Assembly (NCBI GenBank): GCA_021803085.1
Contig: JAJZMD010000260.1
Span: 1-53,124 of the forward strand
Reading direction: 5' to 3'
Length of the DNA stretch: 53,124 bases
Source of the DNA: Actinomycetes bacterium
GTDB taxonomy: Bacteria > Actinomycetota > Acidimicrobiia > Acidimicrobiales > RAAP-2
Shown piece after piece: positions 1 to 53,124 of this stretch. Both the position numbers and the translations under genes were made by a program. Every line of letters begins with the position of its first letter. The first letter of the stretch is position 1. The notes under the pieces were generated by a model. That model made no database searches, had not been told where the DNA came from, and was given only the letters and a program-made list of their open reading frames with translations.

Positions 1-15
1 TAAATCGACAAAAAA

Positions 16-516
16 GTGGTCTTACCTTGTCACCGTACGAGACGACATCCGACTGCACGACCTCGTGCGTTTACCCAGGTAGATGGCCCTGTGCTGCGCC
101 TGCCAGCGCTCGGGACGGTGCTGCGCCAGAACCCCGGCGAGGCTCCTTCTCACCCGTCCGACCCGATCATCGCCTCTCTCCCGGTCCAGCGGCGCCTTGC
201 TCCAGTCGAGGTGGGCGCACTGGTCGACGCCTACCGCCAGGGTGTCCCCGTCGAGGAGCTGGCGGCGTCGTTCCGGATCAATCGGACGACGGTCCTCGGC
301 CACGTCCGGCGCCACGGCGTCCCGAAGCGGGAGCGCCGGGCGCTCCAGGAAGAACACGTGGGTCGTGCCGCGCAACTCTATGCCGAGGGTCGGTCGGCAG
401 ATTGGGTGGCTGCGCATCTGGGCGTGGCGGCCAGCACGGTTCGGCGCGCCTTGAAGGAGGCTGGCGTCACCATGCGGGCCCGAGGGCGTCAGCCTCGTTT
501 CCCCCTCGAAGCCTGA
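16..516 (+). CDS. Helix-turn-helix protein, start uncertain
   Basis: The second half of this 166-residue frame carries two consecutive helix-turn-helix segments: one around residues 66-100 (LVDAYRQGVPVEELAASF, then RTTVLGHVRRHGVPKR) and one around 115-150 (AAQLYAEGRSADWVAAHLGV, then STVRRALKEAGV). Paired HTHs of this kind occur at the C-terminus of serine recombinases and in small stand-alone HTH proteins. The first 50 or so residues do not look like a folded domain, so the real start may lie near 110-140, or this may be the tail of a recombinase whose front is missing. I see no recombinase catalytic domain. The protein would bind DNA; its target is unknown. It lies close to an IS110 element, consistent with a mobile region. 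Confidence 0.45.
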   Translation: MVLPCHRTRRHPTARPRAFTQVDGPVLRLPALGTVLRQNPGEAPSHPSDPIIASLPVQRRLAPVEVGALVDAYRQGVPVEELAASFRINRTTVLGHVRRHGVPKRERRALQEEHVGRAAQLYAEGRSADWVAAHLGVAASTVRRALKEAGVTMRARGRQPRFPLEA

Positions 517-575
517 CCGTAGGCATCCCCCACACCCCACGCGAACAGGCCCATAGCCCGACCAATGCGGGGGCA

Positions 576-884
576 TCATTCCTCGGAGGTGTGGCTCGCC
601 ATCTTGTAGGCGTAGACGAACCGCGTAGACTGATCGCCGCCCCCGGCTCCTCCATCAAAGCCAGCTCGGAGCAATCTTTTCTCGGCCTTACGGGCCTTTG
701 CCTCGTTGGCCGCCTTCCGTACGATCCATGTGTGGACGTCGTCCCGGCGAACGCGATGGCGGCGGAAGAGGCAGTCATCGGGGTCCGCTGCGATACCGGC
801 ATACCATTCTTTGCAACGTTCGCCGTTCTTCAGCACACGTCCCGTTATAGCTGCGACGATCTTCTTCGGCTTCTCTCGCTTCAT
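576..884 (-). CDS. Small conserved-looking hypothetical protein
   Basis: This 102-residue protein is basic at the N-terminus (MKREKPKKIVAAITGRVL) and ends in a glycine-rich stretch (GFDGGAGGGDQSTRFVYAYK). The middle (EWYAGIAADPDDCLF, then HTWIVRKAANEAKARKAE) resembles small uncharacterised proteins I recall from bacterial genomes and mobile elements, with a WY-GI-D-x(4)-LF pattern followed by a helix and a GGxGGGD motif. The start is supported by GGAGGT five bases upstream of the ATG. No enzymatic function can be assigned. The WYxGI pattern invites comparison with GIY-YIG-type folds, but the match is too weak to claim. It stands alone, with about 200 bp of apparently non-coding DNA before the IS110 transposase. 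Confidence 0.7.
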   Translation of the reverse strand: MKREKPKKIVAAITGRVLKNGERCKEWYAGIAADPDDCLFRRHRVRRDDVHTWIVRKAANEAKARKAEKRLLRAGFDGGAGGGDQSTRFVYAYKMASHTSEE

Positions 885-1085
885 CTGTCACCTCCGGCCG
901 TCTTTCAGCGACACGGCAACTCTACCAAACATATGTTCGAGAACGGGCTGACGGCGGCGGTGCTGACCGATTCGCACCTGTACCTCCACCTGCTGGGGTG
1001 AAATGCCTCCATCACTGACTGCGCGAGGTGCGCGCGAGTCGGAAGCTACGGCCAGGTGGCGATAGCTGTTGGGGGATTGTGGGGG

Positions 1086-2324
1086 CTACGCCGCAGCTGC
1101 CGTGATGGTGACAGCGAAGCCGAGCGCCTCGATCCGCTTTTGAAGTCGCTTCGCCTCGACAGCGGGATCGTGGCGCTGAAGGAAGTAGTCGGCTCCAGGG
1201 TCGTCATAGAGAGAACCCGTCGTCAAGAGATACCACGTGGTGTTGAGGATCGAGTGCGCAACAGCGACGGTAGCCTTGTTCGGTCCGCGGCGTCGCGCGA
1301 TCCGCACGTATTGAGCCGAAAAGTAGGTCCCTTTCGTGCGTGCTGCCGCCTTGGCAGCTTCGATGAGGGCCCGCTGGAGCCAGGTGGAGCCATGCCTGGT
1401 TCCGTGCGGCCGACGTTTGCCAGCGGACTCATGACTGGCCGGGGCAACACCGGCCCAGGCGCAGAGGTGGGCCGCCGTGGGGAAGCGGGTCATGTCCGCA
1501 CCCATCTCCGCCACCATGACCTCAGCCGTCGTCCTGCCTACTCCGGTGATCGAGCAGATGGTGGTGATGGTGGCCTCAAAAGGGACGAGCAGAGTGGCGA
1601 TCTCTTCAGTGAGGGTAGCGATGGAACGATCCAAGAAGTCGATGTGATCCATCACCTGACGGCAGACCACCGCGTGGTGCGGGCCGAAGTGGCCTGACAG
1701 AGCCTCTTCAAGCTGGGGGATCTTGGCTCGCATACGGCTCTTCGCCATCTCCGCGAGGATCTTGGAGTCCCGCTCTCCGCCGATCATCGCCTCGAGGATC
1801 TCCTTTGCCGACTTGCTCCAGACGCCAGAGGCGACTGACGACAACTTGATGCCGGCGTCTTGGAGCACCTTCTCAAGACGCTGGATCTCCTTGGTCCGGG
1901 CGTCGACCTGCGTCTTTCGATAGCGGGTCATCTCGCGGATCGCTCGGATCTCGGGTGGGGGGATGAAGCTGGGTCGCACCATGCCGTGTGCGGCCACATC
2001 GGCCAACCACTCGGCGTCGGTGAGGTCGGTCTTTCTGCCAGGCACGTTCTTGACGTGCTGCGCGTTGCACAGCCAGAGCTCGTCGAAGAGCCCTTCCAAC
2101 GAGTAGTACACCGGCTTCCAGTAGACCCCGGTCGCTTCCATCACGACAGTGGTCACTCCGGCGTCGGTCAACCACCGCGCGAGGGCAGAGAGCTCTTTCG
2201 ACGTGGTGCGGAACGACTGCTTGCTCGTGTGGATCCCACCTCGTGAACCGGGCACCCGGCAACACGCGACGACGGTGTCACGATGGACGTCAAGCCCCGC
2301 CACTTTGTCCCTGATCTCCTTCAT
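1086..2324 (-). CDS. IS110-family transposase
   Basis: This 412-residue transposase has the two IS110 domains. The N-terminal RuvC-like DEDD domain shows GLDVHRDTVVACC (first Asp), VVMEATGVYWKP (Glu) and KTDLTDAEWLADV (Asp pair). The C-terminal Tnp20 domain shows ITGVGRTTAEVMVAEMG, LCAWAGVAPASHESAGK and a Ser-containing basic stretch. Its length is normal for the family and the frame is intact, so the element may be active. I chose ATG 2324 rather than the upstream ATG 2339 because GAGGAGG lies six bases before it. IS110 enzymes recombine DNA guided by a bridge RNA from the element's own non-coding end, which here should lie on the high-coordinate side. The insertion lies just downstream of the defence operon. 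Confidence 0.95.
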   Translation of the reverse strand: MKEIRDKVAGLDVHRDTVVACCRVPGSRGGIHTSKQSFRTTSKELSALARWLTDAGVTTVVMEATGVYWKPVYYSLEGLFDELWLCNAQHVKNVPGRKTDLTDAEWLADVAAHGMVRPSFIPPPEIRAIREMTRYRKTQVDARTKEIQRLEKVLQDAGIKLSSVASGVWSKSAKEILEAMIGGERDSKILAEMAKSRMRAKIPQLEEALSGHFGPHHAVVCRQVMDHIDFLDRSIATLTEEIATLLVPFEATITTICSITGVGRTTAEVMVAEMGADMTRFPTAAHLCAWAGVAPASHESAGKRRPHGTRHGSTWLQRALIEAAKAAARTKGTYFSAQYVRIARRRGPNKATVAVAHSILNTTWYLLTTGSLYDDPGADYFLQRHDPAVEAKRLQKRIEALGFAVTITAAAA

Positions 2325-2339
2325 TGCGCACCTCCTCAT

Positions 2340-2520
2340 GGTTCGGAGGCCACCGGCGAGGGACCAGGTGAAGCGGATACTGGGGTTCGTGCTCGTAGCG
2401 ACAGTCGTGGGTCCCCCGAGGTCCCCGCGCCAGACTGATTTCGCGCTCGTAGCTGCAATCGGGGTTCGGCGACCACTACCGGTGGCCGCTCACCAGCATT
2501 TCATCCGTCGTGGGTGGGCG
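2340..2520 (-). ncRNA. Candidate IS110 bridge RNA region
   Basis: This is the non-coding stretch immediately upstream of the IS110 transposase, where IS110-group elements encode the bridge RNA. On the minus strand the 14-mers GCTACGAGCGCGAA and GCTACGAGCACGAA occur about 60 nt apart, each close to a CGAACCCC sequence. Duplicated loop-like segments would fit target and donor loops of a bridge RNA. I cannot fold the RNA here, so position and identity are inference from the family. Confidence 0.3.
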
Positions 2521-2614
2521 GCACGGCCATGGGGGCTGATATCAGAACCTGCTCGTTGTGGCCGTAGCGCCCTGACGCCTCTCCTGGCCATCACCCGACC
2601 TGAGCCGGGCAGGG

Positions 2615-3610
2615 TCAGGGAGGAATCGATCCCACGTACTCGGAGAGCACTCCGACCACTAGCAAGGCCAAGCGAGCGTCGCGATAGTCGATCCACGTGG
2701 CTTGCCCCGCGCCTTCCGGGTGGTGGGGTGCGTTCACAAAGTCCGTCGCTGCCTTCCACAGCGCGTCGAGAAACTGGCGCCTGCCGTCGTCTGCGGTCCA
2801 CCCGAGCCGCTCGGCCATCACATCGGCAACGCGATGTGCATCTGTCGCATCGAGGAGCCCCTTCCACATGGCGAGAAGCCCCCGGCACGCGGAGACGGAG
2901 TCTTCGTAGCGGCGGGCGTCCAGTGCGGCCTCGGCCTTGTCGAACTCGGCGGCCGCGTTCGGCCGGTCCGGAAGCGGGGGCGGAAGGGTGACCTCCACGA
3001 GCCGGAGACGGTCGTAGCCGAGACCGGGGAGCACGCTTCGTACCCAGGTCGAGGTTTCGACATCGACACGTAGCACCGGGGGCTGGTTCGCGGCCCAGAA
3101 CCACGCGATCTCCGCGTACTCCCCATACTTCGTGTCCCAGATCCTCGGTTCTGACGTTGACCCGGGCTGTTGCCTGTTGAAGTTCTGCAGTCCGATGACC
3201 GTCGGCTCGAGCCGGAGGTAGAGGTTGAAGACGTCGCTGTGGCTCGCATGTCGGCGGCTCTCGAGCTCCTCCACCTGGGACGGCGTAAGGAAGAAGCGCA
3301 GCTCGACGGTGCTGGTCCCCTGACCGTGTGGGCGCGAGGTGACACGAAAGGCGGGGTTCGTGCCGATCAGGTCCTCGCACACAGGCGGGCAGATGGCGGT
3401 GGCCGGTTGCACGTTCTGGTCCGTGCCGAGCAGGCCTCGGACGCGCCCGATCGCGAGCATCGCCTCATCCGGCTGGTTATTGAGCTGGACCTCCAAGGGA
3501 AAGACGAGCTGGGGGTTGATCGGGCCACCTTCGGCCCGGACTACTGCGCCGTCGACGGAGATCTGCCCGATGGACTGGCCGAAGAGGTCGATGTAGGTGC
3601 TATTCGCCAT
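2615..3610 (-). CDS. Unknown protein, last gene of the defence operon
   Basis: This 331-residue protein belongs to no family I recognise. Residues 1 to about 200 look beta-rich (alternating hydrophobics such as INPQLVFPLEVQLNN and STVELRFFLTPSQVEEL). The rest is helical, including a repeat-like segment (AAAEFDKAEAALDARRYEDS) and LGWTADDGRRQFLDALWKAA. There is no signal peptide or membrane segment. ATG 3610 is chosen because GAGGAGA lies eight bases upstream; it overlaps the methylase stop by 11 nt, implying co-translation. Its place as the final gene after helicase, SNF2 and methylase genes argues for a role in that system, for example as an adaptor or sensor, but this rests on context alone. 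Confidence 0.8.
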   Translation of the reverse strand: MANSTYIDLFGQSIGQISVDGAVVRAEGGPINPQLVFPLEVQLNNQPDEAMLAIGRVRGLLGTDQNVQPATAICPPVCEDLIGTNPAFRVTSRPHGQGTSTVELRFFLTPSQVEELESRRHASHSDVFNLYLRLEPTVIGLQNFNRQQPGSTSEPRIWDTKYGEYAEIAWFWAANQPPVLRVDVETSTWVRSVLPGLGYDRLRLVEVTLPPPLPDRPNAAAEFDKAEAALDARRYEDSVSACRGLLAMWKGLLDATDAHRVADVMAERLGWTADDGRRQFLDALWKAATDFVNAPHHPEGAGQATWIDYRDARLALLVVGVLSEYVGSIPP

Positions 3611-6600
3611 CGTGCTTATCTCCTCGTGGCGGGTGGGCGGCACGCGGGTCAACCGGGGGCGGATCAAGCGGGCACTCGTAGGGCTCCTGCGTTGCAGTCG
3701 CCTTCCCTATCGCGTCGTAGCGTTCGAGCACGAGGCGCTTCGTGCGGAACTCGCCGAAGGCTGCGACGTCGTGGCGGGCCACGATCGGGAAGGTGTCAAG
3801 CACGTACTCGACGTCCTCCCGCTCGATGCCGTAGAGGTGGAAGAAGCAAGCGTCGAGCTCTGCGCGCAGCACGCTACGGCGTTCCTCGTCGAAGCGGAAC
3901 GGTGGTCCGTCGAAGCCGAGATCGCCGGCGAAACCGGCGAGATCCCACGCGGTGTAGGTGAGCTCGAGGATGCGCGGGATGAGCCAGTCGGTGATGCTGC
4001 GATCCTGGTCCCACGGCGCGCGTCCGTCGTAGGCCGAGGGCGGCAACACGGGGAACTGCTTGACGATGAAGAAGTTGAGCGTTATGCCGCCGATCTTCTG
4101 GCGTGCAATGAAGTCGAGCGCAGACGAGGCCAGTGACGCGCCGAGCAACGTCAGGTGACGTGGGTCGACAGCCGCGAGGAGCAGTGGGAACTTGTTGCCG
4201 ACGGCTGAGCGAGGGATGACCGCAGGTACCACCGTCCGCTCGTTGGTCGGGCTCGTGACGTCGCAGAAGCCGAGCAGCCACGAATGGGGCCAGTCCTCGA
4301 GGCGTGCATCGACCTCCGCGCGCTTTACCCACGACAACGGGTAGGCCGGCCGAGACGGATCGCGATGCTCCTCAGCGGTGAGGTAGCGGGGCTGGCGCTG
4401 CCGGGCGGCGGCGGTAGGGCTGATCACCACGTCGGCCGCTCGATGATCGTAGAAGCTCACCATCTTCGCCTCATACAGCGGCAGGTAGGTCTCGTCTCCA
4501 CGACGAAAGACGTTCCCATCCAGCGTGAACCCTTGGGCTTCGAGCTGCTCACGGCTGTGGAAGAGGCCCGAGTCGCTGGTCATGTGGAACATCGTCGCCA
4601 GCCGAACACTCCAGGGGTTCCCCTTCTCGTCGCCCTCGCGGATGAGCACCGGCACCCGCCGGTAGATGCCGAGGGTGATCTCGGCGTCGCGCCGGGAGCG
4701 AAAGACCGGGCAGGTTCCGGTGTTGGGGTTCAAGAGCGCGATCTCCCCTGGCTCGAGGGCGAAACGTCGATCTGGGGCGTCGAGGTCGCTCGCCTCGTGG
4801 CAGAAGAAGGCGAGATCGGCCCGGGCGGCCGGTCGGGCGTTCCCGGAAAGGGTGAGCAGGCAGAACTTCTGGCTGCTATGAACGTCGGGGAAGAGGCCTC
4901 GCCGGTTCTCGAAGTCGTAGAGGCTCACGAGCTCGCCCTGGGCGACTGCCTGGAAGAATGCTTTCGTGGTGTCGTCGGTGGCGATGCCGGTCGGCAGGAT
5001 CACCCCGAGACGCCCGGCCGGTGCGAGAAGGCTTCGCATCGCCTCGGCGAACGCCGCGTAGGTGTTCACGTCGCCGCGTCCGCAGAGGGGGTAGCGGCCC
5101 GAGTCGTGGAGGAAGTGGGCCACCGCCTCGGCATGTGCGAGCGCGTCCCGGTACTCCGTCCACAGCGAGGGATCAGTCGCCTCCAGCTCCGCGATCAGGC
5201 GGCGGCGTCGGGCGCCGGCTGCCTCGGCGATGTCGGGGCGCCGGGAGGAGAAGAACTCCTTCTCGGCGAGCTTCACCTTTTCCCAGGGCGGGTTGCCGAG
5301 GACGACGTCGAATCCTCTTCGCTGCTCCGGTCCCAGGGCCGAGTCAGCCGCCGTTGCCCCAAAGACCTCGGGGAAGGCGAGGTGCCAGTGGAGCAGGTGC
5401 CAGGTACCTGCCAGCTCTTCTATGCGCCTTACGACCGTCGGGTCGAGCGAGTCGGGATCCTCGGCGAGCTGGTCGAGGAGCGCCTGGGTGAACACTGCCT
5501 CGCCTGCGACCTTGGAGCCGAGGAAGGCGAGGCACCAGGCGTCGGCCGAAAGGCGTGCTCGCCGTGCTTGGGGGCTCTCGGCGAGCTCGGCCCAGCGTCG
5601 CCGTTTCGCCGTGACCGCTTCGATGGTCGCGTCATCGGCCTCCGCCAGTCGCGCCGCACGCACGGCAAGCGTCTCGATGTCCGAGCTGAGAGCGGTCGGC
5701 ATCGAAGGCGTAGGTCCGTGCGCTGATGGCAGCCCGACGAAGCCGGGGAGCTGGCGCTTGCCGCCTCGGTATTGGTCCCTGTTGGCCTGCTTGTGGCGGC
5801 GGGCGAGGTCGGGGTCGTCTCCGGTTCGAGGCTTGAACGCTTCGTCGGGAATGCCGGCGGCGATCAGGGCGGGGGTCGCGCCGAGCAGCGCGTCGCCCTG
5901 GATGACCTGGTGGTCGAGGAACGAGAGCGGGAGGCCCGGCTCCAGGGCCTCGAGCCAGAGGGCGACCTTGGTCAGCTCGACGGCCATGTCGTTGCGGTCG
6001 ACGCCGTAGAGGCACCGTCCGATCACCTCGCGGCTGGCATGGCTCAAGGCGAGCTGATCGGGCTCTTCCCCGCCGCCCCGCCACCTCGCAAGCCGCAGCG
6101 CAATACGCCGGGCTGCTGCGACGAGGAAGTGCCCGCTGCCGCACGCTGGGTCGCAGATTCGAAGAGCGAGCAGGGCGCCTTCGGGGTCGGCTGCTCGCTC
6201 CGCCTCGTCGAGCAGCGGGTCGAGCGCGCTGTCGAGGAGCTGGGCGACAAGGCTCGGATGCGTGTAGTAGCTGCCGGTGCTCTTGCGTTCGGTGCCTGCA
6301 GCGACGACGAGCATGAAGCTCGGCCCGTCGGGGTCGAGCACGGGATGGAGATCGAGCAGTGACTCGTAGATCGCGCCCAGCTCTTCGGAGCCGAGGTGGC
6401 GGTAGTCGACCTTGAGCCGGGCGTGGTCTTCGGTGATGTAGGCGAGCCGGCGGGTGGCATCGAGGAGCGCAGCGTTGGTGAGCTCCCCGGCGTCGAGGTC
6501 GGGACAGGCCTCTGGGGACCAGAGGAACCCGTCGAGGGCGGGCAGTCCGAGCGCCGCCTCGCCCTTCTCGGAGGACAGGGCCCGGACGACCACCTGGAAC

Positions 6601-7634
6601 GCCCGCCAGAGGTCGCCGTGCGGGGTCCGCTGCGGGGTGCCGGCGAGGCGGCGCAGGCGGTCGGACGAGTAGTAGCGGCGGTAGCGGTCGCACGCGACCG
6701 GGTCGGCCGTAGGTGGGTGCAGCAAGGCGCGGTCTTCGGCGACGAAGCAGAAGATGAGCCGGTAGGCGAGGCGGAGAAGCTGCCGATAGTACTCCTGACC
6801 AGAGAGCGCTCCCGACGCGAGCCGGGACCGCAGCGAGGCGTTGGCAGGGTCCGCGAGGAAGCCGGCGCCGAGGATGCTGATGGCCTGGGTGACCTGACCC
6901 CGCAGGCGCTCGAGGGAGCGGATGCCGCTCGCCGTCGCCTCGTCGGCCCAGGCATCGAGCCAGCACCCTCCTTGCGGGCGGGCCTCGAGGCGGCTTTGGT
7001 GGCAGGTGAGCCAGGCGAGGAGAAAGTCGGCAAAGGACTGGGTAGTGAAGATCGACTCGAGGTCGAACTCGACGAAACTGGCCCGCGAGCCAGCCGAGCC
7101 GGAGCGAAGGAGGCGCAGCTTCCGGCCGTTGCTCACGATGCCCCACGTTCGGACCCCGGTGAGGTCCAGTGCCTCTTGGAGCAGGCGGCTCGGGCTCACT
7201 CGTCTCGTCTGGCCCGGGACCGGTGCGGTCTTGTCCAGGTCGGTGTCCCAGCTGACGAGATGCACGGGGACGGCGCCCCAGGCGTGGCTGATGGGATAGC
7301 TGCGTTCGCCGAAGACGAGCGCCGGTGCCGGCTGAAGCCAGCCGTAGCCGAAGGCGGCGAGGGCAGGAAGCGACCAGAGCCGTTCCGCGTTGGCCCCGAG
7401 CGAATCCGATGGCGTCTCCGAGAGGTCACAGACGCGCTGCCAGCGGGCGAGCAGGTTGTTGAAGGCGGCGCTGGTCGCCTCCTCCAGGCGCTCGCCGGGA
7501 GCGAGGTGGTACGCGCCAGGCGAGAGGCCGGGGAGGCTCGAGTCGAGGTGGCCGACGCGTGCGAGGAACGGCGCCGGCAGGAGGCCTCCTGCGCTGCTCA
7601 GGGCCGGGAACGGCGAGGTGGAGGTCGCCGGCAT
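3600..7634 (-). CDS. Eco57I/PglX-type adenine-N6 DNA methyltransferase
   Basis: This 1344-residue enzyme is a class I SAM-dependent DNA methylase of the large Eco57I/PglX/DISARM type. The SAM motif DPACGSG is at about 495-501 and the catalytic NPPW at about 781-784. Between them lie GVDRNDMAVELTKVALW and the QGDALLG acidic loop. The first 450 residues (GAVPVHLVSWD, then WGIVSNGRKLRLLRSGS) match the N-terminal region of such enzymes; I see no convincing intact PD-(D/E)xK there, so it may methylate without cutting. The C-terminal third should hold target recognition. Its ATG directly follows the SNF2-gene stop (TAGATG). In BREX and DISARM, comparable enzymes mark self DNA; that role is inferred here. 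Confidence 0.93.
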   Translation of the reverse strand: MPATSTSPFPALSSAGGLLPAPFLARVGHLDSSLPGLSPGAYHLAPGERLEEATSAAFNNLLARWQRVCDLSETPSDSLGANAERLWSLPALAAFGYGWLQPAPALVFGERSYPISHAWGAVPVHLVSWDTDLDKTAPVPGQTRRVSPSRLLQEALDLTGVRTWGIVSNGRKLRLLRSGSAGSRASFVEFDLESIFTTQSFADFLLAWLTCHQSRLEARPQGGCWLDAWADEATASGIRSLERLRGQVTQAISILGAGFLADPANASLRSRLASGALSGQEYYRQLLRLAYRLIFCFVAEDRALLHPPTADPVACDRYRRYYSSDRLRRLAGTPQRTPHGDLWRAFQVVVRALSSEKGEAALGLPALDGFLWSPEACPDLDAGELTNAALLDATRRLAYITEDHARLKVDYRHLGSEELGAIYESLLDLHPVLDPDGPSFMLVVAAGTERKSTGSYYTHPSLVAQLLDSALDPLLDEAERAADPEGALLALRICDPACGSGHFLVAAARRIALRLARWRGGGEEPDQLALSHASREVIGRCLYGVDRNDMAVELTKVALWLEALEPGLPLSFLDHQVIQGDALLGATPALIAAGIPDEAFKPRTGDDPDLARRHKQANRDQYRGGKRQLPGFVGLPSAHGPTPSMPTALSSDIETLAVRAARLAEADDATIEAVTAKRRRWAELAESPQARRARLSADAWCLAFLGSKVAGEAVFTQALLDQLAEDPDSLDPTVVRRIEELAGTWHLLHWHLAFPEVFGATAADSALGPEQRRGFDVVLGNPPWEKVKLAEKEFFSSRRPDIAEAAGARRRRLIAELEATDPSLWTEYRDALAHAEAVAHFLHDSGRYPLCGRGDVNTYAAFAEAMRSLLAPAGRLGVILPTGIATDDTTKAFFQAVAQGELVSLYDFENRRGLFPDVHSSQKFCLLTLSGNARPAARADLAFFCHEASDLDAPDRRFALEPGEIALLNPNTGTCPVFRSRRDAEITLGIYRRVPVLIREGDEKGNPWSVRLATMFHMTSDSGLFHSREQLEAQGFTLDGNVFRRGDETYLPLYEAKMVSFYDHRAADVVISPTAAARQRQPRYLTAEEHRDPSRPAYPLSWVKRAEVDARLEDWPHSWLLGFCDVTSPTNERTVVPAVIPRSAVGNKFPLLLAAVDPRHLTLLGASLASSALDFIARQKIGGITLNFFIVKQFPVLPPSAYDGRAPWDQDRSITDWLIPRILELTYTAWDLAGFAGDLGFDGPPFRFDEERRSVLRAELDACFFHLYGIEREDVEYVLDTFPIVARHDVAAFGEFRTKRLVLERYDAIGKATATQEPYECPLDPPPVDPRAAHPPRGDKHDGE

Positions 7635-10376
7635 CTACGCAGCTCCGACCGGGAGCAGGATGTAGCTGCCGAGCACGTCTGGGCGGTGTGGGCGCACGGC
7701 CAAGCGGACGCCGGCGCCGGCGGCCTGGCGCACGCGGCGGTGCGCCTCCTGGATCTCAACGGCCCGCCGGGCGGCCTCGGCTTCGAGTCTGGAGGTCAAG
7801 CCGTCTGCGTGCTCGGTGAGGCGGGAGAGGAACAACGCCGCCTGTGCGGGGTCGACGTTGGCGTCGGGGGTGGCTTCCAAAAGCCTGAGTGCCTGGCCGG
7901 GATCGAGCCAGCTCGCATCCGTCGGGGCGCCCTCGAAGCCGAGGATCCCAGTGTCCTCGGCGAGGATGTCCGGGCGGTTCGGCCAGGACAGCTCGAAGCG
8001 GAACCGCAGCAGGAGCAGCGTCGTTCGACGCGCGACCGCCTTCGTGCGCACCACGGCGGCTCGCCGGGCCGGTCCGGGCTGGAGCGGGTCGAGCGCGGCG
8101 TCGAGGGTCTTCGCCGCGAGCCCGGCAACGAAAGGATGAGTCCGGCTGAGGTACACCTCGCCAGTACGGACGGGTAGCTCGAAACGCACGGTCGCAGCGT
8201 CGCCACCGAGGCTCGCTCGAAGCTCCGCTGGCATACCCTGGGCGTGAAGGCGCAGCCTGCCCTCGGAGGCCAGGTTGACCGTCGCGCCCCAGGCCTGCGC
8301 CGCCTCGGCGAGGAAGGAGGCGAGATCGGCCGGTGAGCCGATGGCGCGACGCGCGGCGCCGAGCTCGTCCATCACCTCGTCGGGGTGGATCGAGCGCTGG
8401 GCGAAACGGCTCTGGGAGCGCCGCTCGCGCTCAGCCGCGTCCTCCCATGCGAGCTCCAGCTGGCGGGCGGCCGGGGTCGTCTCGAAGAGCTCGAGCTGGT
8501 CGGGGCGATTCGCGGATAGTGCACCGCGGACCAGCTCTTCCACCAGCTCCTCGGTGTTGCCCGGCACCGGCACGTGGATGCCGAGTCGGCTCCTGATCGC
8601 CCGCTGCTTGCGCAGCAGCACGGCAAGCACCGCCTGGTCGAGCGGGTTGGCGGTGCCGACGACCGTGACCGATCGGACGAGGGGGGCTGGCTGGCCGAAC
8701 CGGTCGACCCGGCCCACGCGCTGCTCGTGGCGGTTGGGGTTCCACGACAGGTCGTAGTGGACCACCGCGTCGAAGCGGCCTTGGAGGTTGACCCCCTCCG
8801 AGAGGCAGTCGGTGGCGACGAGCACGCGCCGCTCGGCGTCGAGCGCCTCGACGAGCTCGGCGCGCTCCTCCGGCGGGAGGAGGCCCGTCACGACCTCCAC
8901 CGCGACCCCTGGACCGAGCCTCGCCCTCGCAGCCTCGGCCACGTAGCGCGCGGTCTCGACGAACCGGCAGAAGACGATCGGCCGGAAGCCGTCGGCGACG
9001 AGGTTCCCCACGGCGTCGAGCGCCGTGGTGAGCTTGGTGTCGGCCGCAGGCGACAGGCGCGCGACTGCCTCGGCCAGAGTCTCGAGGCCGTCGGGGACAG
9101 CGGGCTCGCCCGGCTCGACAAAGAGCGCTGGGGCGACGTCGTTGGGCTCCTCGGCGACATCGAGGAGCTGGTCAGCCCCTCGAGCGTCCTCGACGCCGGT
9201 TGCTTCTGCTCGCTCAGAGGTGCGGGCGCGAAGCGTGGCGGCGAGGGCGGCCGGGCTCGAGGACAGCGAGCGCAGCAGGGCCAGCGCCGACCACCACCTG
9301 GCGCGCGCCTGGGGCGCTGCGACAGCGCCTGCGTGTGCACGGGCCCAGTCAAAGGCGTGATCGAAGACCTCCCGGTAGTCGGGCGACCACTCGTAGCTCA
9401 AGTCGGCCTCCTCCCTCCGGGGGAAGGGGGTGTCCTCGACGAACTCGGCCAGGTCCGGTCGGCGCCGCTGCACCAGGTGCCGGGCGAGCCGGGTGCGCAG
9501 CTCCGCCGATGGTCGGTCGTCTTCGAGCAGGGCAACGAGCTCTTTGTCGAGCAGGCCGACGAGATTGGCGAAGCCGGCCTCGTCGCCCGAGTGAGGCGTC
9601 GCCGTCAAGAGCAGGAGGTGACGGTCGCTCTCGGCGAGGCGGGAGATGAGCTGGTGGCGTTGGTGGCTCGTCGATCCGAGGCCGCCTACGCAGGTGTGGG
9701 CCTCGTCGACCACGACCAGGTCGGCGCCCGCCCGGATGCACTCCTCGCGGCGCTGCGCGCTCTTGGCGAAGTCGACGGAGGCGACGAGGCAGCGATAGCG
9801 CTCGAAGACGCTCTCGCCCGGCGCGCACTCGCGTTCGAGACGCGCAGAAGTGGCGGGCAGGTAGAGCGCCGCGTCAAGGTTGAACTTCTCTTCGAGCTCG
9901 CGCTGCCACTGGGCAGCGAGCGAGGCGGGGCACAGCACGAGCAGGCGAAGGGCGTCCCCGTTGTCGAGCAGCTCGCGGGCGATCAGCCCGGCCTCGATCG
10001 TCTTGCCGACCCCGACGTCGTCGGCCACAAGAAGCCGCACCCTCTCCTGTCGAAGCGCCATCAGCAGTGGCACCAGCTGATAGGGGCGGGGGTCGACGGC
10101 GACGGAGGCGAGCGAGCGGAACGGGCCGGCCGAGGCTCTGAAGCCGAGACGCAGCGCGTCGATCAAAAGACGCGCAGAGCGGTAGTCACCGAGGTCGCCC
10201 TGTCCGGGCCAGGAGAAGCTCGCCGGGCGCACCTCCTCCAGGGCGGTCACAATGCCCGTCTCCTCTTCCCTCTGGCCGCCGAGGGGCCTGAGCAGCAGCA
10301 GGTCATCGCTTGAGCCGGGCAGCACCACCCACTCACGGCCCCGCGCGGCTACGAGGCTGCCAGGAGCAAAGCTCAT
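7635..10376 (-). CDS. SNF2/RapA-type helicase, DrmD-like
   Basis: This 913-residue SF2 ATPase has Walker A DDVGVGKT at about 119-126, a DEAH box (VVVDEAHTCVG) at about 221-230, the TATPHSGDEAGFANLV motif III region, and the second RecA lobe with DCLSEGVNLQGRFD and LSWNPNRHEQRVGRVDRFGQ. This pattern is typical of RapA-like SNF2 helicases, including the DrmD family of class 1 DISARM. The last 300 residues show no domain I can name. The ATG at 10376 overlaps the stop of the upstream helicase by 4 nt. It probably remodels or translocates on DNA with the neighbouring methylase. Assignment to DrmD itself would need a profile search. Confidence 0.9.
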   Translation of the reverse strand: MSFAPGSLVAARGREWVVLPGSSDDLLLLRPLGGQREEETGIVTALEEVRPASFSWPGQGDLGDYRSARLLIDALRLGFRASAGPFRSLASVAVDPRPYQLVPLLMALRQERVRLLVADDVGVGKTIEAGLIARELLDNGDALRLLVLCPASLAAQWQRELEEKFNLDAALYLPATSARLERECAPGESVFERYRCLVASVDFAKSAQRREECIRAGADLVVVDEAHTCVGGLGSTSHQRHQLISRLAESDRHLLLLTATPHSGDEAGFANLVGLLDKELVALLEDDRPSAELRTRLARHLVQRRRPDLAEFVEDTPFPRREEADLSYEWSPDYREVFDHAFDWARAHAGAVAAPQARARWWSALALLRSLSSSPAALAATLRARTSERAEATGVEDARGADQLLDVAEEPNDVAPALFVEPGEPAVPDGLETLAEAVARLSPAADTKLTTALDAVGNLVADGFRPIVFCRFVETARYVAEAARARLGPGVAVEVVTGLLPPEERAELVEALDAERRVLVATDCLSEGVNLQGRFDAVVHYDLSWNPNRHEQRVGRVDRFGQPAPLVRSVTVVGTANPLDQAVLAVLLRKQRAIRSRLGIHVPVPGNTEELVEELVRGALSANRPDQLELFETTPAARQLELAWEDAAERERRSQSRFAQRSIHPDEVMDELGAARRAIGSPADLASFLAEAAQAWGATVNLASEGRLRLHAQGMPAELRASLGGDAATVRFELPVRTGEVYLSRTHPFVAGLAAKTLDAALDPLQPGPARRAAVVRTKAVARRTTLLLLRFRFELSWPNRPDILAEDTGILGFEGAPTDASWLDPGQALRLLEATPDANVDPAQAALFLSRLTEHADGLTSRLEAEAARRAVEIQEAHRRVRQAAGAGVRLAVRPHRPDVLGSYILLPVGAA

Positions 10377-13300
10377 GGTCGGGTGTTCCCCGGCCCGAAG
10401 ACAAAGCGGTGACGGCCCGCGACCTCGCCCCAGTCGTCGTGGTGGCCGAAGCGGACGACGGTGTAGCCCAAGTCCTCCAGGGCGCCTTGCTGGGTGGCGT
10501 CTCGTGCGGCCCGGTGAGCGCCGTCGTGGGCGGGGCCGTCGACGTACACAGCGACGTGAGCCTCCCTGTAGAGGAAGTCGGGCCGGGTGCCCGCAGCTTC
10601 GATGTAGACCTGGGCGGCGTCGGGCAGGCGGTAGCCGCGCTCGGAGAGAAAGTCCAGCCACTCTCGCTCGAGCGAGGAGCCACAGAGCCGCTCGAGGGAG
10701 GCCCTGTGCTCGTCGGGGTCGCTCGGACCCGGGGACGTGCTGACCTTGGCCCGGGCGAGGTCGACCATGAGGTCGCGGATGAGGTGGCGGTCGAGGGCGT
10801 GATGGTGAGCCTGGTTCCCATAGGCCATGAGACAGTCGTAGCAGGCCGCTTCGCAGGCCTCGCCGCCAAGGTCGCCTCGGTCGGCACCGCTGTCGGGGTC
10901 GAAGTGGCAGACCTCGAGCGCGGCTCGGGCGACTTCGGGCAGTGCGGCAGGGTCATCGACGAGCCGGCGCAGCACCCCGGCTCCCCCCTCCGCGGTCTCG
11001 TACAACAGGATCGTGCGCCGGGCGAGCCCGGCCACGAAGGCCACGCCCGCCTCCCCTGCAGCGTCGTCGGGCCCGCCGCCCACCTTGTCGGAGCAGCGAT
11101 CGTGGTGCGGCGGGCGGGGCCGATAGCGCGGCGGCAGGTTCGGCAGGTGGTCGAGGCCGAGCTCGGCGTCCTCCAGCTCGAAGCGGACCTGGAGCCCGCG
11201 TTTGAGCGCGGCGCCGAGGGAGATGGCCTCCTCCAGGCTCATCTCTCGGGCCGGCTCGACGAGCAGGCTGTTGAGGCGGTCCTCCACGAAGGGGACCACG
11301 CGCACCAGCCGCCGGCGCGCCTCTGCCCTCTCCTCCTCGTCCTCGTCCTCGGCGCGCGAGTCTGCCACCCAGCGACCGCGGGGGACCTCCAGCAAGAACC
11401 CCTCCGGAGTGTCAGGGCGGCGGCGGGCTCGACCGACGTTCAGCCGGTAGATCGTGGCCGCGGGTGCATAGGCGAGCTGCACGAGCTCACCAGAGGCCGC
11501 CGCTGCGCTCGCGCGCCGCTCCAGCCGATGGCCGCGTGCCTCGCCGAAGCGGATCGCGGTGCGGACCTCGTAGCCCTGGCGGCGGCGTTCCTCCTCGTCG
11601 GAGGTGATCCGGTAGCGACGCCGCAGCGACACGCTCGCGACGCGAAGCAGGTCACCGTAGCGCTGCGCCCCCTCGCCGCTCAGGCCCTGGCCGCAGCGCT
11701 CGCAGCAGTCCGGCCCGACCCCGCCGGGAGCTGGATGCGCGTACCCGCAGGCCGAACAGACGACTGCGGCCTGGGTGAGGGCGGGGCCCGAGGCGAGCGC
11801 CTCGGGGGAGTCGAGGGGGAGGTCGGCGCGGTCCACCTGGTAGACGGCGCCGTCGTGGTAGACGAGGTTTCCCGGCCCGAACTCCGCGATGGCCAAAAAG
11901 CGCGGCCGCGACAGGTACTCGTCGCCGGTCTTGTGTCGCGGGGCTGGTACGTAGGCCGACACCGGGAGCCGGGGGAAGTTGTAGCCAGGGAGGAAGCCTT
12001 CGGAGGCGAAGTAACGGTAGCTGTAGAAGTCGGAGAAGAGGCTGCTTGCGGCCAGGCCCCTGCGCTCGTCGTCGTTCAAGAGAAGGCCCAGCTTGGTCTC
12101 GGCCTGGGAGCGCAGGATCTTCGCCTGATCCTTGTCCTGGGGCGAGCGCGCCGCGTCGAGCACGACCTGGCCGTAAAAGCGGGCCTGGGCCGAGGCGGCG
12201 CGGTACATTTCGCGCCAGCGGTCGCAGGACGCGTCAAAGCGCGCGGCGGCTCCGGCGAGCACTTCATCGAGCCAGCTCGCCCGCCACCACTCGGCCGCTT
12301 TCAGCTCGCCGCCGATGTCGTCCAACACCGACAGGGCGCGGGCTTTCGCTCGAGGGATGACATCACTCTGCTCGAACGCGCTGTTCACTTCGTCTCGAAG
12401 CGCGAGCGGCGGCGGGTCGCCGTCAACGTCGAGGACGTCTCGGAGGCTCGCGCCGAGACGGACGCCGGTCTCTGCAAGCCAGATGGCCTGGACGTGGGCA
12501 CGCAGCAGGTCCTCGTTGGCCAAGTCCAGCTCAGCGGGGCGCACCTGGCCGGAGATCATGAGCTCAGGGCGGCGAAAGAAGTATCGATCGTGGCTCGAGG
12601 TCGTCGAGCAGTAGGTCACCACGAAGGCTGGCTGGCCTGAGCGCCCGGCCCGCCCCGAGCGCTGCACGTAGTTGGCGGGCGTGGGCGGGACGTTGCGCAT
12701 CCCCACTGCGTTCAAGCTCGCAACGTCGATGCCGAGCTCCATGGTGGGTGAGCAGCACAGAAGTGGCAGCTTTCCCACTCGAAACGCCTCCTCGCGTTCT
12801 TCTCGGACTTCGGCGGGCACCTGGGCGGTGTGCTCTGCTGCCATGAACACCGACATCTCGGACGCGACCTGCTTGTAGAGGCGGCGGAAGAACTCGTTCG
12901 TCGCCGCCTCGGCCTCGCCGACCTGGCCCACCCGGACCGGATCGGTAGGAGGGCTGTCACCGGCACCGGCGTGAAAGCGCATGGCGCCCGACGCGAGGCG
13001 GTAGCCGGCCACACCCCCGCCTCGCCGAGCGTCGACGACCTCGCTGAGGAGCCCGGCGGCTGCCATGAGCTCGAAGCAATCTGCGATCACCTGGCCCACC
13101 TCGTCGCTGGTGAGTCCCGCCTCCACCAGCGCCCTCCGGCGCACGTAGGTGCCGATCGCGCTGCGCGGCCCCAAGAAGAGCCAGCGCTGGCCCTTCGGGA
13201 TGCGGTCGCCTTTGCGCGAGGAGCGCGGGAAGACCGTCGAGTGGGTCTCCAGGCGGTCCCGCTCGGTCTCGTCGAAGCCCCACGGCGGCACGAGCTCGGC

Positions 13301-15766
13301 GTAGGAGCGGGCCTCGATCGTCTTCTGCCGGGCAGGGTCGAGATGCTCGGCACCGATGGCGAGCTCGTGGCGCAGGTGGTCGAGGATGGCCCTGCAGATC
13401 TCCCCGCGCTGGGCCGCAGGTGCGCCAGCGAGCGCCGGGTGCCGACCGTCCCAGGCGCCACCATCCGCGGCGAGGCGGTCGAGGTGCTCGTAGCCGACCT
13501 CGAGGAGGCCGAGTTGTTCCAGGTTGGGCGCGGCGACGCGCCAGCCGCGGCGCAGGTCGATGGCCAGCCGGTAGCCGACCACGTCGACCAAGGCCCGACG
13601 AGCGCGCTCGGGGACCTCGTAGAGGCGAGCTTCAGGGTTGGCGGCGTACGCCGCCGCATCGAGGTGAAGTGCGTCCACGGCCGCTGGTGCCAGCTCCTCG
13701 TAGCCGAGCCCGACAGCGCCCGCCTTCTCCAGGGCTCGGTAGGTCGCTGCTCGGAGCACCGATATCTGCACGAAGTCGTTGAAGTGCCCGGCCTGGAGGG
13801 CCGCGTCTTGGCGACTGTCGGAGAAGCTGAGAAGCTTCGGCTCGACGCCATTCGCCTCGCCGAGGTGGCGCAGGACCGCGAGGCTCAAGACGGTCGTGGA
13901 GCTGGAGCGGCCCTCGGTACCAAGCGTCGTGAGCCGGGTCAGGTCCGAGGAGCGCCCCCGCAGCGCGTAGGAGATCCCACACGACAGGCAGAGCCGGAAC
14001 GGCGCGGGTAGCCAGTGGGCGAGCAGGGAGCCACTTGTCGGCTGAAGGTCGAGCTGGCCGTCGGGATGCACCCAGACCGGCGTGGGAAGCCGCTCTCGAT
14101 GGTCTCGGCGCAAGCGGAACCCGCCCTTTGGGTCCTCTTCCAGCCAGTCCGAAGGCAGCCGTTCGAGCATGCCGTCGAGTTCGGCTGGCCAGGGGCTGGC
14201 GGCGCTCAGGTGAAGGAAGCCGAGCTGGCGTGCTTCGTCTTCGACGAGGGCGGTGTCGCGGTCCGACAGCTCCCGACCCACCAGGTAGCTCGTGCCTCGA
14301 GCCTGATCGGGGATCCGCTCGGCGATGTAGTACTCCTGGCCGCAACGTCGGCAGAACGCGAGAGGCAACGCAACCCGGCTGCGATCCCCTGGCGCGAAGC
14401 GCTGCTCGCCCCAGAGCAGTTCACGCTCCCCCTCGGCCTCTGGGGTGGCGGCGACGGGGGCTCCACGTCCGACGAACTGGTGAAGGCGAAAAGCAAACAG
14501 CGGCGCGTCGGTCTCGGGGTGGCGGGCCTGGGAGCCGGCGAGTAGGCACGCTTTGATCGCTTGCGCCGCCTGCTCCTCGCTACAGCCCACCAGCTTGGCG
14601 AGCTCGCGCGCCACGCCACCTGCGCCGTGCAGCGGGCGGGGGGTGGCCCGCGTGGCCTCAGGACCCTCTCCTTGGATGCCGAGGGTCGACTCGATCCACC
14701 GTGCCAGCGGGTTCGCCCGGAGCTCTGCGAAACCACTCGGCGTCCTCTTGCTGGACACTGTTTTGGCAAGCGAGCTGAGCAGCTCCCGATCTTCGGGCCG
14801 CCACGGATCGGTGGCCCGCTCCAAGCGCTCGCTGATTACGCTTTCGGGGGTGACCTCCGTGCCGAACAGGCGAGCCGCGACCCTCGCGACCTCGACGCGA
14901 CGCTGCTCGGCGGTCCCACCGGAGCTGAGCGTCGCCGAGGTGCCCACGCACTGCAGCCGGCGAGCGCTGCAGGCTTCGCGCAGGCGCCGGACTAGGAGCG
15001 CTACGTCCGCACCCTGACGGCCCCGGTAGGTGTGCAGCTCGTCGAGCACCAAGAACCGCAGGTCCTGCGCCGCGTCGATGATGGGTCGCTCCTCGGTGCG
15101 GGTGAGGAGCAGCTCCAGCATCACGTAGTTGGTGAGCAGCACGTCGGGAGGATGGGAGCGCAGCTCCTCGCGGGCTTCTTGGGACTCTTGGCCCGTATAC
15201 CGCCTGACGCGGACCGGGCCCTCGGAGGGCAAGAACTTCGCGACCTCTTCGAGCTGGGAGTTGACCAGCGCGTTCATCGGGTAGACGACGATCGCCTCGA
15301 TCCGGTCATCGCATCCGCGGCCCTCGCGCAAGATGGCATCGGTGATCGGGATCAGGTAGCCGAGGCTCTTGCCCGAGCCGGTGCCGGTCGTCAGCACGTA
15401 GCTGACCCCCGACGCGGCAGCCCGGACCGCCTCTGCCTGATGGTGGTACAGGTGAAGGCCTCGCCGAGCGCCGCCCGCCTGGTCGGGGACCCGGAACAGT
15501 TCACCGCATCGGTCACTGAGCAGCCGTTCGTTCACGAGCTCGTCGACCCAGCCGCCCGGCGCGAACGACGGGTTCAAGCTCACCGACGGATCAGGCCAGA
15601 GCACGCCTTCGTCGAGCTTCTTCTGGACGAACTCCGACACTCGTTCGTCCTGGATTCGCAGGGCGCCTTCGAGAAACCGCCGGTACTCGGCAATGACGCC
15701 GTCCCGCAGGGCAAAGACGTCCATTGCCGCACGGTCGGTCGGCGTTGTCAGTGCTGTCGTCGCCAT
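10373..15766 (-). CDS. Giant DUF1998 helicase with C-terminal nuclease-like domain
   Basis: This 1797-residue protein opens with a DEAD-type helicase: Walker A TTGTGSGKS at about 126-134, DExH-type LVLDELHTYRG at about 239-249, then TSATLSSGG. The second lobe has MELGIDVASLNAVG and YVQRSGRAGRSGQ. Cysteine pairs (CSACGYAHPAP, then CCERCGQ) lie near the middle-end. A DUF1998-like segment follows (GGAGVLRRLV, then CEAACYDCLMAYGNQ). The last ~110 residues read LEREWLDFLSERGY, RPDFLYREAHVAVYVDG and LEDLGYTVVRF, resembling DUF559/Vsr-type PD-(D/E)xK endonucleases. In DISARM, helicase and DUF1998 are separate proteins (DrmA, DrmB) with a PLD nuclease (DrmC); here helicase, DUF1998 and nuclease-like parts sit in one chain. 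It follows the peptidase gene by 8 bp. Confidence 0.9.
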   Translation of the reverse strand: MATTALTTPTDRAAMDVFALRDGVIAEYRRFLEGALRIQDERVSEFVQKKLDEGVLWPDPSVSLNPSFAPGGWVDELVNERLLSDRCGELFRVPDQAGGARRGLHLYHHQAEAVRAAASGVSYVLTTGTGSGKSLGYLIPITDAILREGRGCDDRIEAIVVYPMNALVNSQLEEVAKFLPSEGPVRVRRYTGQESQEAREELRSHPPDVLLTNYVMLELLLTRTEERPIIDAAQDLRFLVLDELHTYRGRQGADVALLVRRLREACSARRLQCVGTSATLSSGGTAEQRRVEVARVAARLFGTEVTPESVISERLERATDPWRPEDRELLSSLAKTVSSKRTPSGFAELRANPLARWIESTLGIQGEGPEATRATPRPLHGAGGVARELAKLVGCSEEQAAQAIKACLLAGSQARHPETDAPLFAFRLHQFVGRGAPVAATPEAEGERELLWGEQRFAPGDRSRVALPLAFCRRCGQEYYIAERIPDQARGTSYLVGRELSDRDTALVEDEARQLGFLHLSAASPWPAELDGMLERLPSDWLEEDPKGGFRLRRDHRERLPTPVWVHPDGQLDLQPTSGSLLAHWLPAPFRLCLSCGISYALRGRSSDLTRLTTLGTEGRSSSTTVLSLAVLRHLGEANGVEPKLLSFSDSRQDAALQAGHFNDFVQISVLRAATYRALEKAGAVGLGYEELAPAAVDALHLDAAAYAANPEARLYEVPERARRALVDVVGYRLAIDLRRGWRVAAPNLEQLGLLEVGYEHLDRLAADGGAWDGRHPALAGAPAAQRGEICRAILDHLRHELAIGAEHLDPARQKTIEARSYAELVPPWGFDETERDRLETHSTVFPRSSRKGDRIPKGQRWLFLGPRSAIGTYVRRRALVEAGLTSDEVGQVIADCFELMAAAGLLSEVVDARRGGGVAGYRLASGAMRFHAGAGDSPPTDPVRVGQVGEAEAATNEFFRRLYKQVASEMSVFMAAEHTAQVPAEVREEREEAFRVGKLPLLCCSPTMELGIDVASLNAVGMRNVPPTPANYVQRSGRAGRSGQPAFVVTYCSTTSSHDRYFFRRPELMISGQVRPAELDLANEDLLRAHVQAIWLAETGVRLGASLRDVLDVDGDPPPLALRDEVNSAFEQSDVIPRAKARALSVLDDIGGELKAAEWWRASWLDEVLAGAAARFDASCDRWREMYRAASAQARFYGQVVLDAARSPQDKDQAKILRSQAETKLGLLLNDDERRGLAASSLFSDFYSYRYFASEGFLPGYNFPRLPVSAYVPAPRHKTGDEYLSRPRFLAIAEFGPGNLVYHDGAVYQVDRADLPLDSPEALASGPALTQAAVVCSACGYAHPAPGGVGPDCCERCGQGLSGEGAQRYGDLLRVASVSLRRRYRITSDEEERRRQGYEVRTAIRFGEARGHRLERRASAAAASGELVQLAYAPAATIYRLNVGRARRRPDTPEGFLLEVPRGRWVADSRAEDEDEEERAEARRRLVRVVPFVEDRLNSLLVEPAREMSLEEAISLGAALKRGLQVRFELEDAELGLDHLPNLPPRYRPRPPHHDRCSDKVGGGPDDAAGEAGVAFVAGLARRTILLYETAEGGAGVLRRLVDDPAALPEVARAALEVCHFDPDSGADRGDLGGEACEAACYDCLMAYGNQAHHHALDRHLIRDLMVDLARAKVSTSPGPSDPDEHRASLERLCGSSLEREWLDFLSERGYRLPDAAQVYIEAAGTRPDFLYREAHVAVYVDGPAHDGAHRAARDATQQGALEDLGYTVVRFGHHDDWGEVAGRHRFVFGPGNTRP

Positions 15767-15774
15767 CGCTTCCC

Positions 15775-16341
15775 CTACCGGCGCCCGGGTGCCCGACGAG
15801 CGGCGCGCTTGTAGGCGCCGGTCACGTTGAGCCGGAACCGCATCATCGGCTCGCTCACCCCGTAGTGCTCCGCGGCGAGGTCGACGGGCACCCGGCGGGC
15901 CGCGATCGAAAAGGCGGCCTCGTCGGAGACGAGGATGGCGCCGGCCAGCCAGTCCGCCTCCTCCTCCATCTCAGGGTTCCACAGGCGACTCCTGTCGTGA
16001 TCCAGCGGTGGAGAGGGTTCGTGCAGCAAGAGACCGTGCGCCAGCTCATGGCCGACGTCGGAAGCCTGACGTCCCCTCGAATGCGCGTCGTTGTGGACGA
16101 CGACCCGGCGGCTGCCCCGGAAGACCGTGACCGCCGAGAACTCGCTCGCGTCGACCTGCTGGAAGTGGTGCACCGCGCCCGGCGCGTGCTCGCCAAGATC
16201 CGACAGGGCCAGCACTGGAATGTCCAAGCGGTGAGCGAGCTGCCAGGGGTCGAGCCGGGCCGTGAGGCCAAGGCCGAGCTCCATGCGGACCTCCCGAGCG
16301 ATCTCGTTCGCCTCGCTCTTGAAACCGCGTCGCAGTGCCAC
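15775..16341 (-). CDS. ImmA/IrrE-family metallopeptidase
   Basis: This 188-residue protein carries the zinc-peptidase signature HELAHGLLLH at about 98-107 and a downstream helix with EMEEEADWLAGAILV that supplies the third ligand. This is the layout of ImmA/IrrE peptidases, which cleave a partner XRE repressor on a DNA-damage or phage signal. The last 40 residues include a short HTH-like segment (AAEHYGVSEPMMRFRLNV) common in the family. The start is GTG. It lies 7 bp after the XRE gene and 8 bp before the giant helicase gene, so the pair probably controls the whole operon; the cleavage partner is inferred from adjacency. Confidence 0.9.
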   Translation of the reverse strand: MALRRGFKSEANEIAREVRMELGLGLTARLDPWQLAHRLDIPVLALSDLGEHAPGAVHHFQQVDASEFSAVTVFRGSRRVVVHNDAHSRGRQASDVGHELAHGLLLHEPSPPLDHDRSRLWNPEMEEEADWLAGAILVSDEAAFSIAARRVPVDLAAEHYGVSEPMMRFRLNVTGAYKRAARRAPGRR

Positions 16342-16348
16342 GATCCGC

Positions 16349-16741
16349 TCACTGCTTGCGCAGCCGCGCGTAGGTCGCCTTGATCAGCTCGTCGAGCGCA
16401 ACGGCCCCCTCGGGCGACAGGTTGGGGTCGCTGCGCAGGTAGGTCGAGATCATGGTGAGCGGCTCGGGCTGCGAGGGTCGAGGGATGTCCTCACCACGCA
16501 GGAACGTGGTGGTGTCGAGCCCGGCCCAGGCTGCCAGCGCCGCCAGCCCCTGGGCGTCGGGCAGCTTCCCCTGTGACATCCGGGTGAGCGTGGACGCGCT
16601 CACACCGCACTGCTTGGCCACCTGGCGCCACGTGAGCCCCTGGCCGATGCGCTGCGCGTCGAGCGCGGCGAAGAACGCCTCCCCGTCGAAGCGGGTCTTG
16701 ATCGCGGACACCTCCTGCTCGTTGCTTCTTTGCAACCACAC
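16349..16741 (-). CDS. XRE-family transcriptional regulator
   Basis: This 130-residue protein has a clear helix-turn-helix at about 36-60 (LTWRQVAKQCGVSASTLTRM) followed by SQGKLPDAQGLAALAAWAGL, typical of XRE/Cro regulators. The tail (LSPEGAVALDELIKATYARL) is helical. As first gene of the operon, with an ImmA-like peptidase directly behind it, it is the likely repressor of the defence genes. The start is uncertain: GTG 16741 gives the longest frame, but a TTGC-N6-GCAA dyad and a plus-strand promoter-like sequence overlap those first codons, so GTG 16711 is a possible alternative. Confidence 0.85.
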   Translation of the reverse strand: MWLQRSNEQEVSAIKTRFDGEAFFAALDAQRIGQGLTWRQVAKQCGVSASTLTRMSQGKLPDAQGLAALAAWAGLDTTTFLRGEDIPRPSQPEPLTMISTYLRSDPNLSPEGAVALDELIKATYARLRKQ

Positions 16742-16758
16742 TCCGAGTGCGGTACAGT
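16722..16758 (+). promoter_or_regulatory. Divergent control region: dyad and promoter-like sequence
   Basis: TTGCTTCTTTGCAA (16722-16735) is a TTGC-N6-GCAA dyad of the type XRE repressors bind. Overlapping it on the plus strand, TTGCAA (16730-16735), a 17-base spacer and TACAGT (16753-16758) resemble a -35/-10 pair for the plus-strand small-protein and ATPase genes. The sequence is locally AT-richer than its surroundings. A repressor bound here could control both directions. Confidence 0.35.
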
Positions 16759-16956
16759 TCGACTCTCACAACATGATATCTTACGAGCAACGACCGGTCC
16801 AATGGTCGGAGCGAAGGGACCAGGCATGTCGAACCCAGAAGCCAGCACCTCCGGGCCCTTCGGGCCGACCAGCTCGGCCCGGTGGCCGCTTCGTTGCGGG
16901 CTGGGAATGCCGGAGCGAAGTACGTGTCGGAGCAAGTACGCCGAGGAGGTGAACGG

Positions 16957-17121
16957 GTGAAGAATGACGACAAGGCGGTCCTGCACGTAGGTGCCCATCT
17001 GGTCTCCCAAGGGATCGCCGTCGCGATGACGAAAGACGGCGATGACAACGACAAGGCAGTTGGCGCCGCAGTTGCCCTCATCGTCGGGCTGGTGCTCAAC
17101 CTCATCATCTCGGGCTTGTAG
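16957..17121 (+). CDS. Small protein with one C-terminal membrane helix
   Basis: This 54-residue protein starts at GTG 16957 behind GAGGAGGT. It has a charged front (VKNDDKAVLHVGAHLVSQG), a middle with KDGDDNDKAV and a hydrophobic C-terminal segment (GAAVALIVGLVLNLIISGL) long enough for one membrane span. The GTG overlaps the TGA of an upstream 44-codon frame (ATG 16826) by 4 nt, so translational coupling is possible. No family is recognised. It lies between the defence regulator and the ATPase gene and could be a membrane effector or anchor, or unrelated. Confidence 0.5.
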   Translation: MKNDDKAVLHVGAHLVSQGIAVAMTKDGDDNDKAVGAAVALIVGLVLNLIISGL

Positions 17122-17205
17122 TCCCGTGAGGCACGATGAGCGGATGCGGGCAGGAACCTCGGCACGCCGATGCCAGGGTGACGGTGGTCCACTCGCGCGG
17201 AAGCG

Positions 17206-19680
17206 GTGCGCCCGGTGACGAGCGAGCTCGACGACACGTTGCTCGACGTGGTGTGCGAAAGGCTTGATGCCGATCCTCTTCCCGAGCGTGCGGAGGGCCT
17301 CCTCCTTGCCGCGATCGAGGGCGACGACGCCTTGGAGCGTGCCGTGGGTGGCGAGATCCGCAGGCGACCATCAGCGGACGAGCGTGGCCCGACAGCGACG
17401 CCGGCCGGCGCGTACCTCGCTGGACTGCAGGTGGCTGGTTTCCGAGGCATCGGACCCGCCGCGTCGCTCACGTTTTCGCCGGGGCCGGGCCTGACCTTGG
17501 TCGTCGGCCGTAATGGCAGCGGCAAGTCGAGCTTCGCCGAAGCGCTCGAGGTGCTCGTCACGGGTGACGTACGCCGTTGGGCCGATCGTTCCGCGATCTG
17601 GCGGGAAGGTTGGCGCAATCTGCACACGACCGGGGAATCGGTCATCGAAGCGACCTTGTTGGTCGAAGGAGCGAGCGGGGCCACGGTCCTTCGCCGCACC
17701 TGGGCCACCGAGACGGACTTCGCCGAGGCGCACGTGAGCGTGCAGGTGCGCGGCGAATCGCCCGGGGGACCTGACCGGCTCGGGTGGCAGGAGGCCGTGG
17801 CGACGCACCGTCCGTTCCTGTCGCACTCCGAGCTCGAGTCCATGCTCGGCAGGCCTTCTGAGCTCTACGACCTGCTCGTCGCCGTGCTCGGCCTCGACGA
17901 CTTGACGAGAGCAGCCGAGTCGCTCGCCAGGTCGGAACGGGAGGCTCAAGATCCACTGGCACAGGCGAAGAGGTCCCTGCCCGAGTTGCTCCGCGACCTG
18001 AAGGCGCTCGACGACGACCGAGCGAGGAGCGCTGTTCACGCCCTCGAGGCCGACCCATGGGATCTCGAAGGCGCGCAACGGACGGCGACCGGCGTCACCG
18101 CTGCGTCGCCGGGGGGAGAGCTCGACTTGCTGCGACGTCTGTCCGAGCTGGCCGCGCCCAATCCGGACGAGGTGCATGGAGTGATCGGCGACCTGCGAGC
18201 AGCAGCCGAGGGTCTCGAGGCGGTGGCCGGCGGCGAGTCGGAGCGTTCACACAAGTTGGCCGAGCTACTCCAGGCGGCGTTGGACCACCATCACGAGGTG
18301 GGTGACGGTCCCTGCCCGGTCTGCGGCCGCCCGGACGCGCTCGGTGCCGCCTGGCGCTCGACCACCGAGGCCGAGGTCGACCGACTTCAGGCGGAGGCCA
18401 AGGTAGCCGAGAAGGCGAACGCCGCGGCCGCCTCGGCGCTCCGCGCCGCGGGGGCACTCGCCAGTGCTCCCCCAAGCGTTCTCGAACAGCCCGTTGCCGG
18501 TCTCGATCTGCTGGCCGCGCGCGACGCCTGGCGCGCATGGTCCGAACTGCCCGAGGCCGGGGGATCGCAGGGTCTTCGGGGAGTGGCTGATCACCTCGAC
18601 GTCCGCCTGCCGCGGCTGCACGCTGCATGCGATCAGTTGCGGCGCGAGGCTTCAGCTGTCCTGGTCGGGCGCGAGGACCGGTGGGCTCCCCTTGCAGCCC
18701 GCTCAGCGGCCTGGTGCGAAGCTGCGACGTCCGCCCTCGCTGCCGCGGAGCTGGTTCCTGACCTGAGACGTGCCCGAACGTGGCTGACCCGCGCGATCGA
18801 CGACCTGAGGAACCGCCGGCTCGCACCGCTCGCCGAGCAGTCCTCCCGGATCTGGGCTGAGCTTCGCCAGGAGAGCAACGTGGCGCTCGGGGCCATCCGC
18901 CTCGTCGGGTCGCGAACCCGGCGCCAGGTTGACTTCGACCTGAGCGTGGACGGCAGGACGGGTCCCGGTCTCGGCGTCATGAGCCAGGGCGAGGTGAACG
19001 CGCTCGCCCTCAGCGTCTTCCTTCCTCGGGCCACCCTTCCCACGAGCCCGTTTCGCTTCCTGGTGATCGACGATCCCGTCCAGGCGATGGACCCGGCGAA
19101 GGTCGAGGGCCTTGCCCGTGTGCTCCATGCCGCAGCGTCGGACCGCCAGGTCGTGGTCTTCACCCACGACGACCGCCTGCCCGAGGCCGTGCGACGTCTC
19201 GGGCTCGCTGCGACGATCCTCGAGGTCACGCGTCGGCCGGGATCGGTAGTCGAGATCCGCACGGCCCTGGAACCGCCCGCCCGGGCCATCGAGGATGCGA
19301 AGGCGGTTGCGGCAGACCCGGCCGTCCCCGAAGACGTGGCCCGCAGGGTGGTCCCGGGCCTCTGCCGTCTGGCCCTCGAGGCGACCTTCACGGAGATCGT
19401 GAGGCGGAAACGCCTCGGCCGGGGCGACGGTCACGCCGACGTCGAGGAGTCCCTTCGTGCTGCCACCACGCTGACCATGAAGGCGGCACTCGCTCTGTTC
19501 GACGACGCGAGCAGGGGCGGCGAGGTGCGACGCAGACTTCGCGAGCTGTACGGCAAGGGTGCCGAACGGACCTTCGTGGCCGCCAACAAGGGAGCCCACG
19601 GCCACTACGAGGGTCAGCCGGGCATGCTGGCCGACGAGACCAGACGCCTCGTCGAACAGCTTCGTGGACGGCAGGGGTGA
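17206..19680 (+). CDS. SMC/Rad50-like AAA ATPase with zinc-hook motif
   Basis: This 824-residue ATPase has Walker A GRNGSGKS at about 101-108, a short coiled-coil insert carrying CPVCG in mid-protein (the Rad50 zinc-hook signature CxxC), the ABC signature MSQGEVNALALSVF, Walker B FLVIDDPVQAMDP and an H-loop VVVFTHDDR. The arms are much shorter than in true Rad50, closer to RecF/OLD-type defence ATPases. The last ~130 residues are helical and end in NKGAHGHYEG, resembling the HEPN-like tails of some defence ATPases. The start is GTG 17206 or 17215. It is divergent from the helicase-methylase operon and overlaps the next gene by 4 nt. A DNA-end or structure sensor for defence is plausible but unproven. 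Confidence 0.9.
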   Translation: MRPVTSELDDTLLDVVCERLDADPLPERAEGLLLAAIEGDDALERAVGGEIRRRPSADERGPTATPAGAYLAGLQVAGFRGIGPAASLTFSPGPGLTLVVGRNGSGKSSFAEALEVLVTGDVRRWADRSAIWREGWRNLHTTGESVIEATLLVEGASGATVLRRTWATETDFAEAHVSVQVRGESPGGPDRLGWQEAVATHRPFLSHSELESMLGRPSELYDLLVAVLGLDDLTRAAESLARSEREAQDPLAQAKRSLPELLRDLKALDDDRARSAVHALEADPWDLEGAQRTATGVTAASPGGELDLLRRLSELAAPNPDEVHGVIGDLRAAAEGLEAVAGGESERSHKLAELLQAALDHHHEVGDGPCPVCGRPDALGAAWRSTTEAEVDRLQAEAKVAEKANAAAASALRAAGALASAPPSVLEQPVAGLDLLAARDAWRAWSELPEAGGSQGLRGVADHLDVRLPRLHAACDQLRREASAVLVGREDRWAPLAARSAAWCEAATSALAAAELVPDLRRARTWLTRAIDDLRNRRLAPLAEQSSRIWAELRQESNVALGAIRLVGSRTRRQVDFDLSVDGRTGPGLGVMSQGEVNALALSVFLPRATLPTSPFRFLVIDDPVQAMDPAKVEGLARVLHAAASDRQVVVFTHDDRLPEAVRRLGLAATILEVTRRPGSVVEIRTALEPPARAIEDAKAVAADPAVPEDVARRVVPGLCRLALEATFTEIVRRKRLGRGDGHADVEESLRAATTLTMKAALALFDDASRGGEVRRRLRELYGKGAERTFVAANKGAHGHYEGQPGMLADETRRLVEQLRGRQG

Positions 19681-20057
19681 GCGCCGAGCCGCGAAGTCTG
19701 CTTGTCCATGCTCGGGCCTTGCTCGATGGAGAGGGTGCGAGCTCCATCAGAGCATGGCCTCGCGCCTGCGCGCTCCTGACCCGTCAGGCACTCGAGGAGC
19801 TCCTCGCCTGCCACTGGGGGCAGCTCGGGTGGACCGGTCTCACGGATGCCAGCGCGAGGTCACAGTTCATCTGCCTGGCCACCCTCGAGGACACCCCGCT
19901 CACTGGCTCGGTCATCGTCACCTGGGTCGAGCTGAGCAACGCTTGCCATCTCCACGCGTACGAGCTCGCCCCGACCGCCGACGAGCTGCTTCGCTGGATC
20001 GAGGTGGTCGAGTTGTTCGCCGCCCAGGTGACGCGGCCACCCCCGGCACAGAGCTGA
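19677..20057 (+). CDS. Small helical protein, possibly HEPN-like
   Basis: This 126-residue protein starts at a GTG that overlaps the ATPase stop (GTGA). It is predicted all-helical, with RACALLTRQALEELLACHW early and LSNACHLHAYELAPT, then DELLRWIEVVELFAAQV late. The layout resembles HEPN/DUF4145-type helical bundles, but I do not see a clear R-x(4-6)-H ribonuclease motif, so it may be non-catalytic. Tight coupling to the SMC-like ATPase suggests a two-protein module. Confidence 0.7.
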   Translation: MSAEPRSLLVHARALLDGEGASSIRAWPRACALLTRQALEELLACHWGQLGWTGLTDASARSQFICLATLEDTPLTGSVIVTWVELSNACHLHAYELAPTADELLRWIEVVELFAAQVTRPPPAQS

Positions 20058-20089
20058 CGGATCGGGTGTACTTCGGATCCCGTCTGCCT

Positions 20090-20164
20090 TCACCGCAGCC
20101 TCAGACAGAGATGGTCCCGAACGATCGCGCCGACTCTGACCGCCTCGCCGTTGGTCGTTGCCAT
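20090..20164 (-). CDS. 24-codon ORF with a strong ribosome site
   Basis: The ATG at 20164 is preceded at six bases by AGGAGGT, one of the best Shine-Dalgarno matches in the window, and encodes MATTNGEAVRVGAIV followed by nine residues to a TGA. It lies 75 bp downstream of the prepilin peptidase gene, at the junction with the defence island. It could be a genuine micro-protein, a leader peptide, or the surviving front of a gene lost when the island inserted. Confidence 0.3.
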   Translation of the reverse strand: MATTNGEAVRVGAIVRDHLCLRLR

Positions 20165-20239
20165 GGTGCCACCTCCTGGTCGTCGGGTTCTGCAAGGAGC
20201 TACCTCGCCGGGTCGACAATCTCAGGGCCAGGTTCGGCT

Positions 20240-20800
20240 CTATCGCAGGCCGACCGCCACCAGCGCTCCGAGGCAGAGCCACGGTCCGAAGGCGATGGTC
20301 CGGTCCAGCCTGCGTGGCCGTATGACCTGGAATATGAGGAGGACGATGGCGGTGAGCCCCCATGCGGCGAGGACGCCGGTGACGACCGTCGGCCAGCCGA
20401 GCCAGCCGAGCCCGAGAGCGAGCAGCCCTCCGAGCTTCACGTCGCCGAGACCGAGGCCGCGGGGGGAGGCGAGCCCGAGAGCGAGGTAGAAGCCGGTCAT
20501 GACGGCGGCGGCGATGAGGGCCCGGACGAGCGGCCACCAGTCCTGGCCGACACCTGAGGCTACGGCCAGGAGGACGATGGTGACGGGATAAGACGGCAGG
20601 ATCAGCGTGTCGGGTAGCCGGCGGGTACGCCAGTCGATGACCGAGGCGACCGTCCCGACGGCTCCCAAGTAGGTGAAGGCCGCCAACGCGGGGGTAGGGC
20701 CGACCCGCCAGGCGAGGATTGCCTCGACCGCGATCAGGACCGCTCCGAAACAAGCGGCCCGGGCGGTTCGTCCCGGGACCATGCGCGCACCGCCAGTCAC
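20240..20800 (-). CDS. Type IV prepilin peptidase (A24, TadV-like)
   Basis: This 186-residue polytopic membrane protein has the two aspartate motifs of A24 aspartic prepilin peptidases: VIDWRTRRLPD in an early loop and GLGLGDVKLGGLLAL (GxGD) later. The length matches TadV-type peptidases lacking the methylase domain. It would cleave the leader peptides of the Flp pilin and TadE-like pseudopilins encoded upstream. Its GTG start overlaps the stop of the BTAD/LysM gene by 4 nt, placing it last in the Tad operon. Confidence 0.93.
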   Translation of the reverse strand: MTGGARMVPGRTARAACFGAVLIAVEAILAWRVGPTPALAAFTYLGAVGTVASVIDWRTRRLPDTLILPSYPVTIVLLAVASGVGQDWWPLVRALIAAAVMTGFYLALGLASPRGLGLGDVKLGGLLALGLGWLGWPTVVTGVLAAWGLTAIVLLIFQVIRPRRLDRTIAFGPWLCLGALVAVGLR

Positions 20801-23622
20801 GAGGACAGCCGCGCCCGGCGGGCGCGGTCGGCGGGAGACGCGGGCGGGCGGGTGAGCGAGTGGTAGAGGCGCTCGGTGGCCGGTTCGGGGTCGACGTCGA
20901 TCTCGGCCAGGCGGCCGTTGAGGAGCTTCCAGGTGTCGACGACGGCGTCGAGGCGTCCCCGCTCGGCGTGGAGGGTCATGAGACGGCGGTAGGGCTCCTC
21001 GGCGTAGCGGTCCAGTTCAATCGCCCGGCGCAGGGTGTCGGCCGCAGCATCGTGGTTCCCGAGATGGGCGTCGAGGTCTGCCAGGCGCAGATGGGCGTCG
21101 AGGGCCCGGCGGTGCAGGTCCTGGCGGACCGGCTCGACCCAGCCGTAGTCGGTGCCGACCAGAAGGTCCCCCCGGTAGGCGTCGACGGCCCGGCGCAGAG
21201 CGTCACGGGCCGGCCGGTCTTCCTCGGCCCGGGCTGCCGTGGCGAGCGCCTGCTGGAAGGCCCACAGATCGCAGGACACCGCGCCCGGGTCGAGGCGGTA
21301 GACGTCGCCGGAGGCGACGAGGACCTTGGACTCGGTCTCGCTCGGGCCGCCAAGCCGGGTGCGCAGGTTGGCGGCGGCCAGCCAGAACATCTTGTGGACC
21401 TGGGCGCGCTCGGTGTCAGGCCACAGGGCGTCGACCGCGGCCTCGACGCTTGCCCCTTCGGGTCGCAGGCACAGCCAGGCCAGCAGTTCCTTGGCCACGG
21501 TGCGCAGCCCCCGGGAGACGACCTCGCCGGCGACGGCGATCTCGTAGGGGCCGAAGACGGTTACCACGACCGGTGCGGCCTCGGGAGCTGCCGGCTCGTC
21601 GAGGCCGGCCTGGTCGGCTGCTTTCTGTATCGATCCCTGGTCCTCGTGGCCATAGCCGTCCGGCGGTGGGGCGACGATCGGCCATGGGGTCACCTCCGGC
21701 TCATCACTGTCTCCAAAGGTGACCAGGTTGGTGTCGCCGTCGGTGCTGTCGGGGCGCTCCTCGGACTCCGCCAGGGCGGCGATCACGTCGGCCGCCTCGT
21801 CTGCGGTGAGCCCGAACAGCTCGACCCCAACGAGACGCTCGGCCAACTCATCGGGTACCGCGGCGGTCACCACCCGGTCCTCTCCCACCACGACGCGGTC
21901 TGGCAGCGCGGCGTCGGGGGCGATGCTGATCGCGGCGAACCCCAGCTGTGGGCCCTTCGTGGTGGTGGCCGCCCAGCGGCCGGCGTCGTCCTGGGGTATC
22001 CGGTCGACGATGGCCAGGATCATGGGTACCGGCTCCCAGGGGTTGGCCTGGCGGTAGGCGACAACGTCGGCCACCTCGGCCTCGGCCAACTGGCGGGCTC
22101 GGGTCAACACCGTTCGCTCCAGGAGCCCGAGCACCCGTCCGGCGTCGTCGAGAACCCGCAGGCCGGGGACCGCCTCGGGGCATCCGCCGGGGCCGAACAC
22201 CACGTCAAGGGCGAAGTGGGTGGCGACGATCTCGGCCGCCCTGGGCCCAGCTCGGGTCATCAACGCGGTGACCCACGCCGCTACCACCTGGGGGGCGGTC
22301 GGGCCGGTGACGGTGCTACCGGCGAGCTCGCTCAACGCCAGCGCCACCCGGTGGCCATCGCGGGTGCCGATCTCGACCAGGTCGGGGCGTTCACGGTGAT
22401 CGGGGTCGTCGTCGGCCATCGCCGGGACCTCGTCGGGGCTGAGCGGCCCGTGGCCGTTGGTCGCCGCCGCAGCGGCGCTCAGGTGGCGAAGGGTCGGGCG
22501 GAGTGGGTCGGGGGCCAGGTTCCTGCCGGGTGCGGGCGGCCGGTAGCGGTAGGCGTGGCGGCGGCGCAGGCGGCCCAGCGCCACCGCCGAGAGGACCCCG
22601 GCCGCGAACGAGCCGGCCACCACCGATCCCGACGGCAGGCGAACCGGCTCGCTCGGCGTACCGTCCTCATGCGCGTGGGCTCCGCTGCGGTTCGCCACCG
22701 ACGCGGGCGGTGTAGAGGTCGTCGGCGTCGTCGTGGTCGGGACGGCGGGTGCCGGGCTCGTCGTGGAAGGTGGCGTCGCCGGGGTGCTGAGTGGTGCCGG
22801 CGAGGAGACCGGGGGTGCCGTCCCGGACGGTGACGGCGGCGGCGGTGGGGTGGTTGTCGCCGGGGTCGGCAGGAGGAGGGTCCAGCCGGGGTCGATCCAG
22901 TGGGGCTCGGTGAGCGTCACCCCGCCGGGCTGGGGGCGGCCCTCGTTCATCTGGAAGATCGTCGACCAGTCGAGCGGGTCACCCAGCTCGCGCTCGGCGA
23001 TGCCCCAGAGGGTGTCGCCCCGCTGGACCACGTACACCCGCGGCGCCACCACCGGCGCCGGAGACGGTGGGGTTGCGCCGGTAGTCGTTGCAGGGGCAGC
23101 GGTCCCCATCCCGGCGGTGCTCACGAGGGCCGGCGAGGTGCGCGCCGTCGTGAGGCGAGCAGTGAACGCATCGTCGCGCACGACGAGCGCCGGGACCGGC
23201 CGGGGTCCAAGCGTCCCGCCCGGCTGCACCGAGAGCCCTGGGGTCGGGTGCGCGGGCCGGGGGGCAAGGGTGAGGCAGGCGACGACGACCGCGGCGACGA
23301 GCCGCCCGGTGAGCGGCTGGAAGGCGCCTGCGAGGGGAAGCCGCCCGGCATGGCGGCCGGCCAGCGCGGCGGGGACCTCGACGGCGAGCGAGGCGAGGAG
23401 GGTCGCCCAGGCGACCCAGACCACGACCGCCAGCGCGTCGACGAGGGCCTGGGCGGGGATGCCCTGGTGGTCGAGGGCCCGGCCGACCTCAGCGACGGAA
23501 GGGACATGGTGCGGGAGGGGCCAGCCGACGAAGTGCACCAGCGCCCAGGGCACGCCGGCCACCAAGGCGACCAGGACGCAGAGCGCCCCGAGACCCTGGA
23601 GGAGGCGCGCGACGCGAGTCAC
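20797..23622 (-). CDS. Membrane protein with LysM and C-terminal BTAD domain
   Basis: This 941-residue protein starts with membrane segments (about 8-32, 60-85 and 105-122), then a LysM peptidoglycan-binding motif (YVVQRGDTLWGIAERELGD, about 197-215), a long Pro/Thr/Ser-rich linker (about 253-310), another hydrophobic segment around 330-350, and a cytosolic-type part. The last ~240 residues (GRLAEIDVDPEPATERLYHS and a preceding TPR-like series) form a bacterial transcriptional activator domain of the SARP type. Joining wall-binding LysM and BTAD in one polypeptide suggests a protein linking the cell wall to pilus assembly or gene control. It is co-translated (4-nt overlaps) with Tad genes on both sides. 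Confidence 0.88.
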   Translation of the reverse strand: MTRVARLLQGLGALCVLVALVAGVPWALVHFVGWPLPHHVPSVAEVGRALDHQGIPAQALVDALAVVVWVAWATLLASLAVEVPAALAGRHAGRLPLAGAFQPLTGRLVAAVVVACLTLAPRPAHPTPGLSVQPGGTLGPRPVPALVVRDDAFTARLTTARTSPALVSTAGMGTAAPATTTGATPPSPAPVVAPRVYVVQRGDTLWGIAERELGDPLDWSTIFQMNEGRPQPGGVTLTEPHWIDPGWTLLLPTPATTTPPPPPSPSGTAPPVSSPAPLSTPATPPSTTSPAPAVPTTTTPTTSTPPASVANRSGAHAHEDGTPSEPVRLPSGSVVAGSFAAGVLSAVALGRLRRRHAYRYRPPAPGRNLAPDPLRPTLRHLSAAAAATNGHGPLSPDEVPAMADDDPDHRERPDLVEIGTRDGHRVALALSELAGSTVTGPTAPQVVAAWVTALMTRAGPRAAEIVATHFALDVVFGPGGCPEAVPGLRVLDDAGRVLGLLERTVLTRARQLAEAEVADVVAYRQANPWEPVPMILAIVDRIPQDDAGRWAATTTKGPQLGFAAISIAPDAALPDRVVVGEDRVVTAAVPDELAERLVGVELFGLTADEAADVIAALAESEERPDSTDGDTNLVTFGDSDEPEVTPWPIVAPPPDGYGHEDQGSIQKAADQAGLDEPAAPEAAPVVVTVFGPYEIAVAGEVVSRGLRTVAKELLAWLCLRPEGASVEAAVDALWPDTERAQVHKMFWLAAANLRTRLGGPSETESKVLVASGDVYRLDPGAVSCDLWAFQQALATAARAEEDRPARDALRRAVDAYRGDLLVGTDYGWVEPVRQDLHRRALDAHLRLADLDAHLGNHDAAADTLRRAIELDRYAEEPYRRLMTLHAERGRLDAVVDTWKLLNGRLAEIDVDPEPATERLYHSLTRPPASPADRARRARLSS

Positions 23623-24059
23623 GGGGTCCCCTGCTCGGCGGTTGCCGTGCCGCTGGCGGTCTCGGTGAAGCTGTCGACCCCGACCACCGACAGGATCTGG
23701 GTGGGCTGAGTGATCGTGACGGTCACCGTCACCTGGTCGCCTGCGACGCTGACGGTCCCGGTGCGCCCGGCGCGGGTCAAGAACGCCTCGGCGTCGGCGG
23801 TCGCCTGGGCGGGGTCGAGGGTGATCTCCCCGGTCGAACGGTAGAGGGGGACGTCGATCGCCTGGGCGCCGGCCCGGGCTGCCGCCTGGGCGTCGTCGAT
23901 GGCCTGGATCTTGGCCGAGAGCGCCAGGCCGCCGTCGAGGACGAGGCCGGCCATCACCACTAGCGCCAACATGAACACGACCACGAACGCGGTCACCGTC
24001 CCCGCCTCGGGGTCGCCGAGCCGGCGGCGGAGGCTGAGCCGTCGAGAGGTGGCGGTCAT
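23619..24059 (-). CDS. TadG/pseudopilin-like protein
   Basis: This 146-residue protein has a basic N-terminus (SRRLSLRRRLGDPEAG) followed by one long hydrophobic helix (VTAFVVVFMLALVVMAGLVL) and a soluble beta-rich tail (TVSVAGDQVTVTVTITQP). The stretch after the helix (AKIQAIDDAQAAARAGAQAI) is the helix typical of TadE/TadG-like proteins. It lacks the Glu at +5 of TadE, as TadG-like proteins do, and is much shorter than full TadG. The ATG overlaps the previous stop by 4 nt. It is probably a minor pilus component in the membrane. Confidence 0.85.
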   Translation of the reverse strand: MTATSRRLSLRRRLGDPEAGTVTAFVVVFMLALVVMAGLVLDGGLALSAKIQAIDDAQAAARAGAQAIDVPLYRSTGEITLDPAQATADAEAFLTRAGRTGTVSVAGDQVTVTVTITQPTQILSVVGVDSFTETASGTATAEQGTP

Positions 24060-24499
24060 GTGCCTGTGACTGCCCGGTAGGTGTCGATGACCGACACAGC
24101 GGTCGAGCTCAGCGCCTCGGAGGCGGGGAGGTCCAGCCCGACGAGTGCGGCGAGGTCCACGTGGCAGGTGACGGTCACCTGCACCTCACCACCGGGGACG
24201 AAGTCGGCGGTGTCGGTTGAGACGGCGAGGTCGCCGCAGGTGACGTGGTCCGAGCCGAGTGCGGTGGTGGCGGCCTCGGTCGCCATGGCGGTCGCAGTCG
24301 TTGGGTCACGGGCGATCGACGCGGCCCGAGCCGCCTGGGCGGCTGCCCCTTCGACCTCGATCCGCGCCGAGACGCTGCGACCGAGCGCGACGACGAACAG
24401 CAGCATCAGAAGCAGCAACGGCGTGAGCAGCACCATCTCCAGGGCGACGCTCCCGGACTCATCGCGGCGAACGACGCGCACGAGCCCCCGGGCGCTCAC
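24056..24499 (-). CDS. TadE-like pseudopilin (second copy)
   Basis: This 147-residue protein has the processing motif ESGSVALEMVLLTPLLL: a Gly before the cut and a Glu at +5, followed by a single membrane helix, as in TadE family pseudopilins. The rest is a soluble domain with a Cys pair (HVTCGDLAVS and VTVTCHVDL) that could form a disulfide. I chose GTG 24499 because it overlaps the upstream TadE stop (GTGA); the longer frame upstream is antisense-like. It should be cleaved by the prepilin peptidase at the end of the operon. Confidence 0.87.
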   Translation of the reverse strand: MSARGLVRVVRRDESGSVALEMVLLTPLLLLMLLFVVALGRSVSARIEVEGAAAQAARAASIARDPTTATAMATEAATTALGSDHVTCGDLAVSTDTADFVPGGEVQVTVTCHVDLAALVGLDLPASEALSSTAVSVIDTYRAVTGT

Positions 24500-24960
24500 G
24501 GCGCGCCGCCCGGTGCCGTGTAGCTCTCCGAGGCTCCCGACGCCGTCGCAGAGACCGGCAGCGAGAACACCCCGAGGATGCTCTCGGCGTGCCCGGTCAC
24601 GGTCACCCTGGTCATCTGGGTGGTCTTGGTGGCGGTGATCGTCACACCGGTGAGCACCGAGGGTCCGAGCTGGTCCAGGACGCTTCGGGCCTCCTGCTCT
24701 CCGGCCGCGGCGGGTTCTCCTTGGAGGCGTCCGACCGAGACGCCCTGCTGGGCGACCGCGTCCGCGATGTGCACGGCGTGCTCCCACAGGGCGAACTGGA
24801 TCACCCCCATGATCAACAACAACAGCAGCGGCGTGGCGATCACCAGCTCGGCGGCGACCGCGCCCCGCTCGCTTCGCCACAGCACGCTCCGGAGCACCCG
24901 GCGCTTGGATGGCGCGTGGCTCGCAGGCCGGCGCAGAGCCAGCCCCGGCTGCTGCGACAT
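24496..24960 (-). CDS. TadE-like pseudopilin
   Basis: This 154-residue protein has a basic leader, then ERGAVAAELVIATPLLLLLI with the Gly/Glu(+5) prepilin-type motif and a membrane helix. The following EHAVHIADAVAQQGVSVGRL is the amphipathic helix typical of TadE. It is paired by a 4-nt overlap with a second TadE-like gene. It is expected in the cytoplasmic membrane or pilus base after processing. Confidence 0.88.
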   Translation of the reverse strand: MSQQPGLALRRPASHAPSKRRVLRSVLWRSERGAVAAELVIATPLLLLLIMGVIQFALWEHAVHIADAVAQQGVSVGRLQGEPAAAGEQEARSVLDQLGPSVLTGVTITATKTTQMTRVTVTGHAESILGVFSLPVSATASGASESYTAPGGAP

Positions 24961-24999
24961 GGCGCTTTCCGCTCTCTTCTGGCGGCGGCGCGGCGCGGC

Positions 25000-25209
25000 T
25001 CAGCCGCCGCTGCCGGTCGAGATGTTGTTTGCGGCCGAGATGACCTTGGCCACGATGATCCCGACCGCGGTGAGCGCCAGCGCGGCGAGCAGCGCGGTGA
25101 CGATCACCGTCTCGGTGGTGTAGCCGGCCTCCGGGTCGGCACGTAGCGCCTGCCAGCGGCCGTGGAGGACGCTGAAGAGGTGGCGAATGAGGATCAGCTC
25201 TGTGAACAT
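25000..25209 (-). CDS. Flp-type pilin subunit
   Basis: This 69-residue protein starts at the ATG at 25209, which has AAAGGA eight bases upstream; an upstream in-frame ATG at 25251 looks unused. A 30-residue leader ends at EAGYTTETVIVTALLAALAL, where the Gly followed by a Glu and a long hydrophobic helix is the Flp processing pattern. The short polar tail (SAANNISTGSGG) fits a small Flp pilin. It is the likely main fibre subunit of this Tad system. It has its own ~180-bp upstream gap containing an inverted repeat, suggesting separate or boosted expression. Confidence 0.85.
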   Translation of the reverse strand: MFTELILIRHLFSVLHGRWQALRADPEAGYTTETVIVTALLAALALTAVGIIVAKVISAANNISTGSGG

Positions 25210-25240
25210 CGTGGGTGTCCTTTCATCAGTTGGTTCCTTA

Positions 25241-25328
25241 GGGTTCTCCACTTGAGCGGAGGAGCGCTGCCTGCGGGCATCAGATCACGAGGCTCTCACC
25301 AGGGCCACTCCGGTTAGATGGAGAACCC
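25241..25328. repeat. 10-bp perfect inverted repeat upstream of the pilin gene
   Basis: GGGTTCTCCA (25241-25250) and TGGAGAACCC (25319-25328) are perfect complements separated by 68 bp. A GGTTCCTT direct repeat lies beside each arm (at about 25232 and 25332). The pair brackets most of the gap between tadC and the pilin gene and lies in its leader, so it may be an operator pair or an mRNA structure setting high pilin output. Confidence 0.4.
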
Positions 25329-25393
25329 GATGGTTCCTTTCTCTGTGTCTGGCTGACGGGAGTGCGCTGGCGTTCGCGGAACCGGAGCACTGT

Positions 25394-26308
25394 TCACAGC
25401 GCGCCGAGGACCTTGACGACGGCGGGGTAGCCGAGGAAGAACAAGAACCCGGCGAAGAGCACCACGACCGGCAGCGCCATGCGCTCGGTCGCGGCCTGGT
25501 CCGCGGTCTCGGCCTCGGCCAGCTGGTGGGTGCGAAGCGAGGTGGCTTTCGCGGACAGGCTGGCGCGGACCTTCGCGCCTTCGGTGCCCGCCAGGGAGAG
25601 CGACGCGGCGAGCTCGGACAGCTCGGCGACCCCGAGCCGCCGGCCGAGACGGCCGAGGGCGGCCCAGGGGGTCTCCCTGGCGAGCCGGGCCTGGTCGAGC
25701 ACAGAGCGCAGGGTGGTAAACGCCCAGCCGTTGCCGACCGACGCCGCGTCGCCGAGCGCGGTCTCGACCCCGCCGCCCCCGGCCAGGGCGACGACGACGA
25801 GGTCCAAGAAGCTCGAGAGCGCGTGGCGGAAGTCGGTGCGCCGCCGGGCGGCGTCTGATCGGATGCCGAGGTCGGGGAGGAAGAACCCGCCGGCCGTGCA
25901 CACGAGTGAGGCCCAGACGGGCAGGACGAGCCCGAGGTGCACCCCGCCAACGGCGAGCAGCACGGTGACCGCCGGGGCGACGAGGAGGCCGACGAGGGCG
26001 AGGGTGACCTTCTCGGCCAGGTGCCGCTCGGCACTGCGCCCGAGGACGGCGAGGTCCTGGCGGACCTTGCCGGGCACGAGCCAGCGGGCGTCGCTGCGGC
26101 CGAGGAGGCTGGCGATCGGCCGGCCGAGGCGGGCGGCCATGCCGCCGTCGACATCAGCGGTGAGCGGGGCGGGCTCGGGGATCCGGCGGAGCTGGGCGAG
26201 GGCCTGTGCCAGGCTCGGCCGGGGCGGGAACAGGCCCCGGACCACCAGCCACAGCCCCGCACCGACCCCCGCCCCGCAGACGAGCGCGGTGAGCAGACCT
26301 TGGCTCAC
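25394..26308 (-). CDS. tadC: TadC-like pilus assembly membrane protein
   Basis: This 304-residue type II secretion F-domain protein has an N-terminal membrane segment, a cytosolic region (EKVTLALVGLLVAPAVTVLL and following spans), the central helical T2SSF part (RHALSSFLDLVVVALAGGGG), GAKVRASLSAKATSLRTHQL and a final membrane pair (LPVVVLFAGFLFFLGYPAVV). This matches TadC, the inner-membrane partner of TadB and the CpaF ATPase. The GTG start overlaps the tadB stop by 4 nt. The 543-residue open frame that includes it upstream is just readthrough of the tadB antiframe. Confidence 0.9.
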   Translation of the reverse strand: MSQGLLTALVCGAGVGAGLWLVVRGLFPPRPSLAQALAQLRRIPEPAPLTADVDGGMAARLGRPIASLLGRSDARWLVPGKVRQDLAVLGRSAERHLAEKVTLALVGLLVAPAVTVLLAVGGVHLGLVLPVWASLVCTAGGFFLPDLGIRSDAARRRTDFRHALSSFLDLVVVALAGGGGVETALGDAASVGNGWAFTTLRSVLDQARLARETPWAALGRLGRRLGVAELSELAASLSLAGTEGAKVRASLSAKATSLRTHQLAEAETADQAATERMALPVVVLFAGFLFFLGYPAVVKVLGAL

Positions 26309-27240
26309 GGCTGCGACCTCGGGAAGGACCCCGCTCGGGACTCCGATCGAGACGCTGGGCTCGCATCTGCGGCACTGCCGGCAGTCCGGCCGGTGAGGAT
26401 CCGTTCCAGGTTGGCCGGGCGGGTCATGCGAGAGAGCCACACGAACGACAGGGCGAACATCGCACCGACGAGGACCAGGACGAGCTGGCCGCTGGCCGTG
26501 TCGTAGGGGGCGAGGTACCCGCGGTCGACGAGCGCCAGGCCGGCGACGAGCGCGCCGGTGGCCCCAACGATGACCTTGACCGAGGTCCGGGTCCGCGCCC
26601 GCCCCGCTTCGACCCGAAGGCGCATGGTGGCCTGGTCCCTGGCCGCCTGGGCCAAAGTGCCGAGCAGCTCGCCGAGGCGTTGGGCCTGGTGGTCGGCTGC
26701 GAGCACGAGGGCTGCGACGACGAGGTCGCAGGTCGGATCCGCCACCTCGTCGGCGAACGCCCGCAGTGCCGGGGCGAGCCGTTCGGAGTCGAGGCGCACC
26801 GCCAAGGTGGCGACCTCGGCCCGGATCGGCAGCGGCGCCAACGGGGCCGTGGCGACGATGGCCTGCTCCAGGCCCGCGGCGCCGGCCATCGTGTCGCGCA
26901 GCATCTCCGCCCAGCCGGCCACCGCCTCGATCCGCCCGACAGCCGCCTGGTGGCGCCCTGCGCCGCCCAACAACCCCGGTGCGCCCCACCCCGCCAGGCC
27001 GGCGAGCACCGCGCCGACAGGCCACCCCGTCGCCGCACCGACCACCACCGCCGCGCCGACCGCGAGGGCGATGCGCAGGTTCGCCCGCTCCAGCCGAGGA
27101 CGGCCCACCTGGGCTCGCCCCACCCCGGCTCGCTCCAGGCGCCGGGTCGGCCGGGGCAGGTCCACGCCGCGCCAGCCGGCCACGATCAGCACCACTCCGA
27201 GACCCACCCCTGCGCCAAGCAGGCCCGCCAGGGCGCTCAC
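26305..27240 (-). CDS. tadB: TadB-like pilus assembly membrane protein
   Basis: This 311-residue protein has an N-terminal membrane helix, a basic loop, two spans (LRIALAVGAAVVVGAATGWP, VGAVLAGLAGWGAP), a T2SSF helical domain (GWAEMLRDTMAGAAGLEQAI, then LAADHQAQRLGELLGTLAQA) and C-terminal spans. It forms the platform with TadC for pilus extrusion. I chose GTG 27240 because it overlaps the cpaF stop (GTGA); GTG 27252 would add four residues. The C-terminal ~30 residues are polar and probably disordered. Confidence 0.9.
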   Translation of the reverse strand: MSALAGLLGAGVGLGVVLIVAGWRGVDLPRPTRRLERAGVGRAQVGRPRLERANLRIALAVGAAVVVGAATGWPVGAVLAGLAGWGAPGLLGGAGRHQAAVGRIEAVAGWAEMLRDTMAGAAGLEQAIVATAPLAPLPIRAEVATLAVRLDSERLAPALRAFADEVADPTCDLVVAALVLAADHQAQRLGELLGTLAQAARDQATMRLRVEAGRARTRTSVKVIVGATGALVAGLALVDRGYLAPYDTASGQLVLVLVGAMFALSFVWLSRMTRPANLERILTGRTAGSAADASPASRSESRAGSFPRSQP

Positions 27241-28550
27241 CGCTCCCACCACCCCTCGGGCCGGTCCAACAGGCCCGGGTCGAAGCCGACCGCTACCAGC
27301 TGGCCGAGCGTGTCGTTTCGGACCGGGGCGCCAGGGACCGCCCGGCCGTCATCTCCGGGGCGGAAGATCTCGTTGGAGACCACCATCGGGCCTTCGGCGT
27401 CGATCACCTCGCGCACCGAGGACACGAAGCGCTGCCCCTGGTCTTGGGCGATGTGGACGACGAAGTGCACCGCGTTCGCCACCAGCAGGTTCGTCGCCTC
27501 CAAGGGCAAGCGCTCGGGCGCCTGCACCGCGTAGGTGGCGAGCTTGGAGAACGCACCCCGCGACGACGAGGCGTGCAGGGTGGCCATCGAGCCGTCGGTG
27601 CCCTGGCTCATCGCGTTGAGCAGCGCCAGAACCTCTTCTCCGCGGGCCTCGCCGACGATCACCCGGTCGGGCGACATGCGAAGCGCCCAGCGGACCAGTT
27701 CGGCCAAGGACACGCCGCCCTCGCCTTCGAGGTTCGGCTCCCTGGCCTCCAGGGCGACGACGTCGGGGTGCAGGTCGCCGAAACGGTCGAGTCCGAGCTC
27801 GAGTGAGTCCTCGATCGTGACCAGACGCTCTTCGGGTGGGATGTCGGCCGCCATCGCGCGGAGCAACGTGGTCTTTCCCGCCCCGGTGCCCCCGCAGATG
27901 ATCACCGACTTCCGTGCCAGCATCGCGGCGCGAAGGAGCTCGCGCAGTGCGAGGTCGAGGGTGCCGAGGTGGACCAGGTCGTCGGGGGTGACCCGCAGGT
28001 AGCGGTGCCGGCGGATCGACACGCACGGCCGGGCAGCGACGGCCATGAGCGCGAACAGCCGGGAGCCGTCGGGCAGCTGCAACGACAGGCGTGGCGAGCC
28101 GCGGTCGAAGCGCCGCTCGCCGATCCCCACCCGTGCCGCCGCGCTGCGCAGCATCTCTTCGAGCTCGGCGTCGCTCCCGGCGATCGGGGCCACCTGCTCC
28201 CTTCGGCCATCGGCGTAGCGGACGAAGACCTGGTCGGCCCCGTTCGCGTTGATGTTCTCGATCGAAGGGTCGTCCAGCAGGCGTTGCAGGCGGTCCAGGC
28301 GGAACAGCGCGTCGAAGACCGCCCGGGCGAGCGCGTCCTCCTCGTCAGGGGCGAGCAGCACGTCGCGGTCGCGTAGCGCCTTGGTGGCCCGGCGCTCCAG
28401 GGCGTCTGCGATCAGCTGGCGGCCGAGCACCTGCTCGTCGGCCGGGCCGAGCGCGGGGCGTCCCCCAGCCGACAGCTCGCGTTCGTGCTCGGAGAGCGCG
28501 GCGAGCACCTCGGCCCGCAGCCCGGCCACCACCCCTGCCTCGGGGGTCAC
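27237..28550 (-). CDS. cpaF: TadA/CpaF-type secretion ATPase
   Basis: This 437-residue ATPase has Walker A GGTGAGKT at about 220-227, the Asp box VTIEDSLELGL, Walker B DRVIVGEARG at about 295-304 and the His box GSMATLHASSS. These are the marks of VirB11/TadA ATPases that energise Flp pilus assembly at the cytoplasmic face of TadB/TadC. An N-terminal three-helix region precedes the core. The GTG start at 28550 lies inside a tandem 28-bp duplication and has no good ribosome site, so a slightly later start is possible. Confidence 0.93.
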   Translation of the reverse strand: MTPEAGVVAGLRAEVLAALSEHERELSAGGRPALGPADEQVLGRQLIADALERRATKALRDRDVLLAPDEEDALARAVFDALFRLDRLQRLLDDPSIENINANGADQVFVRYADGRREQVAPIAGSDAELEEMLRSAAARVGIGERRFDRGSPRLSLQLPDGSRLFALMAVAARPCVSIRRHRYLRVTPDDLVHLGTLDLALRELLRAAMLARKSVIICGGTGAGKTTLLRAMAADIPPEERLVTIEDSLELGLDRFGDLHPDVVALEAREPNLEGEGGVSLAELVRWALRMSPDRVIVGEARGEEVLALLNAMSQGTDGSMATLHASSSRGAFSKLATYAVQAPERLPLEATNLLVANAVHFVVHIAQDQGQRFVSSVREVIDAEGPMVVSNEIFRPGDDGRAVPGAPVRNDTLGQLVAVGFDPGLLDRPEGWWER

Positions 28551-28603
28551 TGGTCCACGCTCACTGGGCCACCTTCACTGGTCCACGCTCATTGGGCCGC
28601 CTC
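28548..28603. repeat. 28-bp tandem duplication between the MinD-like and cpaF genes
   Basis: Two adjacent 28-bp copies (28548-28575 and 28576-28603) share CACTGGTCCACGCTCA and TGGGCC and differ at only a few positions. The repeat covers the stop of the MinD-like gene, the intercistronic gap and the proposed cpaF start, so it may have changed spacing or translation coupling at this junction. Confidence 0.75.
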
Positions 28604-29482
28604 CTCGGGGACGCTGCCGTTGGTGTGCGGGCGGGTGTCGGCCCGCCAGGCCGAGAGCACCCGGCTGCCTATCGCCACCCGCCGGCCGGCGCGTGGCTGC
28701 TCGGTGAGCACCACGTCCTCCATGACCTCGTCGACAGGGGAGCCGTCACGGGCGAGGCGCTCGGCGAGGGTGCGGGCCGCCCGCACGAAGGGCGCCATCC
28801 GCAGCCGCCGGTCCGACGCGCTGCACGCGACGAGCGCGTCGGGGGTCCCTGGATCCCACGGCAGACGGGCCAGAACCGGGAGACCCAGCGCCTCGGCGAT
28901 CTCGGCGTCGGGGTAGGGGCCGTCGCCAACGACCACGAGCCCGGTGCCCGGACCCACCGGATGGGCGTCGAGCCAGGACGCCACCGCCTGCAGGTCCACC
29001 AGGCGCCCCCGGCTCACCAGCACTGCCCTGTCCCCACGGGTCGCTCGGTCCGCCCGGGCAGCCCGCTCGAAGATGCCGAGGACCCCCGACGTCTCCTCCA
29101 GGCGGCCGCAGTCGACCAGCACGTCCGCGTCGAGCTCGCCGAGGCGTCCAAGCAGCGTGGCCAGCATCCGAAGCGCGCTCTTGGCCTGGTCGCCCCGGGC
29201 CGGGCCGGCGAGCACCGACGCCCCACCAGGGAGCGTGCGGCAGTGCTCGAAGACGAGGGACGGCTCGGCGCCCCGGCGCGCCGCCGCAGCGAGCGACACG
29301 AGCCCCGGCTCTGCCGGCCACCCCGCCGACGCGGCCAGCGTCCCGCCGGCAGGATCCGCCTCCACCACCAGCACCGACCGCCCCGGTTGCTCTGCTCGTC
29401 TCGGCCAGGTGGCCGCGAGGCCAAGGACGAGCGCCGTCACCCCGCACGAGCGGACCGAGCCGAACGCCGTGACTCTGCCCAT
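28589..29482 (-). CDS. CpaE/MinD-like protein with degenerate P-loop
   Basis: This 297-residue protein has the fold pattern of ParA/MinD proteins: an N-terminal strand, VLVVEADPAGGTLA (switch I-like Asp), DVLVDCGRL (Walker B-like) and VLVSRGRLVDLQAVASWL. The expected P-loop at residues 7-17 reads FGSVRSCGVTALVL, with no GKT lysine, so ATP hydrolysis is doubtful. It occupies the CpaE position in the Tad operon, where it may localise the machine. GGAGG precedes the ATG. Degenerate versions seem plausible in actinobacterial Tad loci, but I cannot check this. Confidence 0.82.
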   Translation of the reverse strand: MGRVTAFGSVRSCGVTALVLGLAATWPRRAEQPGRSVLVVEADPAGGTLAASAGWPAEPGLVSLAAAARRGAEPSLVFEHCRTLPGGASVLAGPARGDQAKSALRMLATLLGRLGELDADVLVDCGRLEETSGVLGIFERAARADRATRGDRAVLVSRGRLVDLQAVASWLDAHPVGPGTGLVVVGDGPYPDAEIAEALGLPVLARLPWDPGTPDALVACSASDRRLRMAPFVRAARTLAERLARDGSPVDEVMEDVVLTEQPRAGRRVAIGSRVLSAWRADTRPHTNGSVPEEAAQ

Positions 29483-29502
29483 GTCAGCTGCCTCCGCCCA
29501 TC

Positions 29503-30189
29503 TCAGCTGCCTGCGCCGATCTCGACCACCGACGCCTGGCCGGCTGCGGCGAGGGCGGCCACCTCGCCGGCGTCGCGCGAGCCCACCGCCAGCGAGAGCA
29601 CCGTCGGCGCGCCCGAGTCGACCGGGGCGGCATCGACCGCGAGCACCGTCGCCTGGACCGGACTTCCGGCCGTGACCGACCCTGTGGCGCTCCCCGACGA
29701 GGCACCAGTAACCGGGACGACCTCGACACGATCCCCGGGAGCAAGGGCGGGAGGGTAGGCGCCGGCCTTCAACCCGACCGCCACCACGTCGGACCCAGAG
29801 CCCACCGCCGGCGCCGAGCCGACCTCTGCGGTGGTGAGGAGCGACCCGGCGACGAGCGGCACCGCAGCCCGACGCCCGACCACGCTCCCCTCTGCCCCCG
29901 TGGCCACGACATCGATCCCGCTGCCGGTCGAGACCTTTGCCGCTCGCAGGTCGGTTGCGCTCAAGACCTGACCGGCGGCGACCGGCTGGGCGACGACGAG
30001 GACGTCCTCTCGGGTCCCGAGGTGCAGGGACGCGTCGGTGAAGGCGAGCGCGCAGCCCACCACGAGCAGCACCCCCACCACGACGAGGGGCAGCTGGCGG
30101 CGCCGCCCGAGGGTCGGGGAAGCCAGCGTGCGGCGAGCGTCTGGTGGTTGCTGTCCATTACGCCGGGTTGCCGTCGCCACCTGTGCCAT
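29503..30189 (-). CDS. SAF-domain protein, CpaB/RcpC-like
   Basis: This 228-residue protein has a single N-terminal membrane helix (RQLPLVVVGVLLVVGCALAF) followed outside by a SAF domain (EDVLVVAQPVAAGQVLSATD, then VVGRRAAVPLVAGSLL). CpaB/RcpC proteins of Tad systems have this order and help stabilise the assembly in the envelope. The Ser/Gly/Ala-rich middle is low complexity. The start is supported by an AGAAAGGCG sequence upstream. It lies 21 bp before the MinD-like gene. Confidence 0.83.
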   Translation of the reverse strand: MAQVATATRRNGQQPPDARRTLASPTLGRRRQLPLVVVGVLLVVGCALAFTDASLHLGTREDVLVVAQPVAAGQVLSATDLRAAKVSTGSGIDVVATGAEGSVVGRRAAVPLVAGSLLTTAEVGSAPAVGSGSDVVAVGLKAGAYPPALAPGDRVEVVPVTGASSGSATGSVTAGSPVQATVLAVDAAPVDSGAPTVLSLAVGSRDAGEVAALAAAGQASVVEIGAGS

Positions 30190-30203
30190 GACGCGCCTTT
30201 CTC

Positions 30204-31100
30204 TCAGTCGCTCCCCGACCCGGGGGTGTTGATCGCCTGGGACTCGGTCACCGTCACCGGGACTTGTGCGGCCGGCCCCGCCTGGACTCCGAGGCTCCCG
30301 CCACCCGGCGCCCCGGTTGCCGTCCAGGTGACCGACCAGAAGATGGTCGCGGTCACCGTGAAGGAGCCCGGGGCGGGCCAGACATACGAGCAGTCGGTCG
30401 TCGCGTCCGGGGCAGCAGCGCTATACGGCGTGCCCGGTCCGTCGCAGGTGACCGAGGCGCCGTTGCCCATGTCGAAGACCACCTTGGTCGGCACGGCGCT
30501 CGCTGTCGTGGTGACCGGGCCCGCGGTCGCCGACGCCGAGACCGCACGCCACTGGGACGGGTTGATCCACAGCCACGACGCCAGGCCGACCAGCTGGGGG
30601 GAGCCATCGGGCGGGGCCATCTCGATCACCGGCGAGGAGAGGCCGAGCTGCTTCGCGGCCTGCTCGGCCACAACCACCGGGGCGACCTGGACTGCGCCCG
30701 CAGCAGGGACCGCGCCGGTCACCCAGAACGGCGGCATCGGGTCGATCACCCCTGGTCCCCGGCAGTCGGGGAACACCCACTGGCCCGGCTGCGGTCCCCC
30801 GACCCCGAGCGCCGCGGTCGCCGACGGGCCACCCGCGCCGTAGGTGCAGCCGTAGGGCTGGTTCGGGTTGGGCTTCCCCGCAGGCGGCGTGCTCTGCGCC
30901 CCGGTCGCCCACGAGCTGTCCTGCGGAGGCGTCCAGTAGGTATGGCCAGCTTGGACCGTCAGCGTGCCGCCGGATGCCTGCACCGACGTCCATCCGTACT
31001 GGCCGTTCGGGTCGTTCGCCCATGCCGGCGTGGCGTCAACGACCGCCATCACCGCCGCAGCAACGAGTGCCATGGCGAGCGTCAGGATCCGGGAGCGCAT
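30204..31100 (-). CDS. Secreted protein of the Tad locus, function unknown
   Basis: This 298-residue protein has a signal peptide (RSRILTLAMALVAAAVMAVV, cut after ATPAWA). The mature part is rich in Gly, Pro, Thr and Trp, with four or five cysteines (YGCTYGAGG, FPDCRGPG, VTCDGPG, TDCSYVW) that could pair outside the cell. The end (PGSFTVTATIFWSVTWTATG) looks like a PKD/Ig-type beta sandwich. The ATG overlaps the end of the lipoprotein gene by 19 nt. The position fits an extracellular component of the pilus system in a bacterium without an outer membrane. Confidence 0.75.
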   Translation of the reverse strand: MRSRILTLAMALVAAAVMAVVDATPAWANDPNGQYGWTSVQASGGTLTVQAGHTYWTPPQDSSWATGAQSTPPAGKPNPNQPYGCTYGAGGPSATAALGVGGPQPGQWVFPDCRGPGVIDPMPPFWVTGAVPAAGAVQVAPVVVAEQAAKQLGLSSPVIEMAPPDGSPQLVGLASWLWINPSQWRAVSASATAGPVTTTASAVPTKVVFDMGNGASVTCDGPGTPYSAAAPDATTDCSYVWPAPGSFTVTATIFWSVTWTATGAPGGGSLGVQAGPAAQVPVTVTESQAINTPGSGSD

Positions 31101-31774
31101 TTCCCGTCCGTCACGATCTGCTTGTAGACCTTCCACTTCCCCCCCGACAGCACCAGGGTTGCGGTCACCCCGTCGTTCTCGGGCGGGGTGACCGGCGGGA
31201 CCGGCTTGCCGCTCGACGCGTAGAACAGCTCCGCTTGGCTGTACGCGCAGTCGACGACCGTGGCTGAGGTCGACGAGAGCACAGTGACCTTCGGGTGCAA
31301 CGTCGTCGTGCCGCGCCCGACCATTCCCTGACGCTGGTCGGCAAGCAGGTTCGCTTTGACCCGCTGGAGTTGCGGGTCGACCATGGTGGCGGCCAGCGCC
31401 GGGTCTTCGGGGTTCGCCGTGGCTAGCGCCTGCTCGAACGCCGCCCACCCGGCGCGGTAGGCGGCGAGCACGGCGGCAGCGGTCGCCGTTGTGGTCGTGC
31501 TCGTGGAGGTCGAGGGAGGCGATGACGAAGTCGTCGTGGACGACCGGACAGGTCGTTCCGTGGTGGAAGGCGATGCCGAGCCGCCACTGCCGCCACATGC
31601 AGTCAGCGCCAATCCGGCGACGACGAGAGAGGCAGCGACTCCGGCGGTGCGCTGCCAGCGGCTGCGTGGTACGCCCGATCGATCGCGCCGGGCTCGCAGC
31701 CGCCTCTCGGTCCCTCGGGCGCGCGCCTTGGTGCTCCCTTGGGCCCTACCCTTTCTTCTGGAGTTCTCCTTCAT
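31082..31774 (-). CDS. Putative lipoprotein, first gene of the Tad operon
   Basis: This 230-residue protein has a long basic N-terminus, a hydrophobic segment (GVAASLVVAGLALTACGG) with lipobox LTAC, a Ser/Thr-rich linker and a folded domain (AVLAAYRAGWAAFEQALATA through VTATLVLSGGKWKVYKQIV). That domain resembles the small NTF2-like/Mce-associated modules of secreted actinobacterial proteins. The start is at the ATG with GAAGG seven bases upstream; the longer frame has no ribosome site. It probably sits on the outer face of the membrane. Its function is unknown. Confidence 0.78.
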   Translation of the reverse strand: MKENSRRKGRAQGSTKARARGTERRLRARRDRSGVPRSRWQRTAGVAASLVVAGLALTACGGSGGSASPSTTERPVRSSTTTSSSPPSTSTSTTTTATAAAVLAAYRAGWAAFEQALATANPEDPALAATMVDPQLQRVKANLLADQRQGMVGRGTTTLHPKVTVLSSTSATVVDCAYSQAELFYASSGKPVPPVTPPENDGVTATLVLSGGKWKVYKQIVTDGKCAPGS

Positions 31775-31945
31775 ATGATCGCCTTCACGTGACCGGCACC
31801 GTCCTCGACGCAGAGCTGGTGCACCGCCGCTGGCGGAGGCGACCCGAGAGGCATGCTCGCCAAGGAGGACTCTTCGGCGCACGGTGACACCGGCCCAAGA
31901 TGACCGTAAACCCCCAGCGGGGCGCCCCGCCTGGTGCTGTCACTC

Positions 31946-32005
31946 GTAGTCCTGGGAGTGATAGTCCTGGGAGTGATAGGCGTGGGAGTCCTAGTCCTGG
32001 CAGTG
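31946..32005 (+). repeat. Four 15-bp tandem repeats before the XRE regulator gene
   Basis: The consensus NTAGTCCTGGGAGTG repeats four times in direct succession (31946, 31961, 31976, 31991), with copy 2 nearly identical to copy 1 and copies 3 and 4 diverged. CACTC at 31941 and GAGTG at 31956 also form an inverted pair. The array ends 25 bp before the regulator's ATG and may be an autoregulatory operator. The frame through it is open (GTG 31934) and would give a hydrophobic 5-residue periodicity, so a membrane-anchored longer regulator cannot be fully excluded. Confidence 0.6.
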
Positions 32006-32029
32006 CCAGGCATTGGTAGGCTTTCTCGC

Positions 32030-32866
32030 ATGCGGACCGCAGCGTCCGACCCCGCCAAAGAACGGCGGGCTGAGCTGGCCGAGTTCCTACGCGCCCGGCG
32101 GGCGGACCTGCTTCCAGAGGACATCGGCCTCGACGCCTACCCCGGTCGGCGCAACACGCCGGGGCTTCGCCGAGAGGAGGTCGCCGCAGCAGCGGGCGTC
32201 AGCCTCACCTGGTACACCCGCCTCGAACAAGGCCGGCCCGGCGAGCCGAGCATCCAGGTGATCGACGCCATCGCCCGCACCCTGCGACTCGACGACGAGT
32301 CCCGCCGCCACCTGCGCCGCCTGGCGGGGCTTCCTGTGCCCGAAGATGACCACATGACTGGTGACCTCGACGCATCCCTCGCCCGCCTCCTTTCGGCCAT
32401 CGAGCCCGCACCGGCGTGCCTGCTCGACCTGCACTTCGACTTCGCCGCCTGGAACCAGCCCTTCGACCGGCTCTGGGATCCAGGCTCGCTCCCAGCCCGA
32501 CGCCGCAACCTCATGTGGCTCTACTTCGCCGAGGGCACCGCGACGGCCGGCGTCGTCGGCCGTGAAGAGCGCGGACGCCACCTCCTCGCCCAGTTCCACG
32601 AGGTCGCAGCCGAGCACCCCGGCGACCCTCGCTTCGCCGAGATCATCGGCGAGCTCACCGAGCACAGCGAGCAGTTCCGCACCTGGTGGCCGAAGCACAG
32701 CGTCGAGCAAGCGCTCACCACCCAGATCGCGCTTCGCCGAGCGCATCTCGGGGTCATCCGGCTCGATGTCACCGAGCTGAAGGTGGCGGCCCACCCCTCG
32801 CTCACCCTCTGCGTCCAGGTGCCATCCCGACCAACAGACGCCGAGAAGCTCGCCCACATCACCTGA
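32030..32866 (+). CDS. XRE regulator with MmyB-like ligand-binding domain
   Basis: This 278-residue regulator starts at ATG 32030. The N-terminal HTH (residues ~9-70) has LAEFLRARRADLLPEDIGLD, RNTPGLRREEVAAAAGVSLT and WYTRLEQGRP, followed by SIQVIDAIARTLRLDD. The C-terminal half (ACLLDLHFDFAAWNQPFDRL, ARRRNLMWLYFAEGT, HPSLTLCVQVP) matches the MmyB-like sensor domain. Such proteins often repress a neighbouring dehydrogenase gene; none is adjacent here, so it may regulate itself or a distant target. Four 15-bp tandem repeats lie directly upstream. Confidence 0.9.
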   Translation: MRTAASDPAKERRAELAEFLRARRADLLPEDIGLDAYPGRRNTPGLRREEVAAAAGVSLTWYTRLEQGRPGEPSIQVIDAIARTLRLDDESRRHLRRLAGLPVPEDDHMTGDLDASLARLLSAIEPAPACLLDLHFDFAAWNQPFDRLWDPGSLPARRRNLMWLYFAEGTATAGVVGREERGRHLLAQFHEVAAEHPGDPRFAEIIGELTEHSEQFRTWWPKHSVEQALTTQIALRRAHLGVIRLDVTELKVAAHPSLTLCVQVPSRPTDAEKLAHIT

Positions 32867-33134
32867 CCGATGACCTCCACGCGGGAGAACTCGGTCCGCA
32901 ACGCGCCTCGGGAGCTCACACATCTTTGCCGGACTTGTCCTGTGCGCCGATCCGCCGATGCGGGGCTACCCGGTCGATACGACCCCCGGCCCACGTGCCG
33001 ATGCGGAGCACGGTGCCCTGGCGCACACCGACTGCCTCGACTCTTCGAGCACGAGCTCAGCGAGCAATGCTCGGTCACCGGCTGGTTCCGCGATCCCCGG
33101 CTGGGGTGGAGAGAGGCTCCACGTCCGGCACGCA
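32867..33134. other. No gene recognised
   Basis: Open frames here have no ribosome site, no domain and compositions typical of out-of-frame GC-rich DNA. The stretch lies between the XRE regulator and the remains of the cation-efflux gene. Confidence 0.5.
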
Positions 33135-33700
33135 GCCGCACGCGCAGCTCGACTGCTTGCCCCGCCAGGCTCGCGATCCCTCTCCGAGGGCGACGGCGGC
33201 GATGAGGCGCGCGACGGCTGGGTCGACTCACCACACTCCGAGGAGGGTGTTGACGACCAGGGCCGGCGAGCACGGCTACGGCCTGGGCCGCACAAAGCAG
33301 GTTCCGGGTACCTTCACCGACGACGGTGCCTAAGCCAGGGCAAGCAGCGTTTCGATGGCTGCGAATGGCGATGTCAATGTACGGGTGTTACCGGCCGAGG
33401 AGCAAGAAATCGCGACAATACGTTGGCCGCGGCGCTCGGCGGTCTCCGAGGCGTGGCGTGCTCCGGTGAGGCGCTAAATGACGATGATGCTGGCGAGGGC
33501 TTCGATGCACGAGTCGGGGCCGAAACCGAGAAGAGCGACCGATGCCGCGGCGAGGGCTGCTGCGACGGCGCCCCTGCCTCGATGCCGAGCCAGGCGAGGG
33601 TGAGCCAGGACAGCAGGCGTGCTCGTGGCGCGGCACGCCCCACGCGGCGCTTCCCTACGGGTGCGCTGCGGGCTCGATGCTGGGGCCAGGCGTGGAGCAC
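33135..33700 (-). pseudogene. Decayed cation-efflux (CDF-like) transporter gene
   Basis: Read on the minus strand in shifting frames, this region reproduces a cation transporter piece by piece: RLLSWLTLAWLGIEAGA, then after a one-base shift VAAALAAASVALLGFG and PDSCIEALASIIVI, an in-frame TAG, RLTGARHASETAERRGQRIV, then GEGTRNLLCAAQAVAVLAG and, after another shift and a stop, VDPAVARLIAAVALGEGSRAWRG. Part of the middle is missing. Intact relatives have these blocks in this order in about 200 residues. It is divergent from the arsR gene at 33824, the normal partner arrangement, so the regulator outlived its efflux pump. Confidence 0.8.
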
Positions 33701-33781
33701 TCAGCGAAAGTGGCGAACCTTCGAAGCTGGCCGTCGTCTTGGTCCGTTGCGTCGACTATCGCTCTACCTCTACGTCGGAAT

Positions 33782-33791
33782 ATCTATAGAT
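33782..33791. promoter_or_regulatory. Palindromic ArsR-type operator ATCTATAGAT
   Basis: ATCTATAGAT is a perfect 10-bp palindrome 33 bp upstream of the ArsR start and between it and the divergent efflux pseudogene. The flanks (TATCTATAGAT, then GCAGATAG) add a partial second half-site. The same 11-mer recurs at 38285-38295 before the ArsR-rhodanese gene. AT-rich palindromes are typical ArsR/SmtB sites. Confidence 0.6.
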
Positions 33792-33823
33792 GCAGATAGG
33801 TTGATCTCATGGAAGGAGGAGCG

Positions 33824-34174
33824 ATGACGGTGACGACCGAGACCGAGGCTCAGCTGCTCGACGGGATCTGTGAGCCCCCGATGGCGACCGGCGAGGCAGC
33901 CGAGCTCGCCGAGGTGTTCCAGGCCCTTGGAGACCCGACCCGGCTGCGGATCCTCTCGGTGCTCGACACCGCGTGCGTGCCGGTGGGAGCTATCGCCGAG
34001 GCGACCGGGCTCCGCCAGCCGGCGGTCTCCCACCACCTGCGAGTGCTCCGTGACCGTGGGCTCGTACGGCCCGAGCGCAGAGGTGCCTACGTCTACTACT
34101 GCGCGGCGAGCGAGGCGCTGCGTCCCGCCATCGACGCGGCTCGTGGCCTGCTCGGGGACCGGAGGCCACGATGA
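33824..34174 (+). CDS. ArsR/SmtB-family metalloregulator
   Basis: This 116-residue winged-helix repressor reads ELAEVFQALGDPTRLRILSV, then TGLRQPAVSHHLRVLRDRGL (recognition helix) and RRGAYVYYCAASEALRPAI (wing and C-terminal helix). Cysteines at CEPP, DTACVP and YYCAA could serve in sensing; the classic CVC of ArsR is absent, so the ligand is open. I chose the ATG at 33824, preceded by AGGAGG at 4 bases; the ATG at 33809 lacks a site. It heads an operon with 4-nt overlaps and faces the efflux pseudogene across a shared operator. Confidence 0.88.
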   Translation: MTVTTETEAQLLDGICEPPMATGEAAELAEVFQALGDPTRLRILSVLDTACVPVGAIAEATGLRQPAVSHHLRVLRDRGLVRPERRGAYVYYCAASEALRPAIDAARGLLGDRRPR

Positions 34175-34572
34175 GCATCACGCAGCTCTACTGCCAGAGC
34201 GGCTGTGGGGCGTGCGCGACGTTGCACCGCTCGCTCGTCGCAGAGGGCGTCGAGGTCGAGACCCACGACATCAGCAGCGACCCTCATGCCTACGACACGG
34301 TGACCTCGCTGGGCTATCGCTCCTTGCCTGTGCTTGTCACCCCCGAGGGCACGTCGGCGGCGGGAGCCGATGCCGGTGCGCTCGCCCGCCGGCTCACCTC
34401 CAAAGCCCAGGCATCCGCTGGCGCCAACCGTGACACCGCCCATGGCCCAACATCACCTGCCACGCCCGCCACCCCGGCGCTCCCAGGCCAGCTCGACGAG
34501 CCTTACCACCCCCACCATCTGGCCTCCGAGCCGTCTCGACCGGAGGTCGTAAGCAGAAAGGAGCGGTCATGA
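34171..34572 (+). CDS. Glutaredoxin-like protein
   Basis: This 133-residue protein has the thioredoxin fold start QLYCQSGCGACATLHRSL, with redox-type cysteines C8, C12 and C15 (the CxxC is CGAC), and the cis-Pro loop YRSLPVLVTPEG. Residues 80-133 are a Pro/Thr/Ala-rich tail with His (EPYHPHHLASE), probably unstructured. The ATG overlaps the arsR stop by 4 nt. It may reduce disulfides, bind thiol-reactive metal, or work with the regulator; the substrate is unknown. Confidence 0.8.
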   Translation: MSITQLYCQSGCGACATLHRSLVAEGVEVETHDISSDPHAYDTVTSLGYRSLPVLVTPEGTSAAGADAGALARRLTSKAQASAGANRDTAHGPTSPATPATPALPGQLDEPYHPHHLASEPSRPEVVSRKERS

Positions 34573-34907
34573 TGCCCACAGGATGGGGCTTCTTCCCCTG
34601 GCCGGTGCTGTTCGTGATCCCGATGGTCACCATGGCCGTGCTCATGGTCATCCGCCTCGCCCACCACGACGGTCCCATGGGACCCCGATGCGGGGTCACT
34701 GCGCCACCGGCTCGCTCGGCGGGTGAGGTGGCACCCCCGCTGGTCGAGGATCCGATGGTGGTTCTCCGGGACCGTTTCGCGCGCGGCGAGATCGACCTCG
34801 CAGAGTTCGAGGCCCGCCTCGAGGGGCTGCTGCGCACTGATCCAAGCGAGTCAGTACCCCGGTGGGGCCGGCCCGCCGCGGCCGCTTCGTCGGGGAGGAC
34901 GCGATGA
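34569..34907 (+). CDS. SHOCT-domain membrane protein
   Basis: This 112-residue protein has one N-terminal membrane helix (WPVLFVIPMVTMAVLMVIRL) and a C-terminal SHOCT motif (VLRDRFARGEIDLAEFEARL), a short helical module often seen at the end of small membrane proteins. The ATG overlaps the previous stop by 4 nt, with AAAGGAG five bases upstream. Several methionines and histidines near the helix could bind copper or silver, but this is speculative. Confidence 0.8.
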   Translation: MMPTGWGFFPWPVLFVIPMVTMAVLMVIRLAHHDGPMGPRCGVTAPPARSAGEVAPPLVEDPMVVLRDRFARGEIDLAEFEARLEGLLRTDPSESVPRWGRPAAAASSGRTR

Positions 34908-35581
34908 GCCCCGCCTCGACCACGACCGATCCTGGCGCGTTGATCGCCGACCAGCGCGAGCACTGGGAGGCAACCCTGCAGGCGAACCCCGAGATGTACG
35001 GGGCAGAGCCGAGCGAGCCGGGTCGCCACGCCGCGAGCCGGTTCACCACCGACGGCTTGTCCCGGGTGCTCGAGCTCGGGGCTGGCCAGGGACGTGACAC
35101 GCTCGGTCTCCTCGCTGTCGGGCTCGAGGTCACCGCGCTCGACTACGCGGCCGGCGCACTGGAAGGGATCGTCGAGGCTGCAGGCGCGAAGGGGTACGCC
35201 GGGCGGCTTGCGACCGTCGCCCACGACGTCCGCCAGCCTTTGCCGTTCGCCGACACGAGCTTCGACGCCTGCTACTCCCACATGCTGTTCACCATGGCCC
35301 TCTCAAGCGACGAGCTCGCCGCCCTCGCTGCCGAGATCCGCCGGGTGCTGCGCCCCGGTGGGCTGTGCATCTACACCGTGCGCCACGTCGGAGACGCCCA
35401 CTTCGGCGCGGGACGTGAGCTCGGCGACAACATCTACGAGAACGGCGGGTTCGTCGTCCACTTCTTCGACCGCCAGCTCGTCGACCGCCTCGCCGAGGGC
35501 TTCGAGCTCGAAGACGTGTCCGCCTTCGAAGAGGGCGGCCTGCCCCGCAGGCTCTGGCGGGTCACGATGCGCCGGTCGTGA
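34904..35581 (+). CDS. SAM-dependent methyltransferase (TehB/UbiE-like)
   Basis: This 225-residue class I methyltransferase has motif I RVLELGAGQGRDTLGLLAVG, motif II-like VTALDYAAGAL, motif III PLPFADTSFDACYSH and the post-motif EIRRVLRPGGLCIYTVRHV. It starts at the ATG that overlaps the SHOCT gene stop. The front (HWEATLQANPEMYGAEPSEP) is like that of TehB-type enzymes, some of which detoxify tellurite, selenite or thiol compounds. In an ArsR-led operon this fits methylation of a metalloid, but the substrate cannot be read. Confidence 0.88.
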   Translation: MSPASTTTDPGALIADQREHWEATLQANPEMYGAEPSEPGRHAASRFTTDGLSRVLELGAGQGRDTLGLLAVGLEVTALDYAAGALEGIVEAAGAKGYAGRLATVAHDVRQPLPFADTSFDACYSHMLFTMALSSDELAALAAEIRRVLRPGGLCIYTVRHVGDAHFGAGRELGDNIYENGGFVVHFFDRQLVDRLAEGFELEDVSAFEEGGLPRRLWRVTMRRS

Positions 35582-35874
35582 CCAGCCTCCTCAGGACCTG
35601 CTGGCAGCTGGGCTCTGTTGTCGCCGGAGCAGTCGCCGGGTCGGCCTCGACGGTCCTCACCTCGCCGGCGAAGGGTGCTGCCACGGTCGCTGCCCGATGC
35701 TGTCCGGCGCTGTTACCGGTCTGCCTCGATGCCATCTTCGCCAACCTCACCACCGAGCAGCGCAGCCAGCTCGCAACCACCATTACCGCGGCACTCACCG
35801 CTGCGGCTGCCCGCCAACCAACCCGCGAAACCCCAACCATGAGAACGGAAGGCACAGACCATGACCAGCACTGA
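35578..35874 (+). CDS. Unknown small helical protein
   Basis: This 98-residue protein starts at a GTG overlapping the methyltransferase stop by 4 nt. The first 35 residues are Gly/Ala/Thr-rich and weakly hydrophobic (QLGSVVAGAVAGSASTVLTS), followed by AARCCPALLPVCLDAIFANL and TTEQRSQLATTITAALTAAA. The block LDAIFANLTTEQRSQL resembles the MDKMFSAMAPEQRVEL block of the gene at 36203, suggesting a shared family or helical module. A cluster of Cys (CCPALLPVC) may bind metal. No function is assigned. Confidence 0.65.
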   Translation: MTSLLRTCWQLGSVVAGAVAGSASTVLTSPAKGAATVAARCCPALLPVCLDAIFANLTTEQRSQLATTITAALTAAAARQPTRETPTMRTEGTDHDQH

Positions 35875-36166
35875 CAACAGCCCAGCCACCGCGGAGCTGA
35901 CCGACCCCCAAGCCGTCGCCACCGACGACGGCGTCGACCTGCTCCTCCCCCCGACAACGCCCCGCGACGTCCTCGACGTGTTCGTCGCCTCGTGCAACAT
36001 CGGCCAATGCGACTGCGACACCACCTTCGTCTCGAAGATCGCCGCAGTCCGTCTGTTCGAAGAGCCCGACCACCTACGGGTGCGCATCACGGGAGCGGTC
36101 ACCCCCGAGGAGGTTCTCGCCGAGATGGTCGCCTCTGCCCCCGAGCTTCACAGCCCACAGTCCTGA
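35861..36166 (+). CDS. Unknown small protein with Cys cluster
   Basis: This 101-residue protein overlaps the previous gene by 14 nt, with GGAAGG eight bases before the ATG. It has a disordered front, then TTPRDVLDVFVASCNIGQCD with CNIGQCDCD (Cys-x4-Cys-x-Cys), a strand-rich part (FVSKIAAVRLFEEPDHLRVR) and a final helix (VTPEEVLAEMVASAP). The three close cysteines are a good soft-metal binding candidate. I know no named family. Confidence 0.7.
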   Translation: MTSTDNSPATAELTDPQAVATDDGVDLLLPPTTPRDVLDVFVASCNIGQCDCDTTFVSKIAAVRLFEEPDHLRVRITGAVTPEEVLAEMVASAPELHSPQS

Positions 36167-36202
36167 CCGCCAGGTGTGGCAAAACCAGAAGGAGCGTCCT
36201 TT

Positions 36203-36457
36203 ATGGATGACATGCGAACGATGATGGGCAACATGATGGGATCGGCAATGCCGCAGATGATGGACAAGATGTTCTCGGCGATGGCGCCCGAGCAGCGTGT
36301 CGAGCTCGTCACTCAGATGATGCCGCGGTGTCTGACGATGGTGCTCGATAGCCTCGACCAGCCCGGGCGTGAGCGCCTCGCCCGGGACATGATCGACTCG
36401 TTCACGAACCTTGCCGAGCACTACCTTCCCTCCACCACAGCGCCGGCGGGCAAGTAG
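36203..36457 (+). CDS. Methionine-rich small protein
   Basis: This 84-residue protein starts at the ATG with AAGGAG eight bases upstream (36203). It has more than a dozen Met residues, mostly in the first 35 (MDDMRTMMGNMMGSAMPQMM), followed by EQRVELVTQMMPRCL and a helical tail. Dense Met is seen in copper- or silver-binding proteins, so a metal-binding role in this ArsR operon is plausible. It shares the MFSAM-x(2)-EQR block with the gene at 35578. It has no signal peptide. Confidence 0.72.
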   Translation: MDDMRTMMGNMMGSAMPQMMDKMFSAMAPEQRVELVTQMMPRCLTMVLDSLDQPGRERLARDMIDSFTNLAEHYLPSTTAPAGK

Positions 36458-36777
36458 GCAGCCACCCCAGACGACAGCAGCGCCACCGAGGGGGCGAGCG
36501 AGCAGGCGTGATCGCCCGGAGCAGCTCGAGCTCGGAGGTGAGCTCCGTGAGTGTCTTGCCGAGAGCATCGGCTGGCTGCGTACGAAACGAAGCCGGGATG
36601 TGGCTGAACCTGTCCAGCCGCGTCAAGACGCCCCACAGGGTCCTGACCCGTACCCGTGCGCTTGGCTCCGGCCCGGCCGACCGGCAGCGGGCGGAATGCG
36701 CATGCAGGCGAAGTGGCAGGGAGCTCTGGCCGGGACGATGGCGGGCAGGCAGGGACAGGGTGTCAAGCCTGTAGGAG
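36458..36777 (-). other. No intact gene; possible coding remnant
   Basis: No gene with a credible start is present. On the minus strand between about 36510 and 36680 the frame reads LTRLDRFSHIPASFRTQPAD and TLTELTSELELLRAI, which looks protein-like rather than random, but I cannot name a family. The stretch probably holds the transcription end of the plus-strand operon and the 3' end of the convergent methyltransferase gene. Confidence 0.4.
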
Positions 36778-37467
36778 CTATGGCCTGGCCTGGAGGGCGA
36801 CGAACCCGGCGCCGGCCACGGCGCCGTCGTGTGCGTCCTCTTCGACCGGGTCGTCGCTCGGGGCTTGGGTGAGGGTGGAGCAGGCGCCGGTGACCGTGAA
36901 CCCGGCCGTGATGAGCATCTGACGGTGCTCGGCGAGGGTGAGGAACCGGGCGCCTCGGTAGAAACGGTGGCCGGCACGTCCCTGGGCTTCGTAGCGCCGT
37001 CCCCAGGCGCTGTTGTCGAGCGGCACCACGCCGGTGACGAGGCGGCCTGAGGGGAAGAGGACCCGACGAGCCTCGCCGAGTAAGGCGGCCGGATCGTCGG
37101 CGAAGCAGAGCGTGACGACGAGGACGACGGCCCCAAACGTGCGATCACCGAACGGGAGGCGTTCGCCGGCACCTTGGACGACCGCCACGGCGCGCCCAGC
37201 CGCGAGACGAAGTGGCGCCCGGGCAGGATCGAGGCCGGCCTCGAGGCCGAGCGCGGCGGCGAAGCGCCCCGATCCGACCCCGACTTCGAGGCGGGGACCG
37301 GTCCCCGAAGGCACGAGGCGGCGCAGGCAGCCGAGCTCGAGGTCAAAGAGCAACCTTCCCGGCGTGCTGTCATACCAGGCGTCGTAGCGCGCGGCGAGCT
37401 CCTCGAAGGCCGAGGCCCGATGCCGCCGTGGTTCCGGTCCCGCCTTTTGGGCGGCGGTCGGCTTCAG
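36778..37467 (-). CDS. SAM-dependent methyltransferase, start codon missing
   Basis: The sequence continues a class I methyltransferase: ARYDAWYDSTPGRLLFDLEL, RLEVGVGSGRFAAALG (motif I), LGLEAGLDPARAPLRLA, LPFGDRTFGAVVLVVTLCF and GEARRVLFPSGRLVTGVVP. Homology-like sequence extends upstream to about 37430, but no ATG or GTG lies between the stop at 37471 and TTG 37353. Either translation begins at CTG 37467 or an upstream frameshift has removed the true start. I give the open frame. It follows the Cys-rich gene closely and may be co-transcribed from the PadR promoter. Confidence 0.7.
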   Translation of the reverse strand: MKPTAAQKAGPEPRRHRASAFEELAARYDAWYDSTPGRLLFDLELGCLRRLVPSGTGPRLEVGVGSGRFAAALGLEAGLDPARAPLRLAAGRAVAVVQGAGERLPFGDRTFGAVVLVVTLCFADDPAALLGEARRVLFPSGRLVTGVVPLDNSAWGRRYEAQGRAGHRFYRGARFLTLAEHRQMLITAGFTVTGACSTLTQAPSDDPVEEDAHDGAVAGAGFVALQARP

Positions 37468-37478
37468 TGCCTACAGCT

Positions 37479-37721
37479 TCAGTGCCGCTCGGCGCCGAGG
37501 TCGGAGAGCTCGCTCGTCACCTCGGCAAGGGCCTCTTCGAGGTCGCGCCGGCGCTCTTCGAGCACCCGCTGCCGGCTCGTTGTCTCATCCTCACGCTCCA
37601 AGCGCCGGCCTCGCCCGCGGCTACCGCAACAGCCCGAACCGCCGCAGCAGCCCTCGCCATGGCCCCAACCGCGGCCCCGTGGGCCACGCTCGACGTCATC
37701 TCGTCTCATCGTCTGGATCAT
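37479..37721 (-). CDS. Cys/Gly-rich protein with coiled coil (DUF5320-like)
   Basis: This 80-residue protein has a Gly/Arg-rich front with two CC-type clusters (GHGEGCCGGSGCCGSRGRG) and a coiled-coil second half (QRVLEERRRDLEEALAEVTS). Small proteins of this layout (DUF5320 type) accompany PadR-like regulators in anaerobes and actinobacteria. The ATG overlaps the PadR stop by 4 nt. The cysteines could hold a metal cluster; its role is unknown. Confidence 0.7.
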   Translation of the reverse strand: MIQTMRRDDVERGPRGRGWGHGEGCCGGSGCCGSRGRGRRLEREDETTSRQRVLEERRRDLEEALAEVTSELSDLGAERH

Positions 37722-38206
37722 GGTGCTCCTCCTTCTTGGGTATCTGCTTGTTGGTCTTGTGAATCGTTTTCCTGGAACGTCTTGTCGCTGTCGAGAGATC
37801 CTCTGGGGACGCGTGCTGCGACGGCTTCATAGCGGGCGACCAGCGCGCCGATGCGCTCGAGTCGGGCTCGAAGCGACCCCACCCAGGCAGCGAGGAGGCT
37901 TGCGCCCTCGCCGGTGAGCTCGTAGACCCGCTTTTGGGGCCCAGGGGCCTCCTCGCTCCAGGACGAGGTGACGAGGCCCTCTTCCTCGAGGGCACGCAGG
38001 AGACGGTAGAGGTTGCCGAAGTCGACCCGGCCCTCGTCGACCAGCTCCTCGAGACGCTCGGCGAGCTCGTAGCCGTGGCTCGCCCCCTCGGCGAGCAACA
38101 CCAGCACGGCCGGCTCGGCGAAGCGCTCGATGCGAGCCCGGACCTGGAAGCTGCCCGGGCCGACCCGGCAGCGGCACCGTGGTTGGCGATCGACCTTCAT
38201 CGTCAT
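37718..38206 (-). CDS. PadR-family regulator with CxC N-terminus
   Basis: This 162-residue regulator has the PadR winged helix (AVLVLLAEGASHGYELAERL, then NLYRLLRALEEEGLVTSSW and VYELTGEGASLLAAWVGSL). The N-terminus reads RQPRCRCRVGPGSF, a CRCxxGPGSF element seen in a PadR subgroup next to DUF5320-like proteins, which may sense metal or redox state. It is divergent from the ArsR-rhodanese gene across a 90-bp gap with inverted repeats. The second Met (38200) is an alternative start. Confidence 0.87.
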   Translation of the reverse strand: MTMKVDRQPRCRCRVGPGSFQVRARIERFAEPAVLVLLAEGASHGYELAERLEELVDEGRVDFGNLYRLLRALEEEGLVTSSWSEEAPGPQKRVYELTGEGASLLAAWVGSLRARLERIGALVARYEAVAARVPRGSLDSDKTFQENDSQDQQADTQEGGAP

Positions 38207-38220
38207 CAGAGTATAGGTGT

Positions 38221-38234
38221 CTTACACAGGTAAG
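38221..38234. promoter_or_regulatory. Inverted repeat in the padR / arsR-rhodanese divergent region
   Basis: CTTAC (38221-38225), a 4-base spacer and GTAAG (38230-38234) form a perfect short dyad just upstream of the PadR start. It is a reasonable PadR autoregulatory operator and distinct from the ATCTATAGAT site 50 bp further on. Confidence 0.4.
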
Positions 38235-38285
38235 TGTGCACGAGCCCGAACGAGGGAGCCCTTGCGCTTCTCTCTTCACTCTGTT

Positions 38286-38295
38286 ATCTATAGAT
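38286..38295. promoter_or_regulatory. Second ATCTATAGAT palindrome, before ArsR-rhodanese
   Basis: This is the same perfect palindrome, with preceding T, as at 33781-33791, lying two bases before ATG 38298. That leaves no room for a ribosome site, so this mRNA may be leaderless, with the palindrome overlapping the -10 region, which would make bound repressor an effective block. Confidence 0.6.
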
Positions 38296-38297
38296 TT

Positions 38298-39041
38298 ATG
38301 GAATATGAGGGTCAAGTAGGAGGCCGGGCCGACCTCTACGAGCAGCTGGCGCGGATCGGCAAGGTGGTCGTGCACCCCAAGCGCATCGAGCTGCTCGACC
38401 TGCTCTGCCAGGCCGAGCGCAGCGTCGAGGCCTTGGCGCAGGCGGTGGGGCTCAAGCTCTCGACTACGTCTGCGCACCTCCAGGTGATGCGCCAGGCCCG
38501 CCTCGTCGAGACCCGCCGGGAGGGCACCCGCGTCTACTACCGCGCGGCTGGCGAGGAGGTCTGCCGCTTCGTCACCGCCCTCAGCGACCTCGGACGAGCA
38601 CGCCTGGCAGAGGTCGACCAGATCCTTCGCGCCATCGGCGCGAGAAGCGACAGCGCCGAGCGTGTGGGCCGAGCCGAGCTGCTCGAGCGCGCCCAGAGCG
38701 GTGCGGTCGTCGTCCTCGATGTCCGCCCCGCCGAGGAGTTCGCGGCCGGCCACATCCACGGGGCGGTCTCGCTGCCCCTGGAGCACTTGGAGGCTCGCCT
38801 CGGCGAGCTCGACCCCGGCCTCGAGGTCGTCGCCTACTGCCGCGGCCCGCTCTGCCTGCTCGCCCCCGAGGCGGTCGCGACGCTACGCGCCCGGGGGATG
38901 CGGGCGCGCTGCTTGGAAGACGGCTTCCCCGAGTGGCGCCAGGCGGGGCTCCCCGTCGACCGCGGCATTGGCACCGGTGCCAAGCAGCCTGCGGACGCAG
39001 TGCCCGCCGAGCACCTGGCGAACCGGGGACGGCTCTCATGA
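38298..39041 (+). CDS. ArsR regulator fused to a rhodanese domain
   Basis: This 247-residue fusion has an N-terminal ArsR winged helix (RIELLDLLCQAERSVEALAQ, TTSAHLQVMRQARLVETRRE, GTRVYYRAAGEEVCRFVTAL) and, from about 125, a rhodanese domain (AVVVLDVRPAEEFAAGHIHG) with active loop CRGPLC, where Cys begins the persulfide-carrying site. Such fusions are plausible sulfide/persulfide or oxyanion sensors. The ATG directly follows the palindrome; a longer frame from 38217 would run through the promoter. Its gene ends 4 nt into the cysteine desulfurase gene, so sulfur metabolism is the likely regulon. Confidence 0.88.
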   Translation: MEYEGQVGGRADLYEQLARIGKVVVHPKRIELLDLLCQAERSVEALAQAVGLKLSTTSAHLQVMRQARLVETRREGTRVYYRAAGEEVCRFVTALSDLGRARLAEVDQILRAIGARSDSAERVGRAELLERAQSGAVVVLDVRPAEEFAAGHIHGAVSLPLEHLEARLGELDPGLEVVAYCRGPLCLLAPEAVATLRARGMRARCLEDGFPEWRQAGLPVDRGIGTGAKQPADAVPAEHLANRGRLS

Positions 39042-40234
39042 GCACGACCGCGACCGACGAGGTCGTCTACCTCGACCACAACGCCACGACGCCGGTCGCA
39101 CCTGAGGTGCTCGAGGCGATGCTGCCCTACCTGCGAGGCGAGCTCGGCAACCCTTCGAGCGACCACGGCTTTGGCCGGCGCGCCCGCCAGGCGGTCGAGG
39201 AGGCACGAGCATCGGTCGCTGCTCTCATCGGTGCCCGGCCAGACGAGATCGTCTTCACCTCGGGGGGCACCGAGTCGAACAACCTCGCCATCCGCGGCGT
39301 CGCCGCAAAGGCGCCTTCGGATCGGCGCCGCATCGTGACCTCGGCAGTCGAGCACCCGGCGACCACGGCACCCTTGGCCTTGCTCGAAGGATCGGGATGG
39401 ATGCTCACGCGTGTACCCGTCGCAGCGTCAGGGATCCTCGATCTTGCCGCCTCGCTCGCTGCCCTCGGCGACGACGTGGCACTCGCCACCGTCATGCTCG
39501 CCCACAACGAGACCGGCGCCCTCATGCCCGTCGCCGAGCTTGCTGCCGCCGCCCGGGCCCATAGGGCGCTCGTCCACACCGACGCTGCACAGGCGATCGG
39601 CAAGATCCCCGTCTCGGTCGAGGACCTAGGCGTCGACTTGTGCTCGATCGCCGGCCACAAGCTCTACGCCCCAAAGGGCGTCGGGGCGCTCTACGTCCGC
39701 CGGGGCACGCCGCTCTCGCCCCTTGTCGTCGGGGCCGGCCAAGAGCAGGGGCTTCGGCCCGGGACCGAGAACGTAGCCGGCATCGTCGGCCTCGGCGCGG
39801 CGTGCGAGCTCGCCAGGTCGCGCCTCGCATACGATTCGCCCCGGCTCGGCGCGCTGCGAGACGAGCTGCTGGCCACGCTCCGCGCCGGCGTCCCCGGGCT
39901 CGTCTGTCACACCCCGCTCGGTACCGCCTTGCCGAACACGCTGTTCGTCTCGTTCTCCGGCGTGCATGGCACCGACCTCCTCGCCCGCGCACCAGGCGTC
40001 GCCGCCTCGACCGGCTCGGCCTGCCACGCCGGCAACGAGAGCCCGTCGGCGACGCTTCTTGCCATGGGGGTCGCTCCCGAGATCGCCCTCTGTGCGCTGC
40101 GCCTGTCGCTTGGCCGCGACACGACCGCCAGAGCGATCGCCCTCGCCGCTGATCACCTAGTCGCCGCCTACCACCAGGCACGCAACGAGCATCCCGTGCC
40201 CGATGCGTCTGAAAGAGAGGAAGCATCTCGATGA
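39038..40234 (+). CDS. Cysteine desulfurase (NifS/IscS-like)
   Basis: This 398-residue PLP enzyme releases sulfur from cysteine as a bound persulfide. Visible marks: VYLDHNATTPVAPEV at the start, FTSGGTESNNLAIRG, HTDAAQAIGKIPV, the PLP lysine in GHKLYAPKGVGALYV, RPGTENVAGIVGLG and the catalytic Cys loop STGSACHAGNESPS. Full family length. The ATG overlaps the ArsR-rhodanese stop (ATGA). Next to a rhodanese fusion and a DsrE-like gene, it probably serves persulfide transfer rather than bulk Fe-S assembly, since no IscU-like gene is here. Confidence 0.93.
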   Translation: MSTTATDEVVYLDHNATTPVAPEVLEAMLPYLRGELGNPSSDHGFGRRARQAVEEARASVAALIGARPDEIVFTSGGTESNNLAIRGVAAKAPSDRRRIVTSAVEHPATTAPLALLEGSGWMLTRVPVAASGILDLAASLAALGDDVALATVMLAHNETGALMPVAELAAAARAHRALVHTDAAQAIGKIPVSVEDLGVDLCSIAGHKLYAPKGVGALYVRRGTPLSPLVVGAGQEQGLRPGTENVAGIVGLGAACELARSRLAYDSPRLGALRDELLATLRAGVPGLVCHTPLGTALPNTLFVSFSGVHGTDLLARAPGVAASTGSACHAGNESPSATLLAMGVAPEIALCALRLSLGRDTTARAIALAADHLVAAYHQARNEHPVPDASEREEASR

Positions 40235-40581
40235 AGATCCTCGTCGTCTTGCACGACCCACCCTATGGCACCGAACGCTCCTACAACGGGCTTCGCCTCG
40301 CCGGGTCCCTGGCGCGGCGCGACGGCGTCGAGGTGCGCGTCTTCCTCTTCGGCGACGCGGTCGGCTGCGCACTCAACAACCACAAGGTCCCTGACGGCTA
40401 CTACCACCTCGACCGCATGGCGACCGCCGTCGTCCGCCACGGCGGGGAGATCGGCTGCTGTGGGACCTGCATGGACGCCCGGGGCTTCACCGACGAGCTG
40501 CTCGTCCAAGGCGCGTGTCGCTCCACCTTGGAGGAGGCAACCGACTGGACGATCTGGGCCGACAAGGTGGTGAGCTTCTGA
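40231..40581 (+). CDS. DsrE-family sulfur-carrier-like protein
   Basis: This 116-residue protein has the DsrE fold order: MKILVVLHDPPYGTERSYNG, VEVRVFLFGDAVGCALNNHK, then GGEIGCCGTCMDARGF and a final helix with ADKVV. Cysteines in GCCGTC sit where DsrE/DsrF-like carriers hold a persulfide. It overlaps the desulfurase gene by 4 nt and the flavoprotein gene by 1 nt. It is probably a cytosolic sulfur relay. Confidence 0.87.
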   Translation: MKILVVLHDPPYGTERSYNGLRLAGSLARRDGVEVRVFLFGDAVGCALNNHKVPDGYYHLDRMATAVVRHGGEIGCCGTCMDARGFTDELLVQGACRSTLEEATDWTIWADKVVSF

Positions 40582-41813
40582 TGAGCCCACTCCAGATGGG
40601 CCCGGTGCGTATCGTCATCGTCGGCGGCTCCTTCGGGGGGCTCACCACCGCCTACGAGCTCCGTCGGCTCCTCACCCCCGAGCGCGCCAAGATCACCCTT
40701 CTCGCCAGGGACGACCAGTTTCGCTTCGTCCCGTCCTTCCCCTGGGTGGCGACCGGGCGGCGGCGCCTCGAGCAGATCTCCTTCCCCCTCGAAGACCCCC
40801 TCACCGCAAAGCAGATCGCCTTCAAAAACGAGACGGTCACCCACGTCGACACGACCGCCAAGGTCGTCACGACCGACGCCGCCGAGCACCCCTACGACTT
40901 CTTGGTCATCGCCACCGGGCACCGCAGCGCCAATGAAGCCGTGCCGGGGCTCGGCTCCTTCGACGGGCCCGGCCACTCGCCGATGTCGGCGCCCGAGACC
41001 GAAGAGCTCGCCGGCGCGATCAGGCGCCTCCTCGCAGACCCGGGCCCCGTCGTCGTCGGCGCGGCGCCCGGAGCGAGCTGCATCGGCCCGGTCTACGAGC
41101 TCGCCTTCGGTCTCGACCACCTGCTCCGGCAGCGAAAGCTCCGCCACCAGGTCCCGATGACCGTCCTCACCCCCGAGCCGTTCCTCGGTCACATGGGCAT
41201 GGGCGGAGCCGGCACGATCCGCCAGCTCCTCGAAGCAGCCCTCGAAGAGCGCGACATCGCGTATCGCACGAGCGTCGCGATCACGAAGATCACCGAAGAC
41301 GCTGTCGATGCCGTCGACGCGGCCCCGACGCCATCTGTCTGCTCGATCGTCATCCCACCACTAGCCGGCGTCGAAGCGGTCGCCGCGAGCGAAGGACTCT
41401 CCAACCCGAAGGGCTTCGTCCCCGTCGATGACCACTACCGCCACCAGAGCGCCGACGGCGTCTACGCCGTCGGGGTCGCCGTCGCCCTCCCTCCGGCCGG
41501 CGAGACCCCCGTGCCGGTCAACTTCCCGAAGACCGGCCACATGACCGAACAGATGGCCAGCATCGCCGCCAGGGACCTCGCCGCGCGCATCGACGGACGA
41601 GAAGCAGGCACCGCCGAGCTCTCCGCTCGCTGCGTGCTCGACATGGGCGACCGGGGCGCCTACATGGCCGTCGACCCCGTCCGCCCGCCGCGAAACCGCA
41701 TCCCGAGAGTGTCCGAGGGACGGCGCTGGCTCTACGCGAAGGAGGCCTTCGAGCGCGCCTACCTCGCCGCTGCCCGCCGGGGACGCCACCTGCCCACCAC
41801 CATCGGGTGGTGA
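40581..41813 (+). CDS. SQR-like FAD-dependent pyridine-disulfide oxidoreductase
   Basis: This 410-residue flavoprotein has the FAD dinucleotide site RIVIVGGSFGGLTTAYELRR at the start, FLVIATGHRS (GxG/ATG motif), AAPGASCIGPVYELAFGLDH with a candidate catalytic Cys, and a C-terminal FAD contact VDDHYRHQSADGVYAVGVAV. It resembles sulfide:quinone oxidoreductases and type II NADH dehydrogenases; the adjacent sulfur-transfer genes favour sulfide oxidation at the membrane face. I chose the ATG that overlaps the DsrE stop (TGATG). Which quinone-site cysteines are present needs alignment. Confidence 0.85.
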   Translation: MSPLQMGPVRIVIVGGSFGGLTTAYELRRLLTPERAKITLLARDDQFRFVPSFPWVATGRRRLEQISFPLEDPLTAKQIAFKNETVTHVDTTAKVVTTDAAEHPYDFLVIATGHRSANEAVPGLGSFDGPGHSPMSAPETEELAGAIRRLLADPGPVVVGAAPGASCIGPVYELAFGLDHLLRQRKLRHQVPMTVLTPEPFLGHMGMGGAGTIRQLLEAALEERDIAYRTSVAITKITEDAVDAVDAAPTPSVCSIVIPPLAGVEAVAASEGLSNPKGFVPVDDHYRHQSADGVYAVGVAVALPPAGETPVPVNFPKTGHMTEQMASIAARDLAARIDGREAGTAELSARCVLDMGDRGAYMAVDPVRPPRNRIPRVSEGRRWLYAKEAFERAYLAAARRGRHLPTTIGW

Positions 41814-42502
41814 GCGTGATGGAGCGCTCCGCTGCCAGCCTGCCCGATGTCGCAGAGCTGCTCGTCGTCTGTGCCCACCCAGACGACGAGTCCTTCGGCC
41901 TCGGCGGCGTGCTCGGGGCCTTCGTGGACCGAGGGACTCAGGTGCGCGTGCTGTGCTTCACCCACGGGGAAGCCTCCACCCTCGGGGAGGACGCTGCGCT
42001 CGGCGAGCGTCGAGCAGCAGAGCTGGACGCTGCCGCCCGTGCCCTCGGCGTGCAGGAGGCCACGCTGCACGCGTATCCCGACGGGCGCCTCGCCGCAGTG
42101 GCGCTCGACGAGCTGGTGGCACGCATCGCCGAGCAGGCTGGCGACGCCGATCTCCTGCTTGCCTTCGACGCGGGCGGGATCACCGGCCATCCCGACCACA
42201 TCCGCGCCACCGAGGCCGCCCTCGCGTTCGGGACCGACCGGCGCCTCCCCGTACTCGGCTGGGTGCTGCCCGAAGAAGTGGCCGCCCAGCTCAACGCCGA
42301 GCTCGGCACCAGCTTCGCCGGGCGGCGACCCGACGAGCTCGACCTCACCGTCGCGGTGGACCGAGACCGCCAGCAAGCGGCGATCGCCTGTCACGCCAGC
42401 CAGTCCACTGACAACCCCGTGCTGTGGCGACGCCTCGAGCTCCTCGGCAGCACCGAGAACCTGCGGTGGCTGCTCCCTCCACCGCGGGCTCGGGTGGCGT
42501 GA
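41810..42502 (+). CDS. LmbE/PIG-L-type deacetylase
   Basis: This 230-residue zinc hydrolase has the AHPDDESFGLGG metal motif near the start and GGITGHPDHI further on, which together supply the family's zinc ligands. In actinobacteria such enzymes deacetylate amino sugars in mycothiol or bacillithiol biosynthesis and detoxification (MshB/Mca types), fitting the thiol context here. I chose GTG 41810, overlapping the previous stop by 4 nt; the ATG at 41819 is an alternative. Confidence 0.87.
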   Translation: MSVMERSAASLPDVAELLVVCAHPDDESFGLGGVLGAFVDRGTQVRVLCFTHGEASTLGEDAALGERRAAELDAAARALGVQEATLHAYPDGRLAAVALDELVARIAEQAGDADLLLAFDAGGITGHPDHIRATEAALAFGTDRRLPVLGWVLPEEVAAQLNAELGTSFAGRRPDELDLTVAVDRDRQQAAIACHASQSTDNPVLWRRLELLGSTENLRWLLPPPRARVA

Positions 42503-42716
42503 GCGCAGTCGACGCGAGCGAATCCCGCCGCTCGAGATCGGCCATGTCGCCGAGAACTTCTCGCACCTCGGTGACGGAGTGCCCGGTCGCAGCCACCAGG
42601 TCGTCGATGCTCACCGGGCCGCCACTCGCCAGCATCTGCCGAAGCGGCGGCCTGTACAGCCAGGGCTCTGCCCGGGTACCTGTACCGTCGTCGACTGGCC
42701 GCCCATGAGGTCCCAT
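42503..42716 (-). pseudogene. Truncated MerB-like (alkylmercury lyase) N-terminal fragment
   Basis: The frame reads LYRPPLRQMLASGGPVSIDD, LVAATGHSVTEVREVLGDMA and DLERRDSLASTALTPPEP, the winged-helix head of MerB-like proteins. A GA-rich ribosome-like site (GAGGAGGAGG) precedes the ATG. The catalytic lyase domain is missing: the frame runs into the antisense of the LmbE-like gene. I treat it as a gene fragment. It is divergent from the CmtR-like regulator, as an organomercurial operon would be. The family call rests on about 55 residues. Confidence 0.5.
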
Positions 42717-42731
42717 CCCTCCTCCTCATCC

Positions 42732-42749
42732 ATGATGACGCGCCATCAT
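42732..42749. promoter_or_regulatory. ATGATG-N6-CATCAT inverted repeat
   Basis: ATGATG (42732-42737) and CATCAT (42744-42749) are perfect 6-bp arms with a 6-bp spacer. The dyad lies between the MerB-like fragment and the CmtR-like regulator, where a repressor of a divergent unit would bind. ACTAAC-N6-ATATCC follows at 42754-42771 and is echoed upstream of the metal cassette near 47250. Confidence 0.45.
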
Positions 42750-42793
42750 TGGGACTAACATTCGGATATCCAGATTCCTTACCGGGAGGTGCT

Positions 42794-42988
42794 GTGGGCG
42801 GCGAACTGACAATCAGGAGATCGAGCGAAACGACCTTCGCCGGTCCCGTCCCCCAGGACGAGCACGGTGCCGACCCCTGCCGTCGGCAGGTCCCCATACC
42901 CATGGATCAAGGCCCGAATCGGACGACTCCGGGGAGCGCCCTCGCCGGAGAGCCCTCCACCGACGCCGTCGCAGGCTTGATGCCGTGA
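42794..42988 (+). CDS. Possible small ORF before the CmtR-like gene
   Basis: A 64-codon frame starts at GTG 42794, three bases after GGGAGGT, and its TGA overlaps the GTG of the CmtR-like gene by 4 nt, which is the coupling used throughout this window. The composition (SSETTFAGPVPQDEHGADPC, then PIPMDQGPNRTTPG) shows no domain. The ribosome site is too close to be ideal. It may be a leader rather than a protein. Confidence 0.25.
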   Translation: MGGELTIRRSSETTFAGPVPQDEHGADPCRRQVPIPMDQGPNRTTPGSALAGEPSTDAVAGLMP

Positions 42989-43371
42989 GCACCCCAGCTG
43001 CCAGTTCGATCCGGGTGACGCAGATGCTCCTGCCACCGGTGCCTCACGACCCAGCGGGACGCGATCTCCTCGCTCGCTTCTACCGTGCCCTCGGCGACCC
43101 GACCCGCTTGGCCCTCCTCGCCTTCTGCGCCGAGGAGGAACGCACCGGCAACGAGTGCGTCGCGCACGCGGGGCTCTCCCAAGGGCGCGTCTCGGCACAC
43201 CTCGGCTGTCTCGTGAGCTGCGGTCTGCTCGAGCTGCGCCGGGCCGGGCGCTTCGCCCACTACCAGGTGACCGACCCCAGGGTGGCAGATCTGGTCCGGC
43301 TCGGGGCCTCGATGGTCGCAGAGCACGCCGCGGGGGTCGCCGCGTGCGCGCGGGTCGCATCGGCTCCGTGA
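42985..43371 (+). CDS. CmtR-like ArsR-family soft-metal regulator
   Basis: This 128-residue winged-helix protein has FYRALGDPTRLALLAFCAEE, then HAGLSQGRVSAHLGCLVSCG, where the C-x3-C pair in the recognition helix region matches the metal site of CmtR (Cys57/Cys61 in Mycobacterium), and the C-terminal AAGVAACARVAS supplies a third Cys. CmtR-type repressors sense Cd, Pb or Hg. The GTG start overlaps a preceding short frame; ATG 43024 is an alternative. It stands beside the MerB-like fragment and the metal cassette, its probable targets. Confidence 0.85.
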   Translation: MSTPAASSIRVTQMLLPPVPHDPAGRDLLARFYRALGDPTRLALLAFCAEEERTGNECVAHAGLSQGRVSAHLGCLVSCGLLELRRAGRFAHYQVTDPRVADLVRLGASMVAEHAAGVAACARVASAP

Positions 43372-43730
43372 GCAGCCGACGCCTGCTCGCACGCGAACAA
43401 TCAGGCGTTGACGCACATTTCGCCTTGCCTTCTCCGTCCGACGACACGTCGGGATCCCACGACCCCAACCGGGTCGGGCCGCCGCCCACCTGGGCGTCTG
43501 CCTCGGAGGCGGTAAGGGTTTGCCTGCACCGTCCCAACCGCAGGCGGGTCGCCCTGATCGCCTTGGTGGTGGGCAGCCTTCTTGTCGGCATCAACCAGGG
43601 CGGGACGCTCGCGTCCGGACATCTGTGGTGGATCGTGTGGGTGCGGGTGGCCCTCGACTACCTCATCCCCGCATGCGTCTCGACGATGGGTGTGCTCGCG
43701 GGCTCCCGGCGCGCGGGCGGCGCGTCCTGA
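43368..43730 (+). CDS. NrtS-like small membrane protein
   Basis: This 120-residue protein has a polar front, then CLHRPNRRRVALIALVVGSL with LVGINQGGTLASGHLWWIVW and VALDYLIPACVSTMGVLAGS, forming two membrane helices. The pattern RRRVALIALVVG-x-LL-x-INQG with a final YL(I/V)P-CVS-x-G-VLA matches the NrtS family, reported as nitrate/nitrite transporters. It overlaps the CmtR-like stop by 4 nt. A second member lies at 50326. Its 3' end overlaps the convergent HMA gene by 73 bp. Confidence 0.82.
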   Translation: MSSRRLLAREQSGVDAHFALPSPSDDTSGSHDPNRVGPPPTWASASEAVRVCLHRPNRRRVALIALVVGSLLVGINQGGTLASGHLWWIVWVRVALDYLIPACVSTMGVLAGSRRAGGAS

Positions 43731-44041
43731 GACTCTGGGGGCGCGCGGTAGGTCAGTGTGACCGGCGCCGGGTTCGAAGGATCGGCCTCGAGTGCCCGTT
43801 TCGCCATCTCCGCGATCTCGGTGGCTCCCAGCTGCGCCGGGTCGTAGCCGACGGCGAGCGCCTCTGCACCGGCATCGTCGATCGACACGACGCCACGGGC
43901 CGACCCGAGCACTTCGCGAACCCGTCTTCGACAGCCGTCGCAGCGAAAGCGCGCACCGCGGAGGGCGACCTCACCCGACATGCCTGCCTCGACATGGAGG
44001 ACACCGCCGCTCGTGGGCATCGAAGTCCTGTCCGTTCCCAT
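43658..44041 (-). CDS. Heavy-metal-associated (HMA/MerP-like) domain protein
   Basis: This 127-residue protein has an HMA domain from about 23: GEVALRGARFRCDGCRRRVR with the metal pair CDGC, REVLGSARGVVSIDDAGAEA and the closing helix TEIAEMAKRALEADP. There is no signal peptide, so it probably works in the cytosol, unlike periplasmic MerP. The tail (TYRAPPESQDAPPARREP) is disordered. The ATG follows the secreted-protein stop by 2 bases. It is last in the metal cassette and convergent with the NrtS-like gene. Confidence 0.85.
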   Translation of the reverse strand: MGTDRTSMPTSGGVLHVEAGMSGEVALRGARFRCDGCRRRVREVLGSARGVVSIDDAGAEALAVGYDPAQLGATEIAEMAKRALEADPSNPAPVTLTYRAPPESQDAPPARREPASTPIVETHAGMR

Positions 44042-44043
44042 CT

Positions 44044-44721
44044 TCAGATGCCGCACGGCGTGTCGACGCCGCCCACCCGGTTGTCGCCGACGAACTGCCA
44101 GGGGGCGTACTGGTCGGCTTGAAGGGTGCCCAGGCCGGAGCGCTGTCCCGAGGCTCCCGGCGCCCTGCGGGCGAGACCGGCTCGGTCGAAGGGCCGCACC
44201 CACGACGACACGTAGTGAAGCGTGCGTCCCCCCGGGTATGCCAGCTCCAAGGTGAGGCGAGCCCGGCACCCGCTGATCGAGACTCGCTCGACGGTGGCGC
44301 TCGTGTAGAGCGCTTCGGGATCGGTCCCATTGGCGAGGTCTCGGGTGAACATAGCGACGACGTGGGACTGGGCTGAGACGACCGCATCGAGGGGCGCGAC
44401 CGAACCGGTGGCGTACACGTCGAGCACCGCGGAGGAGAAGTTGGCATAGTCGTCCACGACAGACCACTGCTCGGCGCTGAGCGAGTGCGGTGAGGTGAAG
44501 CGGACCCAGTGGCCGGCAACGTACTCCTCCATCGACGTCGACTCGGCAGATGAAGCCGTCGCCTCGGCGGCTGGGCCTGCTACTCGTGCGGAGGCCGAGG
44601 GTCCCGACGCGGTGATCCCCCACGCCGCCCCGACCCCGACGAGCGCTGCCAGCGCCATGACAAGCAACGCGTTCGCCCGAAGCCAGGTCCGCCGCGAGGG
44701 TGGTCCTTCCACGGGCTCCAT
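44044..44721 (-). CDS. Membrane-anchored extracytoplasmic protein, unknown
   Basis: This 225-residue protein has an N-terminal membrane helix (NALLVMALAALVGVGAAWGI) and an external domain (EYVAGHWVRFTSPHSLSAEQ, VLDVYATGSVAPLDAVVSAQ, VSISGCRARLTLELAYPGGR). Two cysteines (ISGCRARL and VDTPCGI at the very end) could pair or bind metal. No family is recognised. It lies 99 bp after a thioredoxin-like gene and 2 bp before the HMA gene, so a role in the same envelope metal pathway is likely. Confidence 0.72.
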   Translation of the reverse strand: MEPVEGPPSRRTWLRANALLVMALAALVGVGAAWGITASGPSASARVAGPAAEATASSAESTSMEEYVAGHWVRFTSPHSLSAEQWSVVDDYANFSSAVLDVYATGSVAPLDAVVSAQSHVVAMFTRDLANGTDPEALYTSATVERVSISGCRARLTLELAYPGGRTLHYVSSWVRPFDRAGLARRAPGASGQRSGLGTLQADQYAPWQFVGDNRVGGVDTPCGI

Positions 44722-44820
44722 GCCCCTCGCGCTACCACTGCATCCACGAATATGTCAGAGCAGCCGCGAGGCTCACTGAGCCCCGCTCACGGGTTCGCCC
44801 AGGTGACCGTCGGTCTTCGC

Positions 44821-45537
44821 TCAGCAGCACAGCTGCACGGCGGCCGTAGTCTGGGCGTGGGTGCCGAGCTGCTTCGCCGCGGCGAGCAGGGCTCCCATCG
44901 TCGAGTCCGGCACGCTGCTGCGGTAGCGGATGTGCCCTCTTGGCCCGATCAGCACGTATTGATCGGGGATGCCGGCGGGGTCATAGGCGAGGCTGAGCGA
45001 CTTCGATGCCATCCCCCACTCCCAGCCCGGACGCGTGGCGGACTTGTTCGAGGCCGCATCCGGCCCGAAGGAGAGCGCGTCCTGTCCAAAGGTGAGCAGC
45101 TCTCCCACCCCCTTCTTCCCCGGGGCGAAGTCGCCATAGAGGCCCAAGGTGAGCACACGGAGCCCCGTAGCACGCAGCTGGTCGAAGTGCGCGGCGACCG
45201 CCGGGATGCTCGCCGCGCAGCTCGCGCAGCCCCCGGCCACGAACCACACCATGGTCGGCGTTCCCCGAAGTGAGGCGATCGTGGCGGTCGTCCCGGCAGG
45301 AGTCGTGAAGCTGCCGTTGGGTGCCGGTGTCGCCGATGTCGAGGTCGACCCCGACGCGGACGCGGCGTGGTGCTCGGAGGCCCCAGACTGGACTTTGGCG
45401 CTCGCTGCCTGGCTCGAGCTGCTCGCGAGCGCGTAGGCGCCGATGCCGGCGACGAGGGCGAGGGCGCCTGCCGCCAGGCCCAACCGCCGGCGCCGGCGAG
45501 GTTCGACCGCGCGTTCATGCGCGCCGTGGCCGCTCAT
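44821..45537 (-). CDS. Membrane-anchored thioredoxin-like (TlpA) protein, first
   Basis: This 238-residue protein has a basic front, one membrane helix (RLGLAAGALALVAGIGAYAL), a Ser/Thr/Ala linker and a TlpA/AhpC-type domain with the active site MVWFVAGGCASCAASIPAVA (CASC), then LRVLTLGLYGDFAP and PDQYVLIGPRGHIRYRSS. It ends in a CC pair (AVQLCC). It should face the outside and carry a redox-active disulfide. Its ATG overlaps the neighbouring thioredoxin stop by 4 nt. The terminal CC may bind metal. Confidence 0.87.
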   Translation of the reverse strand: MSGHGAHERAVEPRRRRRLGLAAGALALVAGIGAYALASSSSQAASAKVQSGASEHHAASASGSTSTSATPAPNGSFTTPAGTTATIASLRGTPTMVWFVAGGCASCAASIPAVAAHFDQLRATGLRVLTLGLYGDFAPGKKGVGELLTFGQDALSFGPDAASNKSATRPGWEWGMASKSLSLAYDPAGIPDQYVLIGPRGHIRYRSSVPDSTMGALLAAAKQLGTHAQTTAAVQLCC

Positions 45538-46199
45538 GCGAGCGCCTTTGCGGCACTGAGCAGCTGGGGCATGGTCGATCCCGGCGAGCTGTTCACGTAG
45601 GTGATCTTCCCCTGGGCGTTGACCAGGTAGTAGAGGTCCAAGTAGGCCTTTGGGTTATAGGTGTGGGTGAGGGCCGAAGACGCCTCGCCGAAGGTCCAGT
45701 CCGGGTTCGAAAAGGCGCTGCCCGCTAGGGTCTTCCCGAAGGTTTCCATGGAGGGGCCGGACTGGCCCAAGTCGGCGTAGTTCTCGACTTGGACAACCCG
45801 CACGCCGTCCGAGGCAAGGGTGGCGATGTTCTGGGCCATCGCCTGGGTGCCGGCCTGGCACGACGAACACCAGGTGGTCATGAACCAGATGAGGGTGGGC
45901 TTGCCGCGCAATGCCGCCACGGTCTCGGTCTTCCCGGCGAGCGTGGTGAAGGTGCCGTTCGGGGCGCTCGTCCCGACCGGGAGCGACACGCCAGATGTGC
46001 CCGACGAGCCGTTCGCCGATGCAGAGCCCGAGCTGCTGTTTGCCGCGTGCAGTGCGATGACCAATGCGACGAGCAAGACGACGACGGTGACACTGCCGCC
46101 GAGGAGCAGCCGGTTGCGCTTGTGACGCTGCGCTTCGGCCCGACGGCGCGCGGCGCCGCTCAGGCGTGCCGGCCGCTGTCTGGTCGATGCCTTGCTCAT
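45534..46199 (-). CDS. Membrane-anchored thioredoxin-like (TlpA) protein, second
   Basis: This 221-residue protein has a very basic N-terminus (ARRRAEAQRHKRNRLLLGGS), a membrane helix (VTVVVLLVALVIALHAAN), a Gly/Ser linker and a TlpA-like domain with active site LIWFMTTWCSSCQAGTQAMA (CSSC) and a cis-Pro region (NPKAYLDLYYLVNAQGKITY). It is paralogous to the next gene (AGKTETVAALRGKPTLIWF versus AGTTATIASLRGTPTMVWF), so a tandem duplication made the pair. Together they could reduce and oxidise envelope thiols. Confidence 0.88.
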   Translation of the reverse strand: MSKASTRQRPARLSGAARRRAEAQRHKRNRLLLGGSVTVVVLLVALVIALHAANSSSGSASANGSSGTSGVSLPVGTSAPNGTFTTLAGKTETVAALRGKPTLIWFMTTWCSSCQAGTQAMAQNIATLASDGVRVVQVENYADLGQSGPSMETFGKTLAGSAFSNPDWTFGEASSALTHTYNPKAYLDLYYLVNAQGKITYVNSSPGSTMPQLLSAAKALA

Positions 46200-46879
46200 C
46201 GAAGGGCTCCTTCCCGTGCGCGGGGCGCGTCACCGCTGCACTGCGTCGAGCCGATCTCGGCCCCGGGCGGCGCAGTGACCTCGGCGTCGCTGCAGCAGTC
46301 GTCCGGCAACGGATTCGACCCAGCCGGGAGGGCGCAGCCATCCTCGGTGAAGCATTGCGAGCGTGCCACCTTGCGCAGCCCCCACCAGCACATGCAGGCG
46401 AGCAACACGAGGCTCGCGGAGAGGAACTCGGTCTGGTGGACGGCGAAGAAGTGCTGCAGAGTGCCCGTCGTCGTGTAGAGCCCCACCCCCGACACCCCGA
46501 CGAACGCGAGCAGCGAGGGGATGATGGGGGTGCAGCACAAGAAACTTGGCAGCAGGCTCGCCACGAACGCCACGCCGCCTGCCACGCCGCCTGCTGCGCG
46601 AGCCGCCGCGATCCGCCGCATTGCGTAGACCTGGACGCTCACGACGAGCCCCATGGCAAGCCCGAGCACGATCGCCCAGGTGAGCAGGTAGGCGTCCAGG
46701 TAGTCCCAGTTGGCGAGCTCGAAGCGCTGGGTGTAGTCGAAGGGCAGGAGCAACGTGTAGAAGAACGCCACGACCCCGGCTGCGACTACGAACCCGACGA
46801 GACGCCCGGGCGTACCGAGGACCTCGGCGAGCGCCCTTCGAGCCGTGACGCGCGGGAGGGTGTTGGCGGTCGTGCTCAC
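46196..46879 (-). CDS. Multi-span membrane protein with LCCTP motif
   Basis: This 227-residue protein has several membrane spans (GRLVGFVVAAGVVAFFYTLL, YLLTWAIVLGLAMGLVVSVQ, GGVAGGVAFVASLLPSFLCC) and the motif FLCCTPIIPSLLAFVGVSG, where a CC pair lies at the membrane as in MerT-type mercury transporters. The C-terminal tail has five more cysteines (RSQCFTEDGCALPAG, PDDCCSDAE, STQCSGD) likely to bind soft metal. The start is GTG, overlapping the preceding gene by 4 nt. A metal importer or thiol carrier fits; it is not a canonical MerT. Confidence 0.75.
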   Translation of the reverse strand: MSTTANTLPRVTARRALAEVLGTPGRLVGFVVAAGVVAFFYTLLLPFDYTQRFELANWDYLDAYLLTWAIVLGLAMGLVVSVQVYAMRRIAAARAAGGVAGGVAFVASLLPSFLCCTPIIPSLLAFVGVSGVGLYTTTGTLQHFFAVHQTEFLSASLVLLACMCWWGLRKVARSQCFTEDGCALPAGSNPLPDDCCSDAEVTAPPGAEIGSTQCSGDAPRAREGALR

Positions 46880-47178
46880 GGGCGCCACGCCTTCTCGCCC
46901 GGCGCGCAGCATGCGGCGACACGGTGCCGGTGCCGCACGAAGAGCCCGACAGCGACCGCCAGAAGGACCGCACCGATCACCCCGCCGACCACGCCGAGGG
47001 TCGCCGCGCTCGCCGCCGCCAGGGCGGCGAAGATGACCGGGCCACCGCAGCACAGGACCATCGGGATCGCGAGCAGCAAGAGCGCCGCGCCGCCCTTGCG
47101 CTCCTCGGGTGCCCGAGTGCCCGGAGCCGCACCAGCACGTGCGCTGGCCCCCGGGGTTGTCGCATGGGAAACGGCCAT
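46876..47178 (-). CDS. Small membrane protein with CCGGP motif, MerT/MerE-like
   Basis: This 100-residue protein has a disordered front and two membrane helices (GGAALLLLAIPMVLCCGGPV and AATLGVVGGVIGAVLLAVAV). The first contains CCGGP, resembling the CC-x-GP of MerT. The end reads RHRHRVAACCAPGEK, a His-rich step to a second CC pair. AGGAGGT lies four bases before the ATG. As the first gene of the cassette, downstream of two dyads, it is a good candidate for mercury or other soft-metal entry, though identity with MerT or MerE is not shown. Confidence 0.78.
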   Translation of the reverse strand: MAVSHATTPGASARAGAAPGTRAPEERKGGAALLLLAIPMVLCCGGPVIFAALAAASAATLGVVGGVIGAVLLAVAVGLFVRHRHRVAACCAPGEKAWRP

Positions 47179-47216
47179 CTTGACCTCCTTCGGGTTGCAC
47201 AGGTCCTGCTCCGTGG

Positions 47217-47272
47217 CGTGACCGGACGGTCACGATCAGGACAAGTACTAACCTACTACATATCCGTGGTAG
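47217..47272. promoter_or_regulatory. Two dyads in the metal-cassette promoter region
   Basis: CGTGACCG-GA-CGGTCACG (47217-47234) is a perfect 8-bp inverted repeat in the leader, and CTACTAC-N6-GTGGTAG (47253-47272) is a 6/7 inverted repeat further up. The second includes ACTAAC-N7-ATATCC (47248-47266 region), similar to a sequence before the CmtR-like gene. They lie where CmtR-type repression of the cassette would be expected. Confidence 0.5.
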
Positions 47273-47642
47273 CGAGTAAACGCGGGGCGTCGGGGTGGCC
47301 CCATCGGACTGGCAAGCGACAAAGAGAGAACCGAGAGCACGGGCCGACGGGCCCAGGTCCATGCGAGGAATCGCTGTCGACGTCGCGACATCCGGCCAAA
47401 GACACCACCTAACACGGGCGGCCGGACCTGGGGTAGGGCCGAGAGCATCACCAGCACCCTCAACGTCAGGCTCAGCGAATCCGGAAGGTGCCACTGTGCC
47501 ATCGAACGCGGCGACCTCGACCGACATCGCCGACCGGGTAGCCCACTTGCCACCTACTGGGAGTCGTTCGTTACCGCGCCCGGGTCTGTCGACCGGTAGA
47601 ACGGCCGAGGGCTGACACTCGAGGTGTCGCTGCTGGCCGTGC
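47273..47642. other. No gene recognised
   Basis: No frame here has a ribosome site with a convincing protein. The stretch lies between the promoter of the metal cassette and the 3' end of the M56 gene. It probably contains the upstream part of the cassette promoter. Confidence 0.5.
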
Positions 47643-48638
47643 TCAGCCTGGCTCGCCGCGGCGTCCCCACGCCCACGTCGGGCGCAGGCCGATCAGCGCC
47701 ACAACGCCCAAGCACGCGGCCGCTCCGACGACGCTCGCCGGCGCGCCGACGAGCACACAGCCGACCAGCGCCATCGCGCCGGCGGTCGCGGCGGCGGCCA
47801 TACCGACGAGCGCAGTCGGCAGCGGCTCGGCCGAGCCGGGGTGCTCAAGGCGTGCGACCCGCCAGCGCAGGTGCTCCGCGGCGCCGAACCCCGCCACGGC
47901 CGGACCAGCCGGCGCACCTCCCACGAGCAGAGCCACATGGACGAGTGCCGAGAGCAGCGCCTCGGGGCCGACCACCCGGACGGCCTCGTCGTCGGCTGCG
48001 GCTTCGAGCTCTCTTCGAAAGCCGTCCCAGGCCCGCCGCACGGGAGGGAAGCGCCCGTAGGCGGCGACGACCGCCCCACAGACGACAAGCAGGCGGGGAT
48101 GGCCGAGACGCACGTGTGCTGCCTCGTGCTCGCACACCGCCTGGCGCTCCGATGCTTTGAGGGGCGCGAGCAGTCCCGAGGACACCACCGCCCGGCAGCG
48201 CCAGAGCCCGGACGCGAACGCCGTCGGCTGCCCGGAGGGAACCACCCACACCTCGCCTGCGCTCGTCGGGCGGCGAACGGCCCCTGAGAGCGCCACCCCA
48301 CGTATCTCGGCGCGCCGTGCAGCCGCCGCGTGGCGCAGCCCGTGCCAGACGAGCAGGCAGAGCACAAGCGCACCGGGCACGTACCCGAGCGCCATCCACT
48401 GGCTGTGGTCGAGCCCGAGCAAGCAGCCCCCGCCCGATGCCCGGATCCCTCCGAGCCAAGAGCCAAGCGTGCTCCCGAGGCAAGCCAGCCATACGACGGG
48501 CAGGAGTGCCCAGCCGACAAGGCTGACCAGGTGCGCGCTCGCAGCAACCCGAGGAGAGACCCCATCCCGGCGCCCCGTGAGCAGCGCGAGGGCGACGAGC
48601 GCACCGAAGAAGCCGAGCCCGACGAGCGTCGCGCTCAT
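47643..48638 (-). CDS. M56-family (BlaR1-like) membrane peptidase
   Basis: This 331-residue protein has N-terminal membrane segments, then SGQPTAFASGLWRCRAVVSS, the zinc motif VCEHEAAHVRLGHPR (HExxH) and ELEAAADDEAVRVVG, which supplies the third ligand, followed by two or three more spans. It lacks the penicillin-sensing domain of true BlaR1. Such proteins cleave a BlaI-type repressor after a signal. The ATG overlaps the blaI stop by 4 nt. No beta-lactamase gene is nearby, so its output is unknown. Confidence 0.9.
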   Translation of the reverse strand: MSATLVGLGFFGALVALALLTGRRDGVSPRVAASAHLVSLVGWALLPVVWLACLGSTLGSWLGGIRASGGGCLLGLDHSQWMALGYVPGALVLCLLVWHGLRHAAAARRAEIRGVALSGAVRRPTSAGEVWVVPSGQPTAFASGLWRCRAVVSSGLLAPLKASERQAVCEHEAAHVRLGHPRLLVVCGAVVAAYGRFPPVRRAWDGFRRELEAAADDEAVRVVGPEALLSALVHVALLVGGAPAGPAVAGFGAAEHLRWRVARLEHPGSAEPLPTALVGMAAAATAGAMALVGCVLVGAPASVVGAAACLGVVALIGLRPTWAWGRRGEPG

Positions 48639-49015
48639 CTGCGGCGGGCCCGCTTGAGGGCGCTGGCCAGCTCGGCCACGAGATCGGGATCGTCAAGATC
48701 GTCGACGAATTGCGCAAGCGCTACGCGGGGGTGCGCGCTCGCCGAAAGCAGGGAGCGGATCGCCTGCGCAGTCAGCTCGTCGGGGTCGCCGGCCGCACGG
48801 TAGACGTGGCCCTTGCCTTCCTCCATCCGCTCGACCAGGCGCTTCTCGACGAGACGACCAAGCACGGTCATCACCGTCGTGTACGCGCGCGTCTCATCGC
48901 CGAGACGCTCGAGCACCTCACGTCCAGAGAGCCAGCCGCGAGCCGACCAGAGGACCTCCAGGATCTCGCTCTCCAGGTCGCCCACCCGGCGTCCCGCGAC
49001 CAGCCGTCTCGGCAC
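48635..49015 (-). CDS. BlaI/CopY-family repressor
   Basis: This 126-residue winged-helix repressor has GDLESEILEVLWSARGWLSG, then TRAYTTVMTVLGRLVEKRLV and the conserved GKGHVYRAAGDPDELTAQAI, with a helical dimerisation end. It starts at GTG behind AGGAGG. A near-perfect inverted repeat at 49028-49043 lies just upstream and is the likely autoregulatory site. It is paired with the M56 peptidase that probably inactivates it. Confidence 0.92.
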   Translation of the reverse strand: MPRRLVAGRRVGDLESEILEVLWSARGWLSGREVLERLGDETRAYTTVMTVLGRLVEKRLVERMEEGKGHVYRAAGDPDELTAQAIRSLLSASAHPRVALAQFVDDLDDPDLVAELASALKRARRR

Positions 49016-49027
49016 CGACCATCACCT

Positions 49028-49043
49028 CCTACGAGTTCGTAGG
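49028..49043. promoter_or_regulatory. BlaI-type operator
   Basis: CCTACGA-GT-TCGTAGG has perfect 7-bp arms around a 2-bp centre and overlaps the ribosome-site region of the blaI-like gene. BlaI/MecI operators are dyads of similar form (TACA-TGTA); this one would let the repressor shut its own operon. Confidence 0.7.
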
Positions 49044-49049
49044 CTACGC

Positions 49050-49543
49050 GAGGGACTGGGCATGGCACCAGCACACGAGACTTTGGCTCAACGCGCTTGC
49101 CTTGGGCTCAACAGGGCACGGCGCCGCCCGCAGGGCACCGCAAGACGGGTGCTTCGCGCGTGTCTGCCTGGAGTGAGGCGCTGGAGCGTCGGTCGATGAG
49201 TGCATCTGAGGGGCGCGGCGACGATGCCGTACCGGGGTGGGTCACGGTGCATCGTGGATGCAGCCTGCTCGGGACCACCTGACCGATCCTGCGTTCACCT
49301 CCGAGCTCATCGTCACCGTGCCCGTAGCCAGCCCGATCCGCAGAGGCGGCCGCCCTCAACGCCGACCCCGCTTCTCACGGTGCCAGGTGCAGTGCCCGCA
49401 TGAGCAGCTCGCGTCCGCCAGCATCCCGTGGTTGGCGCCGGCGGCGCACGATCCCGGATCGCAGGAAATGGTCGATGGCGACGGTCGAGATCCACCTCTT
49501 CCCCGCCGACACTCGACCCGGGCCGAACTTCGGGGACCCGCCC
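49050..49543. other. No gene recognised
   Basis: About 500 bp without a credible gene. Frames such as 49108-49359 and 49313-49495 lack a domain and a ribosome site. It holds the start of the blaI operon promoter at one end and the downstream end of the methyltransferase gene at the other. Confidence 0.5.
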
Positions 49544-50329
49544 CTACGACAACTGCTTGCGGCATACCACGCGTCGTAGCGGAATCCCGATCGTCGACCC
49601 GACCCAGCACCTGGTGGCTCGGACGGCCCCCTCGATACGCTCCGATGGCAGCCCTGGAGCATAGAGGGACTCCGCGAAACACGTGGCGTCGTGCTCGTCC
49701 CGGATCGGATAGCGGAAGCATCGACGCTCGTCACTCGCGACGTTGAGGCCGGCTCGCTCCAGACGGGCATGGAGTCGCCAGAGGTGCACGCGGTTCGGGT
49801 ACGCGGGCCGCACCTTGCGGAGACAGGACAGCAGGCGCAGGTACCGGACCCGGTCTCGGGTGCTCAACGGCGCCGACCCTGGCAGGAGGAGGATCAATGT
49901 GCCGTCGTCACAGAGCATGCGATGGATCTCGGCGAGTACGGCGTCGACGGGGTCGAAGAGCATGAGCGCCATGGAGCACGCCACGAGGTCGAAGCCGGCG
50001 TCTCGAAACGGCTGCCGCTGCGCGTCGCCTCGCACCAGCACTCTCGGCCCAGCCCTGCCTGCTCTCGCCAGCTCGCCGGGAGATCGGTCGATGCCCACCC
50101 AGCGAAGGTCGGGAGCCCTGCCCTGGAGTGGGCCAGTTCCACAGGCGAGGTCGAGAGCCATGGCGCCCGGCTGGCGGGGTGCGACGGCGAGCAACCACGC
50201 ATATGGGTTCTCGCCGTCGACGTCGCACGCTTGCGACAAGACGTCCTCGGTGATGCCCGGGTGGTGCTGGTGGAACCGGTCGAGATAGGACGTCCATAGG
50301 GTGGTCGCGTCGGAGATCGCCGGCGTCAT
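49544..50329 (-). CDS. SAM-dependent methyltransferase (UbiE/COQ5-like)
   Basis: This 261-residue class I methyltransferase has motif I AMALDLACGTGPLQGRAPDL, motif II LRWVGIDRSPGELARAG, motif III PFRDAGFDLVACSMALMLFD and post-motif EIHRMLCDDGTLILLLPGSA. The C-terminal part (ERAGLNVASDERRCFRYPIR) is typical of the UbiE-like fold. The ATG overlaps the NrtS-like stop by 4 nt, so they are co-translated. The substrate is unknown. Confidence 0.88.
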   Translation of the reverse strand: MTPAISDATTLWTSYLDRFHQHHPGITEDVLSQACDVDGENPYAWLLAVAPRQPGAMALDLACGTGPLQGRAPDLRWVGIDRSPGELARAGRAGPRVLVRGDAQRQPFRDAGFDLVACSMALMLFDPVDAVLAEIHRMLCDDGTLILLLPGSAPLSTRDRVRYLRLLSCLRKVRPAYPNRVHLWRLHARLERAGLNVASDERRCFRYPIRDEHDATCFAESLYAPGLPSERIEGAVRATRCWVGSTIGIPLRRVVCRKQLS

Positions 50330-50760
50330 CGGTTCGTGCCGGACCGGCGGCGGAACGGGGCGAGGTAGCCAACGCTGGCGACGAGGAAGGGCACGAGGTA
50401 GTTCGTGGCGATGCGCGCCCAGGTCGATACGTCGAGGTGGCCGGACGCGATGGTGGCGCCCTCGTTCACGCCGGACAGGACCGTGCCGACCACGCTCGCC
50501 ACCATCACCCCGGTGCGTAAGGTGTGGCCGCGCGCAATCAATATGCACGCCTCGCGTGGAGAGGACCACGCTGGTGGTGGGCGTCGCTTCGGATCCCTGG
50601 GAGCGTTGTCGTGGTCAATCAGCTTCGCTGTCGTGCGGGCGTCGATTGCCGTCGGCACCCCGGTGCTCACGACGGCCGGCGCTTCGACCGGGGTAGAGAT
50701 GCTGACGCGCTCCGGTGCTCCTTCCGGGGTGTTGCCCGGGTCCGGTGACAGGCGGGTCAT
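50326..50760 (-). CDS. NrtS-like small membrane protein (second copy)
   Basis: This 144-residue protein has a long polar front and two membrane helices (TGVMVASVVGTVLSGVNEGA and IATNYLVPFLVASVGYLAPF). It shares with the gene at 43368 the pattern VVG-x-LL/VL-x-(I/V)N-x-G-x(8)-W-x-R-(V/I)A-x-(D/N)YL(I/V)P, but the N-terminal half differs. It is the second NrtS-like member in 7 kb. It lies between an anti-sigma-like gene and a methyltransferase, all overlapping by 4 nt. Confidence 0.8.
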   Translation of the reverse strand: MTRLSPDPGNTPEGAPERVSISTPVEAPAVVSTGVPTAIDARTTAKLIDHDNAPRDPKRRPPPAWSSPREACILIARGHTLRTGVMVASVVGTVLSGVNEGATIASGHLDVSTWARIATNYLVPFLVASVGYLAPFRRRSGTNR

Positions 50761-50999
50761 CGCCTCTCCGACAGCGTCGAGGCATACCGTGCCAGCCGGG
50801 CGACAGCGAGCTCAGGCGGGCGACGATCGCCGATCTGGCCGAGGGCCCCTTTGATCAGCACGAGCCACTCGGCGTCCGCGCTGCACGCCCAGCACGCTGC
50901 GAGGTGCCGCCGGACCGAGACGGCAAGACCCGGGTCGGCTTCGCCGTCGAGATAGGTCTCGACCCCCCTGCGCAGGGCCCGGTGCTCACGTTTGCTCAC
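50757..50999 (-). CDS. Zinc-finger anti-sigma-like protein
   Basis: This ~80-residue protein has ALRRGVETYLDGEADPGLAV followed by RRHLAACWACSADAEW, the H-x3-C-x2-C motif of zf-HC2 anti-sigma factors, and a short tail. The GTG start (50999 or 51002) lacks a good ribosome site. It is divergent from an ECF sigma gene at 51073, with only ~70 bp between. It may bind that sigma or a redox signal. Confidence 0.72.
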   Translation of the reverse strand: MSKREHRALRRGVETYLDGEADPGLAVSVRRHLAACWACSADAEWLVLIKGALGQIGDRRPPELAVARLARYASTLSERR

Positions 51000-51072
51000 C
51001 ACGCTCGGGGAACCCGCTGGCCTCGGCGTACATTCCCTGGAATGCCGAGCGGGGTGAGGGGGTTCCACGACT

Positions 51073-51633
51073 GTGCACGAGGCCGGTGAGCACTGCCATG
51101 GCGGGGACGCGTTCGCCCGCTACGTGCTGCCCGAGCTGGAGGTGCTCGCCAAGGTGGCGTTCTCGATCACGCGCAACAGCGCGGACGCAGAGGACCTCGT
51201 CCAAGAAACCCTGCTGTGCGCCTACCGGGCAATCGACCGCTTCGATGGCGCCCACCCCCGGGCCTGGCTGTTCACCATCATGCGCAACGCCGAGGCCAAG
51301 CGGTACCGGCGGCGCCGGCCGCAGCTGCTGCGTGACCCGGACCAGCCCGGGCGCATGGAAGCCGCCGATCCGCGCGGCGGTGTCGCGTCTCCCGAGGAAG
51401 TGGTCGTGGGCGCGGAATTCGACGCCGTGGTGGCTCAGTGCCTGGCGTCACTTCCCGAGCGGCACCGCCAGGTGGTCGAGCTCGTCGACATCGACGGACT
51501 CTCCTATGCCGAGGCGGCAGAAGCGATCGGCGTGCCAGTCGGCACCGTCATGAGCCGGCTGCATCGTGCCCGGACCCGGATCCGCCAGCGCCTCAGCGCT
51601 GCTGGCCTCGCACCGAAGAGGAGCATGCGATGA
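51073..51633 (+). CDS. ECF-family RNA polymerase sigma factor
   Basis: This 186-residue sigma factor has region 2 (EVLAKVAFSITRNSADAEDL, VQETLLCAYRAIDRFDG, AWLFTIMRNAEAKRYRRRRP) and region 4 (LASLPERHRQVVELVDIDGL, then SYAEAAEAIGVPVGTVMSRL and HRARTRIRQRL). It starts at GTG 51073. It is paired by a 4-nt overlap with a zinc-finger anti-sigma-like gene downstream and faces another upstream, so release by metal or oxidant stress is likely. Confidence 0.93.
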   Translation: MHEAGEHCHGGDAFARYVLPELEVLAKVAFSITRNSADAEDLVQETLLCAYRAIDRFDGAHPRAWLFTIMRNAEAKRYRRRRPQLLRDPDQPGRMEAADPRGGVASPEEVVVGAEFDAVVAQCLASLPERHRQVVELVDIDGLSYAEAAEAIGVPVGTVMSRLHRARTRIRQRLSAAGLAPKRSMR

Positions 51634-51917
51634 AGGTGTGGAACGCCACGGCGAGCCGGATGCGCTGCATGGCGACGATGCGAGTGCTGCAGACCTACCT
51701 CGACGGTGCACTCGACGAGGTGGCGGCACGGCGGGTCGCCGAGCACCTCGAGGACTGCCGCCGCTGCGGCCTCGAAGCCGAGGTCTACCAGGAGATCAAG
51801 ACGGCGCTCGGCGAACAGGACCGGACGGTCGACCCTCGGGCGATCGAGCGGCTGCGACACTTCGGTGAGCAGCTCGCCCGAGGCGACGCGTCCGCCCACG
51901 GCGACCACGGTGCCTGA
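51630..51917 (+). CDS. Zinc-finger anti-sigma factor
   Basis: This 95-residue protein has MRVLQTYLDGALDEVAARRV followed by AEHLEDCRRCGLEAEVYQEI, with H-x3-C-x2-C (zf-HC2), then a helix and a disordered tail. The ATG overlaps the sigma stop (ATGA), so it is the cognate inhibitor of the ECF sigma factor. There is no membrane segment, pointing to a soluble redox or zinc-sensing type. Confidence 0.88.
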   Translation: MKVWNATASRMRCMATMRVLQTYLDGALDEVAARRVAEHLEDCRRCGLEAEVYQEIKTALGEQDRTVDPRAIERLRHFGEQLARGDASAHGDHGA

Positions 51918-51981
51918 CGCCGCGCCGCTGGCGAGCGCGACCGCCACCACGGAACCGGGAGGAGTCGGCAGTACCCAGGAC

Positions 51982-53124
51982 ATGACGGGTCCCTCGGGCA
52001 CCGCGTGCGCCCGGGTCGTAAGGTCCTACGATCTCGCCGTCATCGGCGGCGGCGCCGGCGGCCTGGCGGCTGCCCGGGCCGGGAGGCGCCACGGCCTTCG
52101 CACCGTGCTCGTCTCTGACGGCGCCCTCGGAGGCGACTGCACCTTCACCGGCTGCGTGCCCTCCAAGACGCTCATCGAAGCCGCCGCGGCAGGGCTCTCG
52201 TTCGCCGAGGCTTCCGCCAGGATGCGCGCCGTCGTCAGTCAGATCGCAGCCACCGAGGACGCGGGCGTGCTCAGGCACGAGGGTGTCGAGGTCGTGGAGG
52301 GTTCGGCACGCTTCTCCGGGGCCCGCGTCCTGTCCGTCGACGACCAGTCGATCCGGGCCAAGGTGGTGGTGATCGCCACCGGCTCCCGCCCTGCCGTACC
52401 GCCGCTCCCAGGCCTTGACGCGGTCCCGTTCCTCACCAACGAGACGGTCTTCGACCTCGACGAGCTACCCGGATCGATCGCCATCCTCGGCGGCGGGGCC
52501 ATCGGCTGCGAGCTGGCGCAGGCCTTCCGGCGCTTCGGATCGCAGGTGCAGGTCGTCGAGGGTGAGGACCGTCTCCTGCCCCGCGAGGAACCCGAGGCGA
52601 GCGCCGTCCTGTCGAGTGTCTTCGCCGCCGAGGGGATCGGCGTGCACCTCGGCACCAGCGTGGAACGCGTCGAACAGGCGACCTCCGGCGGGGGGATCCG
52701 CCTTGTGCGCTCGGACGGGTCGAGCATCGGCGCCGAGACGCTGCTGGTGGCGGTCGGCCGGCGGCCGGCCACCGCGGGTCTCGACGCCGAGGCTGGTGGC
52801 GTCAAGCTCGACGAGCGGGGTTTCGTGCGTACCGACCGGTTCCTCGCCACCGGTGCCAGCGGCGTGTACGCCGTCGGGGATGTGACCGGCGGGCTGCTGT
52901 TCACCCATGCCGCGGACGAGATGGGGCGCCTGGCGGTCCGCAACGCCACCACCGGGCTCGGTCGGCTCGGACGCCGGGCGTTCGACACCTCGTCGATCCC
53001 GTGGGTGACGTTCTGTGACCCGGAGATCGCCCGGGTCGGGCTCACCGAAGCCGAGGCTGCCAAGGCCGGAGGCAGGGTCGCCTTCGTTCCCATGTCGGAG
53101 GTCGACCGGGCGATCGCGGCCGGG
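51982..53124 (+). CDS. Mercuric-reductase-like flavoprotein disulfide reductase, partial
   Basis: The gene runs off the window. Reading from 51982, it has an FAD site YDLAVIGGGAGGLAAARAGR, the redox disulfide in LGGDCTFTGCVPSKTLIEAA (C-x4-C), an ATG motif VVVIATGSRPA, the NAD(P) site IAILGGGAIGCELAQAFRRF and a second FAD loop VYAVGDVTGG. These place it in the class I pyridine-disulfide family (dihydrolipoamide dehydrogenase, glutathione and mercuric reductases). The C-terminus, which decides between them (the CC of MerA, for example), is outside the window. GTG 51910 is an alternative start, coupled to the anti-sigma stop. Confidence 0.85.
   Translation, partial: MTGPSGTACARVVRSYDLAVIGGGAGGLAAARAGRRHGLRTVLVSDGALGGDCTFTGCVPSKTLIEAAAAGLSFAEASARMRAVVSQIAATEDAGVLRHEGVEVVEGSARFSGARVLSVDDQSIRAKVVVIATGSRPAVPPLPGLDAVPFLTNETVFDLDELPGSIAILGGGAIGCELAQAFRRFGSQVQVVEGEDRLLPREEPEASAVLSSVFAAEGIGVHLGTSVERVEQATSGGGIRLVRSDGSSIGAETLLVAVGRRPATAGLDAEAGGVKLDERGFVRTDRFLATGASGVYAVGDVTGGLLFTHAADEMGRLAVRNATTGLGRLGRRAFDTSSIPWVTFCDPEIARVGLTEAEAAKAGGRVAFVPMSEVDRAIAAG

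Follow-up and report, generated by a model that had tools for sequence, protein, structure and literature searches.

Does a tightly packed operon of two helicases and a DNA methylase represent a defence system without a name, or a published system joined to genes that are not usually found with it? The question is raised by the window, the whole stretch of 53,124 nt analysed here from contig JAJZMD010000260.1 (assembly GCA_021803085.1; Actinomycetes bacterium, RAAP-2; genome of 4.25 Mb). Six closely spaced genes lie on the minus strand between positions 2615 and 16741, encoding in order of reading an XRE regulator, an M78 metallopeptidase, a YprA/DUF1998 helicase, a RapA-like helicase, a PglX-like methylase and a protein of 331 aa, with spacings of 7, 8, -4, 0 and -11 bases. 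An ORF check places all six genes where a preliminary description had put them, gaps and overlaps included, and its domain calls are borne out by Pfam, which agrees on M78, DEAD/Helicase_C/MZB (DUF1998), SNF2 and Eco57I; the Pfam (E <= 0.01), NCBIfam and defence-model scans covered eight proteins of the window. The reading favoured here, at a probability of about 0.75, is an ARMADA Type I core under a CapH/CapP-like repressor-protease switch, the last gene being a methylase-linked accessory.

The assignment of the three middle genes to ARMADA Type I is well supported by their predicted products. In the available text of Bell et al. 2025 (PMC12458937), Type I consists of YprA, then a BrxHII-like and then a PglX-like protein, with a C-terminal Vsr nuclease; the window has the same order of YprA helicase, BrxHII/RapA helicase and PglX-like methylase, and a Vsr-type nuclease fused to the C-terminus of YprA. 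The first of these genes (10373 to 15766, minus strand) encodes an ArmC-like YprA/DUF1998 helicase of 1797 aa (P0004), identified by Pfam, defence models and alignment. As the preliminary description had it, helicase, DUF1998 and a nuclease-like domain form one chain, in which Pfam finds DEAD, Helicase_C, MZB (DUF1998) and a C-terminal DUF559. The helicase motifs comprise Walker A K133, DELH with D242-E243, and CxxC pairs at 472, 593, 1337, 1355 and 1642, the motif residues being kept in 30 to 32 of the 32 ARMADA I helicases aligned, the window's among them; the pairs at 472-475 and 593-596 are kept in 30 to 31 of the 32 rows, and for the ARMADA I traits of a BrxA-like insert, a beta-barrel zinc module and a MarR-like domain the comparison is by sequence alignment only. 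The DUF559 match (23.8 bits, cut-off 20.6; E 4.4e-5) falls in residues 1697-1797 (10376 to 10678, minus strand), a domain predicted to be an active PD-(D/E)xK nuclease of Vsr/DUF559-like type, with putative catalytic residues E1700, D1730, D1743, H1747 and D1756 kept in 31, 32, 31, 30 and 32 of 32 rows.

The YprA gene is followed, in relatives as well as here, by the gene for the ArmA-like BrxHII/RapA (SNF2) helicase (7635 to 10376, minus strand, ATG at 10376), whose 913 aa match Pfam SNF2 and Helicase_C; two PLD-helicase models also match this protein, via its helicase parts only. The ArmB-like PglX/Eco57I adenine methylase of 1344 aa (3600 to 7634, minus strand; Pfam Eco57I 1.7e-14) carries DPACGSG at 495 and NPPW at 781. 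Its NPP is kept in all 26 aligned rows, 6 of the 31 relatives being left out of the alignment as they had no long methylase ORF; in the SNF2 alignment, 3 of the 31 had no long SNF2 ORF. Of 42 related loci, 32 keep the core gene order, one has it reversed, and nine are cut or uninformative; the short contigs G730, G524 and G614 were taken without flanks, and among 178 plasmid records matching P0004 six were checked for gene order (matches above 60 bits) and one more, Paraburkholderia, by its annotation. The core, named as ARMADA Type I and widely conserved in order, is thus a known system by the standard that the preliminary description itself had set for its refutation. That description missed that the combination was named in 2025 (PMC12458937), and the conservation that it proposed to look for extends to the three core genes in those 32 loci, while the XRE, M78 and last genes are not conserved with ARMADA. 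In a helicase tree, P0004 sits on a short branch (0.16) among the ARMADA I rows; the base is an unresolved fork with very long reference branches, one of which (length 9.6) holds DrmA and nothing else, so that ARMADA I is not separable there from the long-branch references. Scans of viral sequences with P0004 and with the M78 peptidase (P0005) gave no usable loci.

The experimentally tested ARMADA is Type II, which according to the available text of PMC12458937 acts without killing the cell, has the order BrxHII, PglX, YprA and then RelE-UvrD (ArmD), and loses defence when the Walker motifs of the BrxHII and YprA helicases or the methylase NPPW are mutated. The same kinds of motif, helicase Walker motifs and methylase NPPW, occur here and are conserved, and the three protein kinds are common to both types. 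Membership in Type II is ruled out by the gene order together with the absence of ArmD, no UvrD domain being found among the eight proteins (Pfam, E <= 0.01). The operon agrees with Type I in which core genes it has and how they are ordered, in the Vsr-like nuclease fused at the C-terminus and in the conserved catalytic motifs; it differs in the XRE-M78 pair in front and the near-orphan gene behind, and the words CapP, ImmA and peptidase do not appear in the main text of PMC12458937.

The pair in front resembles the CapH/CapP regulators. The XRE gene, encoding a CapH-like putative repressor, is placed at 16349 to 16711 (minus strand), with an uncertain start: the listed ORF opens at 16741, relatives favour GTG at 16711, and the Shine-Dalgarno spacing at 16711 is poor by eye. 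The gene that follows (15775 to 16341, minus strand) encodes a CapP-like M78 (ImmA/IrrE) metallopeptidase of 188 aa with HELAH at 98 (Peptidase_M78 2.3e-14); the PADLOC capP model, which has no cut-off, matches it at 3e-8 across model positions 19-113 of 242 only. The original description of CapH and CapP is reportedly that of Lau et al. 2022. In the available text of PMC13373217, CapH/CapP is a repressor-protease gene pair that switches on neighbouring immune genes after DNA damage, and as there, an immune operon in the window begins, on its promoter side, with neighbouring HTH and peptidase genes, the XRE gene directly upstream of the M78 gene. Relatives of the pair were found in three phyla, and XRE lies directly upstream of M78 in all 14 relatives (the contig end truncates the XRE of L118) and in two of three more (not L126). 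Many adjoin Bub, CBASS or other immune genes, the neighbour kinds including restriction, Pycsar and TIR genes (29 plasmid records matched P0005, of which 12 were examined); Bub, CBASS and Pycsar are shared with the neighbours of CapH/CapP in the same source. Different here are the peptidase, which matches part of the capP model, and the position in front of ARMADA. The logic of metalloprotease and repressor, with ssDNA as signal, is also that of PprI/IrrE-DdrO of Deinococcus, which in the available text of PMC10904395 runs DNA-damage response genes through DdrO rather than a local defence operon.

A conserved repeat accompanies this regulator. TTGC-N6-GCAA, at 16722 to 16735, is predicted from sequence to be the operator of the XRE repressor, and lies 37 bases past a sigma-70-like promoter match reading into the operon (16773 to 16801, minus strand; 9/12, a consensus match only). 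It is the sole exact match in the window, and the whole genome of 4.25 Mb has 17 such places. An exact site anywhere in the window arose in 23 of 100 shuffles and is thus not rare; only its placement is. Of 14 loci, 8 carried an exact copy upstream of XRE, where 0.05 was expected and no shuffle out of 2000 gave more than one; Microvirga adds another. Among relatives with an ASTL[TS]R recognition helix the upstream repeat is exact in 9 of 11 and has one mismatch in the other 2 (L118 not counted), as opposed to no exact copy in six loci with another helix: it is absent upstream of XRE in L114, L116, L117, L119 and L125, and L126, with XRE on the other side, has no copy in the locus. L116 has an upstream site with one mismatch despite its different helix; exact copies lie elsewhere in L106, L108, L111 and L113, and also in L114 and L117, which have none upstream. 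The distance from site to XRE varies by locus from -24 to -89. The conserved site lends support to the word 'regulated' in the preliminary description, and regulation of ARMADA by XRE-M78 is a prediction.

It is also possible, though unlikely, that the pair is an independent mobile cassette, self-regulating or toxin-antitoxin-like, which merely stands in front and reads through into a core that is still ARMADA. Its many neighbour kinds, some without a clear immune gene nearby (L106 and L114), would suit such a cassette. So would its distribution: a PF06114 scan of 40 genomes, the window's included, revealed no second ARMADA locus with a CapH/CapP-like pair, and an M78 domain within 3 kb upstream of the helicase was present in only one of the 39 others (G006; some upstream sides are cut by a contig end), where it belongs to a divergent HTH-M78 fusion of 517 aa with a DUF4411 gene next to it. 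The link between pair and ARMADA therefore rests on one locus. Against the independent cassette, the pair is co-directional with the core at gaps of 7 and 8 bases, such that a separate ARMADA promoter would have to sit inside the M78 gene, and in G322 a more distant XRE-M78 pair likewise heads a methylase and helicase operon.

The gene that closes the operon (P0001, 331 aa; 2615 to 3610, minus strand) starts 11 bases inside the methylase gene, and is unrecognised, as first described: neither Pfam nor NCBIfam has a family that matches it, even with the limit relaxed to E <= 10. Relatives were absent from viral contigs, plasmids and PDB, and GTDB contigs gave nothing beyond a record of this contig; within the class, two of 394 other genomes had weak matches (E 2.2e-4 and 7.8e-4), and within the phylum, one of 375 other genomes had a match at E <= 1e-5. 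The latter, P0012 in G645, matches P0001 at 6e-19 as a pair and overlaps the end of its methylase gene by 8 bases; it has a weak HEPN match (23.3 bits, cut-off 22) and no match in phage records. By this homology the C-terminal part of P0001 is HEPN-like; an AlphaFold model from the single sequence was unusable (mean pLDDT 34.3). L029, the top-scoring relative in another search, also carries a HEPN gene behind its methylase (PF18735, 30.6 bits, cut-off 28.4). Most likely, the last gene is a methylase-linked accessory.

The two HEPN matches would also fit an active HEPN RNase toxin serving as the abortive arm of this ARMADA, a role that we consider improbable, as P0001 itself has no HEPN match and R-x4-6-H, the HEPN motif, is found at residues 89 and 119 alone, neither of which falls in the HEPN-like C-terminal part. 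The tested Type II also works without killing, as noted above from PMC12458937, which argues against the same role.

Least probable by far is DISARM Class 1 in a degenerate or variant form, with DrmA and DrmB fused and DrmC lost. In its favour, the RapA-like helicase is matched by a DrmD model (271.9 bits) and the methylase by a DrmMI model (229.8 bits). Against it, NCBIfam DrmD (NF038317) reaches 311 bits where the cut-off is 610; the best score of the YprA helicase is to DruE (332 bits), with DrmA matches of at most 46 bits; and pNOCA01 carries an annotated drmA/drmB pair at a distance of 4.4 kb from an ARMADA I operon, indicating that the two coexist as distinct systems. The preliminary description was right that the operon resembles DISARM Class 1, in its DrmD-like helicase, DrmMI-like methylase and DUF1998 module, and yet is not DISARM: one 1797-aa chain replaces separate DrmA and DrmB, a Vsr-like nuclease stands in place of the PLD nuclease (DrmC), and Pfam finds no PLD domain in the eight proteins (E <= 0.01). 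Partners of DruE in Druantia are DruH, DruA-D or DruM/F/G; no partner model appears among the best 25 families per protein, which sets Druantia aside. Dpd, defined as a Dpd set with 7-deazaguanine genes, was rejected on the scan of the eight proteins, in which PDLC02853 'DpdE' scores 717.6 bits but NF041062 216 of 500 and DpdJ 86 of 800 bits. The proposed Hma-type link is not upheld, HmaA being only a lower-ranking SNF2 match (209.6 bits, where the best model on the same protein reaches 717.6) and the best 25 families per protein including no further Hma model. The divergent ATPase once counted with the set, an SMC/RecF-like protein identified by Pfam (17206 to 19680, plus strand) with a small partner of 126 aa identified from sequence (19677 to 20057, plus strand), looks like a separate module, the pair occurring without ARMADA in the shown stretches of two annotated Streptomyces plasmids. 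Downstream of the operon lies an IS110 transposase gene (1086 to 2339, minus strand; NF033542 263.8 bits, cut-off 140), also a neighbour not counted as part.

Under the preferred reading of a switch-controlled ARMADA Type I, the XRE repressor would bind TTGC-N6-GCAA at the operon head and keep the operon low. Infection or damage would produce ssDNA, by which the M78 protease may be activated to cut the repressor; transcription would then take in the regulators, the three ARMADA genes and the last gene as one unit. By analogy with the tested Type II, the methylase may mark or inspect DNA, both helicases would load on foreign DNA and travel along it, and cutting would be done by the terminal nuclease domain of the YprA helicase, the cell surviving. 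A broader proposal, to which we give somewhat less than an even chance, is that one repressor-protease lineage with a fixed operator forms a portable DNA-damage switch in unrelated immune operons of Actinomycetota, Cyanobacteriota and Pseudomonadota, and has here captured ARMADA Type I and a new methylase-coupled HEPN-like subunit to give an inducible six-gene ARMADA. No published account of ARMADA induction was found in a search that reached few subscription papers. Should CapH/CapP-type control of the operon hold, ARMADA would count among the immune systems that DNA damage induces. The last gene offers a lead to a methylase partner without a name, and the 14-bp site opens the proposed switch to direct testing and may be of use in locating further operons that it controls.

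Six minus-strand genes occupy positions 2615-16741, as the preliminary description had it, and the spacings between them (7, 8, -4, 0 and -11) were reproduced. From the promoter end these genes encode an XRE protein (P0006, a 130-aa ORF), an M78 peptidase (P0005, 188 aa), a YprA/DUF1998 helicase (P0004, 1797 aa), an SNF2/RapA helicase (913 aa, ATG at 10376), an Eco57I/PglX-like methylase (1344 aa) and a last protein of 331 aa (P0001). An IS110 transposase gene is located downstream of the operon, with a divergent ATPase gene and its small partner on the upstream side. The window is an entire contig (C5) of a 4.25 Mb draft genome, and its positions 18-13610 are identical in every letter to part of JAKAQM010000007.1 (MAG: Actinomycetes bacterium isolate YF2.bin68). 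The gene content, gene order and fused nuclease of ARMADA Type I (PMC12458937) are all present in this operon; the identification of its core as ARMADA Type I is well supported, and the operon is presumed to function in phage defence.

A search of 394 further genomes from the class identified relatives of the YprA helicase in 17 (E <= 1e-50), and a search of 395 further genomes in a phylum sample, which shares genomes with the class sample, identified them in 22 (E <= 1e-80). Inspection of 42 related loci with their flanks (17 and a further 25, the latter comprising 19 genome loci and six plasmid loci) found the complete trio, YprA then SNF2 then methylase, in 32, some with an extra gene inserted or with a cut or split methylase. 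Three loci (L030, L034 and L085) carry YprA and SNF2 genes followed by the contig end, one (L039) has the methylase preceding the helicase, and six (L006, L041, L042, L043, L044 and L096) are uninformative. Annotated examples of ARMADA I include Nocardioides pNOCA01, D. radiodurans MP1, two Rhodococcus plasmids, Roseomonas and Paraburkholderia. Helicase residues K133, D242 and E243 are kept in all 32 aligned rows, as are D1730 and D1756 of the nuclease domain, with E1700 and D1743 kept in 31 and H1747 in 30; the methylase NPP motif is found in 26 of 26 rows and the SNF2 Walker lysine in 29 of 29.

D. radiodurans plasmid MP1 (L050 15001-33627) has an ARMADA I operon with its methylase annotated as a pair of genes and with matches that resume beyond an IS630 transposase gene; McrBC is located further on. 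On pNOCA01 (L049 4694-30991), a DISARM drmA/drmB pair lies approximately 4.4 kb from the ARMADA I operon, which itself precedes genes for an AAA ATPase and McrC. A second, weak helicase match (67 bits) is present on the opposite strand downstream of the operon in genome G503 (L083 18998-19357). Four loci encode a UvrD-like helicase upstream of the ARMADA I-type helicase (L029 1985-4156; L034 1722-3743; L037 13035-15326, minus strand; L043 1759-3936), GajB-like in both of the two scanned; these are similar in kind to ArmD, which is tied to ARMADA Type II (PMC12458937).

The gene order described for the operon is conserved in part. The three core genes recur together, whereas P0001, P0005 and P0006 had no match at E <= 1e-3 in the first 17 loci or above 60 bits in the further 25, within flanks of up to about 15 kb that were often cut. 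When 40 genomes were searched with Pfam, only the window and G006 had an M78 domain upstream of the helicase at a distance of no more than 3 kb; in G006 it belongs to a divergent 517-aa HTH-M78 fusion adjoining a DUF4411 gene. The six-gene operon is therefore better described as three conserved core genes to which others have been added locally.

P0005 matched 29 plasmid records, and a search of 384 further genomes from the class gave five with a match. In a set of 14 relatives, every M78 gene is immediately preceded by an XRE gene (truncated at the contig end in L118); the same holds for two of three further relatives (L124 and L125, not L126). On five cyanobacterial plasmids the pair is transcribed away from an annotated multiubiquitin operon, and in genome G362 it is likewise divergent from genes for Multi_ubiq (44.8 bits, cut-off 24.5) and ThiF; SAVED/CBASS, restriction, TIR, Pycsar or Fic genes are found near others, and some (L106 and L114) are without a clear immune neighbour. 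In G322 (L117 4499-12869), a more distant pair is followed, all in the same direction, by genes for a type IIG-like methylase and an HKD-SNF2 helicase, which makes two methylase-helicase operons headed by an XRE-M78 pair. P0005 has a partial match to the capP family model. Given the immune-gene neighbours and the similar logic reported for PprI-DdrO (PMC10904395), P0006-P0005 is read as a CapH/CapP-type pair.

Inspection of the regions upstream of XRE revealed a recurrent operator-like repeat, TTGC-N6-GCAA. In 8 of 14 loci the 250 bp preceding XRE contain an exact copy, whereas 2000 mononucleotide shuffles averaged 0.05 such loci, with at most 1 in any shuffle; the shuffle figure is descriptive because the motif was derived from these same loci. 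With L124, L125 and L126 added the count is 9 of 17. The loci were also grouped by their recognition helix, which for L125 was taken from its DNA: 11 carry ASTL[TS]R, nine of them with an exact site and two (L108 and L109) with one mismatch, and none of the other six has an exact upstream site (L116 has a one-mismatch site). L107 nearly duplicates L106, and L109 resembles L108, which leaves five groups that are separate in taxonomy: the window, G362, cyanobacteria, Sphingomonas, and Bradyrhizobium with Microvirga. Exact copies away from XRE are found in L106, L108, L111, L113, L114 and L117.

The repeat at 16722-16735 is the sole exact copy in the 53 kb window (0.26 expected; at least one in 23 of 100 shuffles), and the genome contains 17 (58 for a control pattern); it is the position beside XRE, not the presence in the window, that is notable. 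With the XRE start at 16711 the repeat begins at -24, compared with -25 for one copy in L113 and -27 in L110; it lies at -60 to -63 in L106, L107 and L112. This start is uncertain: 16711 agrees with the relatives, but its Shine-Dalgarno spacing is poor by eye, and an alternative TTG at 16735 is better spaced. CapH/CapP-type regulation of the operon is a specific prediction, based on one ARMADA locus and the conserved site.

The start of the last gene overlaps the methylase gene by 11 bases, suggesting that the two are translationally coupled. One homologue of P0001 was found outside the window, P0012 of genome G645, which is 305 aa long and 26% identical (pairwise E-value 6e-19), has a weak HEPN match and is encoded by a gene that likewise overlaps the end of a methylase gene, by 8 bases (the two together at L128 6623-10378). 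The methylase there is in three reading-frame pieces, each matching type IIG or type II methylase models and the last aligning to their C-terminal end; the window helicases had no match in the 12 kb compared. Weaker relatives were identified in seven Streptomyces plasmid records, three of which were inspected and adjoin DUF6420 genes instead of methylases, which makes a strict tie to methylases less likely. A HEPN domain of another family is encoded by the gene following the methylase in L029, the P0004 relative with the top score in the class sample.

The divergent ATPase, an SMC/RecF-like protein (P0007, 824 aa), and its 126-aa partner (P0008) form a two-gene unit on the plus strand at 17206-20057, starting about 470 bases from the TTGC-N6-GCAA repeat. 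The pair recurs on two annotated Streptomyces plasmids, where a large gene for a helicase or ATPase comes next and the stretches shown contain no ARMADA; in an unannotated Nocardia record, matches to P0007 and P0008 fall at a single place. P0007-P0008 is accordingly treated as separate, a candidate module of its own.

PADLOC 2023 output for the operon proteins included no ARMADA-named family. The top models were DruE for the YprA helicase (332 bits), DrmMI for the methylase (229.8 bits) and PDLC02853 'DpdE' for the SNF2 helicase at 7635-10376 (717.6 bits, nearly full length), the last of which had only sub-threshold NCBIfam matches to DrmD (311/610 bits) and DpdE (216/500 bits). ARMADA I helicases are probably being labelled as Dpd through PADLOC model PDLC02853.
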